The notes under the pieces were generated by a model. That model made no database searches. It was not told the origin of the DNA and saw only the letters and a list, made by a program, of their open reading frames with translations. Both the position numbers and the translations under genes were made by a program. Below, piece by piece: positions 1 through 64,000 of a DNA stretch of 64,000 nucleotides; within the stretch, counting starts at the first letter, position 1; every line of letters begins with the position of its first letter. This DNA is from an uncultured bacterium (GTDB taxonomy: Bacteria; Cyanobacteriota; Vampirovibrionia; Gastranaerophilales; Gastranaerophilaceae), in the NCBI GenBank assembly GCA_949284985.1, contig CASDWY010000012.1, positions 1 through 64,000 on the forward strand, in the 5' to 3' direction.

Positions 1-324
1 CTTGTTTTTAATGAAATTTCTAAAGGGTTTTGTTTTTAATTCAACTGTACACCAACGACAATTTATAGCTGGAATCTGATTATATATCTGATAAATATGG
101 TCAAAACTTCTTTTGGGTTTTATTCTAATGATTTCCTTGCCCAAAAACACCTCTATTTTATTCAAATAATCATAAGTTTCAGGAATTTCTTGTTCAGTAT
201 CACAAAAGACAAGTTCTAATTTCTCAAAGATTTCAGGCATGTTATCCCTCATAAAAAATGCCAGTGCGGTGGAATCTTTTCCACCACTTAAACTTAATAT
301 ATGATATTCTTTTTTATTTTCCAT
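1..324 (-). CDS. PP-loop PAPS-reductase/DndC-like protein, 3' part outside window
   Basis: The gene reads leftward off the window edge; 108 codons are visible. Near the N-terminus it has the PP-loop ATP pyrophosphatase motif SLSGGKDST (residues 11-19), and further on a CRWCTVELK motif. CxxC-containing motifs of this form followed by a basic stretch are typical of PAPS-reductase-like proteins of mobile and defence loci (DndC, IbrA and BrxP-type proteins) rather than of housekeeping CysH. The family adenylates a substrate or reduces sulfate donors; DndC takes part in DNA phosphorothioation. The start at 324 lies 25 bases after the stop of the upstream gene on the same strand, so the two are probably one operon. 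The exact substrate cannot be told from this fragment. Confidence 0.8.
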   Translation of the reverse strand, partial: MENKKEYHILSLSGGKDSTALAFFMRDNMPEIFEKLELVFCDTEQEIPETYDYLNKIEVFLGKEIIRIKPKRSFDHIYQIYNQIPAINCRWCTVELKTKPFRNFIKNK

Positions 325-349
325 TTATACAAATCTCCTCTAACAACAA

Positions 350-1717
350 CTAACCATTAACTACTTTTCTCAAAATCACATTCTGTTCGGGTTTTGAAAG
401 TGATAAAATTTGAGCAATTAATTTTTCAAATTTATTACTTTGTCCAATATTTGCAGTTCCAACTGTAGCCTCTAAAGTATATAATTTAAGTGCCAGGTCT
501 TTAACTTTAACCTTAAAATCTGCTACATCTTCATCACTCCAGTCCTTTGGAACTCTCGATTTATTAATAAAAGTAGCAATTCTATTAATCCATAAAATAT
601 CATCAGCTTCTTTTTCTACAACATTATTGAATAGGATTTTGAGTTCTTTTTCTCCAATATACTCTTCTATAGCTTCAAATCTGTTTCTTAATTCTTCTCT
701 TGTTTTAGAATTAAAACTTTCAAAGAAAAATGTATTAATTTCAAATATCATATTTTTAGTTGCATTCTTTAATTCATCAATAGATGATTTATAGGTGCTT
801 AGGAATTCTGAATCACAATCTGATAAGAATTTCCCTGCAAGAACTTTAGGAATGTCTCTGTTAAAAAGACTTATTGGGTCTTTAGCATTCATAATTGCAT
901 TTCTAAATCTTAGTGTTTTTTTAGATAGTCTTTCAGTGTTTAGGGTATATTTTTCTAGGTCTCTAATAAAATAGATAAGAGCTTTTGTGATGTCTAGAAT
1001 GTTTTTAGTAGGTTTATCAGATAAAACAAGAGAAATATCTTCAAGTATTGGAGTATCTTCCATTATTGTTTTTTGTATTTCAAAGTTCTGAGGACAGAAT
1101 ATCATCCTATCGAACATAAGTTGATTGAGTTTTAATTGGAACTGTAATTTCTCATAAATTGCAAGAATATCCTTGTTTTTAGCTAATACATCAAGTAATA
1201 AAATTCCAACGATAGATTTTGTAAGACCATAGGACATAAATCTTTCAAATAAATCAGTAAGTTTAATTTTTTTACCTTGTAAAATATATTCTTCAATTTC
1301 ATTTTTAATATTCTTACAAGTTGAACTCTCAGATAAAAGTTCTCTGATTAAATATGATTCAATAGAATTCTCTTTTAACTCCTCACCCTCTAGTAAATGT
1401 CTTGCTAAACATCTAATTGCTTTAGTCAATATTGGGGGCATTTTATCAAGTTTTAAATATTCAAGATTAATTTCAGGACGTTTAGGATATTCTTTACAAC
1501 ACCAAGATTGGATAGGATTTTCTTTTAAGTAATTTTGACCTTTTTCAGTTAAAAAGTATTCTTTTTTATCTTCTTTAATTAACTCATTTGTTATTGCATA
1601 CTTTTTAAGGTCTTTAATTTGAGTATTAGTAAGTCCTACAATAAAGTTCAAATCAGGTTTTTTAAATATTTTAGGGTCTTTTTCAACACACACTAACAGT
1701 TTGTTTAAGTATTCCAT
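350..1717 (-). CDS. winged-helix N-terminal protein of unknown function, partner of the PP-loop gene
   Basis: A 455-aa protein not recognised as a named family. Residues about 10-70 look like a winged helix (NFIVGLTNTQIKDLKKYAIT followed by a YFLTEKGQNYL wing), as in transcription or DNA-binding adaptors. The rest is mainly helical and lysine/glutamate-rich, without visible catalytic motifs. The ATG at 1717 is chosen because GAAAGGAATTTTA precedes it; a 26-residue upstream extension in the same frame lacks such a site. It is upstream of and close to the PP-loop gene, which suggests a two-gene unit continuing left of the window. DUF4007-like winged-helix proteins accompany some DNA phosphorothioation loci, but that link is inference. 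Confidence 0.7.
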   Translation of the reverse strand: MEYLNKLLVCVEKDPKIFKKPDLNFIVGLTNTQIKDLKKYAITNELIKEDKKEYFLTEKGQNYLKENPIQSWCCKEYPKRPEINLEYLKLDKMPPILTKAIRCLARHLLEGEELKENSIESYLIRELLSESSTCKNIKNEIEEYILQGKKIKLTDLFERFMSYGLTKSIVGILLLDVLAKNKDILAIYEKLQFQLKLNQLMFDRMIFCPQNFEIQKTIMEDTPILEDISLVLSDKPTKNILDITKALIYFIRDLEKYTLNTERLSKKTLRFRNAIMNAKDPISLFNRDIPKVLAGKFLSDCDSEFLSTYKSSIDELKNATKNMIFEINTFFFESFNSKTREELRNRFEAIEEYIGEKELKILFNNVVEKEADDILWINRIATFINKSRVPKDWSDEDVADFKVKVKDLALKLYTLEATVGTANIGQSNKFEKLIAQILSLSKPEQNVILRKVVNG

Positions 1718-1827
1718 TAAAATTCCTTTCTTGCTCAAAAAAGCAAAAATAGTCCTATTGTTTATAGGCACGCTAACTGGTGCTTTTTTAAGCAAATTAA
1801 ACTAATTCCAAGTCCGATACGGCTATT

Positions 1828-1850
1828 GAGATTCGGGGGTATCTCTTTTC
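1828..1850. other. short hairpin in the 415-base gap 1718-2132
   Basis: GAGAT (1828-1832) and ATCTC (1841-1845) form a five-base stem around a G-rich loop, followed by TTTTCTT. It is weak for a terminator. The remainder of 1718-2132 is AT-rich and shows no convincing gene; it must hold the promoter of the leftward winged-helix gene. Confidence 0.25.
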
Positions 1851-2132
1851 TTATTTAATTTATTAATTTTATTTAAACAATATTATTAGAAAACAATACA
1901 AATTTGATAATTTAGGATATTCAGTTGTAACAATATACTTTAATTATTATTTATAATTTGAAGAAACATGAGAAAATTAATTATTTCTTAACAATTTACT
2001 GCTATTATTAAGTGGTAAAATAGAGCTAAATGAGAGTTTTAATAGCATTATTAATTTTCTTGACTAAATATTACAATTAAGTAGTCTTATTAGATAAGAT
2101 AGATTTTATGAGTTTTTGTAAGCGAGAGTTAT

Positions 2133-3039
2133 ATGAAAAGACGTGATTTCATAATAAATTCAGCTTTAGCAATAGGTGGAGCAGCAATTTTATCAGGCTG
2201 TGGCAAAAAAGAGATTAAAAAGCTGAAGTACAAGTCGTAAGAAGGAAATTTAAAAATATCGACACTCCTTTAATTGCATTAGGTTGTATGCGACTTCCAA
2301 TGCGTGATGGAAAAATCGATATGGTGGAATTAGACAAAATGGTTGAATATGCAATGGAGCATGGTGCAAATTACTTTGATACTGCATACATGTACGTAGA
2401 TGGTAAATCAGAAAATGCAATAGGCGAAATTTTGAAAAAATACCCTAGAGAAAGTTTCATTCTAGCTGATAAATGCCCTGCATATCTTGTAAATTCACCA
2501 TCAGATGTAAGAAAACTTTGTGAAGAGCAATTAAAAAATGCCAAGTAAAATATTTCGATAATTATATGGTACATAATATTAACAAAAATACATTAAGCAA
2601 TTACCGCGATAATAATATGTACGATGAACTTGTAAAACTAAAAAAAGAAGGATTAGTAAAACATATTGGTTTCTCATTTCATGGAGATCCACAAATGCTT
2701 AGAGAAGTAATCAATGAGCACAAATGGGATTTTTGCCAATTACAAATAAATTACTTAGACTGGGAAGTTGTAAATGCTGATGAATTATACCAAATAGCAG
2801 ATGAAGCAGAAGTTCCGGTAATCGTTATGGAACCATTGAGAGGTGGAGTATTATGTAATCTTCCGCAAAAAGCAAAAGATAAATTGAAACAAGCATGCCC
2901 AAATGATACTCAAGCATCATTCGGGCTAAGGTGAGTTGCAGGCCGTCAAAGAGTTTTCACTATACTTAGCGGAATGAGCAATTTACAACAACTGAAAGAA
3001 AATGTTGATACTTTTGTAAATTACAAAAGACTTGTGTAA
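2133..3039 (+). pseudogene. aldo/keto reductase with Tat/lipoprotein signal, frameshifted
   Basis: The start MKRRDFIINSALAIGGAA with twin arginines followed by LSGC is a Tat-type signal with a lipobox. Its frame ends at 2239, and the protein resumes in another frame (TPLIALGCMRLPMRDGKIDM ... GANYFDTAYMYVDGKSE, from about 2240), shifts again near 2545 (EEQLK to YFDNYMVHNINK), and shifts once more near 2930 (QASFGLR to VAGRQRVFTILSGMSNLQQL). The sequence is an aldo/keto reductase of the kind that often carries C-terminal iron-sulfur clusters: the YFDTA motif and the FSFHGDPQML and PVIVMEPLRGG strands are intact. The C-terminal ferredoxin part is absent because the gene runs directly into a truncated larE. 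With at least three frame changes it cannot be functional. Confidence 0.9.
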
Positions 3040-3625
3040 ATTGTATGGAGTTCCTCAAAAAGTTATAGAATATTACCCACTAGAAAATCAGATTATAAAA
3101 AATAACCCTAAAGACAGTTGCTATCATTGTAAAAAACTGTTCTTTTCTCAACTTAAAAGTTTTGCAGGCGAAAAAATAGTAATAGATGGAACAAATGCAG
3201 ATGATATAAAATCATACAGACCGGGAATAAAAGCGTTAAAGGAATTAAAAATTCTCTCTCCTTTTGTTGAATTTGAAATTACAAAAAAAGAAATCAGAGA
3301 ATTTGCAAAAATATCAGGAATAAAAATTTATGATAAACCCTCAACCCCTTGTATGGCAACCCGTTTTCCATATGGTACAGAGTTAAATGAAACACTTTTA
3401 AGCACTGCTAAAAAAGGCGAAGAAATTATAAAAAGTTATGGTTTAGAAAACTGTAGATTTAGAATTTACAAAGATATTGCACGCATTGAAGTCACACTTA
3501 ATAAAATGGAAAAAGTCCTTAAATACAGATCTGATATTATCAATGATTTAAAAAAAGAGACGAGCTTAAAATATTTTACACTTGATTTAGAAGGCTTGCG
3601 GAAAGGAAGTATGGATATAAATTAG
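3032..3625 (+). pseudogene. larE: LarE sulfur transferase, N-terminal PP-loop missing
   Basis: The visible protein begins at KLYGVPQKVIEYYPL and continues through SCYHCKKLFF, IDGTNADD, PSTPCMATRFPYGTE and a C-terminal RIYKDIARIEV region, which is the order of an ATP-dependent sacrificial sulfur transferase of the LarE family (nickel-pincer cofactor synthesis). The first 50-60 residues with the SGGVDS PP-loop are missing. In their place the tail of an aldo/keto reductase pseudogene is joined within a few bases of 3031-3040, so the pair is the scar of a deletion. No good start or ribosome site exists (a TTG at 3032 is the only option). Loss of the ATP-binding loop makes activity very unlikely. 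Confidence 0.85.
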
Positions 3626-3631
3626 TCATAT

Positions 3632-3967
3632 TTATTTCCAGTAAACTTTGAAGTTTTCAATTTCTTCAAGAGTTTTGTGATAATCCCCCTTGAAACAAAG
3701 CGTCCTATCATCAATATAAAGATAAGACGGCAATTTTACATTAGTAACATCTTTAAAAAATTTATCTAAATTATTATTAATTAGCCATTTAGTTGCTAGC
3801 ATCAAGTTTCTTGATGTAAAAAGATACAATTCAGCACTTTGAGATAATGTTTCTAAAAACTCATAAGCTCCGACCTTAATTTCAGGAATATAATTTTCAT
3901 TGAAATTCTCTTTCCCATACTCATTTAGTACGCCGTCTAAATCTATAAGTATCTTTTTAGTATACAT
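3632..3967 (-). CDS. small HAD-superfamily phosphatase, copy 1
   Basis: A 111-aa protein with HAD motif I ILIDLDGVL (nucleophile Asp9, acid Asp11), a serine motif LYLFTSRN and a terminal acidic motif YIDDR. This is the minimal Rossmann core with almost no cap, like the phosphatase domains of polynucleotide 3'-phosphatases and orphan HADs; the substrate is unknown. The ATG at 3967 is used because homology to the copy at 30064-30399 begins there (MYTKKIL against MFTKKIL). It is divergent from two XRE regulators, and that arrangement is repeated around 30.4 kb. DNA of the two copies is nearly identical except for a short stretch just inside the 5' end. Confidence 0.8.
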   Translation of the reverse strand: MYTKKILIDLDGVLNEYGKENFNENYIPEIKVGAYEFLETLSQSAELYLFTSRNLMLATKWLINNNLDKFFKDVTNVKLPSYLYIDDRTLCFKGDYHKTLEEIENFKVYWK

Positions 3968-3983
3968 AAATATTAGCCTATTA

Positions 3984-4023
3984 TTGCTAGTAGTACTAGT
4001 TGTATATAATGCTAGTATAGCTA
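3984..4023 (+). promoter_or_regulatory. promoter and operator pair before the XRE genes
   Basis: TATAAT at 4005-4010 is a consensus -10 box. Overlapping it upstream is a perfect inverted repeat CTAGT-AGT-ACTAG (3987-3999), and downstream lies a second one, GCTA-GTA-TAGC (4011-4021). Paired palindromes around a -10 box immediately before an XRE gene suggest autorepression. The interval also holds the 5' end of the divergent HAD gene. Confidence 0.55.
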
Positions 4024-4034
4024 ACAATTTAAAA

Positions 4035-4250
4035 ATGGACAAGCCTTTTTTAGAAAAATTAGCAAAAAGATTAAAAAATTTAAGAGAAGAAAGAAAATTA
4101 ACACAAGATGACTTAGGCGTGAATGGAGTTTCCAGATCAATGATTAGTCTGCTTGAACTTGCCAAAACAGACGTTACCGTCACTAAGTTAAAAATTATAG
4201 CTGACAACTTGGGACTTGAAGTTAAGGATTTGTTTGACTTTAAAGATTAA
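4035..4250 (+). CDS. XRE-family regulator A1
   Basis: A 71-aa helix-turn-helix protein: LAKRLKNLREERKLTQDDLGVNGVSRSMISLLEL is a Cro/C1-type HTH filling the first 55 residues, ending in LEVKDLFDFKD. The ATG at 4035 begins the conserved domain; no Shine-Dalgarno precedes it and the predicted transcript start from the -10 box is only about 18 bases upstream, so the leader is very short. Its stop overlaps the start of the next XRE gene (TAATG), implying coupled translation. It probably regulates itself and perhaps the divergent HAD gene; no toxin partner is obvious. Confidence 0.85.
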   Translation: MDKPFLEKLAKRLKNLREERKLTQDDLGVNGVSRSMISLLELAKTDVTVTKLKIIADNLGLEVKDLFDFKD

Positions 4251-4468
4251 TGATTATGGACAAGGTTTTATTACAAAAATTAGCAAATCGTATAAAAGAG
4301 TTGAGGAAATTATATAAGTACACTCAAGATGATTTAGCGGATTTAGCCCAAATTGCACGCTCTACTTTAGGGAATATTGAAACTGCTCAAAATGATGTAA
4401 CCTTTTCCAAATTAAACAAAATAGTAAAGGCTTTTAATCTAACATTAGCTGAATTTTTAAATTTTTAG
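4250..4468 (+). CDS. XRE-family regulator A2
   Basis: A 72-aa (70 if the second Met at 4256 is used) Cro/C1-type protein: IKELRKLYKYTQDDLADLAQIARSTLGNIETAQNDVTF is the HTH, and the tail FNLTLAEFLNF is shared with the XRE protein at 30477. The start codon overlaps the stop of the preceding XRE gene. The tandem of two small XRE proteins beside a HAD phosphatase is duplicated at 30.0-30.9 kb. Regulatory target unknown. Confidence 0.85.
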   Translation: MIMDKVLLQKLANRIKELRKLYKYTQDDLADLAQIARSTLGNIETAQNDVTFSKLNKIVKAFNLTLAEFLNF

Positions 4469-4509
4469 TTAGTCGTTAAATAAAAATGAACAGGATTTTT
4501 TTAGAAAAA

Positions 4510-4547
4510 GTACCAAAAGTTTTTTATTTTAAAAAAACTTTTGGTAC
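4510..4547. terminator. bidirectional terminator hairpin
   Basis: GTACCAAAAGTTTTTT (4510-4525) pairs with AAAAAAACTTTTGGTAC (4531-4547) across a five-base loop. T-runs on both strands make it suitable for ending both the XRE transcript and the convergent queD transcript. Confidence 0.85.
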
Positions 4548-4562
4548 ACAATATTGTCAAAA

Positions 4563-5129
4563 TTAATTTTTTCTATAACCGCATTTAGGGCAAACGCCAT
4601 CAGAATTTAATGAAATACCGCACAAAGGGCAACGAGCAAGTGTTTTTTGTACTTCATATTCTTCACTGGCAGCATTGACACCGCTTGTGAAAGTAATTTT
4701 AGATATATTTAATTTATCTTTTAACAAATCATAAACTATTTTTATCATACCTTCAACAGTCATTGTTTCTTTGGTAACGACAAGTCTGCAATCAGGATAA
4801 GCAGTAGCTAAATTAGTTTTGAAAGCGGCACCTTTCATTGTATTTTGTGGGGCGCCGTTTTTAATTCCTTGTTTTTCGTAAACCTCTAGAATTGCAGGCA
4901 AAAGTGGGTCATCTTCTCTTAAAATTGTTGCGTGGTCAAAGTTTTTTAACACGTCCCAAGCTGTTTTTTGAATTTCATTACAAGGGAAGACCATATTTAC
5001 ACCCATATTAATACTATCTTCTACTTCAATTGTCAAAACGCCGGTATGCCCATGTAAATACTGAGCTTCTCCTTTAAAACCATAAAATCTGTGTGCATAC
5101 TGCAAATCAAAAGTAGTAATTGATTTCAT
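4563..5129 (-). CDS. 6-pyruvoyl/6-carboxy-tetrahydropterin synthase family (QueD-like) with zinc-ribbon tail
   Basis: A 188-aa member of the PTPS/QueD fold: zinc-binding histidines are His13 (YAHRF) and the HGH pair His26/His28 (QYLHGHTG), and FDHATIL carries the later catalytic His. QueD makes 6-carboxy-tetrahydropterin for queuosine and other deazapurines. Two things are unusual. The residue four before HGH, a Cys in QueD and a Glu in PTPS-III, is Ala22 here. The protein also extends about 60 residues beyond usual length, ending in a four-cysteine zinc ribbon (CPLCGISLNSDGVCPKCG, about 167-184). The precise reaction is therefore open. It stands alone, convergent with the XRE genes; AAAAAGGAG precedes the ATG. 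Confidence 0.85.
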   Translation of the reverse strand: MKSITTFDLQYAHRFYGFKGEAQYLHGHTGVLTIEVEDSINMGVNMVFPCNEIQKTAWDVLKNFDHATILREDDPLLPAILEVYEKQGIKNGAPQNTMKGAAFKTNLATAYPDCRLVVTKETMTVEGMIKIVYDLLKDKLNISKITFTSGVNAASEEYEVQKTLARCPLCGISLNSDGVCPKCGYRKN

Positions 5130-5316
5130 AAATTTCTCCTTTTTAAGTAATAATCAATATATTTTGGATCTTAATTGTTTTACAAATACTATCAATATTA
5201 TTCAACTTAGTCAATATACTCTAGGCTAAAAATTTTAATTGGAATTTTGAATGAAAGATAGATTACAGAAGAATAAGATTTCGAAGAATTTAGAGCAGAC
5301 CTTTTGGGTAAAAGAA

Positions 5317-5484
5317 AAAACTGGAAAACGTACTTAGAGGAAGATTTTTGGCTGTCATCATTATAAAAAATATAATGATGTAGTACTCCTGCAAAAAATC
5401 TTTAACCACTCCTCACCATCAGTAACACTCCGCTACATTGATATCTAATAAGACACAATTGATGAAAGTTATATGAGGTTTTAG
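5317..5484 (+). pseudogene. remnant of a tyrosine recombinase C-terminus
   Basis: Translated with stops left in place, the segment reads KTGKRT*RKIFGCHHYKKYN and on through LLQKIFNHSSPSVTLRYI, then two stops, then DTIDESYM. This matches residue for residue the C-terminal half of the recombinase at 14995-15534 (KIGTHTLRKTFGYHHYKKYN and so on, including the HSS and RYI active-site region). It is directly upstream of the first restriction-modification pair, as the intact gene lies upstream of the second. The flanking 5130-5316 interval shows no other gene. Confidence 0.85.
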
Positions 5485-5561
5485 TAGAGTGATAGAAACG
5501 CTTTACAATTCACCACAATAAGAATTTTATGCTAATATAGACATAATAGATAGGAGTAATT

Positions 5562-7925
5562 ATGGCTTTAAAACTGGAAGTGCAGATTGATGGTAATAAA
5601 ATTTATTCTCCATTAAGAGATAAATGGCTTGTGTTAACACCGGAAGAACAAGTTCGACAAAATTATATTTGTCGATTGGTAAATGTTTACGGATATAGCC
5701 TTGAACAAATGGACGAAGAATTAAAAGTTAATAATTCGCACAGAGGTCAAGGAAAAGCCAGAGCAGATATTGTTATTTGGAAATCTAAAGAAGATAAACA
5801 AAAAAACAAAGCAGCTTTTATTGTAATCGAGTGCAAAGCCGAAACCGTTAAAATTCAACAGCAAGATTATTATCAAGGTGCAAACTACGCTGCTTGGTCT
5901 GGTGCGAGTTTCTTTGTAACGACTAACACTAAGGAAACTAAATTCTTTAGAGTTGATAAAGATTCTATGCCCAAAGATTTGGATGAAATTATTGATATTC
6001 CAAATGCTTCAATAATCAATGACCAAAAGAAGATTGATAAATTATTATCTCAAACTAAGGCTTTTTCCAGAGATGAATTTGCAAAACTGCTTTTTAAGTG
6101 TCATTGCATTATTCGAAACAATGACAAACTTTCTCCAGAAGCCGCATTTGATGAAATAAGCAAAATCTTATTTATGAAAATAAGATATGAACGTAATCCG
6201 GATGAAGATGTATTATTCTCTTTAGAAAAATTTCAAAAAGATGAAAGACATTTTGAAAAAAATATTAAAAAGCACTTACCGTTAGAAGCTCAAATACCTT
6301 ACATGCAATATTTGTTTAAAGCAACAAAAGATGAGTTTGCAGACGATAAGTTATTTGAACCTTATGAAACAATTAAAATTAAACAATATAGCTTTGAGCA
6401 AATTGTAAAAGAACTTGAAAAATACAACCTTTCAGCAACATCTGATGATGTTAAAGGTATAGCATTTGAACAATTTTTAGGAACAACTTTTAGAGGTGAG
6501 CTAGGACAGTTCTTTACACCTCGTACAATAGTAGATTTCATGGTAGAAGTACTTGACCCTCAGGAAGGTGAAACTATTTGCGATCCTACCTGTGGTTCTG
6601 GAGGTTTCTTAATTAAGGCTTTTGAATATGTTAGAGATAAAATCGAAAAAGATGTTGAACAATATAAAAAAGATTTAAAAGCTAAACTTTTTAATGCAGA
6701 ATATGAAAAATTGTCAGAAAAAGAACAACTTGAAGTTAATGAAAAATATAGTGATTATATTAAAAAACTAACAATCGATATAAGTGTACCGAATAAAGCT
6801 TATCATAAACAATCTGAAGCAGAGAAAAATAGAAGAATCTCAAGACTGTCATCAAGCTGCATATATGGTACTGATGCAAATCCAAGAATGGCAAGAACAT
6901 CAAAGATGAATATGATAATGCACGGGGATGGTCATGGCGGAGTTCATCACCACGATGGTTTAATCAACGTAAATGGAATTTTTGAAAATAGGTTTGATGT
7001 AATTCTAACAAATCCACCTTTTGGAGCAAGAGTTGAAAAAAATCAAACTTTAACCTCTACTGATATTGATATACCTATAAAATTAGATTTATCAAACAAA
7101 AATGATGAACAGATAAAGGAACAGATAAACTCAATAGACAATGTTCAGTTAAAAACAAAATTATTGCATTATTATGAACGTTATGGAATTGAATATTTGC
7201 AAAAATTAAATCAATTGAATGACGATATTGATAAAAAACAAAAAGTTCTCGATAGGTTTAAATTAGGTAAAGTAAGTGGCTTAACAGAAGTTCTATTTAT
7301 GGAAAGATGTTTAAATCTTCTAAAACCTGGTGGCAGAATGGGAATTGTACTTCCCGAAGGAGTTTTAAATAATTCCAATTTGCAAAAAGTTAGAGATTTC
7401 TTTGAATCAAGAGCAAAAATTCTTTTAATTACATCAATCCCACAAGATGTATTTATAGCTTCCGGTGCAACTATAAAACCAAGTTTACTCTTTTTTAAAA
7501 AGTTTACGAAAGAAGAAGAAAAACAATACAATGATATTGTAAATCAAGTAAAAAAAGAAATTGATGATAAATATAAAATTGAAATATTGGAGATTGATAA
7601 CCAACTTTCTAATGATAAAAAAGCTCATCAAAAAGCTTTAAAAGAAATTGAAAAACGTAAAGAACAGGAATTTGAAACAACAGGTCGGGAAAAAATTAAA
7701 GAACTTTTCGACTACCAAATTCCAATAGTTCAAGTTGAAAAAGCAGGTATAACAACAACTGGTGCACCATGTGAAAATGAACTTGTAGATGTTGCTAATG
7801 AATTTAGAACATATCGTCAAGAAAATAATTTATGGCAAGCTAATAAATTAGATGTTTCATACAAGCTTGTAAACAATAACTTGGTGCGAGTAATAAACGG
7901 TGAGGAACAAGTTATTGATGAATAG
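5562..7925 (+). CDS. BcgI-like fused endonuclease-adenine methyltransferase subunit, system 1
   Basis: A 787-aa bifunctional protein. Residues 1-150 resemble the HsdR N-terminal nuclease: RADIVIW with Asp69 and IVIECKAE with Glu90-x-Lys92 form a PD-(D/E)XK site. From about residue 290 comes an N6-adenine methylase: GQFFTPRTIVDFMVE, SAM motif DPTCGSGGF (about 340) and catalytic NPPFG (about 484), then a long helical tail. Fusion of a nuclease to the methylase with a separate specificity gene and no HsdR translocase is the BcgI (type IIB) plan. Its last eight bases overlap the specificity gene (ATGAATAG), so the two are translated together. A recombinase remnant lies just upstream. Confidence 0.85.
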   Translation: MALKLEVQIDGNKIYSPLRDKWLVLTPEEQVRQNYICRLVNVYGYSLEQMDEELKVNNSHRGQGKARADIVIWKSKEDKQKNKAAFIVIECKAETVKIQQQDYYQGANYAAWSGASFFVTTNTKETKFFRVDKDSMPKDLDEIIDIPNASIINDQKKIDKLLSQTKAFSRDEFAKLLFKCHCIIRNNDKLSPEAAFDEISKILFMKIRYERNPDEDVLFSLEKFQKDERHFEKNIKKHLPLEAQIPYMQYLFKATKDEFADDKLFEPYETIKIKQYSFEQIVKELEKYNLSATSDDVKGIAFEQFLGTTFRGELGQFFTPRTIVDFMVEVLDPQEGETICDPTCGSGGFLIKAFEYVRDKIEKDVEQYKKDLKAKLFNAEYEKLSEKEQLEVNEKYSDYIKKLTIDISVPNKAYHKQSEAEKNRRISRLSSSCIYGTDANPRMARTSKMNMIMHGDGHGGVHHHDGLINVNGIFENRFDVILTNPPFGARVEKNQTLTSTDIDIPIKLDLSNKNDEQIKEQINSIDNVQLKTKLLHYYERYGIEYLQKLNQLNDDIDKKQKVLDRFKLGKVSGLTEVLFMERCLNLLKPGGRMGIVLPEGVLNNSNLQKVRDFFESRAKILLITSIPQDVFIASGATIKPSLLFFKKFTKEEEKQYNDIVNQVKKEIDDKYKIEILEIDNQLSNDKKAHQKALKEIEKRKEQEFETTGREKIKELFDYQIPIVQVEKAGITTTGAPCENELVDVANEFRTYRQENNLWQANKLDVSYKLVNNNLVRVINGEEQVIDE

Positions 7926-9243
7926 TCGTGCTTTTTCATATCTGAATTTTATTCACTTTTCACAGCTTAATAAATGGTATGTAAGTTGTTATATTAATCC
8001 TCATATTATAAAGAGTAAATACAAACTTGTTTCTCTTGAGAAGCTGATGAAACCCTATAAAAAATTAATTAAAAAGAATGACTATAAAGGTGATGTTCCA
8101 ATTATTGAAAAAATATCTTTTAAGGATGGAAAAATCCATTATCGGAAAGAATTTAAGACTGGAATGAATCTATATGAATTAAAACCAAAACAATTATTGG
8201 TTTCGAAAATAAATTTTCACCAAGGTGCTTTGTCAATAGCTGATGGCATTATTACAAATTGTTCAACGCATTATCAACCTTATGAGGTCGATTATTCTTC
8301 TGTTTTATCTGATTATTTGGTATTTGTGATAAGAAGCAATAAATTTCAACAATATTTGTCTTATTTGCGTGCAGATGGGATAAAGAATGAAGCAACATAT
8401 GATTTTATAAAAACATTAAAAATACCCTTACCTACATTAGAAAAGCAAAAAGAAATTGTAGATAGATACAATGAAAAAATCAAACTTGCAGAAGAACAAG
8501 AAAAAGAAGCTCAAAATCTTGAACAAGAAATCGATCAGTATATATGTGAAATATTAGGCATTAAGATTCAAAATCAATTAGAACAAAATAAAATAAGCTA
8601 TCTTAATTTTACATCATTAAAGAAATTATCTAGGTGGGATGTTTATAACAATAAAAATCAAGTATTATCAACCAAATATAATTTTGGTAAATTAAAAGAT
8701 ATTATTATCGGGAAACCACTTTATGGAGCTGGAGAAAAAGGAATTAATAGAAAAACTGATGTTAGATATATAAGAATTACAGATATTAATGAAGACGGAA
8801 GTCTTAATAATGATGTAATATCAGCTGAAAATGTAGACGAAAAATATCTATTAAAAGCAAATGATTTTTTAATTGCCCGTTCTGGTAATACTGTTGGAAA
8901 AACTTTTTTGTATAAAGAGAAGTTTGGGAAATGCATTTATGCGGGTTATTTAATTAAATTTACATTAAATTTGCAAAAAATAATCCCAGAATATTTGCTA
9001 TATTATACAAAATCAACAGCGTATAAATCTTGGATAAATTCAAATCAAAGAGCCAATGCTCAGCCAAATATTAATAGTAATGAATATTTGAATAGTCCAA
9101 TAATAATACCTGAAATACAAATACAACAAAAATTAGTTGAAACAATTTCTCTTAAAAAAGAGAGAATTCACAATTTAAAGGAAATTTCGGAGCAAAATCG
9201 CCAACTTGCCCAAGAAGAATTTGAAAAGGAGCTGTTTGAATAG
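7918..9243 (+). CDS. specificity subunit (HsdS/BcgIB-like), system 1
   Basis: A 441-aa type I-style S subunit with two target-recognition domains. The first spans about 10-170 (LNKWYVSCYINPHIIKSKYK ... LRADGIKNEATYDFIKTLKI) and is followed by a coiled-coil spacer (RYNEKIKLAEEQEKEAQNLE). The second runs from about 230 (LSRWDVYNNK ... VRYIRITDINEDG, DFLIARSGNTVGKTF) and ends in another coiled coil (LKEISEQNRQLAQEEFEKEL). Each TRD would read one half of a bipartite target. The ATG at 7918 overlaps the end of the methylase gene. It works with the 787-aa subunit; TRD identity cannot be turned into a DNA target by eye. Confidence 0.85.
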   Translation: MNSRAFSYLNFIHFSQLNKWYVSCYINPHIIKSKYKLVSLEKLMKPYKKLIKKNDYKGDVPIIEKISFKDGKIHYRKEFKTGMNLYELKPKQLLVSKINFHQGALSIADGIITNCSTHYQPYEVDYSSVLSDYLVFVIRSNKFQQYLSYLRADGIKNEATYDFIKTLKIPLPTLEKQKEIVDRYNEKIKLAEEQEKEAQNLEQEIDQYICEILGIKIQNQLEQNKISYLNFTSLKKLSRWDVYNNKNQVLSTKYNFGKLKDIIIGKPLYGAGEKGINRKTDVRYIRITDINEDGSLNNDVISAENVDEKYLLKANDFLIARSGNTVGKTFLYKEKFGKCIYAGYLIKFTLNLQKIIPEYLLYYTKSTAYKSWINSNQRANAQPNINSNEYLNSPIIIPEIQIQQKLVETISLKKERIHNLKEISEQNRQLAQEEFEKELFE

Positions 9244-9305
9244 TGCTAGAATCAAAAATATTCTAGATTCAATTAATGTTTGTATTATTTATTGAGAGTG
9301 ATTTT

Positions 9306-9485
9306 ATGGCTCATATGTTGAACTATCAATCTAAACAACTTTTAGAAATAGCAAAAAGAGGGGTTGAAATTGCAATAGAGCAAGATGAAGATATTGCAAC
9401 AAGTTGGATTAATCAAGAATTGAAGAAAATAGGAGTTGATTTTTCAAAAGAATTTTTACAGAGCAAGAAAAATAGTCATAGCTGA
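9306..9485 (+). CDS. small helical protein downstream of RM system 1
   Basis: A 59-aa protein (MAHMLNYQSKQLLEIAKRGV...), charged and helical, without a recognised motif. The inner ATG at 9306 is chosen over an upstream in-frame codon because the leader then contains GAGAGTG. It follows the specificity gene by 62 bases on the same strand, so it may be co-transcribed. Its TGA stop is the first part of a structured repeat element (9481-9573), the same relation seen after two transposition genes near 28 kb. Confidence 0.5.
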   Translation: MAHMLNYQSKQLLEIAKRGVEIAIEQDEDIATSWINQELKKIGVDFSKEFLQSKKNSHS

Positions 9486-9573
9486 TTTTCGGTAGGGCGA
9501 TGCGAGGCTTGACGAGCAAGCCCATAAGGTGTCGGGAAGCTGAGAACTTTCCGACACCCCGAATAATCCAAGA
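9481..9573 (+). repeat. structured repeat element E4
   Basis: It begins at the stop codon of the 59-aa gene with GATTTTCGGTAGGG, contains GGTGTCGG...CCGACACC as an internal hairpin (about 9529-9558), and ends CCGAATAATCC. The outer arms GATT/TTCGG and CCGAA/AATC pair. It is homologous to E3 (27351-27446, opposite strand) in all conserved blocks while hairpin loops differ. See E1 and E2 for the shorter relatives. Confidence 0.75.
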
Positions 9574-9690
9574 GAAGAAAAGACCCCTACATCTTAATAC
9601 TAAAAACCAGCCTCAATCGCGCTGTCTGTTTGATTTTTTATTAAATTTTCCCCGTCTCAATGTCCCAGAAACCTATTACCCAGAAACCTA
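9574..9690 (+). repeat. partial copy of the 210-bp repeat
   Basis: About 100 bases (AGAAAAGACC ... GTCTCAATGTCCCAGAAACC) match the second half of the tandem repeat units at 31026-31444. The last part repeats CCCAGAAACCTA twice. It has an open frame in one direction, but the sequence is better explained as a repeat. Confidence 0.75.
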
Positions 9691-9710
9691 CTAATTGGAA
9701 AGGACTATTT

Positions 9711-9755
9711 TTGCAATAAAAAAGAAGTCAATGATGACTTCTTTTTAAATGGTGG
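9711..9755. repeat. direct repeat copy 1 (terminator plus tRNA 3'-end-like sequence)
   Basis: AAAAAGAAGTCA-ATGA-TGACTTCTTTTT (9719-9746) followed by AAATGGTGG. The same block occurs at 31518-31554 and at 33995-34031, where it is the terminator and CCA end of the tRNA-Ile gene. It marks the left end of the first cassette. Confidence 0.8.
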
Positions 9756-9873
9756 TGCAGAAGTTACAAAGTTAGAACTTATAATCAATAAATTTATTGA
9801 AAATGTTCGCACTTTTGAACTGTTTGAACTTGGCCGAATGATTGATTGTATAAATTTGAGAAAAGTTGCCTAG
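9718..9873 (+). CDS. left-end small reading frame L, copy 1
   Basis: The frame NKKEVNDDFFLNGGAEVTKL ... ELGRMIDCINLRKVA ends at 9873 and is 75-85 percent identical to the one at 31526-31672. Most base differences fall at third codon positions (GTT/GTC, CGC/CGT, GGC-CGA/GGT-AGA, GCC/GCT), which suggests protein-level selection. No ATG, GTG or TTG starts it here, and its first codons lie inside the terminator-like direct repeat. It may be a decayed gene or rely on an upstream start that is restored when the cassette is rearranged. Function unknown. Confidence 0.4.
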   Translation, partial: KKEVNDDFFLNGGAEVTKLELIINKFIENVRTFELFELGRMIDCINLRKVA

Positions 9874-9925
9874 TGTCATATGAGTAAACAGTGTAAAAAT
9901 TTTTATTTCGATGTATTTATATGAT

Positions 9926-10372
9926 ATGACTAATGATGATAAATTTAAAATAAATTTTACTAATAAAGAATGTATCGACATACTTGAGGCATTTTATTGG
10001 GGGACAAAAAAAATTTGTCCATATTGCAATTCTGAGAATCATAGTTTAAGAATAATAAAAAACAGAGAAATTAATATATATCATTGTAACAACTGTAACA
10101 CTGATTATACAGTTTTAGTTAATACAATATTTCAAAATACTAAATTACCGTTAACAAAGTGGTTTGAAACGATTTTATTAACTACACAATCAACAAAAAA
10201 AATTTCCGCAAGACTTTTGGCACATAAAATATGCGTAACAAAAGATACAGCATTAAGATTAATAAAAAATGTTGAAAATTTTGATGCAAAAGAGGAGTTT
10301 ATTCAAATACTGGAAGAAAGAACTAAAAAAGAAAGGATAATCAATGACCAAAAAACAAGAAAAACAAACTGA
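9926..10372 (+). CDS. zinc-ribbon protein resembling IS1595-type transposase N-terminus (cassette 1 cargo)
   Basis: A 148-aa protein with a four-cysteine ribbon, CPYCNSE...YHCNNCNTDY, followed by VLVNTIFQNTKLPLTKWFET. This pattern is typical of the N-terminal domain of IS1595/ISXO2-family transposases, where it binds the end of the element. The DDE catalytic domain is absent and the remainder (SARLLAHKICVTKDTALRLIK) looks like a helix-turn-helix, so it is probably a stand-alone DNA-binding protein. A start at 9911 is also possible. Its 3' end overlaps the P63C gene by 29 bases, so the two are one unit. Confidence 0.7.
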   Translation: MTNDDKFKINFTNKECIDILEAFYWGTKKICPYCNSENHSLRIIKNREINIYHCNNCNTDYTVLVNTIFQNTKLPLTKWFETILLTTQSTKKISARLLAHKICVTKDTALRLIKNVENFDAKEEFIQILEERTKKERIINDQKTRKTN

Positions 10373-11306
10373 AACATTAAAAGCCCTTTATCGTGGCAAA
10401 TTACCTATTGGTGGTGTTGAATTAGATTGTGCCGTTCTGAATGATAATACTAGAATTTTAACTACTTCATCTATATTTCAAGCCTTTAAGCGTGGATATA
10501 GTAAAGGTTGGTATAGAATAGAACGAAAAATTAAAGTTGAAAATGAATTAAAAAAATATTTCCCCGAATATAATTTGATGCAACCTCCCATTTTTCTTGA
10601 TAGTTTATCGTTAATTCCCTTGGTAAATCAAGATTTATTTAGTTTGATGCAACCAATTAAATACTTAGACAATAAACAAGAAAAAGAAGGATACAATGCT
10701 AATGTTTTGGTAGAACTATGTAATTTATATTTAGAGGCAAGAAGAACAGGTGTTTTAAATCATCAACAAAAGCATTTAGCAGAACAAGCTGAAATTTTAC
10801 TTGCATCATTCGCAAAAGTTGGTATTATTGCCCTTATTGATGAAGCAACTGGTTTTCAATATGATAGAAAGCATGATGCTTTACGTATATTATTAGAACA
10901 ATACATTGCAGACGGTTTGCAAAAATGGGTCAAAAAATTTCCTGATGAGTTTTTTACACAACTAGACAAGTTATATCAGAACGAGAAAACAACATCAAGA
11001 ACAAGACCTAAATATTATGGCTTATTTATAAATAAATATATTTATGAACCGATTGAAAATGGATATGTAAAACAAGAATTGGACAAAATGAATATAAAAG
11101 AAGATGGAAAAAGAAAAGCTCGTTTTCATCAATGGTTAACTGAATTTGGCAATGGCCAATTAACATTACAAATCGGGCGAGTAATGGGGGTTATGGAAAT
11201 TTCAACAAGTATTAGGACATTCAAGGAAAAAATTAACCGACAAAAAAAATTGGCAATTCAGCCTGAACTTTTCGACACTGAAGAATTCAACAAAGAGCAA
11301 GTATAA
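10344..11306 (+). CDS. P63C-domain protein (cassette 1 cargo)
   Basis: A 320-aa protein containing the P63C domain: AEQAEILLASFAKVGIIALI, then DEATGFQYDR and LEQYIADGLQKWVKKFPDEF (about residues 145-210). P63C proteins are found on phages and mobile elements near antirepressor-type genes; biochemical role unknown. The first 60 residues (ALYRGKLPIGGVELDCAVL ... RILTTSSIFQAF) fit the N-terminal region common in this family. AAAGGATAATCA precedes the ATG at 10344, inside the end of the zinc-ribbon gene. It lies between the conserved left and right ends of the cassette. Confidence 0.8.
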   Translation: MTKKQEKQTETLKALYRGKLPIGGVELDCAVLNDNTRILTTSSIFQAFKRGYSKGWYRIERKIKVENELKKYFPEYNLMQPPIFLDSLSLIPLVNQDLFSLMQPIKYLDNKQEKEGYNANVLVELCNLYLEARRTGVLNHQQKHLAEQAEILLASFAKVGIIALIDEATGFQYDRKHDALRILLEQYIADGLQKWVKKFPDEFFTQLDKLYQNEKTTSRTRPKYYGLFINKYIYEPIENGYVKQELDKMNIKEDGKRKARFHQWLTEFGNGQLTLQIGRVMGVMEISTSIRTFKEKINRQKKLAIQPELFDTEEFNKEQV

Positions 11307-11363
11307 AAATAGTGCTATTTTATGTTCTCCTTTCTAGTATTGAAATAGAAAGGAGAACATCTT

Positions 11364-11594
11364 ATGACAACAAAGAAACCAAATTTTATTGTTAAATTTG
11401 ACAATTCTAACCCAACAGAGGAAGAAAGAGCAAAAGCTATTTGTGATTTAATTTTATGTTTAATGAAATTATCAGCAAAGCAAGAGGCTAAGAAGTTTAA
11501 AACTAAAAATGAGCAAAAAGAATACGAACAAAATTTCTCTAATTTCGCCTCAAAAGCCTTATGTGACAATAATTTTGACGATAAAAAGCAATAA
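11364..11594 (+). CDS. right-end small protein R, copy 1
   Basis: A 76-aa charged protein (MTTKKPNFIVKFDNSNPTEE...), with AGGAGAACATCTT before the ATG. It is about 93 percent identical to the protein at 33649-33876. In both places it is the last gene of a cassette and is followed by the same tail. No recognised domain; the middle (AICDLILCLMKLSAKQEAKK) is an amphipathic helix. Conservation at the end of cassettes with different cargo suggests a role in cassette maintenance or movement, but this is inference. Confidence 0.75.
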   Translation: MTTKKPNFIVKFDNSNPTEEERAKAICDLILCLMKLSAKQEAKKFKTKNEQKEYEQNFSNFASKALCDNNFDDKKQ

Positions 11595-11686
11595 AATTAT
11601 GTTCGAACTTCTAAAACTCGCATTATTATTGTGTTTTGACGATTGATTGTTTTTGGTGTCTGCCTTGTTTGAACAGGTGCAGAGCG
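11595..11686 (+). repeat. right-end tail of cassette 1, truncated
   Basis: AAATTATGTTCGAACTTC through CTTGTTTGAACAGGTGCAGAGCG matches 33877-33972 downstream of the second R gene. The match stops at 11686, just before the terminator/CCA block found in the other copies, so this end has been cut. Confidence 0.75.
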
Positions 11687-11750
11687 TATAAATAAGCTAT
11701 CATTATAAGATTTAAAATACAAGAAGCTGAGATAGATTTAAAAAAGTTAA

Positions 11751-11870
11751 AATTTACCGTACGGTAAATTCCGCTGTAAAAATTGTTTCTAAGTATGTAT
11801 TTTTTACCGTTCGGTAAAAAATCTTGATTTTTCTATGAAAATATTGTAAAATTTTACCGATAGGTAAAAA
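11751..11870 (+). promoter_or_regulatory. three operators of hipBA module 1
   Basis: Three related palindromes precede hipB: AATTTACCGTACGGTAAATT (11751-11770, perfect), TTTTTACCGTTCGGTAAAAA (11801-11820, one central mismatch) and TTTTACC-GATA-GGTAAAA (11852-11869), at 50-base spacing. The last one touches the start codon and contains the only candidate ribosome site. HipB dimers bind this kind of palindrome in known systems, so cooperative autorepression is likely. Confidence 0.85.
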
Positions 11871-12092
11871 ATGAATATAACAGATACTAAAAAACTGGGA
11901 ACATATATTAAAAATGCCCGTAAGGAACAACATCTTACACAAGCAGATTTGGCGATTGCGGCTAATGTCGGTGTAAGGTTTCTTGTTGATCTGGAAAACG
12001 GGAAAGAGACTGCGCAAATTGGGAAAGTCATAAATGTTTGTCGTGCCTTGGGGATTACAATAGATGTAAAATCTCCTTATGAAAAAATTTAA
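11871..12092 (+). CDS. hipB: HipB-like XRE antitoxin, module 1
   Basis: A 73-aa protein with a Cro/C1 HTH: LGTYIKNARKEQHLTQADLAIAANVGVRFLVDLENGKET, then the HipB-type strand ITIDVKSPYEKI at the C-terminus. HipB neutralises HipA and represses the operon. It is 19 bases upstream of hipA and directly downstream of three matching palindromes. The ATG at 11871 has no spaced Shine-Dalgarno apart from TAGG inside operator 3, so operator occupancy would also block translation initiation. Confidence 0.9.
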   Translation: MNITDTKKLGTYIKNARKEQHLTQADLAIAANVGVRFLVDLENGKETAQIGKVINVCRALGITIDVKSPYEKI

Positions 12093-12111
12093 GAGGTAAA
12101 TGTTGGGGTAA

Positions 12112-13353
12112 ATGTTGGGTAATTCTTTGAATGTATTTTTGAATGATAAACATATCGGAATATTAGAAAAAGACGGCAATGGCGGCGTAATTTTTCAATA
12201 TTCGACCAATGCTGATAGAATCTTATCTTTGAGTTTGCCAATTCAAAAAGCCCCTTTTGATAATAAACAATGCAGAGGATTCTTTAACGGATTATTACCT
12301 GAAAGCGAACATACAAGAATTGCTATCGGGAAAAAATACGGGATTAATCCAAAAAACGATTTTTCAATTTTGCAAGCAATAGGTTATGACTGTGCGGGTG
12401 CTGTTTCATTTTTTGACAGTTCTGATGAACAAACACCTTCAAAATACTTGCAAGAAGCTTATGAAATTGATTATACGGCATTAGAAGAAAATGCACTTGA
12501 AAAATTTATAAATGAACTTCCACAAAAACCATTGGCAACAGGACTTGAAGATATGCGGTTATCTTTAGCCGGCGCACAGGATAAAACCTCTGTAATAGTT
12601 GTTGACGGGCAAATAGGAATTCCCAAAAGTAATGTGCCGACAAGCCATATTTTAAAACCAGCAATAAACGGATTTAATGAAACTATTGAAAATGAATTTA
12701 TATGCATAAAAACCGCGAAAGTTTTGGGCATAAATGTTCCCGAAGCCAAAATCGCTTATGCAAATAAGACAAAATACTTTTTAATTCAAAGATATGATAG
12801 AGAAATAATTAATAACAAAATAAAAAGAATTCATCAAGAAGATTTTTGTCAGGCCTCCAACATTCCAAGCGCATACAAATACCAATCTGAAGGCGGTGTT
12901 GATTATAAAAGATGTTTTGAAATCTTAAGAGCCGCATCGCAGCCCGCAGTCGCAATTAACCAATTTATTCAATTGATGATTTTTAATTACTTGATAGGAA
13001 ATAATGATGCCCATGGTAAGAATTTTTCTATACTGCATTATGAAAATGGAGAAATAAAATTTGCACCTGCATACGATATTCTGTGTTCTCAAGTTTATCC
13101 TGAATTGTCAAATAAAATGGCAATGAAAATCGGCGGACATTATAAACATGATGAGATTTTATTAAGGCATTTTGAAAAACTGGCAAATGAAAATGATATC
13201 AGTTTTACTCAGTTAAAAAAGGTTATAAAAAATCAATGTGAAAATCTTCCAATTATTGTTGAGGATGTGATAAACAGCTTTGACAACAAAATCGGAAAAG
13301 ATATCCTATCGGTAGTACAAAAAAATTGCACTAAATTGTTAAAAGAATTTTAG
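12112..13353 (+). CDS. hipA: HipA-family serine/threonine kinase toxin, module 1
   Basis: A 413-aa HipA kinase. The N-terminal couple domain (1-105) is followed by the P-loop-like SLAGAQDKTS (151-160), the catalytic LIGNNDAHGKNFS (294-306) and the metal-binding PAYD (319-322). HipA of E. coli phosphorylates GltX and stops growth; the substrate here is unknown. The gene overlaps the stop of hipA module 2 from the other strand by four bases. Its start lies in a 12-bp tandem repeat, GTAAATGTTGGG twice, giving a decoy ATG ten bases upstream with a stop after three codons. Confidence 0.9.
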   Translation: MLGNSLNVFLNDKHIGILEKDGNGGVIFQYSTNADRILSLSLPIQKAPFDNKQCRGFFNGLLPESEHTRIAIGKKYGINPKNDFSILQAIGYDCAGAVSFFDSSDEQTPSKYLQEAYEIDYTALEENALEKFINELPQKPLATGLEDMRLSLAGAQDKTSVIVVDGQIGIPKSNVPTSHILKPAINGFNETIENEFICIKTAKVLGINVPEAKIAYANKTKYFLIQRYDREIINNKIKRIHQEDFCQASNIPSAYKYQSEGGVDYKRCFEILRAASQPAVAINQFIQLMIFNYLIGNNDAHGKNFSILHYENGEIKFAPAYDILCSQVYPELSNKMAMKIGGHYKHDEILLRHFEKLANENDISFTQLKKVIKNQCENLPIIVEDVINSFDNKIGKDILSVVQKNCTKLLKEF

Positions 13354-14468
13354 TTTGAATACAAATTTTTGCATTGTTCTTGAATATCTAATGCTATCTC
13401 TTTGACAGCTTTTTCCTTAAGCCCTATATTTTTTGCAACCGATAAAATATCAGCCAAACTCGGATTTTTACCTTCTCCGTTAATCGTTGTCGCATGTTCT
13501 CCATTGAAAGAAGAACTGTAAGTCAGATCATACGCAGGAGACAGGTGCCATTCTTTTTTATTGTCATCATAAAGATAAGAAAAATTCTTCGAATGGTCAT
13601 CTCTATTGTGCGCAAAGACATTAAAGCACATCAGCCTGAATAGTTGTTCAATATCCTGATAATTTCTTGTAAGTTCAAGCGTGAGTTTCATCAATATATT
13701 ATAATCAAGGTTAGGAAGCCTGTGGCTTGTTTCTAATAGCCCACTTGCCGATACCATATGGACTTTTTTGTCAGTTTTTCCTTTTGTACGGTCAAACCTT
13801 TTTACACCAAAATACCCCGAACAAATTTTTGAAGGGAAAAGCCTTGTTTCAGGCATATTTATGCCGCAATCTTTTGCACATAATGAATATTGATACTCTT
13901 TTTCGCCAATATTTTTAGGGTCAATAGATGACGGAAATTTAATTATCCAGTCTTCATCATTTATAGAAGTCAAAATCTTTGGTCTTGCACCGCCGGAGGA
14001 GCCTCCCAGTTGAAAAAGTTCATCTAAATTGTCCGAATCCTGCGATTCCAGTATTTTTGAACACTCTTGAGCAAGAATGTCATAATCATCAATATTATTT
14101 TTAGTTTCAAATCTGTGTTCAGGTTTATAAGTCAAAGCACCCATCCCACTTTGTTGAACAACAGCAAGGCGATTAAGATTATCGACTTCGGCAGGATTAA
14201 TTTTATTTTTCAAAAGCAATCTGTCAACAAGCAATCGTCCCCAGCCGTCAGGCAAACTGTCATTGAAAACGCCAAATAGTCCGCCAAAGGGTTCGTATTT
14301 TGGTATAAAAACTTTTTTGATGAGCGGCAAACTAAAAGGCGAAATACTAAAGCCATTGCTCAGCCAATCCGAATCATATTCAAAAGCAACAACTCTTTCG
14401 GGAGTTTTTGCAAGAGTCCCCACTAAAATATCATTATAAAATACTTTTAAATATCTATAGTTGTCCAT
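13350..14468 (-). CDS. hipA: HipA-family kinase toxin, module 2
   Basis: A 372-aa HipA kinase, distant from module 1. It has an N-terminal couple domain (LKVFYNDILVGTLAKTPERV), the P-loop-like GGSSGGARPK (155-164), the catalytic NRDDHSKNFSYLY (288-300) and PAYDLT (311-316). It lies tail to tail with the module 1 kinase with overlapping stop codons, and its start overlaps the end of its own hipB by 14 bases. The GGSSGGARPK loop and the extended couple domain fit the HipA class whose kinase is encoded after a separate HTH gene. Target unknown. Confidence 0.9.
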   Translation of the reverse strand: MDNYRYLKVFYNDILVGTLAKTPERVVAFEYDSDWLSNGFSISPFSLPLIKKVFIPKYEPFGGLFGVFNDSLPDGWGRLLVDRLLLKNKINPAEVDNLNRLAVVQQSGMGALTYKPEHRFETKNNIDDYDILAQECSKILESQDSDNLDELFQLGGSSGGARPKILTSINDEDWIIKFPSSIDPKNIGEKEYQYSLCAKDCGINMPETRLFPSKICSGYFGVKRFDRTKGKTDKKVHMVSASGLLETSHRLPNLDYNILMKLTLELTRNYQDIEQLFRLMCFNVFAHNRDDHSKNFSYLYDDNKKEWHLSPAYDLTYSSSFNGEHATTINGEGKNPSLADILSVAKNIGLKEKAVKEIALDIQEQCKNLYSN

Positions 14469-14739
14469 TTATGACCTCATCAATTGATGTGTAGTTTTTT
14501 TGAGTAAACAAATTTCCCAAATCCTGCTCTAAATTGAGAGCAATCAGAATTTTTATAAGAGAATTCAAAGAAATTTCATACTTTGATTCAAACCTTTTGA
14601 TAGAACCAAGACTGACACCTGATTTTGAGGCAAGCTGCATTTGCGAAAATTTAAGCTTTTTGCGTTGCTGCTTAATTTTTGTAACCAATTCCTTTGCTAT
14701 TTCATTAGGAGTTTTAGGATTAAATAAAAAGTTGTTCAT
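14455..14739 (-). CDS. hipB: HipB-like XRE antitoxin, module 2
   Basis: A 94-aa protein: an N-terminal arm (MNNFLFNPKTPNEIAKELVTK) then an HTH, IKQQRKKLKFSQMQLASKSGVSLGSIKRFE, and a C-terminal extension. It overlaps hipA by 14 bases. The upstream region holds two copies of an AT-rich palindrome (see 14742-14800), the likely operators. Confidence 0.85.
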   Translation of the reverse strand: MNNFLFNPKTPNEIAKELVTKIKQQRKKLKFSQMQLASKSGVSLGSIKRFESKYEISLNSLIKILIALNLEQDLGNLFTQKNYTSIDEVINGQL

Positions 14740-14741
14740 AG

Positions 14742-14800
14742 ATAATATATTATACTATTATTGCTAAAAAGTCAATAATTAGACAATATATTATCTAATT
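14742..14800 (-). promoter_or_regulatory. operator pair of hipBA module 2
   Basis: AGATAATATATTATA (about 14741-14755) and AGACAATATATTATCT (about 14781-14797) are related palindromes about 40 bases apart, directly upstream of hipB. They overlap the expected promoter. Confidence 0.6.
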
Positions 14801-14823
14801 TGTGCGCAAACTCTTTAACCCGA

Positions 14824-14856
14824 AACACAACAGAATGAAGTTGTGTTGTATTTTTT
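14824..14856 (+). terminator. terminator-like hairpin
   Basis: AACACAAC (14824-14831) pairs with GTTGTGTT (14840-14847) and is followed by GTATTTTTT. It points rightward although the nearest upstream rightward gene is far away (hipA module 1 ends at 13353), so the transcript it ends is unknown. Confidence 0.5.
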
Positions 14857-14896
14857 GAATTCGGGGGCCAAATTTTCTAAACCCCGCTTGAATGCC

Positions 14897-14929
14897 GTTT
14901 AAACATTGTTTAAATAGTGTTTAAATTTT
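14897..14929. repeat. three tandem 11-bp repeats
   Basis: GTTTAAACATT, GTTTAAATAGT and GTTTAAATTTT follow one another with exactly 11-base period, 65 bases before the recombinase gene. One helical turn spacing suits cooperative protein binding, for example recombinase arm sites. A weaker relative (CCGTTCAAAAAGTGTTCAA) occurs near 20922-20945 beyond the second RM pair. Confidence 0.5.
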
Positions 14930-14994
14930 GTGTCATTCGTCTTTACTTTTTATAGGGAAGAAGCAAACATTGTCTGTGATTAAGCGGATTTTAA

Positions 14995-15534
14995 ATGAAC
15001 ATAGTACAACCTATAAAAAAGATAGAAGACATCCAAAAGATTAAAAAATATCTTGCAAAAAAGCCAAGAAATGCACTGCTTTTCAGCTTTGGGATAAATA
15101 CAGGACTCAGGATATCGGATATTCTTTCTCTTGATGTTGGGGATGTAAAAGACAAGGATTATATTGAAATCAGAGAGAAAAAGACGAACAAGTATAAGAA
15201 ATTTCCGCTTAATAGGTTTTTGAAAGAGGAGATTGATTTATTTGTAGAGGGTTTGGCGAGTGAGCAACCGCTTTTTTATACTCAAAAACATTGCAGACTG
15301 GATAGAGCACAGGCGTATAGGATTTTAAATAAAGCCGCACAAGCAGCAAGGATAGCCGAAAAGATTGGCACACATACACTAAGAAAAACCTTTGGCTACC
15401 ATCATTATAAAAAATATAATGATATAGTACTCCTGCAAAAAATCTTTAACCATTCCTCGCCATCAGTAACACTTCGCTACATCGGCATCGAACAAGATAC
15501 CATCAACGAAAGTTATATGAATCTTTATTTATAG
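14995..15534 (+). CDS. core-domain-only tyrosine recombinase
   Basis: A 179-aa protein with the full catalytic set of phage-integrase/Xer enzymes: Arg in NTGLRISD (about 39), HTLRKTF (His-x-x-Arg, about 127-130), HSSP (His, about 152) and the nucleophile Tyr in RYIG (about 162). It lacks the N-terminal SAM-like core-binding domain. Short recombinases of this type often sit beside type I specificity genes and shuffle TRDs. A mutated copy of its C-terminus lies before RM system 1 (5317-5484). It is convergent with a nuclease-helicase gene 16 bases away. Confidence 0.85.
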   Translation: MNIVQPIKKIEDIQKIKKYLAKKPRNALLFSFGINTGLRISDILSLDVGDVKDKDYIEIREKKTNKYKKFPLNRFLKEEIDLFVEGLASEQPLFYTQKHCRLDRAQAYRILNKAAQAARIAEKIGTHTLRKTFGYHHYKKYNDIVLLQKIFNHSSPSVTLRYIGIEQDTINESYMNLYL

Positions 15535-15550
15535 ATTTTTAAGAAGCATA

Positions 15551-17032
15551 TTATTCAAATATAGAAACTATTTTTCTATAAAGTTCTATATTCTCAATTA
15601 CAACTATTTCTAATTTATTTATTGCTCGAGTGATTTGCTGAAAAAACATTTTTCGTAATGAATATGGATTGTAAGTTACTTTATTTGCCCATAATCTTTC
15701 ATTTTCATCATAATAAAAATTTTTATCTAATACCGTTATTACATTTTCAAATTCTTGACCAATTACTTGGTGAGCAGTATTGCTTTTTAAGAAATTTAAT
15801 CTATGCATCTCGCAGCGATTTCCATAATTTCCAGTATTAGGCGTGTATGAAATATATGTATAATTTTTTTTATTTAAAATGTATTGTTTTGCATCTTCTA
15901 AATTTTCAAAATACACTACATTTATATTTTTGCTAGAAGTTTCAATATGATGTTTTCTTTTAAGATCTAATAATACAGTTATAAATGAAGCTAAAGCTTT
16001 ATTAATGCGAATTTTGTCATTTAGTTTATATTTATTAATATTTGCCCATTCAATAGCCCAACCTTCTTCTTTTCTAAACGTTTGATTTTTATCTCCACTC
16101 ATAATTAAAATTATTTGTTTTTCTTTAATTTTATTAATAATATCATCAAACTGTTTTTTGTTATTAGCTCTTTGGACTTCATCAATAATGATTATTTCTG
16201 GTGATTCTCCTTTAAAAATTGATGACCAAAACTTTATGGGTTGAATATTCCAGCTGAAATCTTCTTTTAATTTTTCGTGGCCAGGATTTAGATTACCCAT
16301 ATGAATAATGGCAACTTTTTTATTATTTGCTATAAAATTTTTGGCAAGATGGTATGCCAGTAATGTTTTACCACTACCAGCTCCACCTGTTATTAAAAAA
16401 GTTTTCTCATTATTTTTGATATGAGTTAAAATATCTTGCTCAATTTCTTCTTGTTCTTTTGTAAGAAAATATTCATTATTTAAAAATTTTTCAGTTTTTG
16501 AAAATGGTGAAATTAAATAATTCGAAGGCTTGAAATGCTCATCTATATTTTGATTAATCATAATTTCGTCAGTTTGACTCTTTATTATATCTATCAATTC
16601 TTGTAAATCAACTTCTAATAATTCATTTTCTTCATTTAATTTAAAAAGTTTACGCTCTTTTGCAGCATATGTGTAAAAAAATAAATTTTTATTGAAAAAT
16701 TTTAAATAATATTTGTTTTTAATGAGCTGATGTTGTATTTTTTGAGTGATTTGGCGTTTTAGTTCTATGTTTAGAATGCTTTTATCTGTAAATCTTAACA
16801 AATCAAACTCTTTGCCTATTTGGGGAATTGTATAGCCAATATAAAAATCATTAAAATTGCTTATTTTTATTCTAGGCTCTTTTTTATAAATATTTTGCAA
16901 TAATATATTCAATGACTCAAGATCCGAACATTTAATTTCTGTATTCCAGAATTTTAGACATTTTACACCAGGAACCTCTTTTTTATAATGTTCAAATATT
17001 TCTGTTAGGCTTTTTAAATTTGCAGTTTTCAT
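15551..17032 (-). CDS. PD-(D/E)XK nuclease fused to DUF2075-type helicase
   Basis: A 493-aa protein. The N-terminal part has a nuclease-like core, KEFDLLRF (Asp77) and ILNIELKRQ (Glu90-x-Lys92). Then comes a superfamily I ATPase of the DUF2075/Schlafen-helicase kind: Walker A GGAGSGKTLL (216-225), Walker B IIIIDEVQRA (278-287), SGDKNQTF sensor, and a late AHQVIGQEFENVITVLD motif. Nuclease-helicase fusions of this size are frequent in defence islands. It is encoded on the opposite strand between a recombinase and the second RM operon. Its natural substrate is unknown; I infer a DNA-targeting defence role. Confidence 0.75.
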   Translation of the reverse strand: MKTANLKSLTEIFEHYKKEVPGVKCLKFWNTEIKCSDLESLNILLQNIYKKEPRIKISNFNDFYIGYTIPQIGKEFDLLRFTDKSILNIELKRQITQKIQHQLIKNKYYLKFFNKNLFFYTYAAKERKLFKLNEENELLEVDLQELIDIIKSQTDEIMINQNIDEHFKPSNYLISPFSKTEKFLNNEYFLTKEQEEIEQDILTHIKNNEKTFLITGGAGSGKTLLAYHLAKNFIANNKKVAIIHMGNLNPGHEKLKEDFSWNIQPIKFWSSIFKGESPEIIIIDEVQRANNKKQFDDIINKIKEKQIILIMSGDKNQTFRKEEGWAIEWANINKYKLNDKIRINKALASFITVLLDLKRKHHIETSSKNINVVYFENLEDAKQYILNKKNYTYISYTPNTGNYGNRCEMHRLNFLKSNTAHQVIGQEFENVITVLDKNFYYDENERLWANKVTYNPYSLRKMFFQQITRAINKLEIVVIENIELYRKIVSIFE

Positions 17033-17120
17033 AAAATTATTCTATCACAACAACTCCTTACAACGAATGATTACATGCTTGATATTTCTTAATACAATTT
17101 ATTATAAAAGGAAGTAAGCT

Positions 17121-19139
17121 ATGAGCAATGAAAAAGTAATAGTCATCCCAGACGGAAAAATATGTGATTATATTGATGGTACGTTTAGAAATGACACACC
17201 AGAGGAATATGTCCGTCAGACAATTGAAAAACGATTAGTCAATGAACATAAGTATGACAGAGAACGTATCAATATTGAATATACTTTGAAATTGGGGTCA
17301 AGGAAACCCAGAGCAGATATTGTTATATTTCCAAAAGACTGTTCCGAAAAGACTCAGAATAACATAAATATAATAATAGAGTGTAAAAAAGAAACCGTTA
17401 ATCCAAATAGTAAGGAAGATGGTATTGGTCAGTTACAGTCTTATATGTCAGCATGTCCCAATTGTGAATGGGGAATGTGGACTAATGGACAGCATAAAGA
17501 AGTCTTTAGAAAAACCATTAATGATAAAGGTGAAATTACATATTTAGATTACAATGATATTCCATTTGCCGATGGCTCATTAGAAGATGTTGATCGTCCT
17601 AAAAGAGAAACACTAAAAAAGGCTTATGAAGACAATCTTCTATTTGTGTTTAAAACTTGTCATAATCATATTTATGTAAATGAAGGCTTACAAAAACAAC
17701 CTGCATTCTTTGAGCTATTAAAACTTATATTTTGTAAAATTGAAGACGAAAAGAATATTCCGAATGCATTAGAATTTTATGCAACATCAGCTGAAAGAAA
17801 TAATCAAGACGGTCAATTAACTGTTAAAAACCGTATAAATAAAATCTTCACAAGAGTAAAGTCAAAATACGCAAATATATTTGAGAAGAACGATGAAATT
17901 AAATTAAAAGCGAGAACAGTTGCCTATCTCGTAGCAGAGTTACAAAAATATAGTCTTTTGAATACTAATATTGATATCAAAGGTAAAGCTTATGAAGAAT
18001 TAGTCGGAGCCAATTTAAGAGGTGATAGGGGAGAGTTTTTCACGCCTAGAAATGTTATGAAAATGACAGTTGAAATGCTTGCTCCACAAATAGAAGAAAA
18101 GGTTTTAGATAGCAGTTGCGGTACAGGTGGCTTTATTGTCAATGCATTAACGTATGTTATCTCTAATTTAGAGAAGACAATGGAAAAACAACTTGGTAAA
18201 AAGAAAGATAAATGGAATTCAGATGAATTATTAGCATTTAGAGATAGAATTTCAGAAGTTGCCGCAAGTAGTTTCTTTGGTTTTGATATAAATCCTGACT
18301 TAGTTAAAGCAACAAAAATGAATATGGTAATGAATAATGACGGTAGCGGCAATATTCTACCTTGTAACTCATTAGACCCTCCGCATTTATGGAGTGATGA
18401 TTTTAAGAGTAAATTGGCGAGTGCTCTTGGTATAAGTAAGGATAAAATCACAAATTGTGATAACATCGCATTCTTTGATGTGATTGTAACTAACCCACCT
18501 TTTGGAAGTAAAATTCCTGTAAAAGATACAGCCGTATTGCAACAATATGACTTAGGACATATCTGGAATAAAGATAGCAATGGTAATTGGGTTAAGTCCA
18601 ATAAGCTTCAATCATCAGTCCCGCCTGAACAATTATTTATTGAAAGGTGTCTTCAATTACTCAAACCTGGTGGAAGAATGGGAATAGTATTACCGGATGC
18701 AATATTAGGAGCCCCAGGTCTTGAATATATAAGAACATGGTTAATTCATAAAGCATATATCATTGCAAGTATAGATTTGCATGAAGATACTTTTCAACCT
18801 AGAAATGGTACCCAAACATCAGTTTTATTCTTACAAAAGAAAACTAAAGATGAAATCGACAAAGAAGAAAAATCTGGACAAATGAAAGATTACAAAATCT
18901 TTATGGCTATGGTCGATAGAATTGGTCATGATAGACGTGGTACACCATTATTCAAAAGAGATAAATACGGCAATGAAATATTAGTTCCAGAAGAAAATGA
19001 AGTTGTAGAACTTGATGAAATATCAAACGGACAAAGAACTGTGAAGTTAACTTCTCAAACTAAAGTTCTTGATGACCAAACAAGAGAAGTGCCTGCTATA
19101 TTTGCAAAATGGAAGAAATCAGAAGGTATTGGATGGTAA
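17121..19139 (+). CDS. BcgI-like fused endonuclease-adenine methyltransferase subunit, system 2
   Basis: A 672-aa protein with the same plan as system 1 but little overall identity. The N-terminal nuclease has PRADIVIF (Asp66) and IIIECKKE (Glu87-x-Lys89). The methylase starts near 285 with GEFFTPRNVMKMTVEM, SAM motif SSCGTGGF (about 329-336) and NPPFGSK (about 457), and ends with LIERCLQLLKPGGRMGIVLP-type motifs. GGAAGTAAGCT precedes the ATG. The last seven bases overlap the specificity gene (ATGGTAA). No HsdR gene accompanies it. A type IIB-like RM enzyme is the best reading. Confidence 0.85.
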   Translation: MSNEKVIVIPDGKICDYIDGTFRNDTPEEYVRQTIEKRLVNEHKYDRERINIEYTLKLGSRKPRADIVIFPKDCSEKTQNNINIIIECKKETVNPNSKEDGIGQLQSYMSACPNCEWGMWTNGQHKEVFRKTINDKGEITYLDYNDIPFADGSLEDVDRPKRETLKKAYEDNLLFVFKTCHNHIYVNEGLQKQPAFFELLKLIFCKIEDEKNIPNALEFYATSAERNNQDGQLTVKNRINKIFTRVKSKYANIFEKNDEIKLKARTVAYLVAELQKYSLLNTNIDIKGKAYEELVGANLRGDRGEFFTPRNVMKMTVEMLAPQIEEKVLDSSCGTGGFIVNALTYVISNLEKTMEKQLGKKKDKWNSDELLAFRDRISEVAASSFFGFDINPDLVKATKMNMVMNNDGSGNILPCNSLDPPHLWSDDFKSKLASALGISKDKITNCDNIAFFDVIVTNPPFGSKIPVKDTAVLQQYDLGHIWNKDSNGNWVKSNKLQSSVPPEQLFIERCLQLLKPGGRMGIVLPDAILGAPGLEYIRTWLIHKAYIIASIDLHEDTFQPRNGTQTSVLFLQKKTKDEIDKEEKSGQMKDYKIFMAMVDRIGHDRRGTPLFKRDKYGNEILVPEENEVVELDEISNGQRTVKLTSQTKVLDDQTREVPAIFAKWKKSEGIGW

Positions 19140-20614
19140 ATACTAAGAAAAAAGTAAATATTACCGAAGAAACTAAGATAGAAGTTCAAGAGACAGACAT
19201 TCCAGATGATGAAGTGAACTGGTGTAGTGTTTCGTTGTCTGAAGTCATTAAAAATTCTAATCGTATAGAAGCCAGTACATTTAGTCTAGAAGCAAAACAT
19301 TCACGAGAACAAGTTAAAAACTCTAAATATAAATTATTACCAATAAATGGGATAAATTCTTTTACAAACGCATATCATAGACCGCGTTTTAGAAGGATTT
19401 TTCTAGAAAAATCTGATTTAGGAATATTTCAACCATCTCAAATAACAGAAATTTATCCGAAACCCGATTCTTATATTTCAGAATTAACACAAGTTGATAT
19501 AGAAAAATTACGAGTGCATAAAAATCAAATTTTATTGACCTGTTCAGGAACAGTCGGGAATGTTGCATATGTTTCTAAAACACTGGACAACAACATATTT
19601 AGCCATGATTTAATAAGACTTACTCCTTATAAGGACTATGACAGTGGTTATATTTATGCCTTTCTGAGGACAAATATAGGTCAGTTACTTATAAAAACAA
19701 ATAACTATGGTTCGGTTATTAGCCATATTGAGCCTAAACATCTTGAAAACATTGAAATTCCCAATCCTCCAGATATTTTAAAGAAGGAAATACATAATCT
19801 TATAGTTAAATCGTATGATTTAAGAGATGAATCAAATGACTTAATAGATGAAGCCGAAAAGTTATTGATTCAAGAACTTCAACTTCCCCTAATAGAAGAT
19901 TTTAAACCTAAATACTACGACAAACAAACCGACATAAGAAATTTTGAAGTGTCATTAAGTAAACTTAACAATAGATTTGATGGTTCGTATCATATTCCTT
20001 TAGCAAATTGTTTACTAGCACACCTAAAAAATAATGCTGGTGAGATACTGCAACTTGGTAATAAACTATTTTCTAACAGAATTATATTGGCAGGTGTTTT
20101 TAAAAGAACTTACGTTGGAGAAAATGAAGGAGTTCCTTTTTTGGGCGGAAAAGAAATTATGCAATTATCTCCAAATGTAGAAAAATTCTTATCAAGAAAA
20201 GTACATAACAAATTGATTAAAAACTCTTTAGAAGTAAAAGAAAACATGATTTTAATTACAGATAGAGGTACTATTGGTAATGTAATGATAGTACCGAAAC
20301 ATTTTGAAGGTTGGGCTGTAAGCCAAAATGTAATTAAATTGGAATGTAGTTCAGAAAACATAGCAGGATATTTATATGCATTTTTAAATTCCTGCTATGG
20401 TAATTTATTCTTACAAAGAGAAACTTATGGTTCTGTAATTAACATGATTGATGATAAGAATGTTGCAAAAATACCAATACCATTGTTAAAAAATAAAGAA
20501 ATTCAAGCAAAAATAAACAACTTAGTTTTAGAAGCTAATAAAAAAAGATATGAGGCATACGTTTTAGAACAAAAGGCTATCAGAATGGTTAATGAAAAAG
20601 TCATATACGCATAA
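19133..20614 (+). CDS. specificity subunit (HsdS/BcgIB-like), system 2
   Basis: A 493-aa S subunit. TRD1 (about 30-230) carries NQILLTCSGTVGNVAYVSK and ends with IEPKHLENIEIPNPP; a helical spacer (VKSYDLRDESNDLIDEAEK) follows; TRD2 (about 290-460) carries ENMILITDRGTIGNVMIVPK and IDDKNVAKIPIPLL, then the terminal helix (NNLVLEANKKRYEAYVLEQK). Both halves keep the internal repeat typical of S subunits. The ATG at 19133 overlaps the methylase stop. TRDs differ from those of system 1, so two different targets are expected. Confidence 0.85.
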   Translation: MVNTKKKVNITEETKIEVQETDIPDDEVNWCSVSLSEVIKNSNRIEASTFSLEAKHSREQVKNSKYKLLPINGINSFTNAYHRPRFRRIFLEKSDLGIFQPSQITEIYPKPDSYISELTQVDIEKLRVHKNQILLTCSGTVGNVAYVSKTLDNNIFSHDLIRLTPYKDYDSGYIYAFLRTNIGQLLIKTNNYGSVISHIEPKHLENIEIPNPPDILKKEIHNLIVKSYDLRDESNDLIDEAEKLLIQELQLPLIEDFKPKYYDKQTDIRNFEVSLSKLNNRFDGSYHIPLANCLLAHLKNNAGEILQLGNKLFSNRIILAGVFKRTYVGENEGVPFLGGKEIMQLSPNVEKFLSRKVHNKLIKNSLEVKENMILITDRGTIGNVMIVPKHFEGWAVSQNVIKLECSSENIAGYLYAFLNSCYGNLFLQRETYGSVINMIDDKNVAKIPIPLLKNKEIQAKINNLVLEANKKRYEAYVLEQKAIRMVNEKVIYA

Positions 20615-20671
20615 TTAACTTGACTTCCGTGCACTTGTAAGTGATGAATACGACACCTAAAAGGAGGTCGT

Positions 20672-20896
20672 ATGAGTAAAAGCAAGAAATACAAGATTAA
20701 ACAAAAAGATTTTAGGAAGTTAGAAAAATTAGCTGAGCGGATTTATAACACAGCTACTGTAATTGATTATTTTTGCAGGACGCAGCAAGAGATTGAAGAA
20801 CTGTATAATCTTACTCCAATCATAGAAAATTTAAGGAGAGATTCTGATACTGTAAATGCTTATTTTATAAATTATCCTGACAATAATAATTTTTAA
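20672..20896 (+). CDS. small helical protein downstream of RM system 2
   Basis: A 74-aa basic, helical protein (MSKSKKYKIKQKDFRKLEKL...), with a near-perfect Shine-Dalgarno AAAAGGAGG seven bases before the ATG. No recognised domain. It starts 57 bases after the specificity gene and may be part of that transcript. Confidence 0.65.
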   Translation: MSKSKKYKIKQKDFRKLEKLAERIYNTATVIDYFCRTQQEIEELYNLTPIIENLRRDSDTVNAYFINYPDNNNF

Positions 20897-21035
20897 ATAG
20901 TATTTAAGAGCGGTTTTAATACCGTTCAAAAAGTGTTCAATAAATAAATTGTGTCTGAATGATACGTTTTGAAAGATTTTGCTTGATATTTTGCTCATTA
21001 AGAGTGATGAATGTCATTGCTGATAAGAGGTAACA

Positions 21036-21254
21036 ATGATTGAATTAGGCAAAAAATACAGACTTAAAAAGATCAAAGGTTTTAAGAGCTCTGATAATGA
21101 GTATTACAAAGTAATTAGCTTCTACAATTTCGACACTGTAATTTGTGAAAACGCTTGCGGAGAAAGATTTGTATTTATGAAAGAGTTTTTAATTGACCCA
21201 GATAAGCCTGATGAAATCTATTCAGATTTGATATTTGAAAGGAAAAAACAATGA
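21036..21254 (+). CDS. small protein of unknown function
   Basis: A 72-aa protein (MIELGKKYRLKKIKGFKSSD...), probably a small beta fold with a KVISFYNFDTVICENACGERFVF core resembling SH3-like or phage/plasmid accessory proteins; not identified. AAGAGGTAACA precedes the start. Its stop overlaps the ATG of the next (broken) gene, AACAATGA at 21248-21255, so they form one small operon with the frames at 21251 and 21509. Confidence 0.6.
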   Translation: MIELGKKYRLKKIKGFKSSDNEYYKVISFYNFDTVICENACGERFVFMKEFLIDPDKPDEIYSDLIFERKKQ

Positions 21255-21460
21255 CAGAAAAAGACTATGCACTTTATGGAACAAAGGTTTTGAATTTAAA
21301 AACATAAGAAATTGGCTTGCTGATTTGTATTTGGAAAAACAAATTTGCAGATGCTGAAATAGATTACGCAACTTGTGTTGATAAGCAAGGCAAAAAATAC
21401 AATATCGAACTTGATAATATAAGAGAGTTTGAAGATGATTTTTGCAAAGCGAAAAGTTGA
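21251..21460 (+). pseudogene. small gene split by one in-frame TAA
   Basis: The frame opens with MTEKDYALYGTKVLNLKT, meets TAA at 21305-21307, then continues without further stops as EIGLLICIWKNKFADAEIDY and beyond to a TGA at 21458. The second part is a plausible compact beta protein, and the frame is the same on both sides, so one base substitution (for example AAA or GAA to TAA) is the simplest cause. The start overlaps the preceding gene's stop. Function unknown; readthrough cannot be excluded. Confidence 0.65.
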
Positions 21461-21508
21461 AGCAAATGTGAAACTTGTGAGCCTGCATCTTAAATGGAGC
21501 ATAGCGAA

Positions 21509-21709
21509 ATGAAAGTGAAAAATAAACTAACAAGAGAAACCTTAGAAATAACTTATCCTGAATTTAGAAAAAAGTTTGCAAAAGAACTACAAACAGCTTT
21601 TGAAAGTTATCGCAGGACACAATTAAATAAGTATTCTTATAACTTTAACGATGATAACTCAATGGAATACAATTTCTATAACAAAGGAGCGAATAAAAAA
21701 CCAAACTAG
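21509..21709 (+). CDS. small helical protein
   Basis: About 66 aa (MKVKNKLTRETLEITYPEFR...), with a helix EFRKKFAKELQTAFESYRRT and an asparagine-rich end. An in-frame start at 21494 (MEHSE) is equally possible. Its stop codon is inside a palindromic terminator. It ends the small-gene run that began at 20672. No known family. Confidence 0.5.
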   Translation: MKVKNKLTRETLEITYPEFRKKFAKELQTAFESYRRTQLNKYSYNFNDDNSMEYNFYNKGANKKPN

Positions 21710-21722
21710 TTTGGGCTTTTTT
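21695..21722 (+). terminator. terminator overlapping a stop codon
   Basis: CCAAACTAGTTTGG (21701-21714) is a perfect palindrome flanked by AAAAAA before and GCTTTTTT after. The TAG of the preceding gene lies inside the stem. Confidence 0.65.
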
Positions 21723-21858
21723 GAGCGAGTGCGTTAAAATGGCGAAGCCATTACTTTCAATTGCAATGGAACTTCAACCACTTTGGAAATTCTAATTGGT
21801 ACATTGAAAAAATGTGACTTAAAAGGCTTTTATAAATTATTTGATATAATTTAATATA

Positions 21859-22671
21859 ATGAATAAAAATGACGTAAAAAAAGAAAAAGAAAATCAATTA
21901 TTAAACAAATTTTTAAATACTAAAATTGGCAATATCTGGTATTTAGAGAATAGAATCATAGATAAATTTCAATATGAATCGCCAGATTTTTTACTTCAAA
22001 CACTTGATAACAAAACTCTAGGTTTAGAAATCACAGAATTTTATGTTAAACATGATCATTTAGATTATACTAGAACATTAACTCGAATTGGCAACAAAAT
22101 ATGTCAAGAAACAAAAAAGAAATATAATATTTCAATTTCTATGACCCTTGATAAATTTGACCCAAGAATATGGAGTAGTAACTGGAGGGATCATATAGAT
22201 GCAGCTTACAACCCAGGTTTTTCAATACCACCTCAAACGAATATTTTTACAGATGAACTAAAAAAACTTATTTCTGAAAATATTGAGGAGATAAAACAAG
22301 GAAAACTTATCAAACAATGGATACAAATCAAGGATGACTATTATCAAATATCTATTATTGATTTTCCATCTGTTTCTTCGAATAAATATGATTGTCATGT
22401 TAATAATACAGGTATGATAAAATTTAATCCTTATGATGAATTACAATTATGCATAAATAAAAAAAATAGAAAAATTGAAAAATATAAAACAAAATGCGAC
22501 AAGTGCTACTTATTAGTGAGTGTTCCTTCATGTAAAATTGGTAATTATTGTTCTTTTACAGATGAAATTAACAAACAAAAATTTATATCTAAATTTGACA
22601 AAATATTTTTATATAATGAATATTCGAATTCATCTTTTGTGCTCTGTACAAAGTACAATATTCTAAATTAG
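21859..22671 (+). CDS. putative PD-(D/E)XK nuclease of the defence island
   Basis: A 270-aa protein with a PD-(D/E)XK-like half site: ESPDFLLQTLDNKTLGLEIT (about residues 40-59), where Asp of PDF and Glu of LEIT are spaced as in this fold. The third residue is a Thr instead of the common Lys. The rest (CDKCYLLVSVPSCKIGNYCS) has no known motif. TATAAT at 21845-21850 is only nine bases before the ATG, with no Shine-Dalgarno, so the mRNA would be leaderless. It is convergent with mcrC 12 bases away. I infer a restriction-type nuclease; other readings are possible. Confidence 0.55.
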   Translation: MNKNDVKKEKENQLLNKFLNTKIGNIWYLENRIIDKFQYESPDFLLQTLDNKTLGLEITEFYVKHDHLDYTRTLTRIGNKICQETKKKYNISISMTLDKFDPRIWSSNWRDHIDAAYNPGFSIPPQTNIFTDELKKLISENIEEIKQGKLIKQWIQIKDDYYQISIIDFPSVSSNKYDCHVNNTGMIKFNPYDELQLCINKKNRKIEKYKTKCDKCYLLVSVPSCKIGNYCSFTDEINKQKFISKFDKIFLYNEYSNSSFVLCTKYNILN

Positions 22672-22683
22672 AAAAAGCCGAAA

Positions 22684-23943
22684 CTAAATAATACCGATAA
22701 TAGCTTTTAATTTTTTCACAATAATATTTTGAATATTGTTATCTTGCAAATCATTATGTTTTAAATTTATCGTACAAAAATCAATATGGTAATTATTTTC
22801 AGAATTATTCAATTGATAATCTTTTATATCTGGCTCTACATCTTCAAATTGAGGATATAATAAAATTGCTCTGTTATATTTGTGCAACAGGCAATATGTT
22901 GTAACTTGATAGATATCAGCACTTGAAATGTCATCAAATTTTTTGAATTTTTTGTACTTAGTATCAATAATAACCTGTGGATTTTGGATAAAAATATCAA
23001 CTTTTGTATCTCTTCTGGTTTCTTTATCCCTAACTAAAAGACGCTTTGTTTTTTGTGTTTTTGGCTGGCATTCAGGAATTTTTCGTTTTATTAATTCAAA
23101 AATAAATTCTTCAAATAATTTGTTCATATCCCAAACAAGTGTAATATTTTCAAATTTGTTTTTAGATAAATCAACACTTGTCTGTTCTACAAACATTTTT
23201 GCTAGGTTAAATGATTTTTTGAAAAGTTCTTGATTTCTTGTCAGTTTAATTTTCCTGACTTTAAATTTATCAAATCTGACAAAAGAAATATCTGAATAAT
23301 AATTAATAATAAATTTTAAAGTTTTTTTATTGTAGTTACTGTGAGAAATATTATACAAGCAGGTTGAAACAAATAAAAACAGTTGATTTAGAAGATTATT
23401 TTCTGAAAATTCATCGTACTCACAATAAAATTTTGCTTGGTTTGTGCAGTTATAACGGATGTTTTCGCTAAATTTTATTTTACCTTTTAAGTAATTCAAA
23501 TTTTCTTCTTCTCTAACATATCTTTTAGGCGTTAAGCGCTTTAAAGCCTCAAATAAAGAGGTCGCAAATTCTCTAATCAAAATTTCAATAAATGGATTTT
23601 TTTCGGTTGATAATTTTGCAGTGTTATTTGTTTTAATATCAAGATTTTTTGTGTAAGAAAGCATAAAAATAAGATTTTTTAGAATTATGCTTCGTTCAGC
23701 TTCTGAAATTTCACCATCATTATTTGCATCTTCTGAAAGGAGTTTAGGCAATATTTCTAAATGCAAGTTTTTATATTTGATAATGCCAACCCAAGATTTA
23801 GTTTTTATACCATGTCTTGTAATGTTTAAAGCTGAATCTAAGTTCTGGCATTTCAAATAAGCTTGAAGTTTATCTAGATTGCAACTTCCAAGCTTATTTT
23901 CTTTAATTTCAGAATATTCTTTAATAGTAATAGATTCTCGCAT
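22684..23943 (-). CDS. mcrC: McrC, nuclease subunit of McrBC-type restriction
   Basis: A 419-aa McrC protein. Its N-terminal half contains the beta-rich McrB-binding region (ARHGIKTKSWVGIIKYKNLHLEILPKLL), a helical middle, and the C-terminal PD-(D/E)XK site DTKVDIFIQNPQVIIDTKYKKF (Asp in KVDIF, Asp-x-Lys in DTKYK). McrC associates with the McrB ring and cuts DNA with modified cytosines in known systems. The start overlaps the mcrB stop (TAATG), the standard arrangement. Confidence 0.92.
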   Translation of the reverse strand: MRESITIKEYSEIKENKLGSCNLDKLQAYLKCQNLDSALNITRHGIKTKSWVGIIKYKNLHLEILPKLLSEDANNDGEISEAERSIILKNLIFMLSYTKNLDIKTNNTAKLSTEKNPFIEILIREFATSLFEALKRLTPKRYVREEENLNYLKGKIKFSENIRYNCTNQAKFYCEYDEFSENNLLNQLFLFVSTCLYNISHSNYNKKTLKFIINYYSDISFVRFDKFKVRKIKLTRNQELFKKSFNLAKMFVEQTSVDLSKNKFENITLVWDMNKLFEEFIFELIKRKIPECQPKTQKTKRLLVRDKETRRDTKVDIFIQNPQVIIDTKYKKFKKFDDISSADIYQVTTYCLLHKYNRAILLYPQFEDVEPDIKDYQLNNSENNYHIDFCTINLKHNDLQDNNIQNIIVKKLKAIIGII

Positions 23944-26333
23944 TAATTTTCCTGTTTAAATTTATCCTGCTTTAGTGCACCAACAAAATCTTTAACTTCG
24001 TTAGGTGTTTTGAATTCATACATAGAATCTTCACACTCATTTTTTAATTCTTCTGGAATATTAATTTCTTTTATAAAGCCTGGAATAACTAATTTTAATT
24101 TTTCCCAATCACAATAAAAATATTCATTCAATAGAGGAATAATTTCACTAAACCAGATTTCTTTCAAAATACTAATGTCTGCGTTTACATATTTTGTATT
24201 TATAAAATAACTGTGACCTATTTGATGGTCTCTGTCTAGCAAAATTTTAATTTTTGTATTTAGTTTTTCAAAAATAGATTGAAAACTACATCCAAAATCC
24301 GCAACCAATTCAGGTCTTGGCATCATTTCAACGAATTTGAAACGACGACGAAGAGCAATATCTATACTTGCAATAGAACGGTCAGAAGTGTTCATTGTGC
24401 CTAAAATGTATAAATTACTTGGTACTCCAAATTTTGATTTTGTATATGGTAAGGTTACCAATAATTGTTCTTTGTCGACTTTTGTATTTTCAAAATTTCG
24501 TTCTTTATTTGGACAAACTCGTTTGTTTGTTTCTATTAAAGTTATTAGCTCTCCAAATATTTTTGAAATATTACCTCTATTTATTTCGTCAATAATTAAT
24601 AAGTATTTGTTATCAGGGTCAGAGTTTGCCTGTTGACAAATTTCTTTAAAAATACCTCTATTATATTCGTATGATATTGTTGAAGAGTCATCATTTACAT
24701 CAATTTTTGGTTTTATACCTTCAACAAACTCTTCATATGAATATGATTGATGAAATGTAATAAATTTATAAAAATCTTCAATTTTTCTTGTATTACTTGG
24801 GGCTTTGTATTGTGTAATTTGGTCAGTTAGATTTTCTTCTACATATTTAATACCATCCTCAGTTAAATACCATTCTGAATTTTCATTTTTTTCAAAAATA
24901 AAAGGAGCTTGTCTGTTTGTATAATTTACAGTTTTGCAATTTTCAGATGTATGAATTTGCATTTGTGCCCACAATGCAGCTCTTAGGTTTTTATTTTCTC
25001 TAGTAAGTGCAAATGCTTTAATAATTTTTTGATTCATTAAATCAGAAACTTTATATTTGTTTTGTTTGCCATTTAAATACATAGAAATTGCAATAGTAGT
25101 ATACCAGCTTAAGTCTTTTACTATGTCATTTAGTTTTTGTTCTTCACTATTTGTATTTAATCCAGGATTTTCTCTCAAAAGATTTTGAATATATTCTTGA
25201 ATGCTATATGTTTTTCCTGTTCCTGGAGGTCCATATAAGATTTGGTTTAATGATTGTTCCTTTAAATTATTATCCATTGCTATATCCTCACTATTATTTT
25301 TTTGAGCTACATTATGATACCACCAGATTAAATCTTGACAATCTAATAAGTTATTTTCAAAACCTAAAAAATTATTCATTTCTGGTCTTAAAATATCATT
25401 ACAGTATTTAATCCATTGTACATATTTGTCCTCATTTTTAGTTGTAATATTTATATTTAAATTTTTACTAAAAGTGTTATATGGGTTTATTCGTGTATAT
25501 AGAAGATACTTTGTAGGATCTTTCAATGCTAAAAAAAATGATGCAGATTCTACCCCAACATTAATTCTATCTTTACTCTTCCAATTTGGGGAATGAATTA
25601 AAATTTCTTTAATAGTTTTTAAAAACAGATTAATTCTTGATATTAAGTCTTCATTTTCGTTAAATAATTCAACTAAAATATTTTTAAATTCACTTAGATG
25701 AAATTCACAAAGATACCTGAAAACACTAGTTTTCCACATAAAAGGTACAAAATTTGGAGAACCTAGGTTTTTAATTTTTTCTTCAAGGTTGTCCAAATTA
25801 TCAAAAATGTGATTATGTTGTTCAAAGTAATCATATTTATATTGCTCTGTCCAGAACTGACTTTTCCTATAGTGATTGTATTGAATAATTATTTTTCTTA
25901 ATAAATCATTATTTACAGTACAATTAGTGATATTATCATTTTTAAAACGATCAATATATTTGCCTAAACTTGGGTCTATTTTTTCTATTATATCAATATG
26001 GGTATCAGGAATAGCATATAAATTTTTATTTGTGAATATCGTATCATAATCTGTTCTCAAATTATCATCTTTATTTAATTCAATATTGTCAATCTCATAT
26101 AATTTTTGTTTTGATGAATATGTGGAAGTTTTAATATGAGTTGTTATTATATTTTTTTCAGTTGTAGTATTATGATAAGCTAAATATTGTGTGATATTAT
26201 TTTTATCTTGCACCAACATAAACCATTTCTTACAAGTATTATAAAAACTTTCGTTTTCTATAATATATAGTTCATTTGTTTTGGCAGTAATAATTTTCCA
26301 ATTAACGCCAAATTTATTAATTATATTAACCAT
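23943..26333 (-). CDS. mcrB: McrB, AAA+ GTPase subunit with inserted winged-helix region
   Basis: A 796-aa AAA+ protein. Walker A LYGPPGTGKTYS is near 366-377, Walker B LLIIDEINRGNISKIFGELI near 575-595, the McrB-type TMNTSDRSIASIDIALRRRF sensor after it. Between Walker A and B about 120 residues (LNDIVKDLSWYTTIAISMYL ... WYLTEDGIKYVEENL) look like an inserted winged-helix domain. The N-terminal 350 residues (TKYLLYTRINPYNTF, LLDCQDLIWWY) form the target-reading module, unlike the E. coli cytosine-flipping domain. AAAAGGAG precedes the ATG. It lies 45 bases after the Mu-like operon on the same strand. Confidence 0.9.
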   Translation of the reverse strand: MVNIINKFGVNWKIITAKTNELYIIENESFYNTCKKWFMLVQDKNNITQYLAYHNTTTEKNIITTHIKTSTYSSKQKLYEIDNIELNKDDNLRTDYDTIFTNKNLYAIPDTHIDIIEKIDPSLGKYIDRFKNDNITNCTVNNDLLRKIIIQYNHYRKSQFWTEQYKYDYFEQHNHIFDNLDNLEEKIKNLGSPNFVPFMWKTSVFRYLCEFHLSEFKNILVELFNENEDLISRINLFLKTIKEILIHSPNWKSKDRINVGVESASFFLALKDPTKYLLYTRINPYNTFSKNLNINITTKNEDKYVQWIKYCNDILRPEMNNFLGFENNLLDCQDLIWWYHNVAQKNNSEDIAMDNNLKEQSLNQILYGPPGTGKTYSIQEYIQNLLRENPGLNTNSEEQKLNDIVKDLSWYTTIAISMYLNGKQNKYKVSDLMNQKIIKAFALTRENKNLRAALWAQMQIHTSENCKTVNYTNRQAPFIFEKNENSEWYLTEDGIKYVEENLTDQITQYKAPSNTRKIEDFYKFITFHQSYSYEEFVEGIKPKIDVNDDSSTISYEYNRGIFKEICQQANSDPDNKYLLIIDEINRGNISKIFGELITLIETNKRVCPNKERNFENTKVDKEQLLVTLPYTKSKFGVPSNLYILGTMNTSDRSIASIDIALRRRFKFVEMMPRPELVADFGCSFQSIFEKLNTKIKILLDRDHQIGHSYFINTKYVNADISILKEIWFSEIIPLLNEYFYCDWEKLKLVIPGFIKEINIPEELKNECEDSMYEFKTPNEVKDFVGALKQDKFKQEN

Positions 26334-26378
26334 ACTTCACTCCTTTTCTACAAGGATAGCACAAAAATTTTGGTGAAT

Positions 26379-26777
26379 TTATTCCATACCTAAAATTTCG
26401 CGCTCAATTTGACGGATGAAGTCCGGTGAGAGTTCTTTTTTGCTTGGTGATGTTTTGTTTGGCGTTTCTAGTTCTTTCAATTCGGGTAACAATTTTAAAA
26501 TATTCACTAGCGAATAATATTCAGCCTGGCTTATTGGGATTTCTTGTTGTTTGCTGTTTGAAATCCTAGCCATAAGTTTTTGGGCAAATTTTTGAAAATC
26601 CTCTTTAAATTGAGTTTTGTCATACATAGCTTCTTGCAGCTTTTTATCCCAATCATATTTCTTTTTCCAGTAAAACAAAGTTCTTTTGACAATATCGAGT
26701 TGCAAAGAGATTTCACTAACGGATAATCCCTTTAGATACATTTGTTCGGCTTGTTTAAATAATTTCATTTTACTCAT
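26379..26777 (-). CDS. HTH protein of the Mu-like transposition operon (terminase-small-subunit/DUF1804-like)
   Basis: A 132-aa protein starting with an HTH of the phage terminase small subunit or insertion-element type: AEQMYLKGLSVSEISLQLDI then VKRTLFYWKKKYDWDKKL. The remainder is helical (ISQAEYYSLVNILKLLPELKEL). DUF1804-like proteins of this build occur in Mu-type phages. There are no head or tail genes here, so it probably serves transposition or its regulation. Its ATG overlaps the stop of the previous gene (TAATG). Confidence 0.7.
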   Translation of the reverse strand: MSKMKLFKQAEQMYLKGLSVSEISLQLDIVKRTLFYWKKKYDWDKKLQEAMYDKTQFKEDFQKFAQKLMARISNSKQQEIPISQAEYYSLVNILKLLPELKELETPNKTSPSKKELSPDFIRQIEREILGME

Positions 26778-27337
26778 TAAATACCCTCAAAAATTAAGTT
26801 TTCTATCCCAAAATGGTTTTTATCCTGCACTTTTTTTACCTGATAAACACAAGTTCTGTCAATCACCCCAAGGTGTTGAAAATACTTTAGCAACTGGTTT
26901 AGAAGTGCCATTGTATTTTTAATTCTGCGAGGCTTTAGGCGTCTTAATTCGCACACCTTAAAAAGTTCTTTTATTGATTCAATATCAATTTCGTGCAGGT
27001 AATAGCAATTCAAAAACGGCAGGATATTAAAGTTAAATATTGCATTATAATTTCTGTAAGTCTCGAATTTGCAATACTTTTTGACATAATTTTTCATAAA
27101 ATAATCTTTGGCGTCTTCAATACTGATTTTCAGGTGTTTATTCTTTTGTGGGCAGAATATTTCATAATTTTCTCCCGCCTTGGGTTTATCATTATATTTA
27201 TAAATTTCGTTTTCAAAAAATATTTTATTGCTGTTCAAAAGTTGTTCAAGTTTTGTTTTACAATCGCATTCTGCTATCAATTCAATATCATCAAGGGTAA
27301 ATTCTTTTAAATGTTTTGTTAATCGTTCTATATTCAT
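26777..27337 (-). CDS. helical protein of the Mu-like transposition operon
   Basis: A 186-aa protein (MNIERLTKHLKEFTLDDIEL...), starting at 27337 where GAAAGGACAAC gives a proper ribosome site; the upstream in-frame codons belong to a structured leader (E3). It is lysine-rich and helical, with a C-terminal RRLKPRRIKNTMALLNQLLK that resembles the core-binding domain of tyrosine recombinases or a DNA-binding helix bundle. Function unknown; conserved position between the ATPase and the HTH gene suggests a transposition accessory factor. Confidence 0.6.
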   Translation of the reverse strand: MNIERLTKHLKEFTLDDIELIAECDCKTKLEQLLNSNKIFFENEIYKYNDKPKAGENYEIFCPQKNKHLKISIEDAKDYFMKNYVKKYCKFETYRNYNAIFNFNILPFLNCYYLHEIDIESIKELFKVCELRRLKPRRIKNTMALLNQLLKYFQHLGVIDRTCVYQVKKVQDKNHFGIENLIFEGI

Positions 27338-27350
27338 GTTGTCCTTTCGT

Positions 27351-27446
27351 CTTGGATTATTCGGGGTGTCGGCAGAGTAACGTCTGACCGACACCTTACG
27401 GGCTGGGTTCGCTTTCGCTCACACGGCACCCTACCGAAAATCCGCT
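27351..27446 (-). repeat. structured repeat element E3 in the operon junction
   Basis: In gene direction it starts at the TGA of the ATPase gene, runs GCGGATTTTCGGTAGGG, an inner hairpin with a GAAA loop, CCCGTAAGG, a second hairpin GGTGTCGG...CCGACACC, and ends CCGAATAATCCAAG just before the ribosome site of the next gene. Arms GATT/TTCGG and CCGAA/AATC close it. It is the homolog of E4 (9481-9573) with different loop sequences. Confidence 0.75.
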
Positions 27447-28127
27447 TCATATAATTTGCTCCATAACTTCTTTTGTAATTTCTTCTAAATTATTTTCTTT
27501 TGCAAAACTTTCAAGTTTGCTTATAAGCTGTACTATTTGTCTGAACCTATTGTATTTTTTGTGGATATATTCTATCGAATCAGGGGTAAACGGTATTTCA
27601 GATAGTTGGCTAAAAATTTGGCTCAAATCTTCTATTTCAAAGGTTTCAAATTTTACAATCTCACTAAATCTGTCATACAGGTGTTTGTATCTTTCAAGTT
27701 TTCTAAGAGCCAAGCCCATTCCAACAAAGATTATCGGGCAATCGGTTTTATCGTGTATATCTCTTAGGGTTTCGACACTTTTGTAATTGTTCATCAAGTA
27801 GTCGATTTCATCTACAAAAATAATTTTTGGCTTTTGAATAAGTTTGCTAATCACTACATTAAAGTTGTCCGAGGTCAAATATCGAGGAAGTTCGTCCATT
27901 TCCCTAACAATTTCTTCAACAAGCCACCTGCTTGTCATAAGATTTGAGGCTCGAATATAAATCCCGTCATACTTGCAGGCTAGCCAAAGTGCCGTTTGAG
28001 ATTTTCCAAGCCCCGGCTCACCATATATAAGTCCCATTTTAGGAATGTTTTTAGGTTTGCTTTTCAGGGCTTCAACTAAGCCTATAAAATTCCTTACATT
28101 TCGAGTTTTTATAAAGATTTTTTTCAT
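27447..28127 (-). CDS. MuB/TnsC-like transposition ATPase
   Basis: A 226-aa AAA ATPase: Walker A GEPGLGKSQTA (about 36-46), Walker B KIIFVDEIDYLMNN (about 104-117), sensor region PIIFVGMGLALRKLERY, arginine-rich end. MuB-type ATPases choose target DNA and activate the transposase; many give target immunity. It follows the transposase gene across the structured element E1; AAGAAAGGATAAA precedes the ATG. The compact length without the N-terminal HTH of phage MuB fits transposons rather than phage Mu. Confidence 0.88.
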   Translation of the reverse strand: MKKIFIKTRNVRNFIGLVEALKSKPKNIPKMGLIYGEPGLGKSQTALWLACKYDGIYIRASNLMTSRWLVEEIVREMDELPRYLTSDNFNVVISKLIQKPKIIFVDEIDYLMNNYKSVETLRDIHDKTDCPIIFVGMGLALRKLERYKHLYDRFSEIVKFETFEIEDLSQIFSQLSEIPFTPDSIEYIHKKYNRFRQIVQLISKLESFAKENNLEEITKEVMEQII

Positions 28128-28137
28128 TTTATCCTTT

Positions 28138-28195
28138 CTTGGTTGCTCGCAATAAACGGGTATGGTTTCACCTTAGACCCTCTGCTCGCAATCCG
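28138..28195 (-). repeat. structured repeat element E1 in the operon junction
   Basis: In gene direction it begins right after the TAG of the transposase: CGGATTGCGAGC, AGAGGG, a small GGT-GAA-ACC hairpin, CCCGTTTA, GCGAGCAACC, then AAGAAAGG of the next gene. Outer arms GG-TTGC and GCAA-CC pair. E2 (30963-31025) has the same core blocks AGAGGG and CCCGTTTA but different, fully complementary arms. Confidence 0.7.
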
Positions 28196-30007
28196 CTATT
28201 CATATAAAAGTTTGTACTCCTTTGTTTGTTTAAATTCTGCAATCCAAGTGTCGCTTGGGTTATGTTTTATTAAATATTCGTACTTTTCTGAATTGTTTTT
28301 GAAAATCGGGAGTGATTTTTCTCCGTTGTTTATTTTTTGAACACCATTTGAACGAGGCTTGAACTTATTGTCACCCTGAACTTGTTTCAGGGTCTCTGGT
28401 GTTGCAGATTCTGAAATAAATTCAGAATGACATTCTAAAAATTTTATTTCATCGTTAGTCAATAATTTTTTAACTGAATTTATAGTTTTTCTTTTCAGTT
28501 TTTGTTGTTTTTGAATTTTTTGTTTGTAATCCTCTAAATCCTCAACCGTTCCTAAAAGCTTTGCCATCGGGTGGGTTTCTGTTACTCGCTCTGCTGTGCA
28601 TAAGTATTCACCTTTCGGGGTAAAAACTTTTACATTAGTTAGATCAAATAGGTTGTATTTTACTAAAACTTTTCCTCTCAGCCCGTATAGTCTTTCGTCA
28701 AAATAATCGCAGTTCAAGAACCTTACGCCGTTTCGCTGAATTGTTTTGACTTCAGTTGCCAACATCAAATCGTCAAGCAAGCTTTTATCAATATTCTGTT
28801 TATTTCGATTTTCTAAAACCTCTGCGATTGTCATATTCGGTGCATTTGTGCAGGGCTGAGAGTTCTTGAACTTAAGCCACACATCAATCATTTTCATTGT
28901 TTCTTCTATAGTTGGGATATAATCTTGGTGTAAGTTTTTATGAAATTTTTCGTTTCGTTTCAAGTATGCGGGTTTATTGATAATTGATGAGCCGACATAA
29001 CTTGGCATTAGCTTTTCAAAGCCTTCTTGAAATTCTTTGAAGAACCTCTCAATAACTTTTGACCTTGCATTATATGGTCTTGCAAATACCGTTTCAATCC
29101 CGAGTTTTGCATAAAGCCCATAAAAGCCTAATTCTCCAAATCCTTTGTCATCTGTAAAATACTTTGCTCTAAATGCTCTGCCGTTATCTTGATAGACAAT
29201 TTTCGGTATCATATCAAGGTTTATTATTGCGTTTCTTAGTGCACTTGCGATACATTGGGTGTTTTCTTCAAGCATAATTTCATAACCGACCAGTGCTGTT
29301 GATTTCCAGTCCAAAAATCCGACTAAAGTTGCTCGACAAGGCTTGCCCGTAAACGGATTAATCACTTGAAACGCAAGTTTGTGACCGTCTGCGACCAAAA
29401 TATCCCCAACATCAAGCAGGCTAGCGTCCCTTTTAATATATGGTTCGACTTTGTCTGAAAGTGCTTTTTCACCATCTCTAGCAAGCACCCATTTGTCGTA
29501 ATTATTGTCCTTAAACCATTTTGCGTAGCGTCTGAATGTAATATCTGCAGGTATGAAACTTTGACCTTGTTCTTTGAGCTTGTATTTAGTAAGTGCGATT
29601 GCTTTGCCGATACAAATTCTATTTGGGTGCAGGAGCAAGCCCATAAATATTTTGATTTCTTCATCTGTTAGACATGTTCTGTATTCATTCACAGAAACAT
29701 ATTTGTAATTAGGGATTAACCTTGTATAATCCTCTGTCCCGTCTAAACTGGCTTTCCAACGATGCAGGCTTCCTCGTGAGATTTTACCTAAAACACTGAA
29801 AAGGTAGGAATTTGAACTATTATGCAGTTTGACAAAATCATAGTCTGCTTGAAGTTTGTTTACTGCTTTACGGCGGAATTCCTGCCATTTGCGGATTAAA
29901 TCAAGTTTTGCAAGAGCATTTTGTTTTGCCTTCTCAGGGGTGTATTTGATTGTCTCAACTTGGTTTTTCATTGTCTCAAAATCCTTGTAATGCCTTGTGC
30001 AACACAT
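28196..30007 (-). CDS. Mu-type DDE transposase (MuA-like)
   Basis: A 603-aa transposase. The rve-type catalytic core has Asp in GDILVADGHKL, Asp in KIVYQDNGRAF and Glu in SKVIERFFKEFQ, followed by the beta-barrel C-domain (VRFLNCDYFDERLYGLRGKV). The N-terminal third is helical DNA-binding. It starts the leftward operon with the MuB-like ATPase. Two starts are possible (30007, or Met13 at 29971 with AAGGA upstream). Near the C-terminus a palindromic repeat inserts the peptide SEFISESATPETLKQVQG in frame. The element is probably a Mu-like transposon, not a phage, as no structural genes follow. Confidence 0.9.
   Translation of the reverse strand: MCCTRHYKDFETMKNQVETIKYTPEKAKQNALAKLDLIRKWQEFRRKAVNKLQADYDFVKLHNSSNSYLFSVLGKISRGSLHRWKASLDGTEDYTRLIPNYKYVSVNEYRTCLTDEEIKIFMGLLLHPNRICIGKAIALTKYKLKEQGQSFIPADITFRRYAKWFKDNNYDKWVLARDGEKALSDKVEPYIKRDASLLDVGDILVADGHKLAFQVINPFTGKPCRATLVGFLDWKSTALVGYEIMLEENTQCIASALRNAIINLDMIPKIVYQDNGRAFRAKYFTDDKGFGELGFYGLYAKLGIETVFARPYNARSKVIERFFKEFQEGFEKLMPSYVGSSIINKPAYLKRNEKFHKNLHQDYIPTIEETMKMIDVWLKFKNSQPCTNAPNMTIAEVLENRNKQNIDKSLLDDLMLATEVKTIQRNGVRFLNCDYFDERLYGLRGKVLVKYNLFDLTNVKVFTPKGEYLCTAERVTETHPMAKLLGTVEDLEDYKQKIQKQQKLKRKTINSVKKLLTNDEIKFLECHSEFISESATPETLKQVQGDNKFKPRSNGVQKINNGEKSLPIFKNNSEKYEYLIKHNPSDTWIAEFKQTKEYKLLYE
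28369..28433. repeat. palindromic repeat inserted in the transposase gene
   Basis: ACCCTGAA...TTCAGGGT and TTCTGAA...TTCAGAA form two hairpins within 65 bases. The translation, with ESATPETLKQVQGD, is the classic in-frame reading of dispersed palindromic elements known from many genomes. The reading frame is kept. Confidence 0.8.
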
Positions 30008-30027
30008 TCATCACTCGTTTTGAGACA
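29951..30027. promoter_or_regulatory. TGTCTCAA motif cluster at the transposase start
   Basis: TGTCTCAA occurs at 29951 and 29972 and inverted (TTTTGAGACA) at 30018-30027. The same octamer begins the conserved part of the 210-bp repeats (GTCTCAATGTCCCAG at about 31210 and 31420) and of the partial copy near 9650. Such repeats would suit transposase binding sites or an operator; neither is shown. Confidence 0.45.
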
Positions 30028-30063
30028 GAAGTCAAGTGGGGGTAAATATAAATATAAAAAATA

Positions 30064-30399
30064 TTATTTCCAGTAAACTTTGAAATTTTCAATTTCTTCA
30101 AGAGTTTTGTGATAATCCCCTTTGAAACAAAGCGTCCTATCATCAATATAAAGATAAGACGGCAATTTTACATTAGTAACATCTTTAAAAAATTTATCTA
30201 AATTATTATTAATTAGCCGTTTAGTTGCTAGCATCAAGTTTCTTGATGTAAAAAGATACAATTCAGCACTTTGAGATAATGTTTCTAAAAACTCATAAGC
30301 TCCGACCTTAATTTCAGGAATATGATTTTCACTAAACGTATCTTTTCCGTATTCATTTAGTACGCCGTCTAAATCTATAAGTATCTTTTTAGTGAACAT
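30064..30399 (-). CDS. small HAD-superfamily phosphatase, copy 2
   Basis: A 111-aa near-duplicate of the protein at 3632-3967, with the same HAD motifs ILIDLDGVL, LYLFTSRN and YIDDR. Differences concentrate in residues 18-26 (GKDTFSENH against GKENFNENY), plus Arg for Trp near 62; elsewhere the DNA is almost identical. It is again divergent from two XRE genes. It lies 56 bases from the transposase start. Role unknown; duplication with its regulators suggests a mobile module. Confidence 0.8.
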   Translation of the reverse strand: MFTKKILIDLDGVLNEYGKDTFSENHIPEIKVGAYEFLETLSQSAELYLFTSRNLMLATKRLINNNLDKFFKDVTNVKLPSYLYIDDRTLCFKGDYHKTLEEIENFKVYWK

Positions 30400-30428
30400 T
30401 TACAATAAGCCTCTTAAATTTCTTAAAT

Positions 30429-30482
30429 TTGCATGTATGCAAAATTTAAACGCATAATAGCATTAAAATTGCATGTATGCAA
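30429..30482 (+). promoter_or_regulatory. twin TTGCATGTATGCAA operators and promoter
   Basis: Two identical 14-bp palindromes lie at 30429-30442 and 30469-30482. CATAAT at 30453-30458 between them is the likely -10 box. The start codon of the XRE gene (30477) is inside the second palindrome, so repressor binding would cover both the promoter and the translation start. Confidence 0.75.
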
Positions 30483-30689
30483 GATACTGAATTAAAGAAA
30501 TTAGGTAACCATATAAAAACCTTAAGAAAAAAACGAAAACTTACTATTAGTGCATTATGTTATAAGAATGGTCTTGAACCATCCACAATAAGCAGAATAG
30601 AAAAAGGATTGGTTGAGCCTAAATACCTTACACTATTAAATATTGCCAATGCTTTTAATTTGACTTTGGCTGAGTTTTTAAATTTTTAA
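30477..30689 (+). CDS. XRE-family regulator B1
   Basis: A 70-aa Cro/C1 protein: LGNHIKTLRKKRKLTISALCYKNGLEPSTISRIEKGLV is the HTH and FNLTLAEFLNF the tail, the latter identical to that of XRE A2 (4250-4468). The ATG at 30477 lies within an operator palindrome and about 12 bases after the expected transcript start, without Shine-Dalgarno. The next XRE gene follows immediately (TAAATG). Confidence 0.85.
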   Translation: MQDTELKKLGNHIKTLRKKRKLTISALCYKNGLEPSTISRIEKGLVEPKYLTLLNIANAFNLTLAEFLNF

Positions 30690-30899
30690 ATGAGTCAAGA
30701 TATTAGACAAATATTAGCAAATAATATTAAAAATCTGCGAATAGAGAAAAAGTTAAGCAGGGAAGAATTATCTTTAGTTTTAGGAGTTGATAATTCTTAT
30801 GTTTCAAAACTTGAAAAAGGTAAAATAAATATTACTTTAGATAAAATTGAAATGCTAGCCAATTATTTTGAAACAGAAGTATATTTATTATTAAAATAA
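30690..30899 (+). CDS. XRE-family regulator B2
   Basis: A 69-aa Cro/C1 protein (LANNIKNLRIEKKLSREELS, then LVLGVDNSYVSKLEKGKINI), ending FETEVYLLLK. Its start abuts the stop of XRE B1, implying translational coupling. Together with the HAD gene it repeats the architecture at 3.6-4.5 kb, but the two XRE pairs differ in sequence. Confidence 0.85.
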   Translation: MSQDIRQILANNIKNLRIEKKLSREELSLVLGVDNSYVSKLEKGKINITLDKIEMLANYFETEVYLLLK

Positions 30900-30937
30900 A
30901 TCTCATTGATAATTTAGGGTATCCCAATTTGTAAGCA

Positions 30938-31138
30938 AAAATAAAATTGCACTTTTTTGCACTTCTCTTGTTTGTCGGCGTTAAACGGGCACGCTTCGCT
31001 TCAGCCCTCTGCCGACAAGCCGCTCTTGCACTGGGTTTAACTTCAAACACCAAGGCGATTTGAGCCTAATGTGGTTTTAAATTTTTGCAAATGGAGTGCA
31101 AAAGAGTGCAAAAAATGAGTATATGAGTGCAAGAAAAG
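30938..31138. repeat. cluster of GAGTGCAA-type short repeats
   Basis: TTGCACT occurs at about 30946, 30957 and 31026, and its complement AGTGCAA repeatedly at about 31096-31130 and again in the second 210-bp unit (about 31305-31345). The iteron-like spacing surrounds element E2. The 600-base interval 30900-31477 holds these repeats, E2 and the tandem units, and no convincing gene. Confidence 0.5.
30963..31025 (-). repeat. structured repeat element E2
   Basis: Read leftward: AGCGGC, arm TTGTCGGC, AGAGGG, hairpin with GCGAAGC, CCCGTTTA, arm GCCGACAA, then ACAAGAGAAG. The outer arms are perfectly complementary. It has the same core blocks as E1 with a different arm sequence. It is not next to a recognised gene stop. 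Confidence 0.7.
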
Positions 31139-31444
31139 ACCGGTACATCTCAATACTAAAAAACAGCCTCAATCGTGCTGTCTGTTTGATTTTTTATTAA
31201 AGTTTCTCTGTCTCAATGTCCCAGAAACCTATTAATTGCACTGGGCTTAACTTCAAACACATAGCCAATTTGAGCCTAATGTGGTCTTAAAAATTTGCAA
31301 ATGGAGTGCAAAAGAGTGCAAGAAAAGAGTACTTGAGTGCAAGAAAAGACCGGTACATCTCAATACTAAAAAACATCCTCAATCGTGCTGCCTGTTTGAT
31401 TTTTTATTAAATTTTCTCCGTCTCAATGTCCCAGAAACTTATTA
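31026..31444. repeat. tandem pair of about 210-bp repeats
   Basis: Unit 1 is 31026-31235 and unit 2 is 31236-31444; both begin TTGCACTGGG and end GTCTCAATGTCCCAGAAAC followed by CTATTA or TTATTA. A third fragment, CTCAATGTCCCAGAAACC, follows at 31445. Part of the unit recurs at 9574-9690. Each unit contains two to three GAGTGCAA motifs. It resembles the end of a mobile element or a replication or partition site. Confidence 0.8.
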
Positions 31445-31465
31445 CTCAATGTCCCAGAAACCTAT

Positions 31466-31554
31466 TATCTGCCTTGTTTGAACAAGTGCAGAGCCCAAAA
31501 GCCGCATTTTGACAATAAAAAAGAAGTCAATGATGACTTCTTTTTAAATGGTGG
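31466..31554. repeat. direct repeat copy 2 (cassette junction)
   Basis: CTTGTTTGAACAAGTGCAGA (a palindrome CTTGTT-TG-AACAAG at the start), GCCGCATTTTGACAATAAA, then the terminator hairpin 31518-31545 and AAATGGTGG. It matches 33949-34031 next to tRNA-Ile and, from the hairpin on, 9711-9755. It separates the long accessory stretch from the second cassette. Confidence 0.8.
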
Positions 31555-31672
31555 TGCAGAAGTTACAAAGTTAGAACTTATAATCAATAAATTTATTGAA
31601 AAAGTCCGTACTTTTGAAATGTTTGAACTTGGTAGAATGATTGATAGTATAAATTCTAAAAAAGTTGCTTGA
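31478..31672 (+). CDS. left-end small reading frame L, copy 2
   Basis: A 64-codon frame with a TTG start at 31478; the conserved part begins at NKKEVNDDFFLNGGAEVTKL and ends GRMIDSINSKKVA. It is the counterpart of 9718-9873, with mostly synonymous changes between them. The first third runs through the direct repeat, so expression would start within or before the terminator hairpin. It may be real only after cassette joining. Confidence 0.4.
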   Translation: MNKCRAQKPHFDNKKEVNDDFFLNGGAEVTKLELIINKFIEKVRTFEMFELGRMIDSINSKKVA

Positions 31673-31867
31673 TAAATTATAGGTTATGAATATTTTATAT
31701 AAAATTTTTAGTATTTTTATTTTTTAATTTTGTGTTTTTTTGCAATTTTTTATTTAAAAAAAACAAAAGCCAATAATAAAAGCATGTACAATTGAATATT
31801 TTTAATGAATAATTTAGTTGACTTTTTTAGTTTCGTATTATAATATAAAATCAAAAGGGGAGAAATC

Positions 31868-32515
31868 ATGAAGTTTAACCAAGAGCAAATCATTCAAAAA
31901 GTAGCACCTCATTTTGGAGAGCTAACACGCATTATTAAGCAAGCCCATTCATATTTTATTAAACAGGCTGCTATAACCGGGGCAGATTATACTGGCGTGA
32001 CCTATGCTTGGATTATGCAAAAAAATATAATTGATTTGCTTTCTAAATCTTATATTATAACTAAAAATATTGGCAAGCTAGTTCCATATTTCAATATTAC
32101 ATTACTGGAAATAGATGGGTTTTTAATTAGTTTTAACAAAATTAATAACAAAAAGCAAAAATCAAAAGATATAGAAATTCAAAATAAAATTATAATAAAT
32201 GAAAATCATCTAAAACAATTAAGAATTTTTTCAGATGATAACGAAAATAATGATATAGAAGTAACAGAATCGGCACCTTTAACCGCTGGGTACATTGTAA
32301 AAGATGCAAAAATTGCAGAAACTTATTTAACACATCAAATAGGTAAAACTGTTCACTGGTATGAAAATATGTCTAATTTTGACTCAATAACATTGCCGTT
32401 TAAACAATTACAAAATACTAATAATATTTACAATAGAACCAAGAGAAGAATCAAAAATAAAAATTGCGTTAAAAGCGACAATGTAATAGAGTTAAAAAGT
32501 AGTATAGATAACTAA
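31868..32515 (+). CDS. unknown protein paired with XRE-ImmA peptidase (cassette 2 cargo)
   Basis: A 215-aa protein without a recognised domain. The first 90 residues are helical (KVAPHFGELTRIIKQAHSYF, then a tyrosine- and lysine-rich stretch), and the C-terminus is basic (NRTKRRIKNKNCVKSDN). AAAAGGGGAGAAATC precedes the ATG. It is 13 bases upstream of the XRE-ImmA gene. ImmA-type peptidases usually cut a partner repressor or toxin, so this protein may be that partner; inference only. Confidence 0.6.
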   Translation: MKFNQEQIIQKVAPHFGELTRIIKQAHSYFIKQAAITGADYTGVTYAWIMQKNIIDLLSKSYIITKNIGKLVPYFNITLLEIDGFLISFNKINNKKQKSKDIEIQNKIIINENHLKQLRIFSDDNENNDIEVTESAPLTAGYIVKDAKIAETYLTHQIGKTVHWYENMSNFDSITLPFKQLQNTNNIYNRTKRRIKNKNCVKSDNVIELKSSIDN

Positions 32516-32528
32516 TAATAAATTTACT

Positions 32529-33593
32529 ATGGAAAAAATAAATCATAATAAAATAATAATTGCTAGAGAATATAGAAAAATTAAGCAATCAAAATTATTA
32601 GAAATATTAAATAAAAAATATTCGATAAAAATAACACAAAGTGACCTTTCAAGAATCGAAAAAGGATATAAAGTTAATATTTCACAAGAACTTATAACTG
32701 CAATTTCTGAAATATTAGACTTTCCGCCAACTTTCTTTTATATGGAAGGGGATATAATTGATGTAAAACTATCATTGTTTAGAAAACGTCAAAAACTAAA
32801 AAGTTCCGACATATCATTTATTCTTGGAAGTGTCAATATTTTTGTTGATATTTGCAATCTTTTATTAAACGATACAAAAGAACTCAATATAGATGTTCCT
32901 TATTTTCCAATTGAAAAATATAAAAATCCTGAACAAATTGCAAGAGCATTAAGGATTCATTGGAATATTCCGCAAGGACCAATAATGAATTTAACGGAAA
33001 TCATGGAAGATAACGGCATAATAATTAACTATATAGACCCAAATACAAAATATTTTGATGGCTGTTCATATACAAAATATGGACTTTATTTTGTATTTAT
33101 AAACCCTAATATGCCAGGAGACCGCCAAAGATTTACATTGGCGCATGAGCTTGGGCATATTATAATGAAGAATTCGTCAAGTCCAATTAAAGAAAGTGAG
33201 AACGAGGCAAATCGTTTTGCTGCAGAATTTTTAATGCCTGAAATTGAAATAGGATATAATTTAAAAAAAATTGACTTAGAAAAAGCTTGTTATTTAAAAC
33301 CTTACTGGAAAGTTTCAATTGCTGCTATTATAAGAAGAGCCTTAACCTTAAAATATATAAACCAGGCAAGATATAAATCTTTATGCAGTTATATGGCGCA
33401 GAAGGGTTACAATACAAAAGAACCATTTGATATTCCTAAGGAAATACCGACTTTATTTAAGGAAATTATTGACATATATAGAAAAGAAGATAATTTAAGT
33501 TACGATAAAATTGCCCAAATGACTCATATACTAAAAATTGAATTATTAAAGTTTTATAATCCTCAAATGAACAAAATCGCAAGAGTGTCATAA
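32529..33593 (+). CDS. XRE HTH fused to ImmA/IrrE metallopeptidase (cassette 2 cargo)
   Basis: A 354-aa protein. The N-terminal HTH (IAREYRKIKQSKLLEILNKK ... LSRIEKGYKVNIS, 10-60) is followed by a linker and a zinc peptidase with FTLAHELGHIIM (HExxH near 212) and a downstream ENEANRFAAEFLMP motif carrying the third ligand. ImmA/IrrE enzymes cleave or derepress phage-type repressors and control stress or element excision. Here both functions are on one chain. It ends 55 bases before the right-end R gene. Confidence 0.85.
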   Translation: MEKINHNKIIIAREYRKIKQSKLLEILNKKYSIKITQSDLSRIEKGYKVNISQELITAISEILDFPPTFFYMEGDIIDVKLSLFRKRQKLKSSDISFILGSVNIFVDICNLLLNDTKELNIDVPYFPIEKYKNPEQIARALRIHWNIPQGPIMNLTEIMEDNGIIINYIDPNTKYFDGCSYTKYGLYFVFINPNMPGDRQRFTLAHELGHIIMKNSSSPIKESENEANRFAAEFLMPEIEIGYNLKKIDLEKACYLKPYWKVSIAAIIRRALTLKYINQARYKSLCSYMAQKGYNTKEPFDIPKEIPTLFKEIIDIYRKEDNLSYDKIAQMTHILKIELLKFYNPQMNKIARVS

Positions 33594-33648
33594 TTTTTTT
33601 TAAAGTATTCTTTCTTTGAAGCTTGTTTATTCATAGGAGGATAAATTA

Positions 33649-33876
33649 ATGACAACAAAGAAACCGAATTTTATTGTTAAATTTGACAATTCAAACCCAA
33701 CAGAGGAAGAAAGAGCAAAAGCCATTTGTGATTTAATTTTATGTTTAATGAAATTATCAGTAAAACAAGAGGCTAAAAAATTTAAAACTAAAAAAGAGCA
33801 AAAAGAATACGAGCAAAATTTTTCTGATTTTGCCTCAAAAGCCTTATATAACAACAATTTTGATGATAAAAAATAA
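33649..33876 (+). CDS. right-end small protein R, copy 2
   Basis: A 75-aa protein nearly identical to 11364-11594 (five substitutions), preceded by AGGAGGATAAATTA. It is the last gene before the tRNA-Ile and in the same relative place as in the first cassette. The surrounding non-coding sequence is also conserved on the downstream side but not on the upstream side, showing that cargo, not the ends, has been exchanged. Confidence 0.75.
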   Translation: MTTKKPNFIVKFDNSNPTEEERAKAICDLILCLMKLSVKQEAKKFKTKKEQKEYEQNFSDFASKALYNNNFDDKK

Positions 33877-33994
33877 TAAAATTATGTTCGAACTTCTAAA
33901 ACTCTCGTTATTATTGAGTTTTGACGATTGATTGTTTTTGGTGCCTACCTTGTTTGAACAAGTGCAGAGCGCAAAAGCCGCATTTTGACAATAA
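33877..33994 (+). repeat. right-end tail of cassette 2
   Basis: AAATTATGTTCGAACTTC, the imperfect stem AAAACTC...GAGTTTT, CTTGTT-TG-AACAAG (33949-33962) and GTGCAGAGCGCAAAAGCCGC lead to the terminator at 33995. It matches 11595-11686 and, in its second half, 31466-31517. Confidence 0.75.
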
Positions 33995-34022
33995 AAAAAG
34001 AAGTCAATGATGACTTCTTTTT
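33995..34022. terminator. tRNA-Ile terminator, direct repeat copy 3
   Basis: AAAAAGAAGTCA (33995-34006) and TGACTTCTTTTT (34011-34022) form a 12-bp perfect stem with an ATGA loop. It lies three bases beyond the CCA end of the leftward tRNA gene, and so ends its transcript; the T-run is present on both strands. Identical stems occur at 9719 and 31518. Confidence 0.9.
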
Positions 34023-34025
34023 AAA

Positions 34026-34102
<77 letters not shown>

Positions 34103-34280
34103 ATAACATAAAACCTATTGCAACTTCTGCTTTCGGTTTGCTTACTTAAATTAGCATGCACATAATTTACTGTCAATGTTTTTTTTCTTGAATTGCTAAT
34201 TATTAAATTTTTAAATATGTAGTTGAAAAATGTTTTTGAGCGTTACATAATAATTTTGAGTAATCGGAATTATTATTAAT

Positions 34281-35634
<1,354 letters not shown>

Positions 35635-35650
35635 TTATAGTTTAAAGTAA

Positions 35651-35680
35651 AAAAACACCAGGCTGTTGCCTGGTGTTTTT
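35651..35680 (+). terminator. eno terminator
   Basis: AAAAACACCAGGC and GCCTGGTGTTTTT form a 13-bp stem with a TGTT loop and U-tail, 17 bases after the eno stop. Confidence 0.92.
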
Positions 35681-35711
35681 TATTTATCCTTACTATTTAA
35701 TTATACTAGAT

Positions 35712-35784
35712 TTTTTTTCGGTTTTCAATTTCTTGAGCAAGTTTTAGTATTTGTTCTATGGTTTTTTGTTCTTCTAATTTATGG
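35712..35784 (-). pseudogene. duplicated 3' end of the coiled-coil gene
   Basis: Leftward of the stop at 35785, a second copy of the C-terminal segment continues in another frame: NHKLEEQKTIEQILKLAQEI, then ENRKKI and a stop. It matches the in-gene copy NHKSEEQKTIEQILELAYEI at an offset of 109 bases, which is not a multiple of three, so the tandem duplication shifted the frame and created a new end (RKRLWNF). Confidence 0.8.
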
Positions 35785-37998
35785 TTAAAAATTCCATAGT
35801 CGTTTGCGCTTTCTTTGTTTTTTTGTTCGGTATTCAATTTCATAAGCAAGTTCTAGTATTTGTTCTATGGTTTTTTGTTCTTCTGATTTATGGTTAAAAT
35901 CTTTTGGATAAATTTGATCTATTCTTGAATCTATTTTACCGAATTGCCATCTGAGCTTTTTAATTTCATTAGTTCCTTCGTAGCTTTTATCATATTGATA
36001 GCCATAGTAGTTTGCACTTTCTTCTAAGTAATCTATGAGAGCTTCTATTTTGTCACATTTTTCGTTATATGTCATATCGTCGTCGTTTAGAATATCTGCA
36101 GGAAGAGATCTTTTGCCAAATATTCCTGAACCGTATTCCATTAAAACTTCTGATACATTGAATTTGTCTATATTACTGAAACCATATACTTGTCCGTTTT
36201 CGATTTCAATATTTTTAGCTACCCAGTTTCCGTCAACTGATTCTTTTTCTTGATTTTCGTTTGTGTATTCTGTGTCTTTAGTATTTTCAACTTCAGCTCT
36301 TAAGTTTTCATAATCTTCAGTTAATTGAGTGTATGTATCATAGTCTATGTTACCGCTGTTTGATGCTTGTTGAATTTTACCTTGAATCTTTTCTAATTTT
36401 GACATTAAATCATATTTTACTTTATTTGGTGTGTGATCTAGTGCATCTATGTCGAACAATAGTGACGTGATTTCAGTATCGATTTCGGAATATTCTTCTT
36501 TAATTGCTGTTATGTCTTCATCTGTAAGAGGAACTTCAGCGTTATCTGTTGCAGTTACAATTGGTCCTCTAGTTTTTTGTGTAGTTTCTGTATTTTCTGC
36601 TTTTTTATCTTGTTGAGCTTGTGTTTCGTTCCAAAGAATTGTCAGTCCTTCGTCGCTAGGTTCATTTGGTTCTACTTCTTCTGCTTGTACGTTTTCTACA
36701 GTATCATTAGGTATGATTGAGGCTGTTTGCATTAAGTCTATTTTTTCTTTAGCTTCATCAATCATGCTTTGCATTCTTGTAATATCTTCAGCTGTAATAT
36801 TTTTTCCGTTATATTGTTTAAGCTCTTTTATAATTTTTTCTATTTCAGCATTTGATACTGCGCCTGTGTTTTCACCTAAGGCTCTTTGCAATTCTTTTAC
36901 TTGTAGGTCTAAAGCTGCATAGGCTTTTGCTTTATCAGTTATTTCATTTGATTTTTTGTTATTATCAGCAGTTGTTGTTTGTTTTGGTGCTTCTTTTTCA
37001 GTTGTTGCTTTTGTTTCTACTTGTTTAGTTTCTGCTTTTGGATCTTTTTGTTCGTTTTCTTTTTTTGGAAGATTTGCTTCAAAGCTAACTGTAAGATTTG
37101 TTGCTTGTCCTTTTTCACAAGTACAAGTTGCATCTTCGTTTTCTGGAGTTCCTGCTAAGACAAAAACATTATTATTAGGATTTTCTTGTCTTACAGGAGT
37201 TTGTTTTTCGTAATTAATGTTAAATAAATTATTTACGCTTGCTTCTTTTGCTGAAATTTCTGCTTTTACTTTTTCTAATTCGTTAGCTAGCTTTTTATTA
37301 TAATTTAGAACTTGCATTAATTCCATTGAAGTATTGCTTCTATATCCAGTAGGATATGGCATTCCAACATTAGGGATTGCTGCTGCTGCGTTCATAAATC
37401 CATTAGCCATGAAGCTTTGTTGTAGCCCTAAAAATGGGTTGAGGCTTTGTAACTGCATGTTTTGATTTGCCATTATCTGTTCAATTTGCATTTTTTCTTT
37501 AAGTATAGATATATGAACTTGGGTGTTACGCATTTCATTAATTATGTATGAATATCTGTTTTGCAGCTCTGCTAGTTCTTTGTTAGTTGCTTCATATCTG
37601 TTGCCGGATGTGGTTGTCGTATCTTGAGTAAATATATCATTAAGTTTTGTTCTTTCGTTATTTTTATTGCCAAGTATGTCACCGACAGTTGTGTGTTTTT
37701 TAGTTGCAGTCATGAATAAATCATTAACTTCTGCTTTGCTTTTACCGTCTAATTGTTTTAAAAGATTTACTGTATTATTATCCAATTTAGCATTTATAAG
37801 GTTGCCATTTTCATCTTTAACTTCAATGACATCGCTTCTGTCAAAAATGCCTGTGAGATTTTTGTCAGAATCTTTGTGGTTGGTGAAAACAGAAATTTTA
37901 TATGTTTTTCCATCTTCTCCCTTTGTAGTGAAGGTAATAGCATTACTTTGCCTTAAATCTACACCTGTAGGCTTAACAATTTCTACAAACTCGCTCAT
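35785..37998 (-). CDS. large coiled-coil, low-complexity protein of unknown function
   Basis: A 737-aa acidic protein (MSEFVEIVKPTGVDLRQSNA...). Residues 1-110 look like a folded beta-rich domain, 150-260 are coiled coil with a methionine- and glutamine-rich stretch, about 290-380 is a Lys/Glu/Thr-rich disordered linker, 385-620 are further helices (LDLQVKELQRALGENTGAVS), and the end is helical. No signal peptide or catalytic motif. AAAGGATTTAAG precedes the ATG at 37998. The 3' end is altered by a 109-base tandem duplication. Possibly a cytoplasmic structural protein; not identified. Confidence 0.75.
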   Translation of the reverse strand: MSEFVEIVKPTGVDLRQSNAITFTTKGEDGKTYKISVFTNHKDSDKNLTGIFDRSDVIEVKDENGNLINAKLDNNTVNLLKQLDGKSKAEVNDLFMTATKKHTTVGDILGNKNNERTKLNDIFTQDTTTTSGNRYEATNKELAELQNRYSYIINEMRNTQVHISILKEKMQIEQIMANQNMQLQSLNPFLGLQQSFMANGFMNAAAAIPNVGMPYPTGYRSNTSMELMQVLNYNKKLANELEKVKAEISAKEASVNNLFNINYEKQTPVRQENPNNNVFVLAGTPENEDATCTCEKGQATNLTVSFEANLPKKENEQKDPKAETKQVETKATTEKEAPKQTTTADNNKKSNEITDKAKAYAALDLQVKELQRALGENTGAVSNAEIEKIIKELKQYNGKNITAEDITRMQSMIDEAKEKIDLMQTASIIPNDTVENVQAEEVEPNEPSDEGLTILWNETQAQQDKKAENTETTQKTRGPIVTATDNAEVPLTDEDITAIKEEYSEIDTEITSLLFDIDALDHTPNKVKYDLMSKLEKIQGKIQQASNSGNIDYDTYTQLTEDYENLRAEVENTKDTEYTNENQEKESVDGNWVAKNIEIENGQVYGFSNIDKFNVSEVLMEYGSGIFGKRSLPADILNDDDMTYNEKCDKIEALIDYLEESANYYGYQYDKSYEGTNEIKKLRWQFGKIDSRIDQIYPKDFNHKSEEQKTIEQILELAYEIEYRTKKQRKRKRLWNF

Positions 37999-38013
37999 CT
38001 TAAATCCTTTCAA

Positions 38014-38316
38014 AAAATATTATTATCCTCTCTTGTATATATTAAGGATTTGTTTTTTATAAAATTGCCATGAATTTTAACAGCTTCTTAACATTTGTTA
38101 ATGTTGCAGTGATTAAAAAAGTGATGAAAGCTTTGTACCAATTAAATTTGAGTATAAGTTAAAAAACAAATAATGTAATAATGAATTAAAATATTTATTT
38201 TAGAGATTTAAAGCATTCAGAACTAAACTAAAGTATAAGATTTGTAACAAATATCAAAGTTTGAAGAATTGTTGTCCGACAATATAAATATATGAGCATG
38301 TAGAAATAGGAAAATT
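38014..38316. other. divergent promoter region
   Basis: This 303-base interval separates the leftward coiled-coil gene and the rightward HD-GYP gene. It is AT-rich. TTGTC-C-GACAA (38272-38282) followed by TATAAATAT is the only palindrome next to a -10-like sequence that I see. No gene is apparent. Confidence 0.35.
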
Positions 38317-39690
38317 ATGAAGGAAAGTACTAGTAAGAAAAGTGTATCAATGTTTGCACGAAGCTCTCAGTTGATAGAAAATGATCCTTTAGAGGAGATT
38401 TTTGCACTTAATTTGGGTGATTTTTTAACTGAGCATCTGATTTCAGATGAGTTAGTGGAAAAAATATCTCACAAGGCTGGAGATAGGGTAAAGGCGTTAA
38501 AGAATCAATTAAGAGAACTGATTTCTATATATTCAATTGATAATACATTAAGTTTGCTTGGTTTTAATAACAAGGAGGATTATATTTTATATAATTCTAT
38601 TGCAAAAACAATAATTCAAATGCTTGATGTAGATCGATGCCATATCTTTTTGTCAAAAGATAATGCAAAAGGATTGGAGCATGCCGGTAATGATCTTATA
38701 CTAGTTGGATCGTCAATGTATTTTGATGATGATATTTATTCATATAATATTGGATATAAATTGACAGATCCGGATATAATAGTTCGTGCATTTATTTCAA
38801 AAAAGACAATAGTTCCGGAAGTTGTAGCATTGGAAAGCAATTTTAGACCGATAGCAAAGCTAAACGAAGATGAAACACGTTTTTATGCAGCAATACCAAT
38901 GCATAATAATTCAGTTTCAGTAGGGGTAATTGTAGTTGAGAACAGTACGCCAAAAGAGATTATGCCGGAGTATGTAGAGTTGTTAGAGTGTACAGCAAAG
39001 CTATTTGCAACATCAATGTACTTACAAAAATTAACTGAAGAGACAGCTAAAGCTATCGAAGAGGAATATATTCCTGGTTTGTCGCATTTGCAGCATCTTA
39101 GAGCAGAGCTTACTGCAGTAATCGGTGATTTGGGAGATCAGCAACAAGCATTTGTTGAGCAGCTTGCTGTTGCGGTTGATATTAAAGGACAGTACAAAAA
39201 TAATCATTCTAAAAATACGGCAGAGCTTGCAAGAAAGCTTTGTGATAAGCTTGAATTAAATGAAAAAACAAAAGATTTAATATATTACGCGGGACTTTTA
39301 CAAAATATTGGTAAAATAACTTTGCCAGAACAGCTTTTTAATAAAAAAGGCAAGCTTACTCAAGAGGATTGGGAAAAAATTCAAAATCATGCAAATGTTG
39401 GTGTAAATTTGCTAATGAGTATAAATTTTTTGTCAGAAGTAATTCCATATATTCATTATCATAAAGAGCGCTGGGATGGAAAAGGTGTCCCAGAGGGCTT
39501 GAAAGGCTACAGTATTCCTTTGGGATCAAGGATTATTGCAGTTGCAGATGCTTTTACGGCTATGACTATGGATAGGTCATATCGAGAAGCAATGAGCGTT
39601 GAAGAAGCACTTGATATAATCAAGGAAGAAGCGGGTATCAAGTGGGATCCGGTAGTGGTAGATGCACTTGTGAGAGTACAAAAACAGTAG
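38317..39690 (+). CDS. GAF-like/HD-GYP protein with degenerate HD pair
   Basis: A 457-aa protein. Residues about 85-250 form a GAF-like sensor (TIIQMLDVDRCHIFLSKDN ... AAIPMHNNSVSVGVIVVEN). Residues 290-455 are an HD-GYP domain: later motifs are present (NHANVGVNLL, HYHKERWDGKGVPEGLKG, VADAFTAMTMDRSYR), but the metal-binding HD is replaced by Gln329-Asn330 in AGLLQNIGKI. Active HD-GYP enzymes hydrolyse cyclic-di-GMP; here catalysis is doubtful and a binding or regulatory role is more likely. The gene is upstream of the flagellar run. Confidence 0.85.
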   Translation: MKESTSKKSVSMFARSSQLIENDPLEEIFALNLGDFLTEHLISDELVEKISHKAGDRVKALKNQLRELISIYSIDNTLSLLGFNNKEDYILYNSIAKTIIQMLDVDRCHIFLSKDNAKGLEHAGNDLILVGSSMYFDDDIYSYNIGYKLTDPDIIVRAFISKKTIVPEVVALESNFRPIAKLNEDETRFYAAIPMHNNSVSVGVIVVENSTPKEIMPEYVELLECTAKLFATSMYLQKLTEETAKAIEEEYIPGLSHLQHLRAELTAVIGDLGDQQQAFVEQLAVAVDIKGQYKNNHSKNTAELARKLCDKLELNEKTKDLIYYAGLLQNIGKITLPEQLFNKKGKLTQEDWEKIQNHANVGVNLLMSINFLSEVIPYIHYHKERWDGKGVPEGLKGYSIPLGSRIIAVADAFTAMTMDRSYREAMSVEEALDIIKEEAGIKWDPVVVDALVRVQKQ

Positions 39691-39705
39691 TACAGGATGT
39701 AAGAG

Positions 39706-40485
39706 ATGAAAAAACTGGTATTTGCAATAACTTTGGTTGTTGCATTGATAGCGTTGAGTGGCGGATGTTCTTACGCTATTGAGCAAAAAAAGAGAATTCA
39801 GTATTTTGACTATGAAACTACGGATAATTTTATAGTCAAATCTACTCTCACATACCCTACGGTTGAAAAAACTAAATATCCATTGGTTGTTCTATTGCAT
39901 TCATTAGGGTATTCCAGTGAGTATTGGGGTAGTTTGAAATCTGATTTTAATCAAGCAGGTATTGCTGTTTTGGAAATTGATTTAAAAGGTCATGGTAAAA
40001 GTATAAATGATATTTATTTTAAGCGTAGATCTTGGATTTACCTGACAGATAAAGCATTTAAACTTTATCCGAATGAGGTGAATGAAATTGTAAAAAAGGT
40101 ACTAGCAGCCAATAAAAATATTTCACCATTTTATGTTTCGTATGTTGGTGCAGATATAGGAGCAAATACGGCTGTTATAACAGCACAAATACAATCACCC
40201 AGACCAATATGTCTTGTGTTAATTTCTCCAAATATTAATTTTAGAGGGCTATATATTCCTATAAAACTTGCAAATGCAGGTAATTTATCTGTATTGGCTA
40301 TTGCTGCAGCAAAGGATTTGAACTCGGTAAAACAGCTTAGCGAGGTAGAAAAATTTGCTCAAGGTCGTTATGAAAAAAAAGTTTATCCAAATGGTGGAAC
40401 AGGAATGATAATGTTAAAACTAAATCCATCAATGTCGGTTGATATTGTTAATTGGGTTGTGGATAGAATGAATGAAAAAAGTTGA
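39706..40485 (+). CDS. exported alpha/beta-hydrolase-fold protein
   Basis: A 259-aa protein with an N-terminal signal (MKKLVFAITLVVALIALSGG, likely cut after CSYA). The fold is that of alpha/beta hydrolases: PLVVLLHSLGYSSEYWGSL oxyanion region, IDLKGHGKS and a nucleophile elbow YVGADIGAN, where Asp150 stands in the usual serine position; a C-terminal His is not obvious. Either an Asp-nucleophile enzyme or a non-catalytic relative. It lies 15 bases after the HD-GYP gene on the same strand. Confidence 0.7.
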   Translation: MKKLVFAITLVVALIALSGGCSYAIEQKKRIQYFDYETTDNFIVKSTLTYPTVEKTKYPLVVLLHSLGYSSEYWGSLKSDFNQAGIAVLEIDLKGHGKSINDIYFKRRSWIYLTDKAFKLYPNEVNEIVKKVLAANKNISPFYVSYVGADIGANTAVITAQIQSPRPICLVLISPNINFRGLYIPIKLANAGNLSVLAIAAAKDLNSVKQLSEVEKFAQGRYEKKVYPNGGTGMIMLKLNPSMSVDIVNWVVDRMNEKS

Positions 40486-40655
40486 TTTTAAATTAAAATA
40501 TTAGTTGACTTGCAAAAATAAATCATTAAAAATCTGTATGAAGGAAAGAAGTTTATAGAACTCATCCAAATGCAGGTTTTTTTTTATTCAAATAAAAGAA
40601 AAACTATAGATAAACCGACTTCATATACAAAGACGTAAAATGCGAGGTGAATTTT

Positions 40656-41099
40656 ATGAGTATTATGGAATCAATGGATATAGGTGTAAGAAGCCTTTCT
40701 GTGCATGGAAAGAGGATCGATTTGCATGCCAAAAACATTGCAAACCTTGATACTCCTAATTACGTAAGAAAAATACCTGTGCTTGACGCAACAGATGACT
40801 TGTCTTTTCATGGGCTTATGAATGCAATGAAAGAAGATGTTTTTGGAGTTGGGACTTTGCCTTTTTATCAAGGGGGAGTAGTATGGTCAGGTGTAGTAGA
40901 AGATCCTACATTGGGTGAGAGAATATACAAACCCGGACACCCTGATGCCGATGCAAACGGTTATATACGAGCATCAAATGTTAATCCTCTTGTCGAAATG
41001 GCAGATGCACAAGCTTCACAAAGAGCATATGAGGCTAACTTGGCAGTTTTAACTATATCAAAATCTATGGCATTAAAAGCTTTGGAAATAGGTAAATAA
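40656..41099 (+). CDS. flgC: flagellar basal-body rod protein FlgC
   Basis: A 147-aa rod protein: the N-terminal rod motif SLSVHGKRIDLHAKNIANLD then TPNYVRKIPVL, and the C-terminal helix NVNPLVEMADAQASQRAYEA through MALKALEIG. FlgC is a proximal rod subunit exported by the flagellar apparatus. GCGAGGTGAATTTT precedes the ATG at 40656. The usual neighbour flgB is not upstream, although it normally precedes flgC. First gene of the flagellar run ending at 48924. Confidence 0.95.
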   Translation: MSIMESMDIGVRSLSVHGKRIDLHAKNIANLDTPNYVRKIPVLDATDDLSFHGLMNAMKEDVFGVGTLPFYQGGVVWSGVVEDPTLGERIYKPGHPDADANGYIRASNVNPLVEMADAQASQRAYEANLAVLTISKSMALKALEIGK

Positions 41100-41102
41100 T
41101 AA

Positions 41103-41726
41103 ATGACTTTTTCACCAAAAATTCAAAATTACATAAATTCCAGCGGTAAAGAGGTTGCGTTGCAAAGATATGCGCAAATACAGGCATATGTTGATAATTT
41201 TGATAAAAAAGTTAACCCCCTGGAGGTTCAAAAACAATCAAAACTGGAAACATTTGCCGATGTCTTAAAGACGTCTGACGTTAATGCATCAGGTTTTAGG
41301 GTGCTGCCCTCAAAATTAGATGCAAGCATGGAATATCAAGGTACAATATCAAAAGGTCAAATACAAAGTATAGTTTCTCAAATTGCTAAGAAATATGAAG
41401 TTGATGAAAATCTTGTAAATGCTGTTATAAAACAAGAATCAGGATTTAATCCTAAAGCAACATCTCATTGTGGAGCGATGGGATTGATGCAGCTTATGCC
41501 TGCAACTGCAAAGAGTCTTGGGGTAAAAGATGCATATAATCCGGTTCAAAATATAGAAGGCGGTGTAAAGTATTTAAGTAATTTGCTTAAAAAATATAAT
41601 GGAAATACAGTTTTAGCGCTTGCGGCATACAATGCAGGTTCAGGCGCAGTCGCAAAATATGGCGGAGTTCCTCCATATAAGGAAACTCAAAATTATGTAA
41701 AAAATATTCTCGCAAATTATTTATAA
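41103..41726 (+). CDS. SLT-type lytic transglycosylase of the flagellar operon
   Basis: A 207-aa protein whose C-terminal 115 residues are a goose-lysozyme/SLT domain: VNAVIKQESGFNPKATSHCG (catalytic Glu in KQESG), AMGLMQLMPATAKSLGV, and LALAAYNAGSGAV. No signal peptide is visible, in keeping with export by the flagellar system. Position between flgC and fliE suggests that it opens peptidoglycan for the growing rod, the role FlgJ has elsewhere. Confidence 0.9.
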   Translation: MTFSPKIQNYINSSGKEVALQRYAQIQAYVDNFDKKVNPLEVQKQSKLETFADVLKTSDVNASGFRVLPSKLDASMEYQGTISKGQIQSIVSQIAKKYEVDENLVNAVIKQESGFNPKATSHCGAMGLMQLMPATAKSLGVKDAYNPVQNIEGGVKYLSNLLKKYNGNTVLALAAYNAGSGAVAKYGGVPPYKETQNYVKNILANYL

Positions 41727-41745
41727 ATAAGGAAAGAAGGGTTAA

Positions 41746-42087
41746 ATGTTTAAACATCAGTTAGTACCAAATATTAATTTATTTGAAAGAATTCAGCCAA
41801 CAAAGCTTGATATGAATTCAGGAATTGATACTATGCGATTATCAAGAATAGAAAAACCTGAAACACAAGATTTTAAGGCAGTTTTTTCCGGATTGGTTGA
41901 AAATCTTAACCTTGAAATGAATGCACCTGATAATTTAATGAAAGACGTTGCAATGGGTAAATCAAATGTTGATATACACGATGTAATGACAGCAATGGCA
42001 AAAGCAGAGTTGGGCGTTAATATTGCAACCGGAATTACAGGAAAAGTCATCCAAGCGTATGATAAAATTACTCAAATTCAAGTATAG
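41746..42087 (+). CDS. fliE: flagellar MS-ring/rod adapter FliE
   Basis: A 113-aa protein. The C-terminal two-thirds carry the FliE pattern: DFKAVFSGLVENLNLEMNAP, MGKSNVDIHDVMTAMAKAEL, GVNIATGITGKVIQAYDKIT. FliE joins the MS ring to the rod. The first 40 residues are longer than usual. GGAAAGAAGGG precedes the ATG. Confidence 0.93.
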   Translation: MFKHQLVPNINLFERIQPTKLDMNSGIDTMRLSRIEKPETQDFKAVFSGLVENLNLEMNAPDNLMKDVAMGKSNVDIHDVMTAMAKAELGVNIATGITGKVIQAYDKITQIQV

Positions 42088-42143
42088 TGTTAACTTTTTA
42101 ATAAAAATATAGTATAATTCTGTTGGGAGAGTTTGTATTTTAA

Positions 42144-43817
42144 ATGAATTTTCAACAGTTAATAAAAGATAAAAGAGTTCAGATGGGGCTAATTGCAGGA
42201 TTAGTGGTAGTAATTTTGCTTTTTGGAGTTGTAGTTGTTGCGAATAAAAAAGATGCAAAAGAGCTATCTAGAATTAAGCAAGAGCGGCCTTTGAAAGAAG
42301 ATATAGTTTTGCTTTCTACTGATAATATAGGTAAAGCAATAGAAATTCAGGCGCTTTTAGCTCGTGAGGGAATTAATGCGTCGAGAGAAAGCGATGGTTC
42401 AAAATCTGCTATAGTTTTAAGAAAAGGTGTTTCTAACATGGGTGAGCGGGATAGAGCACTTCTGGCAATTGTAAAAAGCGGATTGATGGATCAAAATATA
42501 GGATTGGAAATTTTTGATAAAGGCGATTTTACGTCTACTAAAGAGGATAAAAGGATACGTTTAGCAAGGGCGGTAAATGGTGAATTGTCAAGACTTATAA
42601 GACGGATACCGCCAATAGAAAATGCATCGGTCTTTGTTTCTATTCCGGAGCAAACCATGTTTACTTCACAGCAGAAGCCTATAACAGCAACGGTTCAAGT
42701 TACCATGCCCAGTGGAGATAAGCTCGATCAAACAAAAGTAAAGGCGATTACTAATTTACTTTTAGGCTCAGTATCTGGTTTGGAAGCTAAAAATATAACA
42801 ATTTCTGATACAAACGGAACGGTATACTCAAGCATTATTAATGCGTCAGATGACATGCTTGCGCGATTGGAAGAAAACGATCGTTATATGGAAAATAAAG
42901 TTCGTACTCAATTAGATAGATTGGTAGGAAAAGGTAATTATGTTGCTACAGTAAGTACGTTTTTAAGACAGGCACCTGTAGAAAAGTCCAGTATAATTTA
43001 TGATCCGGATTTAAAAACATCAGTAAGTGAGCAAACTTTTTCTGAAGGCTTGGGAGATCAAACAAGAGATTCTAATAAGTCTATAAACGCAGTAAGCGTA
43101 TATCTTCCTAACGGGTTACCTGGTGGAAATGCGGATTCTGCACAAGATAGAAGTTACTCTAGAACTGCAAAAGAAACTCAGTACGGCGTAACGAAAACTC
43201 AAGTTAATGAGTATATGACAGCAGGAGTAATAGAAGAAATTTCTGTGGCGGTAACACTTGAGCAGGCAGCTATTCCTGAAAATGTAACTATAGAGGAACT
43301 TAAGGAGCTTATAGCCAAGGCTGCAAGCCCCAAAGTATCTGCAGAAAATGTTTCAATAGCATTTTCAGACTCAGTAGAACCTTTATTGGCAGGAGACAGA
43401 CCTGTTACGCTTCCGCGTCCGGATCAAACAGGTAATCCTTGGTGGATTGCTATTGCACTTATTGTTATAGGATTAATAGGCGGTTTGGCGTTTATTTCTA
43501 AGAAAGTTAAATTAGCACAAGATAAACAAAAACAAGAATTGGAAGAGCTAAGAAACAGAACACAAGATCAAGAAAGACAGTTAAGAGATGTAAATCTTAA
43601 GGCAGCTGAGTTGCTAGAAAGACAATCACAGTTAGCACAAGGACTTTTAGAACAACAACAGCAGCCGCAAATTACTCAAGTACAACAGCCTCAGTCACAG
43701 CCGGTGCCTCAAGCTGCACCAATTGGTGAAACTATTGGTGAACTTGTTGCTGATGTTGAAGAAGTTGATGATGACGAAATGGTTGATAAGTTAAAAAGTT
43801 GGATTGAAAAAGCTTGA
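42144..43817 (+). CDS. fliF: flagellar MS-ring protein FliF
   Basis: A 557-aa protein with membrane segments at about 15-37 (GLIAGLVVVILLFGVVVVAN) and 433-453 (WWIAIALIVIGLIGGLAFI). The periplasmic ring-building region between them includes ARAVNGELSRLIRRIPPIEN and ASVFVSIPEQTMF. A Gln-rich stretch precedes the acidic C-terminus (DDDEMVDKLKSWIEKA), which in other FliF proteins binds FliG. GGGAGAGTTTGTA precedes the start. Confidence 0.95.
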   Translation: MNFQQLIKDKRVQMGLIAGLVVVILLFGVVVVANKKDAKELSRIKQERPLKEDIVLLSTDNIGKAIEIQALLAREGINASRESDGSKSAIVLRKGVSNMGERDRALLAIVKSGLMDQNIGLEIFDKGDFTSTKEDKRIRLARAVNGELSRLIRRIPPIENASVFVSIPEQTMFTSQQKPITATVQVTMPSGDKLDQTKVKAITNLLLGSVSGLEAKNITISDTNGTVYSSIINASDDMLARLEENDRYMENKVRTQLDRLVGKGNYVATVSTFLRQAPVEKSSIIYDPDLKTSVSEQTFSEGLGDQTRDSNKSINAVSVYLPNGLPGGNADSAQDRSYSRTAKETQYGVTKTQVNEYMTAGVIEEISVAVTLEQAAIPENVTIEELKELIAKAASPKVSAENVSIAFSDSVEPLLAGDRPVTLPRPDQTGNPWWIAIALIVIGLIGGLAFISKKVKLAQDKQKQELEELRNRTQDQERQLRDVNLKAAELLERQSQLAQGLLEQQQQPQITQVQQPQSQPVPQAAPIGETIGELVADVEEVDDDEMVDKLKSWIEKA

Positions 43818-43837
43818 CGTAGTAAGGGGGAGTTAAG

Positions 43838-44761
43838 TTGCCAATAGCAGATTTTGATTATAAAGCATTTGCGACAAATCTTGCACAGCAAGCAGCTGTT
43901 GTTGTTCCACCTGAAATTTCTAAACCGGATAAGGATTATATTGTTAGTCTTGTTTTGAACTTTTGTAATATGTCCGGTGAAGCTTTGTATAATGATACGG
44001 AGTTTAAGTATACTGCTGATAGTGCATATATTATTACACAGTTTATAGGTGAGTGGACGTTCCATAAGGCTATTGATTTAATACATGGAAAAATTCCGCG
44101 TCAACATAGAGATAAAATTTTACAACAAATAGCGTTTACCGTTTTTGAGATAGCAAAACAATGTGTAAAACGGAATATGCCTCAACCTGATATGATAAAA
44201 ATTGTTGAAGTTCATGTTCAAAAAGCTTATCAAAAAGCACTGGCTGATTTGCAAAAAAGAGGGGCGTTAACAGCGGAACAAGCTAAAACTGCTGCAAAGA
44301 TGTCTAATCTTGATGATATGTCAAGACAACAGGCTGGCGCAAATGCAAGTGATACTAAGCTTTTAAAATTAGTTTCTTTTGCTATGGTTTTAAGAAGTAT
44401 GCCGCATGACAAGGCTTATTCGATTATAGAAAAATTTGATAAAGAAGATGCAGATATACTTAATGAGTATATGAAGATGGATGGGCTTGAAACCAAGTTA
44501 GATGTCAGTGTCGTTGGAAAATATCTGGAGGAGTTTAAAATGAATTTACCGGCACCTACTAAGCGTTCTATGCCGAAAGTTTTAAATCGATTAAAAAAAT
44601 TAGTGAATAATGATAGTAAAAAATATGTCTTGAGATTACTTGAACATGAACGACCTGTTATAAGAAATTTTGTAAATCCAGAAGATGGAGTTCAGGTAAA
44701 ACTTACTCCTAGAATTGCTGATGTTGTGTGTAATCACCTTGAAGAAAAAATAAAATGTTAA
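43838..44761 (+). CDS. FliG-like flagellar motor protein, divergent
   Basis: A 307-aa protein in the place of FliG, between fliF and fliH. Residues about 180-240 (LLKLVSFAMVLRSMPHDKAY ... DVSVVGKYLEEF) resemble the FliG N-terminal helical repeat. The EHPQ motif of the middle domain is not seen, and the first 165 residues are an unrelated helical region, so identity is only moderate. The start is a TTG at 43838 with GGGGGAG five bases before it; no ATG is better placed. The stop overlaps fliH. A true fliG might be elsewhere. Confidence 0.6.
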   Translation: MPIADFDYKAFATNLAQQAAVVVPPEISKPDKDYIVSLVLNFCNMSGEALYNDTEFKYTADSAYIITQFIGEWTFHKAIDLIHGKIPRQHRDKILQQIAFTVFEIAKQCVKRNMPQPDMIKIVEVHVQKAYQKALADLQKRGALTAEQAKTAAKMSNLDDMSRQQAGANASDTKLLKLVSFAMVLRSMPHDKAYSIIEKFDKEDADILNEYMKMDGLETKLDVSVVGKYLEEFKMNLPAPTKRSMPKVLNRLKKLVNNDSKKYVLRLLEHERPVIRNFVNPEDGVQVKLTPRIADVVCNHLEEKIKC

Positions 44762-45462
44762 TAAGAAGAAAAAAAAATAATATAGATAAACAAGAAAATA
44801 TAGAATTAATTGAGCAGGAATCTTTAGAGTCTGAAGCTGAACCTAAGGAAGTACAAAAAGTTGAAGTTTTCGATATAGATAATTTTGATTTTTTGCAAAG
44901 GGATGAGAGGCGACGTGGAGATAGGCGTCGAGGTTATAGACGAATAGATGATAGGAATCTTGTGTCAAGAGCCCAAGTAGAGGCTATTTCAATAAAAGAA
45001 GATGCAATCAAGGATGGCTATGCGCAAGGGCTTGAACAAGCGCAAAAAGATATAGAGAGTCTTCGAGATGAGCTAAAATCATTTTTTGGCTATAAGCAAA
45101 AAGCTGTTGAAGAATTGTCTAAGGATATTTTAGATATAGCTGTTGACGTAGCGCAAACAATAATTAAAAAAGAGGTGGAACAAGATAGTTCTATTTTGCT
45201 TAATACAATAGCTGATATTCTCAAGGCAACGTCAAAATCTGATGATAGGATTACTCTAAATGTGTCAGAAGAAGATGTAGATTTTGTAAAAATGTCAATA
45301 CCTCAAATATTGTCAATTGCCCAAGTAGAGGTTAAAATATCAGTAGTGGCAAGAGAGAACGTAGAAAAAGGTTCGGTAATAGTAGAAACATCAAGCGGTA
45401 TAGTAGATGCTAGTTTTAGGACGCAGCTGGATGTTTTAAGGGAAGCGTTTAAAGGAATATAA
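44755..45462 (+). CDS. fliH: flagellar export regulator FliH
   Basis: A 235-aa protein. The C-terminal half has the FliH pattern: a long helix with EELSKDILDIAVDVAQTIIK then KEVEQDS, and the beta part ITLNVSEEDVDFVKMSIPQI ending in VDASFRTQLDVLREAF. FliH holds the FliI ATPase at the export gate. A very basic patch RRDERRRGDRRRGYRR (about 48-63) is peculiar. It overlaps the preceding gene by seven bases and ends one base before flhA. Confidence 0.88.
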   Translation: MLIRRKKNNIDKQENIELIEQESLESEAEPKEVQKVEVFDIDNFDFLQRDERRRGDRRRGYRRIDDRNLVSRAQVEAISIKEDAIKDGYAQGLEQAQKDIESLRDELKSFFGYKQKAVEELSKDILDIAVDVAQTIIKKEVEQDSSILLNTIADILKATSKSDDRITLNVSEEDVDFVKMSIPQILSIAQVEVKISVVARENVEKGSVIVETSSGIVDASFRTQLDVLREAFKGI

Positions 45463-45463
45463 A

Positions 45464-47572
45464 ATGGCGATGCCGCAAGGTGGAAATGGGAATATGTTAA
45501 GCGAATTTGGGCTTGCCCTGTTCGTTTTGGCGCTTGTTTTAATCTTGATTATAGAAATGCCCACGTGGATTATCAACTTTTCAATAAGTTTAAATATTGC
45601 TATTGGAATAACGTTGTTGATGATTTCACTTTATGTTCAAAAACCATTAGAGTTAGCTGCATTTCCGTCTATAATATTGATTGGTACAATGTTTAGACTT
45701 GTTCTTTCTATTGCATCAACACGTTTAATATTAGCAAAAGGTGATGCGGGTGAAGTTGTAGAGGCTTTTGGAACATTTGTTACAGGTGGAAACTTAATTG
45801 TAGGTTTTGTAATATTTGCAATTATAACTATTGTGCAGTTTATGGTAATAACAAAAGGTGCAGAGCGTATTGCTGAAGTAGCAGCAAGATTTGCATTGGA
45901 TGCAATGCCAGGGAAACAAATGACTATTGATGCGGACTTTAATGCAGGCTTGATTTCTCCGGAGGAGGCTGTTCGTAAGCGGGAAGATTTGCAAAGAGAG
46001 TCAAGTTTATATGGTTCAATGGACGGTGCAATGAAGTTTGTAAAGGGAGATACTATTGCAGGCATCATAATTACTGTGATCAACATAGTAGGAGGTTTGG
46101 CTGTAGGTATGATTATGGATGGAATGCCTGCAGCAGATGCTATTTCAAAGTATACAACATTGACTGTTGGAGATGGATTATCTGCTCAGTTACCTTCTTT
46201 GTTGATGGCTATTTCTGCAGGTATTGTTATGACAAGATCTTCGGCACAAGGTAATTCCTTGGGCTCTGATTTAGCCGGACAAATTATGGGAAAACCTAAA
46301 AGTTTACTTTTAGCGTGTTTATTTTTCGTATTAATTATGCTTAGCAGCCCTATTACAGGGCTACCTTGGTGGCCGTTTTTGCTGTTTGTAGTGGTTATAA
46401 TAATGGCTTGGTTTACAGCACAGGTAAATCAAGATGTTGCTGCACAATTGGGGCAGTTGGATGCAGTTAAACAGAATATGCAGGACCTTGTTAATCCAAA
46501 TAGAATGTATGAACGTTTAGGTGTAGATGTGTTGGCGTTGCAAGTGGGCACTGGACTTTTAAGTATTGCCGATCCAGAGCAAGATGGGCAATTATTGGCA
46601 AAAATTGCTGCACTTAGACAACGTGTTACTGATGAACTTGGTTTTATTATTCCAAATATAAGGATTATGGATTCAAGTGCACTGGATGCAAATGAATATT
46701 CTATTCAGATAAGAGGAAACAAGGTTGCAAACGGGTTTGTATATCCTGGTAAGGTTATGGTGCTTGCAGATCAGTGGGATGCGATGAACAGACCTGTTCC
46801 ACAAGATGCTATTGTGGGCTTGGATCCGACTTATCAAACTCAGGCGTATTGGTTGTCAAAAGATAGTATTGGCCCTGATGATAATATATCCAGAACAGAA
46901 CCTACTGATGTAGTTGTTACTCATTTGCAGGAATGTGTAAGAAAATATGTAGATGAAGTTATGACAAAAACAGATGTCTTGAAACTTATGGAACTTGTTA
47001 AATCTCAAGACCCAACGCTGGTTAATGATTTAGTGCCGACAATTATTTCAACAAGTGATTTGAGAAAGATATTTGTTAATCTTATTCGTGAACGTGTATC
47101 AATTAAAGATATTATTTTTATTTTTGAAAGGTTATGCGATTACGCAAGATTTTCTAAGGAACCGGATATTCTTTCAGAACGTTTAAGGGCAGCTTTAGGA
47201 CGGCAAATATGTCTTACACATGCGACTCAAGATAAGGTGCTTTATGCCTTGACCTTATCGAGTGATTGGGAAAAAATACTTGATGATAGTTGTCAGCGTA
47301 CTGAACTTGGAACAATGTTTTTACTAAATCCCTTGCAAGTTCAGGAGTTGATAGAGATGTCAGCTACGGCTCTTATGCGAGCACACCAAAATATTGGGCG
47401 AGCGCCTGTTATATTATGTTCACCCAGAATACGGTTGCCATTGTATCAGCTTTTAGAAAGACATATTCCAACAATAGTTGTTATTTCTTATAGTGAGCTT
47501 ATTACGGATATTAAAGTTGAAGCTGTTGATACAATCGGTGAGTCTTATATGTCGGAGTATAATTTCGGGTAA
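45464..47572 (+). CDS. flhA: flagellar export gate protein FlhA
   Basis: A 702-aa protein. Roughly the first 330 residues hold eight membrane segments with the FHIPEP signature region (PLELAAFPSIILIGTMFRL, RFALDAMPGKQMTIDADFNA, RESSLYGSMDGAMKFVKGD). The rest is the cytoplasmic nonamer domain (RIMDSSALDANEYSIQIRG and so on). FlhA is the core of the export gate. Placement between fliH and fliI is less common than being next to flhB. Confidence 0.96.
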   Translation: MAMPQGGNGNMLSEFGLALFVLALVLILIIEMPTWIINFSISLNIAIGITLLMISLYVQKPLELAAFPSIILIGTMFRLVLSIASTRLILAKGDAGEVVEAFGTFVTGGNLIVGFVIFAIITIVQFMVITKGAERIAEVAARFALDAMPGKQMTIDADFNAGLISPEEAVRKREDLQRESSLYGSMDGAMKFVKGDTIAGIIITVINIVGGLAVGMIMDGMPAADAISKYTTLTVGDGLSAQLPSLLMAISAGIVMTRSSAQGNSLGSDLAGQIMGKPKSLLLACLFFVLIMLSSPITGLPWWPFLLFVVVIIMAWFTAQVNQDVAAQLGQLDAVKQNMQDLVNPNRMYERLGVDVLALQVGTGLLSIADPEQDGQLLAKIAALRQRVTDELGFIIPNIRIMDSSALDANEYSIQIRGNKVANGFVYPGKVMVLADQWDAMNRPVPQDAIVGLDPTYQTQAYWLSKDSIGPDDNISRTEPTDVVVTHLQECVRKYVDEVMTKTDVLKLMELVKSQDPTLVNDLVPTIISTSDLRKIFVNLIRERVSIKDIIFIFERLCDYARFSKEPDILSERLRAALGRQICLTHATQDKVLYALTLSSDWEKILDDSCQRTELGTMFLLNPLQVQELIEMSATALMRAHQNIGRAPVILCSPRIRLPLYQLLERHIPTIVVISYSELITDIKVEAVDTIGESYMSEYNFG

Positions 47573-47574
47573 GT

Positions 47575-48924
47575 ATGATAGAACAATCAATGGAAAGATC
47601 TATAGAATATATGAAACGCCGCGCGTATGAAATTACGCATAATACTCCTTTGTATCAATATAAAGGAAGTGTATCAAAACTTGTTGGGCTTACAGTAGAG
47701 GTAAAATTGCCAGGCTTGAAAATCGGTGATTTATGTTTTATAGAGGATTATCAAGGTGAAAAGAAAGCAGCTGAGGTAGTTGCATTTAAAGGTGATGCAG
47801 CACAGCTTTTACTTTTGTATGATGGCGCAGGCATTGGACAAGGAAGTTTGGTGTCTACAACTAACCGACCAATAACAGTTCCGGTTGGAGATTTTTTGTT
47901 AGGTCGTTTGATAAATCCATTGGGAGAGCCTATAGATGGAAAACCATTAGATGTCTCAGATGCTATGTGGAGATCAATTGATGGACCTCCTCCCGGTGCG
48001 TTTCAACGTCCGATTATAAAAGAGATGTTTTCAACAGGGGTAAGAGCAATTGATTCTTGTCTTACTTTAGGCGGCGGACAAAGAATGGGCTTGTTTGCAG
48101 GTTCTGGTGTGGGAAAAAGTACTATGCTTGGAATGATTGCAAGAAATTCTGATGCAGATGTAAACGTTGTTGCGTTGATTGGAGAACGAGGTCGGGAAGT
48201 AAAGGAGTTTGTTGAAGATTCTTTGGGAGAACAAGGTATGGCAAAATCTGTTCTTGTTTGTTCTACCGGTGATCAACCTCCTTTGATTAGAATGAAGTGT
48301 TTGCAGACAGCTACTGCAGTTTGCGAGTATTTTAGAGATCAAGGAAAAAAAGTCTTTTTGATGACTGATACGGTTACTCGTTGTGCAATGGCTGGGCGTG
48401 AAGTTGGGTTGTCTATAGGAGAGCCTCCTACTATGAAAGGTTACCCGCCTTCAATTTTTTCTTGGTTACAAAAAGTTTTAGAACGAACAGGTAATTCAGA
48501 AAAAGGTTCTATTACGGCACTTTATACTGTTTTAATGGAGGGTGATGATATTAATGATCCTATTGTTGATACAGTAAGGGGGATTGTGGATGGACATATA
48601 TTTTTGTCGAGAAAAGTGGCGGAGATGAATCATTATCCGGCAATAGATATACTTGGAAGTATTTCGAGGTTAATGTCAGCTATTGCCACTCCTGAACATA
48701 AAGAGGCTGCAGGTAAAATGAGAAAATTGCTTGCACTGTATAGAGATAACAAAGATTTGATTGATGTTGGAATGTATCAGCAGGGTGCAAATCCTAAACT
48801 TGATATTGCTATTGAAATGATGCCGCAGATAAACGGTTTTTTGCAACAGCGAGTTTCAGATAGTGTTTCTATGGAGACAACTATATCTACTCTTATTTCT
48901 ATGATGGAAAATGTTGATATATAG
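47575..48924 (+). CDS. fliI: flagellar export ATPase FliI
   Basis: A 449-aa F1-like ATPase. Walker A is GLFAGSGVGKST (about 174-185), the ATPase signature PPTMKGYPPSIFSWLQKVLE follows, and the C-terminus ends QQRVSDSVSMETTIS. It energises export with FliH. It starts two bases after flhA. No fliJ is seen downstream; the next gene is a membrane protein, so the flagellar run ends here. Confidence 0.96.
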   Translation: MIEQSMERSIEYMKRRAYEITHNTPLYQYKGSVSKLVGLTVEVKLPGLKIGDLCFIEDYQGEKKAAEVVAFKGDAAQLLLLYDGAGIGQGSLVSTTNRPITVPVGDFLLGRLINPLGEPIDGKPLDVSDAMWRSIDGPPPGAFQRPIIKEMFSTGVRAIDSCLTLGGGQRMGLFAGSGVGKSTMLGMIARNSDADVNVVALIGERGREVKEFVEDSLGEQGMAKSVLVCSTGDQPPLIRMKCLQTATAVCEYFRDQGKKVFLMTDTVTRCAMAGREVGLSIGEPPTMKGYPPSIFSWLQKVLERTGNSEKGSITALYTVLMEGDDINDPIVDTVRGIVDGHIFLSRKVAEMNHYPAIDILGSISRLMSAIATPEHKEAAGKMRKLLALYRDNKDLIDVGMYQQGANPKLDIAIEMMPQINGFLQQRVSDSVSMETTISTLISMMENVDI

Positions 48925-48964
48925 TTTTCTTGATTATTTTTGTAATCCGTCTTAAACTAAACTT

Positions 48965-50623
48965 ATGAATAGAGTTGATAAAAAAGACATTATATCAATA
49001 TTTATAGTTATATTAATTGCTTTAATAGGTGAAATTTTGTTTTTTTATAAGCAGGGAAGTCCTCTGATTGATATGGGCAGAGAATTTTATGTTGCTCAAC
49101 GTGTTGCAGAGGGAGGAGTATTATATAAAACGGTTTTTAATATTTATGGTCCTCTTGCTTATCAAATAAATGCGTTGTTGTTTATTATTTTTGGAAAACA
49201 TTCGCATGTGTTGTATTTTTTTGGGAATTTTGTGGGCTTATGTTTGGGATTTAGTATTTATCTTCTTGCAAGACAATTTTTATCGAGATTTAGTTCTTTG
49301 TTTGTTTCTCTGTTTACAATTTTTGCGGGGATATATAATTCTTCTATTTTCAATTTTGTAGTTCCTTATTCTTTTGCAATGCTTTATGGTTTACTTGTCG
49401 TTATCGTATCTTTATTTTTTCTTGTACGCTACATTAAGGAGGATAAACTTTCTTATTTTTATTGGAGTTTAATTTTGGCAGGTGCTGCTTTTGTTTTAAA
49501 GTATGAGTATTTTGCTTATATAGTTGTTTATATATATGTAATATTTTGCTTAAAAAAAATTTCAGCGAAAGAGATAATAAAAGCAATTTTGTGTTTTTTG
49601 AGTATTCCTCTTTTTTCTTTTCTTCCTTTAATATTAGCTGGATTAAATTTTCAAGATTTTATTTTTAATATAAAGCTGTTTAAAAATATGGCTGCTGCGC
49701 CAAGTTTAACATATTTTTATAAACTTAGGGGTGTTTATCCGAGTTGGACAGATATTTTAATCTGCTGCCGTAATCTTACTGTTTTTGCTTGTGTTTATAT
49801 TGTTTTTTATAAAGCTTTATCAAAAATAAACAAAAGTTGGATATATTGGAGTTTTTGGGGACTTATTACGGCATTATTAATTAGTTTAGGTTTTTTATTT
49901 AATTTTTTGCAGGGATTTTCGTTTTTACCTGTTTTGATAGTGTTAATGAGCATAGTTGCTTATAAAAAAATAGATAAAAAAACAGAGATAGTACTTGTTA
50001 TTGCTGCATTAGCTGTTTCTTTAAAAACATTTTTTAATTCCGGAATAGATTTTTATAGTTTATTTAGTATACCTCTTTTAATATTAGCCTGGACAGTAAT
50101 AGCTGGTTATTATTTTAAAAATAAAAAAGTTTTTACTCATTTGCTTGTATCATTATTGTTGGTACTATTTATCCCAAGTATGTATGCAGAAATTATAAAA
50201 TTCAGTAATTATGAAATAGAATATAGTACAAATAAAGGTGTTTTTAAAATGGGAACGAGTCAGCCATCTGTAAAGCTTTTAATAGACTTAATTATGAAAA
50301 ACACTAAAAAAACTGATAAAATAGTTATTTTGCCTGAAGGTCATTTTATAAATTTTTTGGCTGACAGGAAGAGTGATGATATGTATAATAATCTTATACC
50401 GATGTACGTAGAGGCTTTTGGTGAAGAAAAAATAATTAACCATTTTGAAAATAATAAGCCTGAATATTTTGTTTTCGGAACAAGAGATATGAGAGAATAT
50501 GGGCAAACCGATATTTGTGTGGGTTATGCGTTAAATTTATGCCGTTGGGTCTTTAATAATTATCAAGTTGTGTATAAAATAACAGGAGTACCGGAGTATA
50601 TTGTTTTGAGGAAAGTCAGATGA
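48965..50623 (+). CDS. multi-pass membrane protein, GT-C/ArnT-like glycosyltransferase
   Basis: A 552-aa protein with about 11-12 membrane segments. The first loop has DMGREFYVAQRVAEGGVLYK and IYGPLAYQINALLF, the acid-in-the-first-loop pattern of GT-C glycosyltransferases using polyprenyl-phosphate donors. A soluble C-terminal domain (about 420-552) follows the last segment. Sugar and acceptor are unknown; surface polysaccharide or flagellin modification are possible. Its end overlaps rimO by four bases (ATGA). Confidence 0.7.
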   Translation: MNRVDKKDIISIFIVILIALIGEILFFYKQGSPLIDMGREFYVAQRVAEGGVLYKTVFNIYGPLAYQINALLFIIFGKHSHVLYFFGNFVGLCLGFSIYLLARQFLSRFSSLFVSLFTIFAGIYNSSIFNFVVPYSFAMLYGLLVVIVSLFFLVRYIKEDKLSYFYWSLILAGAAFVLKYEYFAYIVVYIYVIFCLKKISAKEIIKAILCFLSIPLFSFLPLILAGLNFQDFIFNIKLFKNMAAAPSLTYFYKLRGVYPSWTDILICCRNLTVFACVYIVFYKALSKINKSWIYWSFWGLITALLISLGFLFNFLQGFSFLPVLIVLMSIVAYKKIDKKTEIVLVIAALAVSLKTFFNSGIDFYSLFSIPLLILAWTVIAGYYFKNKKVFTHLLVSLLLVLFIPSMYAEIIKFSNYEIEYSTNKGVFKMGTSQPSVKLLIDLIMKNTKKTDKIVILPEGHFINFLADRKSDDMYNNLIPMYVEAFGEEKIINHFENNKPEYFVFGTRDMREYGQTDICVGYALNLCRWVFNNYQVVYKITGVPEYIVLRKVR

Positions 50624-51933
50624 AAAAAGTTGCTTTAATTAATCATGGATGTGCAAAAAATCTTGTTGATAGTGAATTAATGTTAGGAATGTTGAGTGCT
50701 GCCGGTTTTGAAATAACTTTAGATGAAAATGAAAGTGATATAGTAATAGTAAATACTTGTTCGTTTATACATGATGCGGAAGTAGAAAGTATAGATTCTA
50801 TTTTGGAAATGGTTAATGACGGGAAAAAGGTTGTTATAACAGGGTGTTTGCCTCAACGCCACAAGATGGAAATTCACAAGGCAATACCTGAGGCGGTTGC
50901 GGTTGTTGGTACTACGGAAATTGCAAAGATTGTTGATGTAATAAAGAAAGTAGCTGCAAATTCAAAAGAATTTGTTTATGAAATAGCAGAAAAACCGGAA
51001 TACATTTATCCGGAAATGATTGAGAGACAGCAGATTACAGTGGGTGCAAGTTCATATATAAAAATTGCAGATGGTTGTAATTACCAGTGCGGATATTGTA
51101 TAATTCCGCAGTTGAGAGGCTTGTATCGCTCAAGACCAATAAAAAATATTGTAGATGAAGCGAAAAAACTAGCACAAAAAGGTGTTAGTGAAGTTGTTTT
51201 GGTGGCTCAAGATACAACTAGTTATGGCATAGATTTATATGGAAAACCTTCGCTTGCAAGACTTTTAAAAGAGTTGGAAAAAGTTGATGAACTTCAGTGG
51301 ATTAGAGTTATGTATGCCTATCCATCAATGTTTGATGATGAATTGATTGAAGTATTCAAGAATTCAAAAAAAATTGTAAAATATATAGATATTCCCTTGC
51401 AGCATTCTCATCCTGACATTTTGAAGGCTATGCGCAGACCTGGTGTTAATTATGAAAGTTTAATTAAAAAAATACGTGATAATATAGAAGGAGTTGCAAT
51501 TAGAACAACATTTATAGTTGGTTATCCCGGAGAAAAAGATGAGCAGTTTAATGACTTAAAAGAGTTTATAAGAAGAGTAAAATTTGATAGACTTGGAGTA
51601 TTTGAATATTCTCGAGAAAAAAATACTTATTCATATGATTTGGATGAGCAGGTTCCTGAAAGTATCAAGCAAGAGCGAAAGAATATAATTATGGAAATTC
51701 AGCAAAAAATTTCAAAAGAATTAAACTCAAAGTTTATAGGGGAAAAAATTTCTTGTATAGTAGAGGCTATTACGGATGATGGAGTGATTGTTGGCAGGAC
51801 ATATCGAGATGCGCCTGAGATAGATGGAGAAATTTATATTCGAGCAGATAAAGAAGTAGTTTTGCCCGGGGATATTGTGGATGTGGTAGTGATTGATGCA
51901 GATGAATATGATATGCAAGGTGTTCTTGCATAA
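50620..51933 (+). CDS. rimO: ribosomal protein S12 methylthiotransferase RimO
   Basis: A 437-aa radical-SAM methylthiotransferase. The UPF0004 domain has the three cluster cysteines in INHGCAKNLVDSE, VNTCSFIHDA and TGCLPQR; the radical-SAM loop is GCNYQCGYCIIPQLRG; the TRAM domain (about 370-437) ends the protein. RimO thiomethylates a conserved aspartate of S12. The sequence NHGCAKNLVDSEL is RimO-like rather than MiaB-like. It overlaps the preceding membrane protein gene by four bases. Confidence 0.95.
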   Translation: MKKVALINHGCAKNLVDSELMLGMLSAAGFEITLDENESDIVIVNTCSFIHDAEVESIDSILEMVNDGKKVVITGCLPQRHKMEIHKAIPEAVAVVGTTEIAKIVDVIKKVAANSKEFVYEIAEKPEYIYPEMIERQQITVGASSYIKIADGCNYQCGYCIIPQLRGLYRSRPIKNIVDEAKKLAQKGVSEVVLVAQDTTSYGIDLYGKPSLARLLKELEKVDELQWIRVMYAYPSMFDDELIEVFKNSKKIVKYIDIPLQHSHPDILKAMRRPGVNYESLIKKIRDNIEGVAIRTTFIVGYPGEKDEQFNDLKEFIRRVKFDRLGVFEYSREKNTYSYDLDEQVPESIKQERKNIIMEIQQKISKELNSKFIGEKISCIVEAITDDGVIVGRTYRDAPEIDGEIYIRADKEVVLPGDIVDVVVIDADEYDMQGVLA

Positions 51934-51981
51934 CTTGATGTATAATGATATAATTCTTAAGTATTTTATTGAGGTGGAATT

Positions 51982-52716
51982 ATGAAAAAAGTATTTTCAA
52001 CATTATTATTAACGTCTTTGTTATCATTTAATATGGCAGCGTTTGCGGATATTAATCTTGCGACGGAACAAGCAAAATCAACTCCGCAGCCAGTTATTGA
52101 ACATTTGAAGAATGGTAAAGGACAAATTAAAACTGTAAGAATTTTTGAAGATAAAGCAGTATTGGTAAAAGGTAATATTATTAAAATTGCTTTTGCTCAA
52201 GATTTTACAACTAAAGGAATTAAGGTAGGAGACAAAGTTAATTTTGTTTTGAAAGAGAATTTAGAGACAAAGGAAGGTAGAATAATACTTCCGGCAGGTA
52301 CACAAATTATAGCAACGGCAAAAGAATTTGAAGCAGCAAAATCTTTTAACAGAAATGCAAAGCTTTTGTTGGAAATTGGAGATTTAGTTTTACCTAACGG
52401 TCAAACAGGAACTATTTCAGCTCAAGTTAATGCTAAAAACGGAATATTAAAACGTTCAGGCTGGAATATTTTTGCAAAAATTTCAGAGTGGACAGTTGGA
52501 TTGCTTGGAGTAGGAGCAGGAGCAGGAGCAGCAATTGCTGCTGGTTCAGGAGCTGTTGGAGTTGGCTGTTTAGCTATTGGCTTGCCTATTGGGGCAGGCG
52601 TTGGTTTGATTACTGGGGTTGTAACTCCGGGAATTAATTATCGAGTTAAAGCCGGAAAAGAAATTTCAATTGTATTAGTAGATGATTTGGATATAATTGT
52701 CAAGGAAACTTTATAG
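51982..52716 (+). CDS. exported glycine-zipper protein
   Basis: A 244-aa protein with a signal peptide (MKKVFSTLLLTSLLSFNMAA-FA, cleavage before DINLAT). The middle has beta strands (IIKIAFAQDFTTKGIKVGDK ... EGRIILPAGTQIIATAKEF) resembling OB/TrbI-like export proteins. Residues about 170-215 are a glycine-zipper run (LLGVGAGAGAAIAAGSGAVG), probably membrane-inserting. Function unknown. GAGGTGGAATT precedes the ATG. Confidence 0.75.
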   Translation: MKKVFSTLLLTSLLSFNMAAFADINLATEQAKSTPQPVIEHLKNGKGQIKTVRIFEDKAVLVKGNIIKIAFAQDFTTKGIKVGDKVNFVLKENLETKEGRIILPAGTQIIATAKEFEAAKSFNRNAKLLLEIGDLVLPNGQTGTISAQVNAKNGILKRSGWNIFAKISEWTVGLLGVGAGAGAAIAAGSGAVGVGCLAIGLPIGAGVGLITGVVTPGINYRVKAGKEISIVLVDDLDIIVKETL

Positions 52717-52728
52717 TTTTTATTTTAT

Positions 52729-52752
52729 GGGCCGCCTTTGGCGGCCCTTTTT
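52729..52752 (+). terminator. rho-independent terminator
   Basis: GGGCCGCC-TTT-GGCGGCCC followed by TTTTT, 13 bases after the stop of the exported protein gene. Confidence 0.95.
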
Positions 52753-52856
52753 ATTGTTTTAATAAGATTACCCGAAAGGTTAATTATTATTTTATATTTA
52801 TGATAAAATTAAAGTAAAAATAGATGCATAAATTTTAGGGATGAGGATTACATATA

Positions 52857-55562
52857 ATGTTGAGTTTACTTTTAAAGCTGTTAGGAGATCCAAACGAAAG
52901 AAAAATAAAAAAAATAATGCCTATAGTAGAGCATATAAATGCGTTGGAACCGGAGTTTGAAAAACTTTCTGATGAACAGCTCAGAGCAAAAACGGATGAG
53001 TTTAAAGAAATACTTTCAAAAAGACCAACCTCTGCAAATTTGTTAGAGGATAGAAAGCTTGAAAAAGAAGCTCTTGATAAAATCTTACCCGAAGCGTTTG
53101 CAACTGTAAGAGAGGCTGGAAAACGTGTTTTAAATATGCGTCATTTTGATGTTCAGTTGGTAGGAGGGATTTTTTTACACGAAGCTCATATTGCAGAGAT
53201 GAGAACAGGTGAAGGAAAAACTCTTGTTGCTACTTTGCCCGCATATCTTAATGCACTTACAGGGAAAGGTGTTCATGTTATTACTGTAAATGACTATTTG
53301 GCAAAGCGTGATAGTGAGTGGATGGGACAAATCTATAAGTTTTTAGGGCTTAGTGTAGGTGTTGTCCTTTCTGATAGAACAAACAATAATTTTGAAACGA
53401 AAAAACTTGCATATGAATGTGATATAACTTATGGAACTAATAATGAGTTTGGCTTTGATTACTTAAGAGATAATATGGCTAGTTCTAAAGAGCAGCTTGT
53501 TCAAAGACCATTTAATTATGCAATTATAGACGAAGTTGATTCAATACTTATAGATGAGGCAAGAACTCCTCTTATTATTTCAGGAAGATTGGATAAATCT
53601 GCAGAGACATATAAACTTATGGCTAAAATTTCACCATTGTTAGAAAAAAATAAAGACTACGAGGTGGATGAAAAAAATAAAAATGTTATACTGACTGAAG
53701 AAGGGATAGATAGAGCACAAGAGCTTATTGGTGTAAGCGATCTTTTTGATATTTCTACTCAATATGCGCACCATCTTTTGCAAGCTTTAAAAGCAAAAGA
53801 GCTGTTTAAGCGTGATACAGATTATGTAGTTAAAAATGGCGAAGTCGTTATTGTAGATGAGTTTACCGGTCGTTTGATGGAAGGCAGACGTTGGTCTGAT
53901 GGGCTTCATCAAGCAGTAGAAGCAAAAGAGGGTGTAAAAATTCAAGATGAAACACAGACGCTGGCGAGCATAACTTTCCAAAATTTGTTTAGGTTATATC
54001 CAAAGCTTTCTGGTATGACAGGCACAGCAATGACGGAAGAAGCGGAGTTTGGAAAAATTTATAATTTAGAAGTTACGGTTATTCCAACAAACAAAAAAGA
54101 TATAAGAAAAGATATGCCTGATGTTGTATACAAAGGAGAAATTCAAAAGTATAAAGCGGTTGTCGATGAAATTATTGAAATGAATAAACAAGGTCGACCG
54201 GTTCTTGTAGGAACAATAAGTATAGATAAGTCAGAGTATCTTTCTAAGTTGTTGAAGGAACGAGGAATAAAGCATAATGTACTGAATGCCAAACATCACG
54301 AAAGAGAAGCATATATTATTGCACAAGCTGGGCATTATGGTGCTGTTACGATAGCAACAAACATGGCAGGGCGCGGAACAGATATTTTGCTTGGAGGTAA
54401 CCCGGAATATCTTGCCAAAGAAGAATTGGAGAAAAAAGGTATTACAGCGGAATCTGCTAATTATGAAACGATTAAAAATTATGCGCTTGAGCAAGCAAGA
54501 AAAACATGCGAAGCGGATCATAAAAAAGTTGTGGCAGCCGGGGGATTGCATGTAATTGGTACTGAACGTCATGAATCAAGGCGAATAGATAATCAGTTAA
54601 GAGGTCGTGCAGCTCGACAAGGTGACCCTGGCTCAACAAGATTTTTCTTGTCTTTGGAAGATAATCTTATGCGGATTTTTGGTGGTGATAAAGTCATAAA
54701 TATTATGAATGCTCTTAATGTAGAAGATGATATGGCAATAGAACATAGCATAATAACAAGACAAATAGAAGCTGCTCAGCGAAAGGTGGAAGTTTATCAT
54801 TTTGATATTCGTAAAAATGTGCTTGAGTATGATGATGTTATGAACATGCAGCGTGAAAAGTTTTATAATCAGCGTCGTAGAGTTCTTTTTGGTACTGATT
54901 TGCGTGAAGATATAAATTACATGATAGAGCGTGAAACCAATCGTATTATAAGTAGTTATATCTCACCGGAAATGAATCCAAATGAGTATATATATGAAGA
55001 TGTGCAAGGTTTAATTAGAGAAGTTCATTCAATGATGCCGCAATTAAGTAGTTTTGATGTGAAAGATGTTCAAGGACTAAAATTTGATCTTTTATATGAA
55101 AAGCTTAAAAATCTTGCATTAAGTGCTTATAAGCAGCATGAAGAAAATACTATTAATTTTTATAATAGCGTGCTTTCTCAATATGAAGAAAATCCTGAGC
55201 TGCAAGTAGCATTTTCTTCTAACAATATAATGCGAGGACTGGAAAAAGATATTCTATTAAGAGTTGTTGATAATAAGTGGATTGATCATCTTCATAACAT
55301 AGATATGCTTCGAGAAGGGATAGGGCTGAGGGCATATGGGCAAAAAGATCCGCTTATAGAGTATAAACGTGAAGCTTATGATTTATTTAATAAAATGATG
55401 TATGAAATTCAATCAGAAACAGTACGACATTTGTTTAGAGCAAAGTTTGGCTTTCAAATTCTAAATATGGCAGGTGATGAAATTGTTGAAGAAAAACAAA
55501 TGTCAGATGAAGTTTTTATGCATCCGGATGAAACAGGGATTGTTGAAAAAGAAGATATTTAA
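52857..55562 (+). CDS. secA: preprotein translocase ATPase SecA
   Basis: A 901-aa SecA: Walker [34 protein letters not shown], the cross-linking domain, [42 protein letters not shown] and the helical wing and scaffold with [26 protein letters not shown]. SecA drives protein export through SecYEG. The C-terminal zinc-binding SecB site (CxCxnC) is absent; the end is acidic ([11 protein letters not shown]). It has its own promoter region and terminator. Confidence 0.97.
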
Positions 55563-55563
55563 G

Positions 55564-55589
55564 AAAAAAGCCGCGATTTGCGGCTTTTT
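55564..55589 (+). terminator. secA terminator
   Basis: AAAAAAGCCGC and GCGGCTTTTT form the stem, right after the secA stop. The opposite strand also has a T-run, so it can end the leftward small gene as well. Confidence 0.92.
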
Positions 55590-55593
55590 AAAT

Positions 55594-55815
55594 TTATAGG
55601 AAAAAATTATTTTTGTTTTTTTGCTTTGTGAGGTCTTCATCATCGTATTCATTTGAACCAGGAAATAATAAAAACGAGGGATTGTTATTATTTGGTGCTG
55701 AATCAAATAAATTTTGTTCTTGTGTTAATTTTTTTTGAGTGTTAGGACCGTTAACTTGAAGATTAACACGAGCATAATTAAAGTTATTAATATTGTAAAT
55801 ATCATTGATACTCAT
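55594..55815 (-). CDS. small asparagine-rich protein
   Basis: A 73-aa protein (MSINDIYNINNFNYARVNLQ...), asparagine- and glutamine-rich, with no recognised motif. The start has GGAAAGTGATGAACAA upstream. It ends at the secA terminator on the other strand. Several proteins of this window (58248, 35785) have similar disordered N-terminal character, so it may be one of a lineage-specific set. Confidence 0.55.
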   Translation of the reverse strand: MSINDIYNINNFNYARVNLQVNGPNTQKKLTQEQNLFDSAPNNNNPSFLLFPGSNEYDDEDLTKQKNKNNFFL

Positions 55816-55968
55816 TTGTTCATCACTTTCCTTACTTTTATCTTAATAATGTTTTCGGTAAAATCAAAAATAACTTTATAGTTAAATAAATATATTTGTA
55901 AACTTAAAATCAAAGCACACTTGCAGCAAGGATTTTAAGGAAAAAATCGATTTAACATATCTTAATAA

Positions 55969-57102
55969 TTAAAAATTTATGCCCAAAGAATTTTTTAAGT
56001 AACTGTATTTTTCATAGTATTCATTAGGATTTTCTTTTGCAGCGAGTATTTTGTCTTGATTTTTAATAAAAAGACTTGCCAAGTTTGGGTCGAATTGTGA
56101 GCCTGCGCAGCGCTCTATTTCAGCAATTGCAGTTGCATGGTCTAGAGCTTTTCTATAGGAGCGAGTAGAGGTCATAGCATCATAAGTATCAGCTATGGCA
56201 ATTATTCTAGCAGAAATAGGAATATCTTCACCTTTGAGTCCAAGTGGGTATCCTTTTCCATCCCAACGTTCATGGTGTGTTTTAAGCCAATTAGAAATAA
56301 TTTTTAATTTTTTTATTTTTTTAACTATTTTTTCACCTTGTTCAGGGTGTGATTTCATTATTTCAAATTCTTCATCAGTTAATTTACCTGGCTTACATAA
56401 AATCTTTTGTGGAATTCCAACTTTTCCTATGTCATGCAAAAGACCAGCGGTTTCAATTTCTTCAAGAGTTATGTCATCTAACCCGAGTTCTTTTGCCAGT
56501 ATTAAGGAGTATAAAGTCACACGAAGTGAGTGACCATGAGTATATGGATCTTTTGCGTCCAAGGCGGAAGAAATTGATTTTATTGTTTTGTAGAACAGTT
56601 CTCTAAGGTCTTTTAGCATTTCTAACTTATTATTAGACAAATCAAATTTATTTATGCCGCTTTTAACAACTTCAGTTAATTCAATTGGATCAAAAGGTTT
56701 AAGTATATATTGATATATTTGGCATTCATTTATAGATTCAACCATAATATCAGTATCGGCTTGTCCAGTGAGCAAAATTTTTATTATATTCGGGTATGTT
56801 TTAGATATTTTTTTAAGGAAATCGGTTCCGCTCATTTCCGGCATGCGTTGATCGCTAACAATTAGCGAGATGTCATTCCCGTGGTCAGAAACAATTTCAA
56901 GTGCTTGTTTTCCGTCGTGAGCTGTTAAAATATCGTATTTGCCGCGTAAGGTTCTTTTCAGCAGTTGTAAATTGTTTTCTTCGTCGTCAACAATTAGTAT
57001 GGTATGCTTTTCATTTGCCGAACTCGCCAAAAGGACTTGCTCTATACTGTTATTTAAAAATTCTGCTTGGCTTTCTTTAAGACAGTCCATGTTTGTTTCC
57101 AT
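55969..57102 (-). CDS. response regulator with HD-GYP output domain
   Basis: A 377-aa RpfG-like protein. The receiver domain (about 33-155) has the phospho-acceptor in LIVSDQRMPEMSG and the conserved Lys in YILKPFDPIEL; the HD-GYP domain follows (TAGLLHDIGKVGIP, LKTHHERWDGKGYPLGLKGE, IADTYDAMTSTRSYRKAL). All metal ligands are intact, so it should hydrolyse cyclic-di-GMP under control of an unlinked kinase. A start at Met5 is also possible. It is the catalytically complete counterpart of the degenerate protein at 38317. Confidence 0.93.
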   Translation of the reverse strand: METNMDCLKESQAEFLNNSIEQVLLASSANEKHTILIVDDEENNLQLLKRTLRGKYDILTAHDGKQALEIVSDHGNDISLIVSDQRMPEMSGTDFLKKISKTYPNIIKILLTGQADTDIMVESINECQIYQYILKPFDPIELTEVVKSGINKFDLSNNKLEMLKDLRELFYKTIKSISSALDAKDPYTHGHSLRVTLYSLILAKELGLDDITLEEIETAGLLHDIGKVGIPQKILCKPGKLTDEEFEIMKSHPEQGEKIVKKIKKLKIISNWLKTHHERWDGKGYPLGLKGEDIPISARIIAIADTYDAMTSTRSYRKALDHATAIAEIERCAGSQFDPNLASLFIKNQDKILAAKENPNEYYEKYSYLKNSLGINF

Positions 57103-57285
57103 AATTATTCCACACTAATAAGACGGTTATTTAACTGTAAAACTTTAATTATATTTAAGTCAAATTTACATCCATTTACAATTATAACATTTTTTTATAT
57201 TGTTGTATACAGTATATTTTTTGCTTGAAATGAAGTGGTGTTTGAAATAAAATTGAGTTGTATAGGAGTATTAAAGGAGAAAATT

Positions 57286-58062
57286 ATGTCTAGAAAACCT
57301 ATTATTGCAGGAAACTGGAAAATGCATAAATTGCAATCTGAATCAGCAGAGCTTGTAAATGCAGTTATGGCAGAGCTTCGTTCTATAGATAAAGCGGATT
57401 TACCGGAAGTCATTGTAGCACCTGTATTTACTTCTTTGTATGCGGTTAGGAAAGCGATGGATGATTGTGGTTGTGGTAAGGTTAAGCTTGCTGCACAAAA
57501 TTGCTATTATGAGCCTCAAGGAGCTTATACTGGTGAAGTTTCTACTGAAATGGTTAAGGATGCAGGTGTTGATTATGTTATTATTGGTCACTCTGAAAGA
57601 AGACAGTATTTTGGTGAAACTGATGAAATGATTAACAAAAAAGCAAAAGCAATTATAGCAAATGGACTTATTCCAATTATATGTTGTGGTGAAACTTTAG
57701 AGCAAAGAGAAGCAGGTGTAACTGATAAACATATAGAAACACAAATCAGAGCTGCTCTTGACGGAATTTCATCAGAAGATGTTGCAAAGTCTGTTATTGC
57801 TTATGAACCAATATGGGCAATAGGAACAGGAAAAACCTGTGATTCAGATGAAGCAAATCGTGTAATTGCTATGATTAGAGGAGTTGTTAAGTCAGTTGCT
57901 GGTGAAAATGCAGCAAATGCTATAAGAATTCTTTATGGTGGAAGCGTTAAGCCTGAAACAATTGAAGAACAGATGTCTAAATCAGATATAGACGGAGCTT
58001 TAGTTGGCGGTGCAAGTTTAAAAGCAGATAGTTTTGCTAAAATTGTTCGTGGAGCAATGTAA
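57286..58062 (+). CDS. tpiA: triose-phosphate isomerase
   Basis: A 258-aa TIM: Lys in AGNWKMHK, VIIGHSERRQYF with the catalytic His, AYEPIWAIGTGKTC with the catalytic Glu, and ILYGGSVKPET for phosphate binding. It interconverts dihydroxyacetone phosphate and glyceraldehyde 3-phosphate. The ATG at 57286 has AAAGGAG in front; a longer frame begins at 57235 but lacks a ribosome site. Confidence 0.97.
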   Translation: MSRKPIIAGNWKMHKLQSESAELVNAVMAELRSIDKADLPEVIVAPVFTSLYAVRKAMDDCGCGKVKLAAQNCYYEPQGAYTGEVSTEMVKDAGVDYVIIGHSERRQYFGETDEMINKKAKAIIANGLIPIICCGETLEQREAGVTDKHIETQIRAALDGISSEDVAKSVIAYEPIWAIGTGKTCDSDEANRVIAMIRGVVKSVAGENAANAIRILYGGSVKPETIEEQMSKSDIDGALVGGASLKADSFAKIVRGAM

Positions 58063-58083
58063 TTTAATTAAAAAATATATTTA

Positions 58084-58115
58084 GAACGACAAGTTTTATC
58101 TTGTCGTTCTTTTTT
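58084..58115 (+). terminator. tpiA terminator
   Basis: GAACGACAAG-TTTTAT-CTTGTCGTTC followed by TTTTTT, 21 bases after the stop. Confidence 0.95.
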
Positions 58116-58247
58116 GACTAAAAGCAAATTTTCATTAAATTAAACATGGCTTTTCTCATCCTCTTAAATGATTTTTACAGAAAAATCTTTATTTGAGCGG
58201 TGTTTAAAGGTAAAATAGTTAGGGTAGCATCAGTTAGAATTAAGGTT

Positions 58248-59639
58248 ATGTACAATTCGCTTTATCCTGTAAATGTAAAGCCATACGCTGTTAATAGAGG
58301 GTATGTAAAACGCAAGGAAGATGAAGATAATCCTTCTTCTGGTTCTAAGGCGCAAATGCAAGAAGCGCAAGAGCAAAATAGTTCTCAAAAGACTTTTGAA
58401 AAAAAAGACAATTATACCTCATTTCCTCGTCAGCAATATCCAAATGGACAGCAAACAGCAATAGATTACTCAAGATCAACAGTAAATGTTGCACAAATTA
58501 TTACTGATTTTAAGAATACCACTGCAGCTATTGGTGCACCTGATGATATTAAGTCTGAGGTTGAAACATACCTTGGATTGATTGAAAAAGAATCTTTAAA
58601 AACTGATCCAAACGGGAAAATTATTCAAACTAATTTAAAAACAGCGTCAAAAGTTTTGGATAATTATATTGCAGATACGCTTAAAAAGCCTTCGGATGTT
58701 GTAGAAAAGTGGATTGATGCATTGTTTTTGCAAAAGATTGATTTTCGATCTGATCCGACTGCAATTAATCCGGCATTTCAAGTACAGTTGCCACAGAAAC
58801 AAGAGCAGCCAGATACAATAGTTGAAACAATTAATAAGCAGGAAGATGTTGTTAAGGATTCTTCTAAATATTCTTTAACCCCACAAAATAAAGAGGTCAA
58901 AATGGCATATTTTAAGGGTAGGAAGTATGCAGCTATTAACGATACAGACAAAGCGCTTTCTGCGTTTGAAAATGCTTTGAAGTTGGCAGATGAAACTGAG
59001 GATGAAAGTGCTAAACCTCTTATATTTTTAGAAGTTGCTAAAATTTATGATGGGCATGATTTGCTGCCACAAGCTTTAACTCTTTATAATAAAGCAGCTG
59101 TAAATACTCAAGATCCAACTCTTAAGACTAAGGCATATTATGCAATGGCGAAAATTTATGATGATGCTGTGCAATTTCATCCGGCAATGGAACATTATTA
59201 TGCTTCAATTGCTTTTGCAGGTGAAACTGAAAATTTGAAAAGTCAGACGTTCTCATTAATGAGGATTGCTAAAATGTATGCAGACAGATATAATTCACAA
59301 GAAGCACAAAATTATTATCAAAATGCTCAAAAAATAGCTGAAGAAACTAAAAATGATAAGCTTGCTGCAGAAGTTTATCAAGTTTCTGCAGGAAAAATGA
59401 GTACGCTTAATGAAACCAAGCCTGCTTTAGATTATTATAAAAAATCAAGCTATTATTTTAGCCAAACAAATGATGCTATTGAACTTGCTAGTAATTATGA
59501 TAAATCCTCTGATTTGATGTTGCAGTTGGGTAACAAAAATAAAGCTAAAGCCTTATTAGAAAAGGCAAAAAACATATATAAACAAAACAATTCACCAAAG
59601 GAAGTTTTTCGTATTGAGCAAAAGCTTTTAGCAATATAG
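58248..59639 (+). CDS. TPR-repeat protein
   Basis: A 463-aa protein. The first 200 residues are polar and partly disordered (MYNSLYPVNVKPYAVNRGYV), then from about 225 a TPR superhelix: YFKGRKYAAINDTDKALSAF, KPLIFLEVAKIYDGHDLLPQ, AYYAMAKIYDDAVQFHPAME, SLMRIAKMYADRYNSQEAQN and LAAEVYQVSAGKMSTLNETK show the 34-residue spacing. No signal peptide. The ATG at 58248 is preceded by TTAAGGTT; a GTG at 58200 would add 16 residues. Scaffolding role inferred. Confidence 0.75.
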   Translation: MYNSLYPVNVKPYAVNRGYVKRKEDEDNPSSGSKAQMQEAQEQNSSQKTFEKKDNYTSFPRQQYPNGQQTAIDYSRSTVNVAQIITDFKNTTAAIGAPDDIKSEVETYLGLIEKESLKTDPNGKIIQTNLKTASKVLDNYIADTLKKPSDVVEKWIDALFLQKIDFRSDPTAINPAFQVQLPQKQEQPDTIVETINKQEDVVKDSSKYSLTPQNKEVKMAYFKGRKYAAINDTDKALSAFENALKLADETEDESAKPLIFLEVAKIYDGHDLLPQALTLYNKAAVNTQDPTLKTKAYYAMAKIYDDAVQFHPAMEHYYASIAFAGETENLKSQTFSLMRIAKMYADRYNSQEAQNYYQNAQKIAEETKNDKLAAEVYQVSAGKMSTLNETKPALDYYKKSSYYFSQTNDAIELASNYDKSSDLMLQLGNKNKAKALLEKAKNIYKQNNSPKEVFRIEQKLLAI

Positions 59640-59640
59640 A

Positions 59641-60957
59641 TTATATGGAGCGGCGGAGTTTTTTGTTTTGGACGATTCTATGTCCGTTTACGTAAACCAT
59701 ATCAGGGTTTTCTTTTTGAAGTACAGCGTTGTAATTTTCGTTATCTTCCAGTTGGAATACGTTAAAATCTGCGTGTTTTCCTTTAGTTAAAGAGCCTATT
59801 ATAGAGTCCAGTCTGAGAATTTTAGCCGGGTAAATTGTTAAATGTTTTAAAAGGTCTATAGTATTTAAAACTCCATTTTGATTAGCATAGTTAGCTTCGT
59901 TGATAAGACTGTGATCTTCACCAATATTGAAATAGCTTTCTGTACCAAATCCAAAATTTTCACCAAAAAGGTCTACTACATCTTTAAATTCTTGTTTTCT
60001 ACCATGATTAATGTCATCGTAGCGAGGTGAGTATACAAATTTTACCGAGGTGTCTGCAAGCTCTTCAAATTCACTTTTTGAAAGGTAGTTTGCGTTTGCA
60101 ACAAGAACTTTTTTAGATAGCACATTTAGGTCTGTTAGGTATTCTACAGGCGAAATATTTCTTTTGTATGGTGTAAGTTTTCTCATCCCAAGATACATGT
60201 GAAGCATATCTATGTCAGAAAAACCATGTTTTAACCAGTCCATTTCTTCTTGTGATTCGGCAATTCTTATAAGCATTAAAAGATTATTTTTACGGGCATA
60301 TTTTGATATAATTTTCCATAAGCGTTTGTGCACCATAGATAAAGACGATGGTGCAACTCCTATAAACATATTGTCTGATTTGTTTTTAATAAAATATTCA
60401 ATTTTACTGCTTATAGCTTTGAATTCTCTTTTTCCTGTATCACTTGAATCTGCATATAATTCAAAAAACAAATAGGTTTTTATGGGGGTATTGTTGAGAA
60501 TTTCAAAGTATTTATTTTCTTTTGAGACTTGAGCAATACATGTTGTACCAGAGAGCATTGCTTTTTCCAGCCCATGTTTAAAAGAACGGATTTTTTCTGC
60601 CCGTTCCCAACAAAAATATTCTTTGTACATTCTAGCCAGCCTGCGCACGTAGCTGTTTTGAGGTATGCCTGCAAAAATGTATTTTCTTATAATATTTTTA
60701 AAAAGTCTTTTTATGCAAGATTTAAGAGTATTAGAACGATATTGGTTAATATCTGTATACTGTAATTGAGCAAAAAGGTTTATAAAACCGGGTGTAATAA
60801 CTGAGTTTCCAAAGTCTTTGACTTTTACAAGCTCGTCAAAATTTACTTTTTCGTGAGGTAAAACATCTACAACTTTGCCTTCATCGACTATTATATAGTG
60901 GTTTTCCAGGGGTTCACCCTCTGCTGTAATAATCCATTTTGCTTTGTATGCACGCAT
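59641..60957 (-). CDS. amidohydrolase-fold protein lacking the metal ligands
   Basis: A 438-aa protein with the shape of the MtaD/SsnA amidohydrolases: an N-terminal strand set KWIITAEGEPLENHYIIVDEGK, a TIM barrel and a C-terminal KGKHADFNVFQLEDNENY. Yet PGFIDxHxH has become PGFINLFAQLQY, the HxAE site is IRIAESQEE, HC-x-L became ANANYLSK, and the late Asp region is GTESYFN. All usual zinc or iron ligands are gone, so it is likely a pseudo-enzyme. It ends two bases from the TPR gene, convergent, and follows the membrane TPR gene at 60970 by 12 bases. Confidence 0.8.
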   Translation of the reverse strand: MRAYKAKWIITAEGEPLENHYIIVDEGKVVDVLPHEKVNFDELVKVKDFGNSVITPGFINLFAQLQYTDINQYRSNTLKSCIKRLFKNIIRKYIFAGIPQNSYVRRLARMYKEYFCWERAEKIRSFKHGLEKAMLSGTTCIAQVSKENKYFEILNNTPIKTYLFFELYADSSDTGKREFKAISSKIEYFIKNKSDNMFIGVAPSSLSMVHKRLWKIISKYARKNNLLMLIRIAESQEEMDWLKHGFSDIDMLHMYLGMRKLTPYKRNISPVEYLTDLNVLSKKVLVANANYLSKSEFEELADTSVKFVYSPRYDDINHGRKQEFKDVVDLFGENFGFGTESYFNIGEDHSLINEANYANQNGVLNTIDLLKHLTIYPAKILRLDSIIGSLTKGKHADFNVFQLEDNENYNAVLQKENPDMVYVNGHRIVQNKKLRRSI

Positions 60958-60969
60958 TTTTTCCTCCGG

Positions 60970-61968
60970 TTAAGAGCCTTTGTTTATTTTAATTTGTTTT
61001 TGTATTTTCTCTGCCATGCCATGTCTTCCAAGTGCAGAGTAGCATTTAACCATGTCTTCTCTTAGGTTGTCGATATTCTTTTTCAAATAATAGTGATCAG
61101 GAAGTTTTTTTATTACAGCATATGCATCGTTGAAGTAACCGATAGCGGTTTCATTCCGCCCATTTGCGGCATATGCCGAGGCAAGCAGCCATTTTACATA
61201 TGCATATTTTGTTTTGTCTTTGCAGTTTCTTGTTTGTAATAAATCCAATAGTTTTGAATATACAAAAACTGCTTGATCAGGCATGTCATGCCTGATGTAC
61301 CAATTTGCTATTCTTTGAGAAATAACAATAACAGAGTCTATATCTAATTCTTTATATTTATTTGTTAAACGATAGGCATTTTGATAATATTTAGCTGCAA
61401 GTTTTTCATTTCCCAAGGCATAATATAAATCACCATAAAGTCTATTTATTGAAGCTAATTCGTTGCCATTTGTTTTAAGCTTAAGATAAAGATATTCCGC
61501 AAGTTTTAAATAATCTGAGGCTAGCTTGAAATCTTTTTTTTGAATATAGTATTCGACAACATACATTCTAACATATTCTGCATATTCTTTGGAGTTAAGT
61601 CCAAAAGATTCCATCATAAGGTACATGCCTTCTTTAATGGCTTCATCTGCCAAGTTAATTTGATTTAACTTTAAATAACAGATTGCTTTTCTGTATTGAA
61701 CTTCAATATATTTTTGTCGGTTAGACGGGATAAAGTCTGTTTTTGACAGGTATTTTACCGTATAGTTATAAAGATTAACTGCTGCATGGTATTCTCCGGA
61801 AAGTTGGAATCTATAGGCATTGTTCCAGATAAGGTTTCCGTATATAGCGTTGTTAATAAACCATCCCAAGAATAATATTAACGCAACAACTAATAGACCT
61901 TTTAAAAATGGTTTGATAAAATTCCTTAAAAACTTTCTTGTAAACTTTCTTACTTTATAAATATTCAT
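60970..61968 (-). CDS. membrane-anchored TPR protein
   Basis: A 332-aa protein with one N-terminal membrane segment (about 21-42, FLKGLLVVALILFLGWFIN) preceded by a basic stretch, and then TPR-type helices (AYRFQLSGEYHAAVNLYNYT, YRKAICYLKLNQINLADEAI, YGDLYYALGNEKLAAKYYQN, ASAYAANGRNETAIGYFNDA). The soluble part should lie outside the cytoplasm. It precedes the amidohydrolase-like gene in one operon. Confidence 0.75.
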   Translation of the reverse strand: MNIYKVRKFTRKFLRNFIKPFLKGLLVVALILFLGWFINNAIYGNLIWNNAYRFQLSGEYHAAVNLYNYTVKYLSKTDFIPSNRQKYIEVQYRKAICYLKLNQINLADEAIKEGMYLMMESFGLNSKEYAEYVRMYVVEYYIQKKDFKLASDYLKLAEYLYLKLKTNGNELASINRLYGDLYYALGNEKLAAKYYQNAYRLTNKYKELDIDSVIVISQRIANWYIRHDMPDQAVFVYSKLLDLLQTRNCKDKTKYAYVKWLLASAYAANGRNETAIGYFNDAYAVIKKLPDHYYLKKNIDNLREDMVKCYSALGRHGMAEKIQKQIKINKGS

Positions 61969-62018
61969 AATGACTATTAAACCATTATTTTATAGTATTT
62001 GCAAGACTATTAAGATTA

Positions 62019-63734
62019 TTAATTAAAACTTGAGAAAGTTTTAGATTGATGTTTGAAAGACATTCTCAAAAAAGGGTTTTCTTCTATATTTACATTAGAG
62101 TAGTCGAGGTATAATTTTTTGTCAGACAATTCTTTTTGAGCTTGGATGTATGCCACACGAGAGGCTTTTCGAACTTCTATAGTGGTATAAAGTTCAATAG
62201 CTATAGCCGGAATTAGTCCAACGGTTGTACCTATTATAGAGTAAAGCGGCATATGGGATTTGGGAGCATTTTTTATTTTGTGGAGTGCCCAGCCAAAAAC
62301 ATTGCCCATCGCTGCGGCAAGAAGACCCATCGGTGTAGATAATAACATTGTAAGAACTTCAAATTTTTCTTCATATTTTTGTTTTTTTTCATCAACTTTA
62401 TTAATAGTTTTAAAAATATTTATTTGATTTAAACGTGCTTGTTTCATTTGTTCTTCAGAAAGTTTTAGTTCACGAACAGCCATTTTGAATTTTTTAGCTT
62501 CGGGAATATTTTTTTCTGCATAGGTTTCATATTCATTCAAATCTTTATAAAAAGTTTTTATGAAACCAAAAATCCCTTGTTTTTGTGGTTTTTCAGGTTG
62601 GTCAACATCTTTTATAGAGAGGTTGTGGTTTGGTGTTTTTAGGAAATTTGTTGGATCTTGAAGAATTTCGTTCATTTTTTTGTGGCGAGAAATTCTAATA
62701 GCATTATTTCTGTATTCTGCAACTTTACTGTTAAGTAGGATTGTTCCTGCAATTGCTGCTGCGTATGGAAAATATTTTTTTAAGGTTCCGTGTTTAATTT
62801 TTAATAAGTCCATGGCTTTCTCTACAGCCCAGTATCCTATAACACCAAAACCAAATAAACATAAAGAAATTACATCAAGAAATTTAAATGCGTTTTCTAT
62901 ATAATCTTGAGATTCTATATCTATTTTATTAACGAGTCTTTGAGTAATTTCACGAGTTTCTTCTGCGGCAGATAGGTCTTTTGGGCTAAAACTATTAGGG
63001 TTAGCCGCATTATATTTTTTATTTTGTCTGTTATCAAATTCTGCTTTGTCTTTTTTGTATATTGCACGTTTTGTAACGATATCAAGGTAAGACTTTAGTT
63101 GTTCAAATACGTTTAGACTAGATAAAATACTTTTGTCAGTAGATTTGGGTTTTGGAACTTTTATATTTTTAGCGATTTGTTTTGCTTGATTAATTTGCTC
63201 ATCTGTAAGAATAGCAAAATCATTGGGGTTTCCAAGTTCTCCTTTGAGCGCTTCAAATCTTGCTATTCTTGGGGTTTGAATTTCAATAGTGGTTAAAGAG
63301 AAAAGTAAAGGTATACTTGAGACTATGGCAAATAAAAGCCCTGTTACTCCAGGTATTACATTTGGAGCTGCGGTTTTGAGTTGTCCCATTTTTGATGCAA
63401 GTTTTTTTACAAGTTTTTTGCCTGAATCAGTTGATTGGTATAATTTTCCGAGACCAATACCCATAGCAGTTAATATGGAGGTACTCTCTCCAAGCACTGT
63501 TTGTGTAATAGATTCAACATCTTCTGTTTTTGTTTGAGAATACTCATCTAACGCATCAACTGTGCGTTTTAAAATTTCTCCTCTTTTTATAGCTACATTA
63601 AGTTCTTCGGGGGTTAATTTTTTATCCTTGAACGCCGCTTTGCGAGCAGCTTCTTTTTGTTGCTGTGCATTGCGGTATTTAGGTACATCTTTAAGATGAT
63701 CTCTATATGTCAAATATGTAGCTATATGCTGCAA
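62019..63734 (-). CDS. large membrane protein of unknown function
   Basis: A 571-aa protein with about five to six hydrophobic segments (for example VIPGVTGLLFAIVSSIPLLF, FLDVISLCLFGFGVIGYWAV, YSIIGTTVGLIPAIAIELY) and long charged helices between them. Not recognised. The frame starts with a TTG at 63734; AGGAGG lies ten bases upstream. A nearer ATG (GTTTATGATAG) is in another frame and stops after twelve codons, so the start may involve an error or slippage. Confidence 0.7.
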   Translation of the reverse strand: MQHIATYLTYRDHLKDVPKYRNAQQQKEAARKAAFKDKKLTPEELNVAIKRGEILKRTVDALDEYSQTKTEDVESITQTVLGESTSILTAMGIGLGKLYQSTDSGKKLVKKLASKMGQLKTAAPNVIPGVTGLLFAIVSSIPLLFSLTTIEIQTPRIARFEALKGELGNPNDFAILTDEQINQAKQIAKNIKVPKPKSTDKSILSSLNVFEQLKSYLDIVTKRAIYKKDKAEFDNRQNKKYNAANPNSFSPKDLSAAEETREITQRLVNKIDIESQDYIENAFKFLDVISLCLFGFGVIGYWAVEKAMDLLKIKHGTLKKYFPYAAAIAGTILLNSKVAEYRNNAIRISRHKKMNEILQDPTNFLKTPNHNLSIKDVDQPEKPQKQGIFGFIKTFYKDLNEYETYAEKNIPEAKKFKMAVRELKLSEEQMKQARLNQINIFKTINKVDEKKQKYEEKFEVLTMLLSTPMGLLAAAMGNVFGWALHKIKNAPKSHMPLYSIIGTTVGLIPAIAIELYTTIEVRKASRVAYIQAQKELSDKKLYLDYSNVNIEENPFLRMSFKHQSKTFSSFN

Positions 63735-63839
63735 CTATCATAAACCTCCTTAGTTTACATAATATTTTACGCTCGTAAAAAAAAATATATGATAGAATTT
63801 ATATAAATTATTTACAAATATTAATGAAAGGGCATTATT

Positions 63840-64000
63840 ATGTTGCAAAAAGCTTTATTTGATCCCGGATTTGCGCCGTTAGTTTATTCTTTTAGAGAAA
63901 GTATTGAGGCTATTGATATGGTAATGCGAGCAGTTAAAGTTCCTAATCAAAGAAAGTTTAAATTTAAGCTGTTGCAAAAACAAATTGTGTCAATTGTTGA
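63840..64000 (+). CDS. unknown protein, 5' part only
   Basis: Opens with MLQKALFDPGFAPLVYSFRE and SIEAIDMVMRAVKVPNQRKF, preceded by AAAGGGCATTATT; cut by the window end after 53 codons. Too short to classify. Confidence 0.6.
   Translation, partial: MLQKALFDPGFAPLVYSFRESIEAIDMVMRAVKVPNQRKFKFKLLQKQIVSIV

Follow-up and report, generated by a model that had tools for sequence, protein, structure and literature searches.

A probable miniature mobile element with a three-way junction fold in genomes of Candidatus Gastranaerophilales

Two copies of the element in the window

The window analysed here is a stretch of 64,000 nucleotides from an uncultured bacterium of the Gastranaerophilaceae (features in Table 1). 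Two collinear blocks, at 3632-11686 and 30064-33971, carry repeats that are 96%, 93% and 81% identical and follow the same order, as though two related islands had inserted next to each other; the second block ends beside a tRNA gene (34029-34102). On the reverse strand, a Mu/Tn7-like transposition operon (22684-30007) adjoins McrBC genes and encodes a Mu-transpos_C transposase, a TniB-like ATPase, an orphan 186-aa protein and a terminase-like helix-turn-helix protein. TniB relatives were found in 79 of 146 genomes of the family, some of them near-identical across genera.

The window holds two copies of one short element, E4 and E3, which point in opposite directions and are separated by about 17.8 kb. 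Both contain exactly the sequences GATTTTCGGTAGGG (9484-9497 on the forward strand in E4, 27429-27442 on the reverse strand in E3) and CCCCGAATAATCCAAGA (9557-9573, forward, and 27350-27366, reverse); for the latter, the chance expectation of matches with three mismatches or fewer is 0.05. To this extent the sequence-only reading of the region, which had noticed that E4 shares the flanks of the distant and oppositely oriented E3, was right. Its limits for E4 (9481-9573) were not, since the unit GC...AAGAG closes at 9574. Both copies fold far better than shuffled sequences, and a covariance model of the family, in whose training set both are included, gave 102.9 bits for E3 and 91.1 bits for E4 in the 64-kb window. 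No further copy of their class (class A) was scored in the genome to which the window belongs (2 matches, with 150 of 189 candidates scored). An Rfam scan of the window returned only tRNA at the gathering score, and the best match at E4, sroE (15.1 bits, E 0.58), lay below it.

Table 1. Coordinates of the element copies, their flanks and related empty sites in the window
Feature	Position	Strand	Support
'59-aa gene', predicted hsdS-like 3' fragment with its stop codon in E4	9306..9485	+	
E4, miniature element copy (GC...AAGAG), three-way junction fold	9481..9574	+	fold z -5.07, covariance model
Island repeat (family D3) on the right of E4, elsewhere free of the element	9575..9682	+	
Empty form of the L058/L061 insertion site (GAT^TAC), 21364/21365	21355..21375	+	
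Empty form of the site in the 77-aa gene that is filled in L050, L056, L179 and L235	21580..21605	+	
E3, further copy of the element (GC...AAGAC) at the junction of tniB with the gene that follows	27349..27445	-	fold z -4.13, covariance model
E2, smaller related element, class B-like (GCGGATTGC...GCAACC-AAGA), tnsB/tniB junction	28137..28196	-	
Class B element (GCGGCTTGTCGGC...GCCGACAAACAAGA) in an island repeat	30965..31023	-	class A model weak match, 14.2 bits, E 0.2
E4 target without the element, site 1 (gagtgcaagaaaagacc)	31125..31165	+	
E4 target without the element, site 2	31335..31375	+	

E4 had been thought to start at the stop of a '59-aa gene'. In a search of the family, this gene was matched in two of 191 genomes, one of them the window's own. 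In L190, the other match, it corresponds to the C-terminus of a 468-aa ORF that closes with -KKIGVEL (-FQSKQLLEIAKRGVEIAIEQDENIATGWLNQELKKIGVEL), and no element follows. Since the 447-aa ORF upstream of the '59-aa gene' in the window matches Methylase_S, the 468-aa ORF can be called HsdS-like, and the '59-aa gene' is thus predicted to be no independent gene but the 3' fragment of an hsdS-like one. Nor was it found to belong to the transposon family with E4 always attached, its only other relative being without the element. Its TGA (9483-9485) falls inside E4 and exists because E4 reads AGCTGATT at the place where the family reads AGCGGATT, a G-to-T change that is seen in E4 alone among 36 aligned copies.

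The island sequence that runs rightwards from 9575 recurs at 31131 and 31341, both times without the element. Among the collected copies, 22 have the island right flank and 21 of these have the island left flank as well, the exception being E4, and the eight nearest relatives of E4 (97.7-95.4% identical) all have the island right flank. A comparison of the left flank of E4 with degenerate island sequence was not significant (shuffle fractions 0.07 and 0.42). On the simplest reading of these sequences, E4 would be a resident copy that came with the island and then gained the hsdS tail by a rearrangement that replaced its left side. The case that had been built on E4 fails because the copy would belong to the island with its left side replaced; its position beside the '59-aa gene' is an incidental meeting. 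After the island repeat of E4, a fragment of an IS1595-type zinc-ribbon protein and a P63C-domain protein occupy 9911-11306.

Structure and spread of the element

E4 belongs to a family of miniature mobile elements in Candidatus Gastranaerophilales that have the plan 5'-GC GGATTTTCGGTAGGG-[variable hairpin 1]-GTAAGGTGTCGG..CCGACACC-CCGAATAATCC AAGAC and a length of about 77-97 nt. A regular expression detected 148 copies in the collected loci, of which 141 were kept after those with short flanks and one chance match had been dropped. GC precedes GGATT in 131 of the 141 and AAGA follows AATCC in the same number; the core measures 70-90 nt and varies mainly in hairpin 1.

RNAalifold folded 36 dereplicated copies into a three-way junction of 25 pairs, 10 of which show double-sided changes. 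The covariation score was 0.204 against 0.092 in shuffled alignments, none of 500 shuffles reaching the observed value, and 96.9% of the paired cells were compatible with pairing, compared with 30-60% when the structure was slid along the alignment. The signal comes from hairpin 2 and one pair of hairpin 1. In the outer stem GGATTTTCGG pairs with CCGAATAATCC, leaving the tips GC and AAGAC unpaired; this stem is near-invariant, in part by force, since the copies were collected by a pattern on it. A paired change in it was nevertheless seen by eye in a locus of the window's own genome (L003, GGATTTTGAC..GTCAATAATCC). Hairpin 1 is preceded by GTAG, itself a part of the collecting pattern, in 30 of the 36 copies, and hairpin 2 by GTAA in 27.

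The element is matched in 176 of 383 genomes of the family. A class-wide search gave matches in 122 of 289 genomes, 121 of them in the family; G479, from another family of the order, has 13 matches. Copy numbers can be high, with 42 scored copies in G021, 32 in G130, 31 in G003 and 29 in G042, and in G103 eight copies all score exactly 95.1 bits, as expected if they had spread recently. By a pattern scan of contigs at least 118 stretches hold the element. Among the matches listed, the titles read Candidatus Gastranaerophilales, Melainabacteria, 'uncultured bacterium' or plain 'Bacterium', with the exception of one labelled Muribaculaceae and one labelled proteobacterium. No match was obtained in a search of viral contigs or in a similarity search of phage and plasmid records. 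We found no description of the repeat in the open-licence papers searched.

Tandem arrays with a spacing of 96 nt occur in five loci (L066, L083, L095, L135 and L164). Several of them terminate in an incomplete copy that abuts one common flanking repeat, so the compound of array and flanking repeat seems to spread as a unit.

Filled and empty insertion sites

Comparison of filled with empty sites showed GC...AAGAC inserted without target duplication, and the window itself holds the empty versions of three sites that are filled elsewhere. One of them lies in a 77-aa gene (within 21240-21710) whose family is present in 164 of 383 genomes, with up to eight copies per genome, and is a recurrent target of the element. 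In L050, L056 and L179 the element sits at one and the same nucleotide of this gene; L235 repeats L179. The inserted lengths of 97, 97 and 95 nt break the reading frame, and removal of GC...AAGAC restores one unbroken ORF in each case; a protein rebuilt in this way aligns over its whole length, with no stop, to a sequence in G283 at 100% identity. Identity of the three interrupted genes to uninterrupted copies is 90.5-94.8%, against only 86.6-88.7% among themselves, and on a tree of the gene copies at least two changes are forced. In L058 and L061 the element lies antisense within the gene just upstream, of which the window's copy has a stop codon. Removal at the RNA level, as by a self-splicing intron, or a translational bypass was at first suggested by in-frame, mostly synonymous divergence on either side of the insertion in L050, L056 and L179, the downstream halves of L050 and L056 showing a synonymous bias (17 vs 5 nt differences). 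This explanation was set aside as less likely because the interrupted copies are nearer to their uninterrupted relatives, the gene family is multicopy and the neighbouring gene carries an antisense element.

Target preferences were read from 34 distinct sites, some of them variants of one island site, which represent 122 copies with canonical ends and long flanks. The base at -1 is A in 24 of the 34 dereplicated sites and that at +1 a purine in 33. Many targets are other palindromic repeats, and others are copies of the element itself, in tandem, or coding sequence. The mean local folding energy of empty sites was -7.0 kcal/mol vs -4.2 in controls (p 0.017), and sites enclosed by at least five pairs were not enriched (13 of 28 vs 54% in controls), so that the preference for hairpins is only moderate.

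In the transposition operon, E3 occupies a junction at which tniB and the next gene of relatives usually overlap by ATGA. In the unbiased set L011-L040 the element is present at 7 of 29 readable junctions (30 loci, one cut at the junction), and in an enlarged set, which is enriched for the element by the inclusion of loci brought in by the element itself, at 12 of 35. A tree of these 35 tniB rows needs eight gains or losses of the element, three of which are forced by well-supported branches, and between backgrounds in which tniB has diverged to 69-74% identity the elements still share 96-97%. This junction is not a clean case: besides the element, the filled alleles contain about 15 nt, made up of a ribosome-binding spacer plus a second ATGA, which are missing from the empty ones and not accounted for by precise insertion. 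At the tnsB/tniB junction, E2 is likewise present or absent among relatives.

The sequence-only reading had regarded the element as a mobile gene-end module rather than an operon-specific leader, and its two halves fared differently. The presence and absence at tniB junctions, together with a conservation that exceeds that of tniB, agree with mobility, and an operon-specific leader is ruled out by the dispersed copies. Attachment to gene ends is not the rule. In a survey of 54 dereplicated sites, based on simple ORF calls and not on a trained gene finder, few coincided with the stop codon of a gene read in the direction of the element (tniB in two cases, a rimP/nusA-like junction and the hsdS fragment) and most were intergenic, in either orientation; further sites lie in palindromic repeats, in the element itself and within genes. 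The rimP/nusA-like case is a diverged copy (L065:1503-1591) between genes that we take, from sequence motifs, to be rimP and nusA, presumably a core operon. In L148 the element precedes a gene that we call terminase-like on the same kind of evidence, and in both loci a start codon follows the element by 16-21 nt. No gene was found to recur beside the copies except those of the transposon operon, a pilin-like family and the short ORFs of the arrays themselves.

Mode of movement and relation to known repeats

We consider it probable that E3 and E4 represent a miniature mobile DNA element which is non-autonomous and is inserted precisely, without duplication, by an enzyme acting in trans. The mobile unit would be GC-[GGATT ... 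AATCC]-AAGAC, whose outer stem would join the two ends while two inner hairpins, each after GTAR, would project from the junction. The enzyme would place its cuts precisely in front of the first G and behind the final C, and the unit would be joined into the target, mostly between an A and a purine, with target bases neither duplicated nor deleted; preferred targets would be used again, and a copy within an operon would be co-transcribed as a folded spacer. We infer that movement may occur at the DNA level, with an enzyme that recognises one folded strand in the manner of REP or IS200/IS605-type transposition.

An alternative, which we regard as possible but doubtful, would make the element one of the REP/REPIN or IS200/IS605-MITE kind, in which a Y1 (HUH) transposase reads the two GTAR-tagged hairpins as ends and moves single-stranded DNA. 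The motifs before the hairpins, the position of both hairpins on one strand and the lack of target duplication are in its favour, and Y1 proteins of about 180 aa occur in 50 of the 146 genomes. However, the GTAG motif belongs to the collecting pattern, and the element, with carrier status taken from the 383-genome match table, does not follow these proteins: it is carried by 29 of 50 genomes with Y1_Tnp and by 48 of 96 without (p 0.39). No Y1 match was found in the window's genome, in G000 or in the copy-rich G103 and G021, no copy of the element was present at the four Y1 loci examined, and the 5' flank has no fixed tetranucleotide, only the A at -1. The IS110 family gave a similar result. 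Its genes are rare (8 of 146 genomes), the element is carried by 5 of the 8 genomes with them and 72 of the 138 without (p 0.72), and none of the eight copy-rich genomes in the 146-genome set has one. Since neither Y1 nor IS110 tracks the presence of the element, the mobiliser was not found among them. When longer sequences bounded by the ends of the element were sought, mostly chance matches and class B elements came up. The list of copy-rich and copy-free genomes offers a route to the missing enzyme.

It is unlikely that the copies have no mobility of their own and travel only as passengers of larger elements (the island, the Mu/Tn7-like transposon and the palindromic repeats) assisted by homologous recombination. 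Passage of this kind would account for the shared flanks of the island copies, for the compound arrays with fixed junctions and for transposon copies common to several genera, but not for clean filled and empty pairs in coding DNA and in several unrelated targets, nor for one insertion site used in three backgrounds. Even less credible is a functional RNA leader or spacer held by selection at operon junctions, which the covarying fold and the tniB, rimP/nusA-like and terminase-like sites might suggest, as most sites are intergenic in either orientation or within repeats and most homologous tniB junctions are without the element.

The precisely inserted mobile element that we favour has several partial counterparts. 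MITEs such as NEMIS, RUP and ERIC are miniature, non-autonomous and self-folding, and are found near genes and in operons. The element shares these features but inserts without the target duplication of a DDE-type MITE, and its ends, though paired in the outer stem, do not match as inverted repeats at the tips; no transposase bounded by such ends was identified. Cyanobacteria, the sister phylum, reportedly have very small mobile repeated elements (SDR) of 21-27 nt, ascribed to Elhai et al. 2008. They resemble the element in being tiny, structured and mobile, and no enzyme is known to move them.

NEMIS, RUP and ERIC are named in PMC3733652. GTAG REPs and REPINs, which are mobilised by RAYT transposases (PMC3733652, PMC3116915), are likewise small dispersed palindromic DNA; they form subfamilies specific to a genome, cluster in tandem and occasionally lie within genes. 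Their hairpins are flanked by GTAG, which also precedes hairpin 1 of the element, where it was, however, part of the collecting pattern. While a REP or REPIN is a hairpin of 20-40 bp or an inverted doublet of it, the element has about 77-97 nt, with an outer stem that closes over two equally oriented hairpins, conserved GC and AAGAC ends and no association with RAYT that we could find. IS621 (IS110 family) and IS1397 target REP palindromes (PMC1525189), much as the element inserts into other palindromic repeats; they are full insertion sequences with a transposase, whereas the element encodes no protein. This mobile DNA is abundant in an uncultured order of gut bacteria, and its duplication-free insertion, the many filled and empty pairs and the copy-rich genomes make the movement of very small repeats directly testable.

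A second group, class B, comprises 14 further elements of 57-64 nt, among them that at 30965-31023, with the ends GCGG[A/C]TT...CAAG and a different closing stem; E2 has class B ends. A genome search with a class B query gave matches in 80 of 239 genomes, which is not a count of class B since about half of the query is island sequence. Tentatively, class A (E3, E4) and class B (E2, 30965-31023) might form a superfamily united only by the ends GCGG.TT...CAAG and a closing stem, which a so far unrecognised enzyme reading the folded strand would move site-specifically and without duplication, re-using single nucleotides in diverged gene copies.

Follow-up and report, generated by a model that had tools for sequence, protein, structure and literature searches.

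Small integrase-less gene cassettes at the 3' ends of tRNA and tmRNA genes in Gastranaerophilales and their probable mobilization in trans

What kind of element keeps both of its ends while exchanging the genes between them? The question is raised by a stretch of 64,000 nucleotides (the window), part of a 1.78-Mb Gastranaerophilales genome, in which two segments, copy 1 and copy 2, begin and end alike. A sequence-only reading of the window had described copy 1, at 9711-11686, as a cassette with fixed ends, and the gene order that it gave is correct: a terminator, a conserved left end (L), a zinc-ribbon gene, a P63C gene, a small gene R, and a shared tail. Its two ends had to be redrawn. On the left, the L frame belongs to the end but the terminator does not, the boundary being the TGGTGG at 9750. 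On the right, R and the shared tail are present, but the end is not intact; it is cut at 11686 and has no contact with a tRNA gene now. The features of copy 1 are as follows.

9716-9749, + strand: bidirectional terminator left of copy 1, a displaced flank (hairpin -13.0 kcal/mol; stem as in copy 2)
9750-9873, + strand: left end L, consisting of the boundary TGGTGG and a conserved ~118 nt, with a start-less 40-codon frame ending in a stop
9911-10372, + strand: cargo, zinc-ribbon protein (Pfam Zn_ribbon_IS1595, E=4.5e-7)
10344-11306, + strand: cargo, P63C-domain protein (P63C, E=1.2e-18)
11364-11594, + strand: R gene, 76 aa
11595-11686, + strand: right tail, truncated; terminator and tRNA junction absent

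Copy 2 carries, as had been claimed, the same ends around two genes unrelated to the cargo of copy 1. The L ends of the two copies are 93% identical over 163 nt and their R segments 93% identical over 323 nt. Copy 2 is an intact unit at a tRNA-Ile gene. It is surrounded by a 38-nt exact direct repeat (terminator plus TGGTGG) with a spacing of 2477 bp, far beyond chance, and the right copy of the repeat runs into the 3' end of the tRNA gene at 34026-34102 on the - strand.

31469-31548, + strand: left over from a previous unit at this tRNA, right tail and terminator, on the left side of copy 2
31549-31672, + strand: left end L, boundary TGGTGG at 31549
31868-32515, + strand: cargo, 215-aa protein without a family match, beside an antitoxin-like gene
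32529-33593, + strand: cargo, HTH and ImmA/IrrE (M78) protein (PADLOC RmrA, E=2.2e-57)
33649-33876, + strand: R gene, 75 aa, predicted helical
33877-34025, + strand: right tail (with TTGTTTGAACAAG) and unit-supplied terminator
34026-34031, - strand: junction TGGTGG, complement of the tRNA 3' end CCACCA
34026-34102, - strand: tRNA-Ile(GAT), the insertion target

A search for R and L in related genomes, the check that the sequence-only reading had proposed, returned many L-cargo-R units with varied cargo, mostly directly at tRNA genes. That reading had named two outcomes that would speak against it, ends confined to this strain or always enclosing the same cargo; the ends occur in other genomes too and the cargo is not constant. 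The R protein search gave 16 loci on species-representative contigs, and an R profile, with many decayed copies among its matches, hit 70 of 383 genomes from 23 of 41 genera. The L-end DNA search gave about 20 close matches of this end type, type A, among 383 family genomes of several genera; in plasmids no L was found. The genomes compared are mostly draft MAGs, in which several L ends lie at contig ends (those of G269:C48, G180:C10, and G057:C8 among them) and single-MAG species assignments may be wrong (one contig, L022, is labelled Clostridium). The hosts of the cassette family are a group of uncultured gut bacteria, the Gastranaerophilales.

Type-A right ends run into the CCACCA of tRNA-Ile(GAT), Ala(TGC), Val(TAC), Leu(TAG), and Lys(CTT), and a diverged unit adjoins Ala(GGC) at L076. 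A second common end type, type E, has the same plan and is found at tRNA-Val, Leu, Ile, and Ala, with a close type at tmRNA. Additional L types came from a scan for terminator-TGGTGG junctions. Some type-E units adjoin tRNAs without an encoded CCA (AAAAAATGGGCG), so the core in common may be as short as TGG, with the unit determining whether the tRNA encodes CCA. A core of this size is short for a classical integrase and thus counts against a reading as site-specific integration. In tRNA-Ile, the encoded CCA is absent in many species of the family and present in others (L206-L212). Non-coding mini-elements of ~120-190 bp also lie at tRNA-Val 3' ends (L065, L057, L240, L241, and L264); they end in their own terminator and TGGTGG and are stacked with larger units.

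The limits of the unit were read from ends aligned from 15-18 loci. L is near-constant from TGGTGG onward and the terminator on its left varies between most loci; therefore, TGGTGG is taken as the boundary. The right ends in the same alignment carry their own terminator, stop at TGGTGG, and are followed by different tRNAs. The plan of the unit is an L of ~120 nt, the cargo, and a right end made of the R gene, a tail of ~110 nt, and a terminator. No terminal inverted repeats between the L and R ends, such as those of an IS or a MITE, were found at the junctions. The left-flank terminator is sometimes the same as the right terminator inside one genome (the window, L063, L065), which points to an additional role of gene conversion, array history, or homologous recombination. 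R and its tail can differ in ancestry, as in L066/L067, where R identity is 57% and tail identity 90-93%. An AlphaFold2 model of R is helical (mean pLDDT 81), consisting of helices only, and has no PDB match at E<=0.001.

The L end resembles both a reading frame and a tRNA. Its frame stops at codon 39-41 in 19 of 20 distinct copies; the stop codons are of three kinds, and the length changes keep the frame. It shows a synonymous excess (12 vs 5.9 expected, P=0.003) that one antisense frame equals. There is no start codon within the unit. In two related L ends, all 12 of the 12 nt after TGGTGG are identical to the 3' end of tRNA-Val; type E matches at 8-9 of these positions and type A at 3-5. 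L may be a degenerate tRNA 3' end that doubles as the last codons of a gene running across the site, possibly that of a helper integrase. The tRNA T-loop was considered as a target signal and rejected, the sequence T(C/A)GAAC lying 17 nt after TGGTGG in L vs 12 in tRNAs. Because some L ends match tRNA-Val over 12 nt, this sequence in L makes better sense as the fossil of a tRNA end.

The cargo between the ends is diverse. Recognized pairs are the IS1595-type zinc ribbon with P63C, in which the zinc-ribbon protein of copy 1 resembles the N-terminus of an IS1595 transposase and is without the catalytic domain; the HTH-ImmA/IrrE protein (RmrA models) with its 215-aa partner; and a DUF3800 pair. 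Two more pairs of the HTH-ImmA/IrrE type were recognized by inspection. Other units carry SocA_Panacea, NYN, ParE-like with MerR, M78 with a membrane protein, Fic, Abi_alpha, a CAP12-type TIR, a reverse transcriptase with PRTase-CE, DUF6602, GIY-YIG, and several unknowns. Most of these families are known from phage defense or toxin-antitoxin systems, and the cargo, as judged from its families, appears to be mostly defense- or toxin-antitoxin-like. A diverged unit at tRNA-Ala with a reverse transcriptase and a PRTase-CE protein, a retron-like pair, is near-identical in species of two genera (L077, L078, L079).

The earlier description of a modular mobile or defense cassette system holds, by comparison, for modular units with varied cargo at tRNAs; for mobility we rely on inference. 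Its strongest signs are the states of single sites and near-identity across genera, which suggest recent movement of whole units. The locus between a nitroreductase gene and tRNA-Val, compared across related species of one genus, exists in several states: empty in G260 (L265); with only a tRNA-Ala and a terminator between the gene and tRNA-Val in G248 (L261); with a 190-bp mini-element in G172 (L264); with type E in G319 (a unit) and in G037 (a left end at the contig end) (L263, L266); with a type-A Abi_alpha unit and a mini-element in G190 (L260); and with a type-A SocA unit, truncated at its right end, in G224 (L268). Copy 1 itself matches a unit at tRNA-Ala in G311 of genus g36 (L011) with 98.3% identity over 1990 bp, and the match ends near the unit ends; enolase is 82% identical between the window and a species of that genus. 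The unit with M78 and the membrane protein is 98.8% identical between two MAGs. Units also occur in arrays, in which newer units adjoin the tRNA and older ones lie farther out: R' tail, L, R, and tRNA-Leu in L060/L021; a type-C unit at tRNA-Val and then a type-A Fic unit in L063; type A and then type E in L059; and two L ends and two R genes in a row in L244.

Within the window, copy 1 and copy 2 are separated by HipBA, a type I RM system, McrBC, Mu/TniB-type transposon genes, and transposon-end-like repeats. Copy 1 is most simply explained as having inserted earlier at the same tRNA-Ile, before later insertions displaced it and cut it off. Positions 5562-30399 form a dense defense island with two type I RM sets including S subunits, HipBA, a second HipA, a Schlafen-type helicase, and McrBC. 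TniA/TniB-like transposon genes lie within 26379-31465 (Mu-transpos_C at 28196-30007, AAA/TniB at 27447-28127), and the transposon repeat TTAATAGGTTTCTGGGACATTGAGACGG (complement) is present there and within 9590-9705. The same repeat lies ~40-85 nt downstream of tRNA-Ile in relatives (L194, L199, L206, L207, L209, L211), a position that suggests a tRNA-targeted Tn7-like transposon with defense cargo.

Taken as a family, the units are probably small cassettes (~0.6-3.5 kb) without an integrase that are mobilized in trans, as hitchers, to the 3' ends of tRNA and tmRNA genes. The comparison of loci shows that a unit joins the tRNA at CCACCA and gives it a new terminator, that the previous terminator and any units already present end up farther out, and that units stack into arrays. 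No integrase ORF, such as a tycheposon or phage satellite has at one end, was found in any complete unit read. The tyrosine recombinases in four cassette-bearing genomes (G002, G050, G180, G290) are only two each, of XerC/XerD size, so the host need not harbor a dedicated tyrosine integrase. On these two grounds, we infer site-specific recombination in trans by a recombinase that the unit does not encode; its source would most likely be a temperate phage or another helper element. Cargo may in addition be exchanged by homologous recombination through the conserved ends.

Several candidates for the mover were tried and rejected. A 179-aa tyrosine recombinase at 14995-15534 of the window is not a necessary resident mover, as G002, G050, G180, and G290 have only the full-length Xer-size pair. 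It stands alone, consists of the catalytic domain only, and may serve to invert the nearby hsdS genes; similar tyrosine recombinases of 180-200 aa are common in the family, sometimes paired. A large serine recombinase as resident mover is disfavored by the lack of a PF07508 match in G002, G260, G290, G300, and G311, with the caveat that one G002 contig begins inside an apparent large serine recombinase. About 20 integrase-bearing islands of the family were inspected as possible relatives; their tRNA junctions are without type-A ends. Among the loci inspected, there was no integrase-bearing element with cassette ends, and exact patterns found no helper with type-A ends in IMG/VR.

Phages enter the argument through R. 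The R protein search gave no match in viral contigs or phages. In temperate phages (a prophage in G200 and two IMG/VR contigs), however, the gene immediately following a Cro-like one encodes a relative of R, with 56% identity over 34 aa (E=2e-11). This position beside cro suggests that R, as a relative of a phage early protein, may act in excision or in interaction with the helper. These phages sit at tRNA-Ala, and their serine integrase gene overlaps the tRNA, a junction unlike that of the cassettes, which counts against the main reading. In the family, large serine recombinase genes frequently extend over the 3' half of a tRNA gene (Asp, Arg, Glu, His, Asn, Ala; L277-L293), and their C-terminus is thus read from antisense tRNA sequence.

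The alternatives differ in whether the units move and in what would move them. It is very unlikely that L and R are ancestral flanks at tRNA ends between which only the enclosed genes swap by homologous recombination, the unit staying put. L and R are long and similar enough for such recombination, and mosaics of R and tail exist; however, the empty site in a sister species and the presence of one unit, at 98% identity, at different tRNAs in different genera largely refute it, and the patchy presence of close type-A L ends (about 20 of 383 genomes) and the arrays with several L and R ends point the same way. That the units are non-mobile or decayed remnants of integrase-bearing islands after integrase loss, similar to a CIME, would fit the many decayed R copies, the truncation of copy 1, and the likeness of L to a degenerate tRNA 3' end, complete over 12 of 12 nt after TGGTGG in the two units that match tRNA-Val. 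Independent losses, however, would not yield dozens of units that share one compact L-cargo-R plan and have ends 95-100% identical across genera, and recent transfer of integrase-less units argues against it as well, which makes this origin quite unlikely.

Two other alternatives are specific forms of trans mobilization. A satellite of temperate phages, excised and packaged with a phage that supplies the integrase, with R as a captured early protein serving as directionality factor or helper hijacker, is conceivable but somewhat unlikely: the R relatives after Cro-like genes in phages with a serine integrase at tRNA-Ala and a cargo like the defense cargo of satellites speak for it, whereas the units have no packaging or replication genes, type-A ends are absent from IMG/VR by exact-word search, and the phage integrase gene overlaps the tRNA and does not end at CCACCA. 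Movement by the host XerC/XerD, as for dif modules, we regard as highly improbable. Of the tyrosine recombinases, only the XerC/XerD pair occurs in every cassette-bearing genome checked, and a 6-bp central region would fit, but the junction arms TTTTTAAA / TGCAGAAG, or the variable tRNA acceptor stems, look un-Xer-like by eye, and the tRNA arm is variable.

Tycheposons, PICMIs, and other such satellites encode an integrase. The cassettes, in contrast, are without one, and their packaging by a helper is hypothetical. What they share with these elements is small size or association with tRNA genes, defense cargo, and dependence on a helper, as hitchers (PMC11389934, PMC10803314). CIMEs and IMEs at tRNA genes have att-like direct repeats at the tRNA 3' end and tandem accretion and, in CIMEs, no integrase (PMC5704250, PMC7563491); copy 2 likewise has its 38-nt direct repeat at the tRNA 3' end and no integrase between the ends. 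Compared with CIMEs and IMEs, the cassettes are far smaller and recur as a family in which R is conserved and one end type uses several tRNAs. The dif (pdif) modules of Acinetobacter similarly carry accessory and toxin-antitoxin genes without their own recombinase and are shuffled in trans, but they use XerCD sites on plasmids, with 28-bp dif-like sites in opposite orientation, whereas the cassettes use chromosomal tRNA 3' ends and direct-repeat sites (PMC6449649). CALIN and integron cassettes are likewise small, lie in arrays that contain no recombinase, insert at one defined end, and combine fixed recombination ends with exchangeable cargo. The cassettes described here appear to end in a terminator, TGGTGG, and a tRNA or tmRNA 3' end, not in the attC sites on which an IntI integrase acts, and they differ in carrying their own small R gene and in having many chromosomal target genes; no IntI was seen, and of six window proteins scanned only the 14995-15534 recombinase matched integron-integrase models, weakly and far below the cut-offs.

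In kind, the units would belong with the trans-mobilized elements that lack a recombinase, that is, CALIN cassettes, dif modules, CIMEs, and hitchers (PMC11389934, PMC6449649, PMC5704250). What is new is the target, several tRNA and tmRNA 3' ends, the arrays of defense cassettes there, and the R and L ends. In the open literature, subscription journals being mostly outside this coverage, no description of such units in Gastranaerophilales or Melainabacteria was found. A bolder proposal, which we consider unlikely, is that of a tRNA-anchored analogue of the integron: a recombination system would recognize the generic tRNA or tmRNA 3' end and assemble arrays of integrase-less immunity cassettes, with R as a phage-derived directionality factor and L encoding the C-terminal tail of the helper integrase. 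Such an origin would account for an L that is kept as a coding tail but has no start codon.

As probable trans-mobilized cassettes, the units offer a repeatable form in which defense and toxin-antitoxin genes may enter and leave tRNA-linked islands without their own integrase and at several tRNA targets. The R gene or the terminator-TGGTGG-L junction provides a simple search tag for new defense genes, and the cassettes make the question of what moves integrase-less islands testable. In the Gastranaerophilales, they have the look of plug-in immunity modules that some helper would move.
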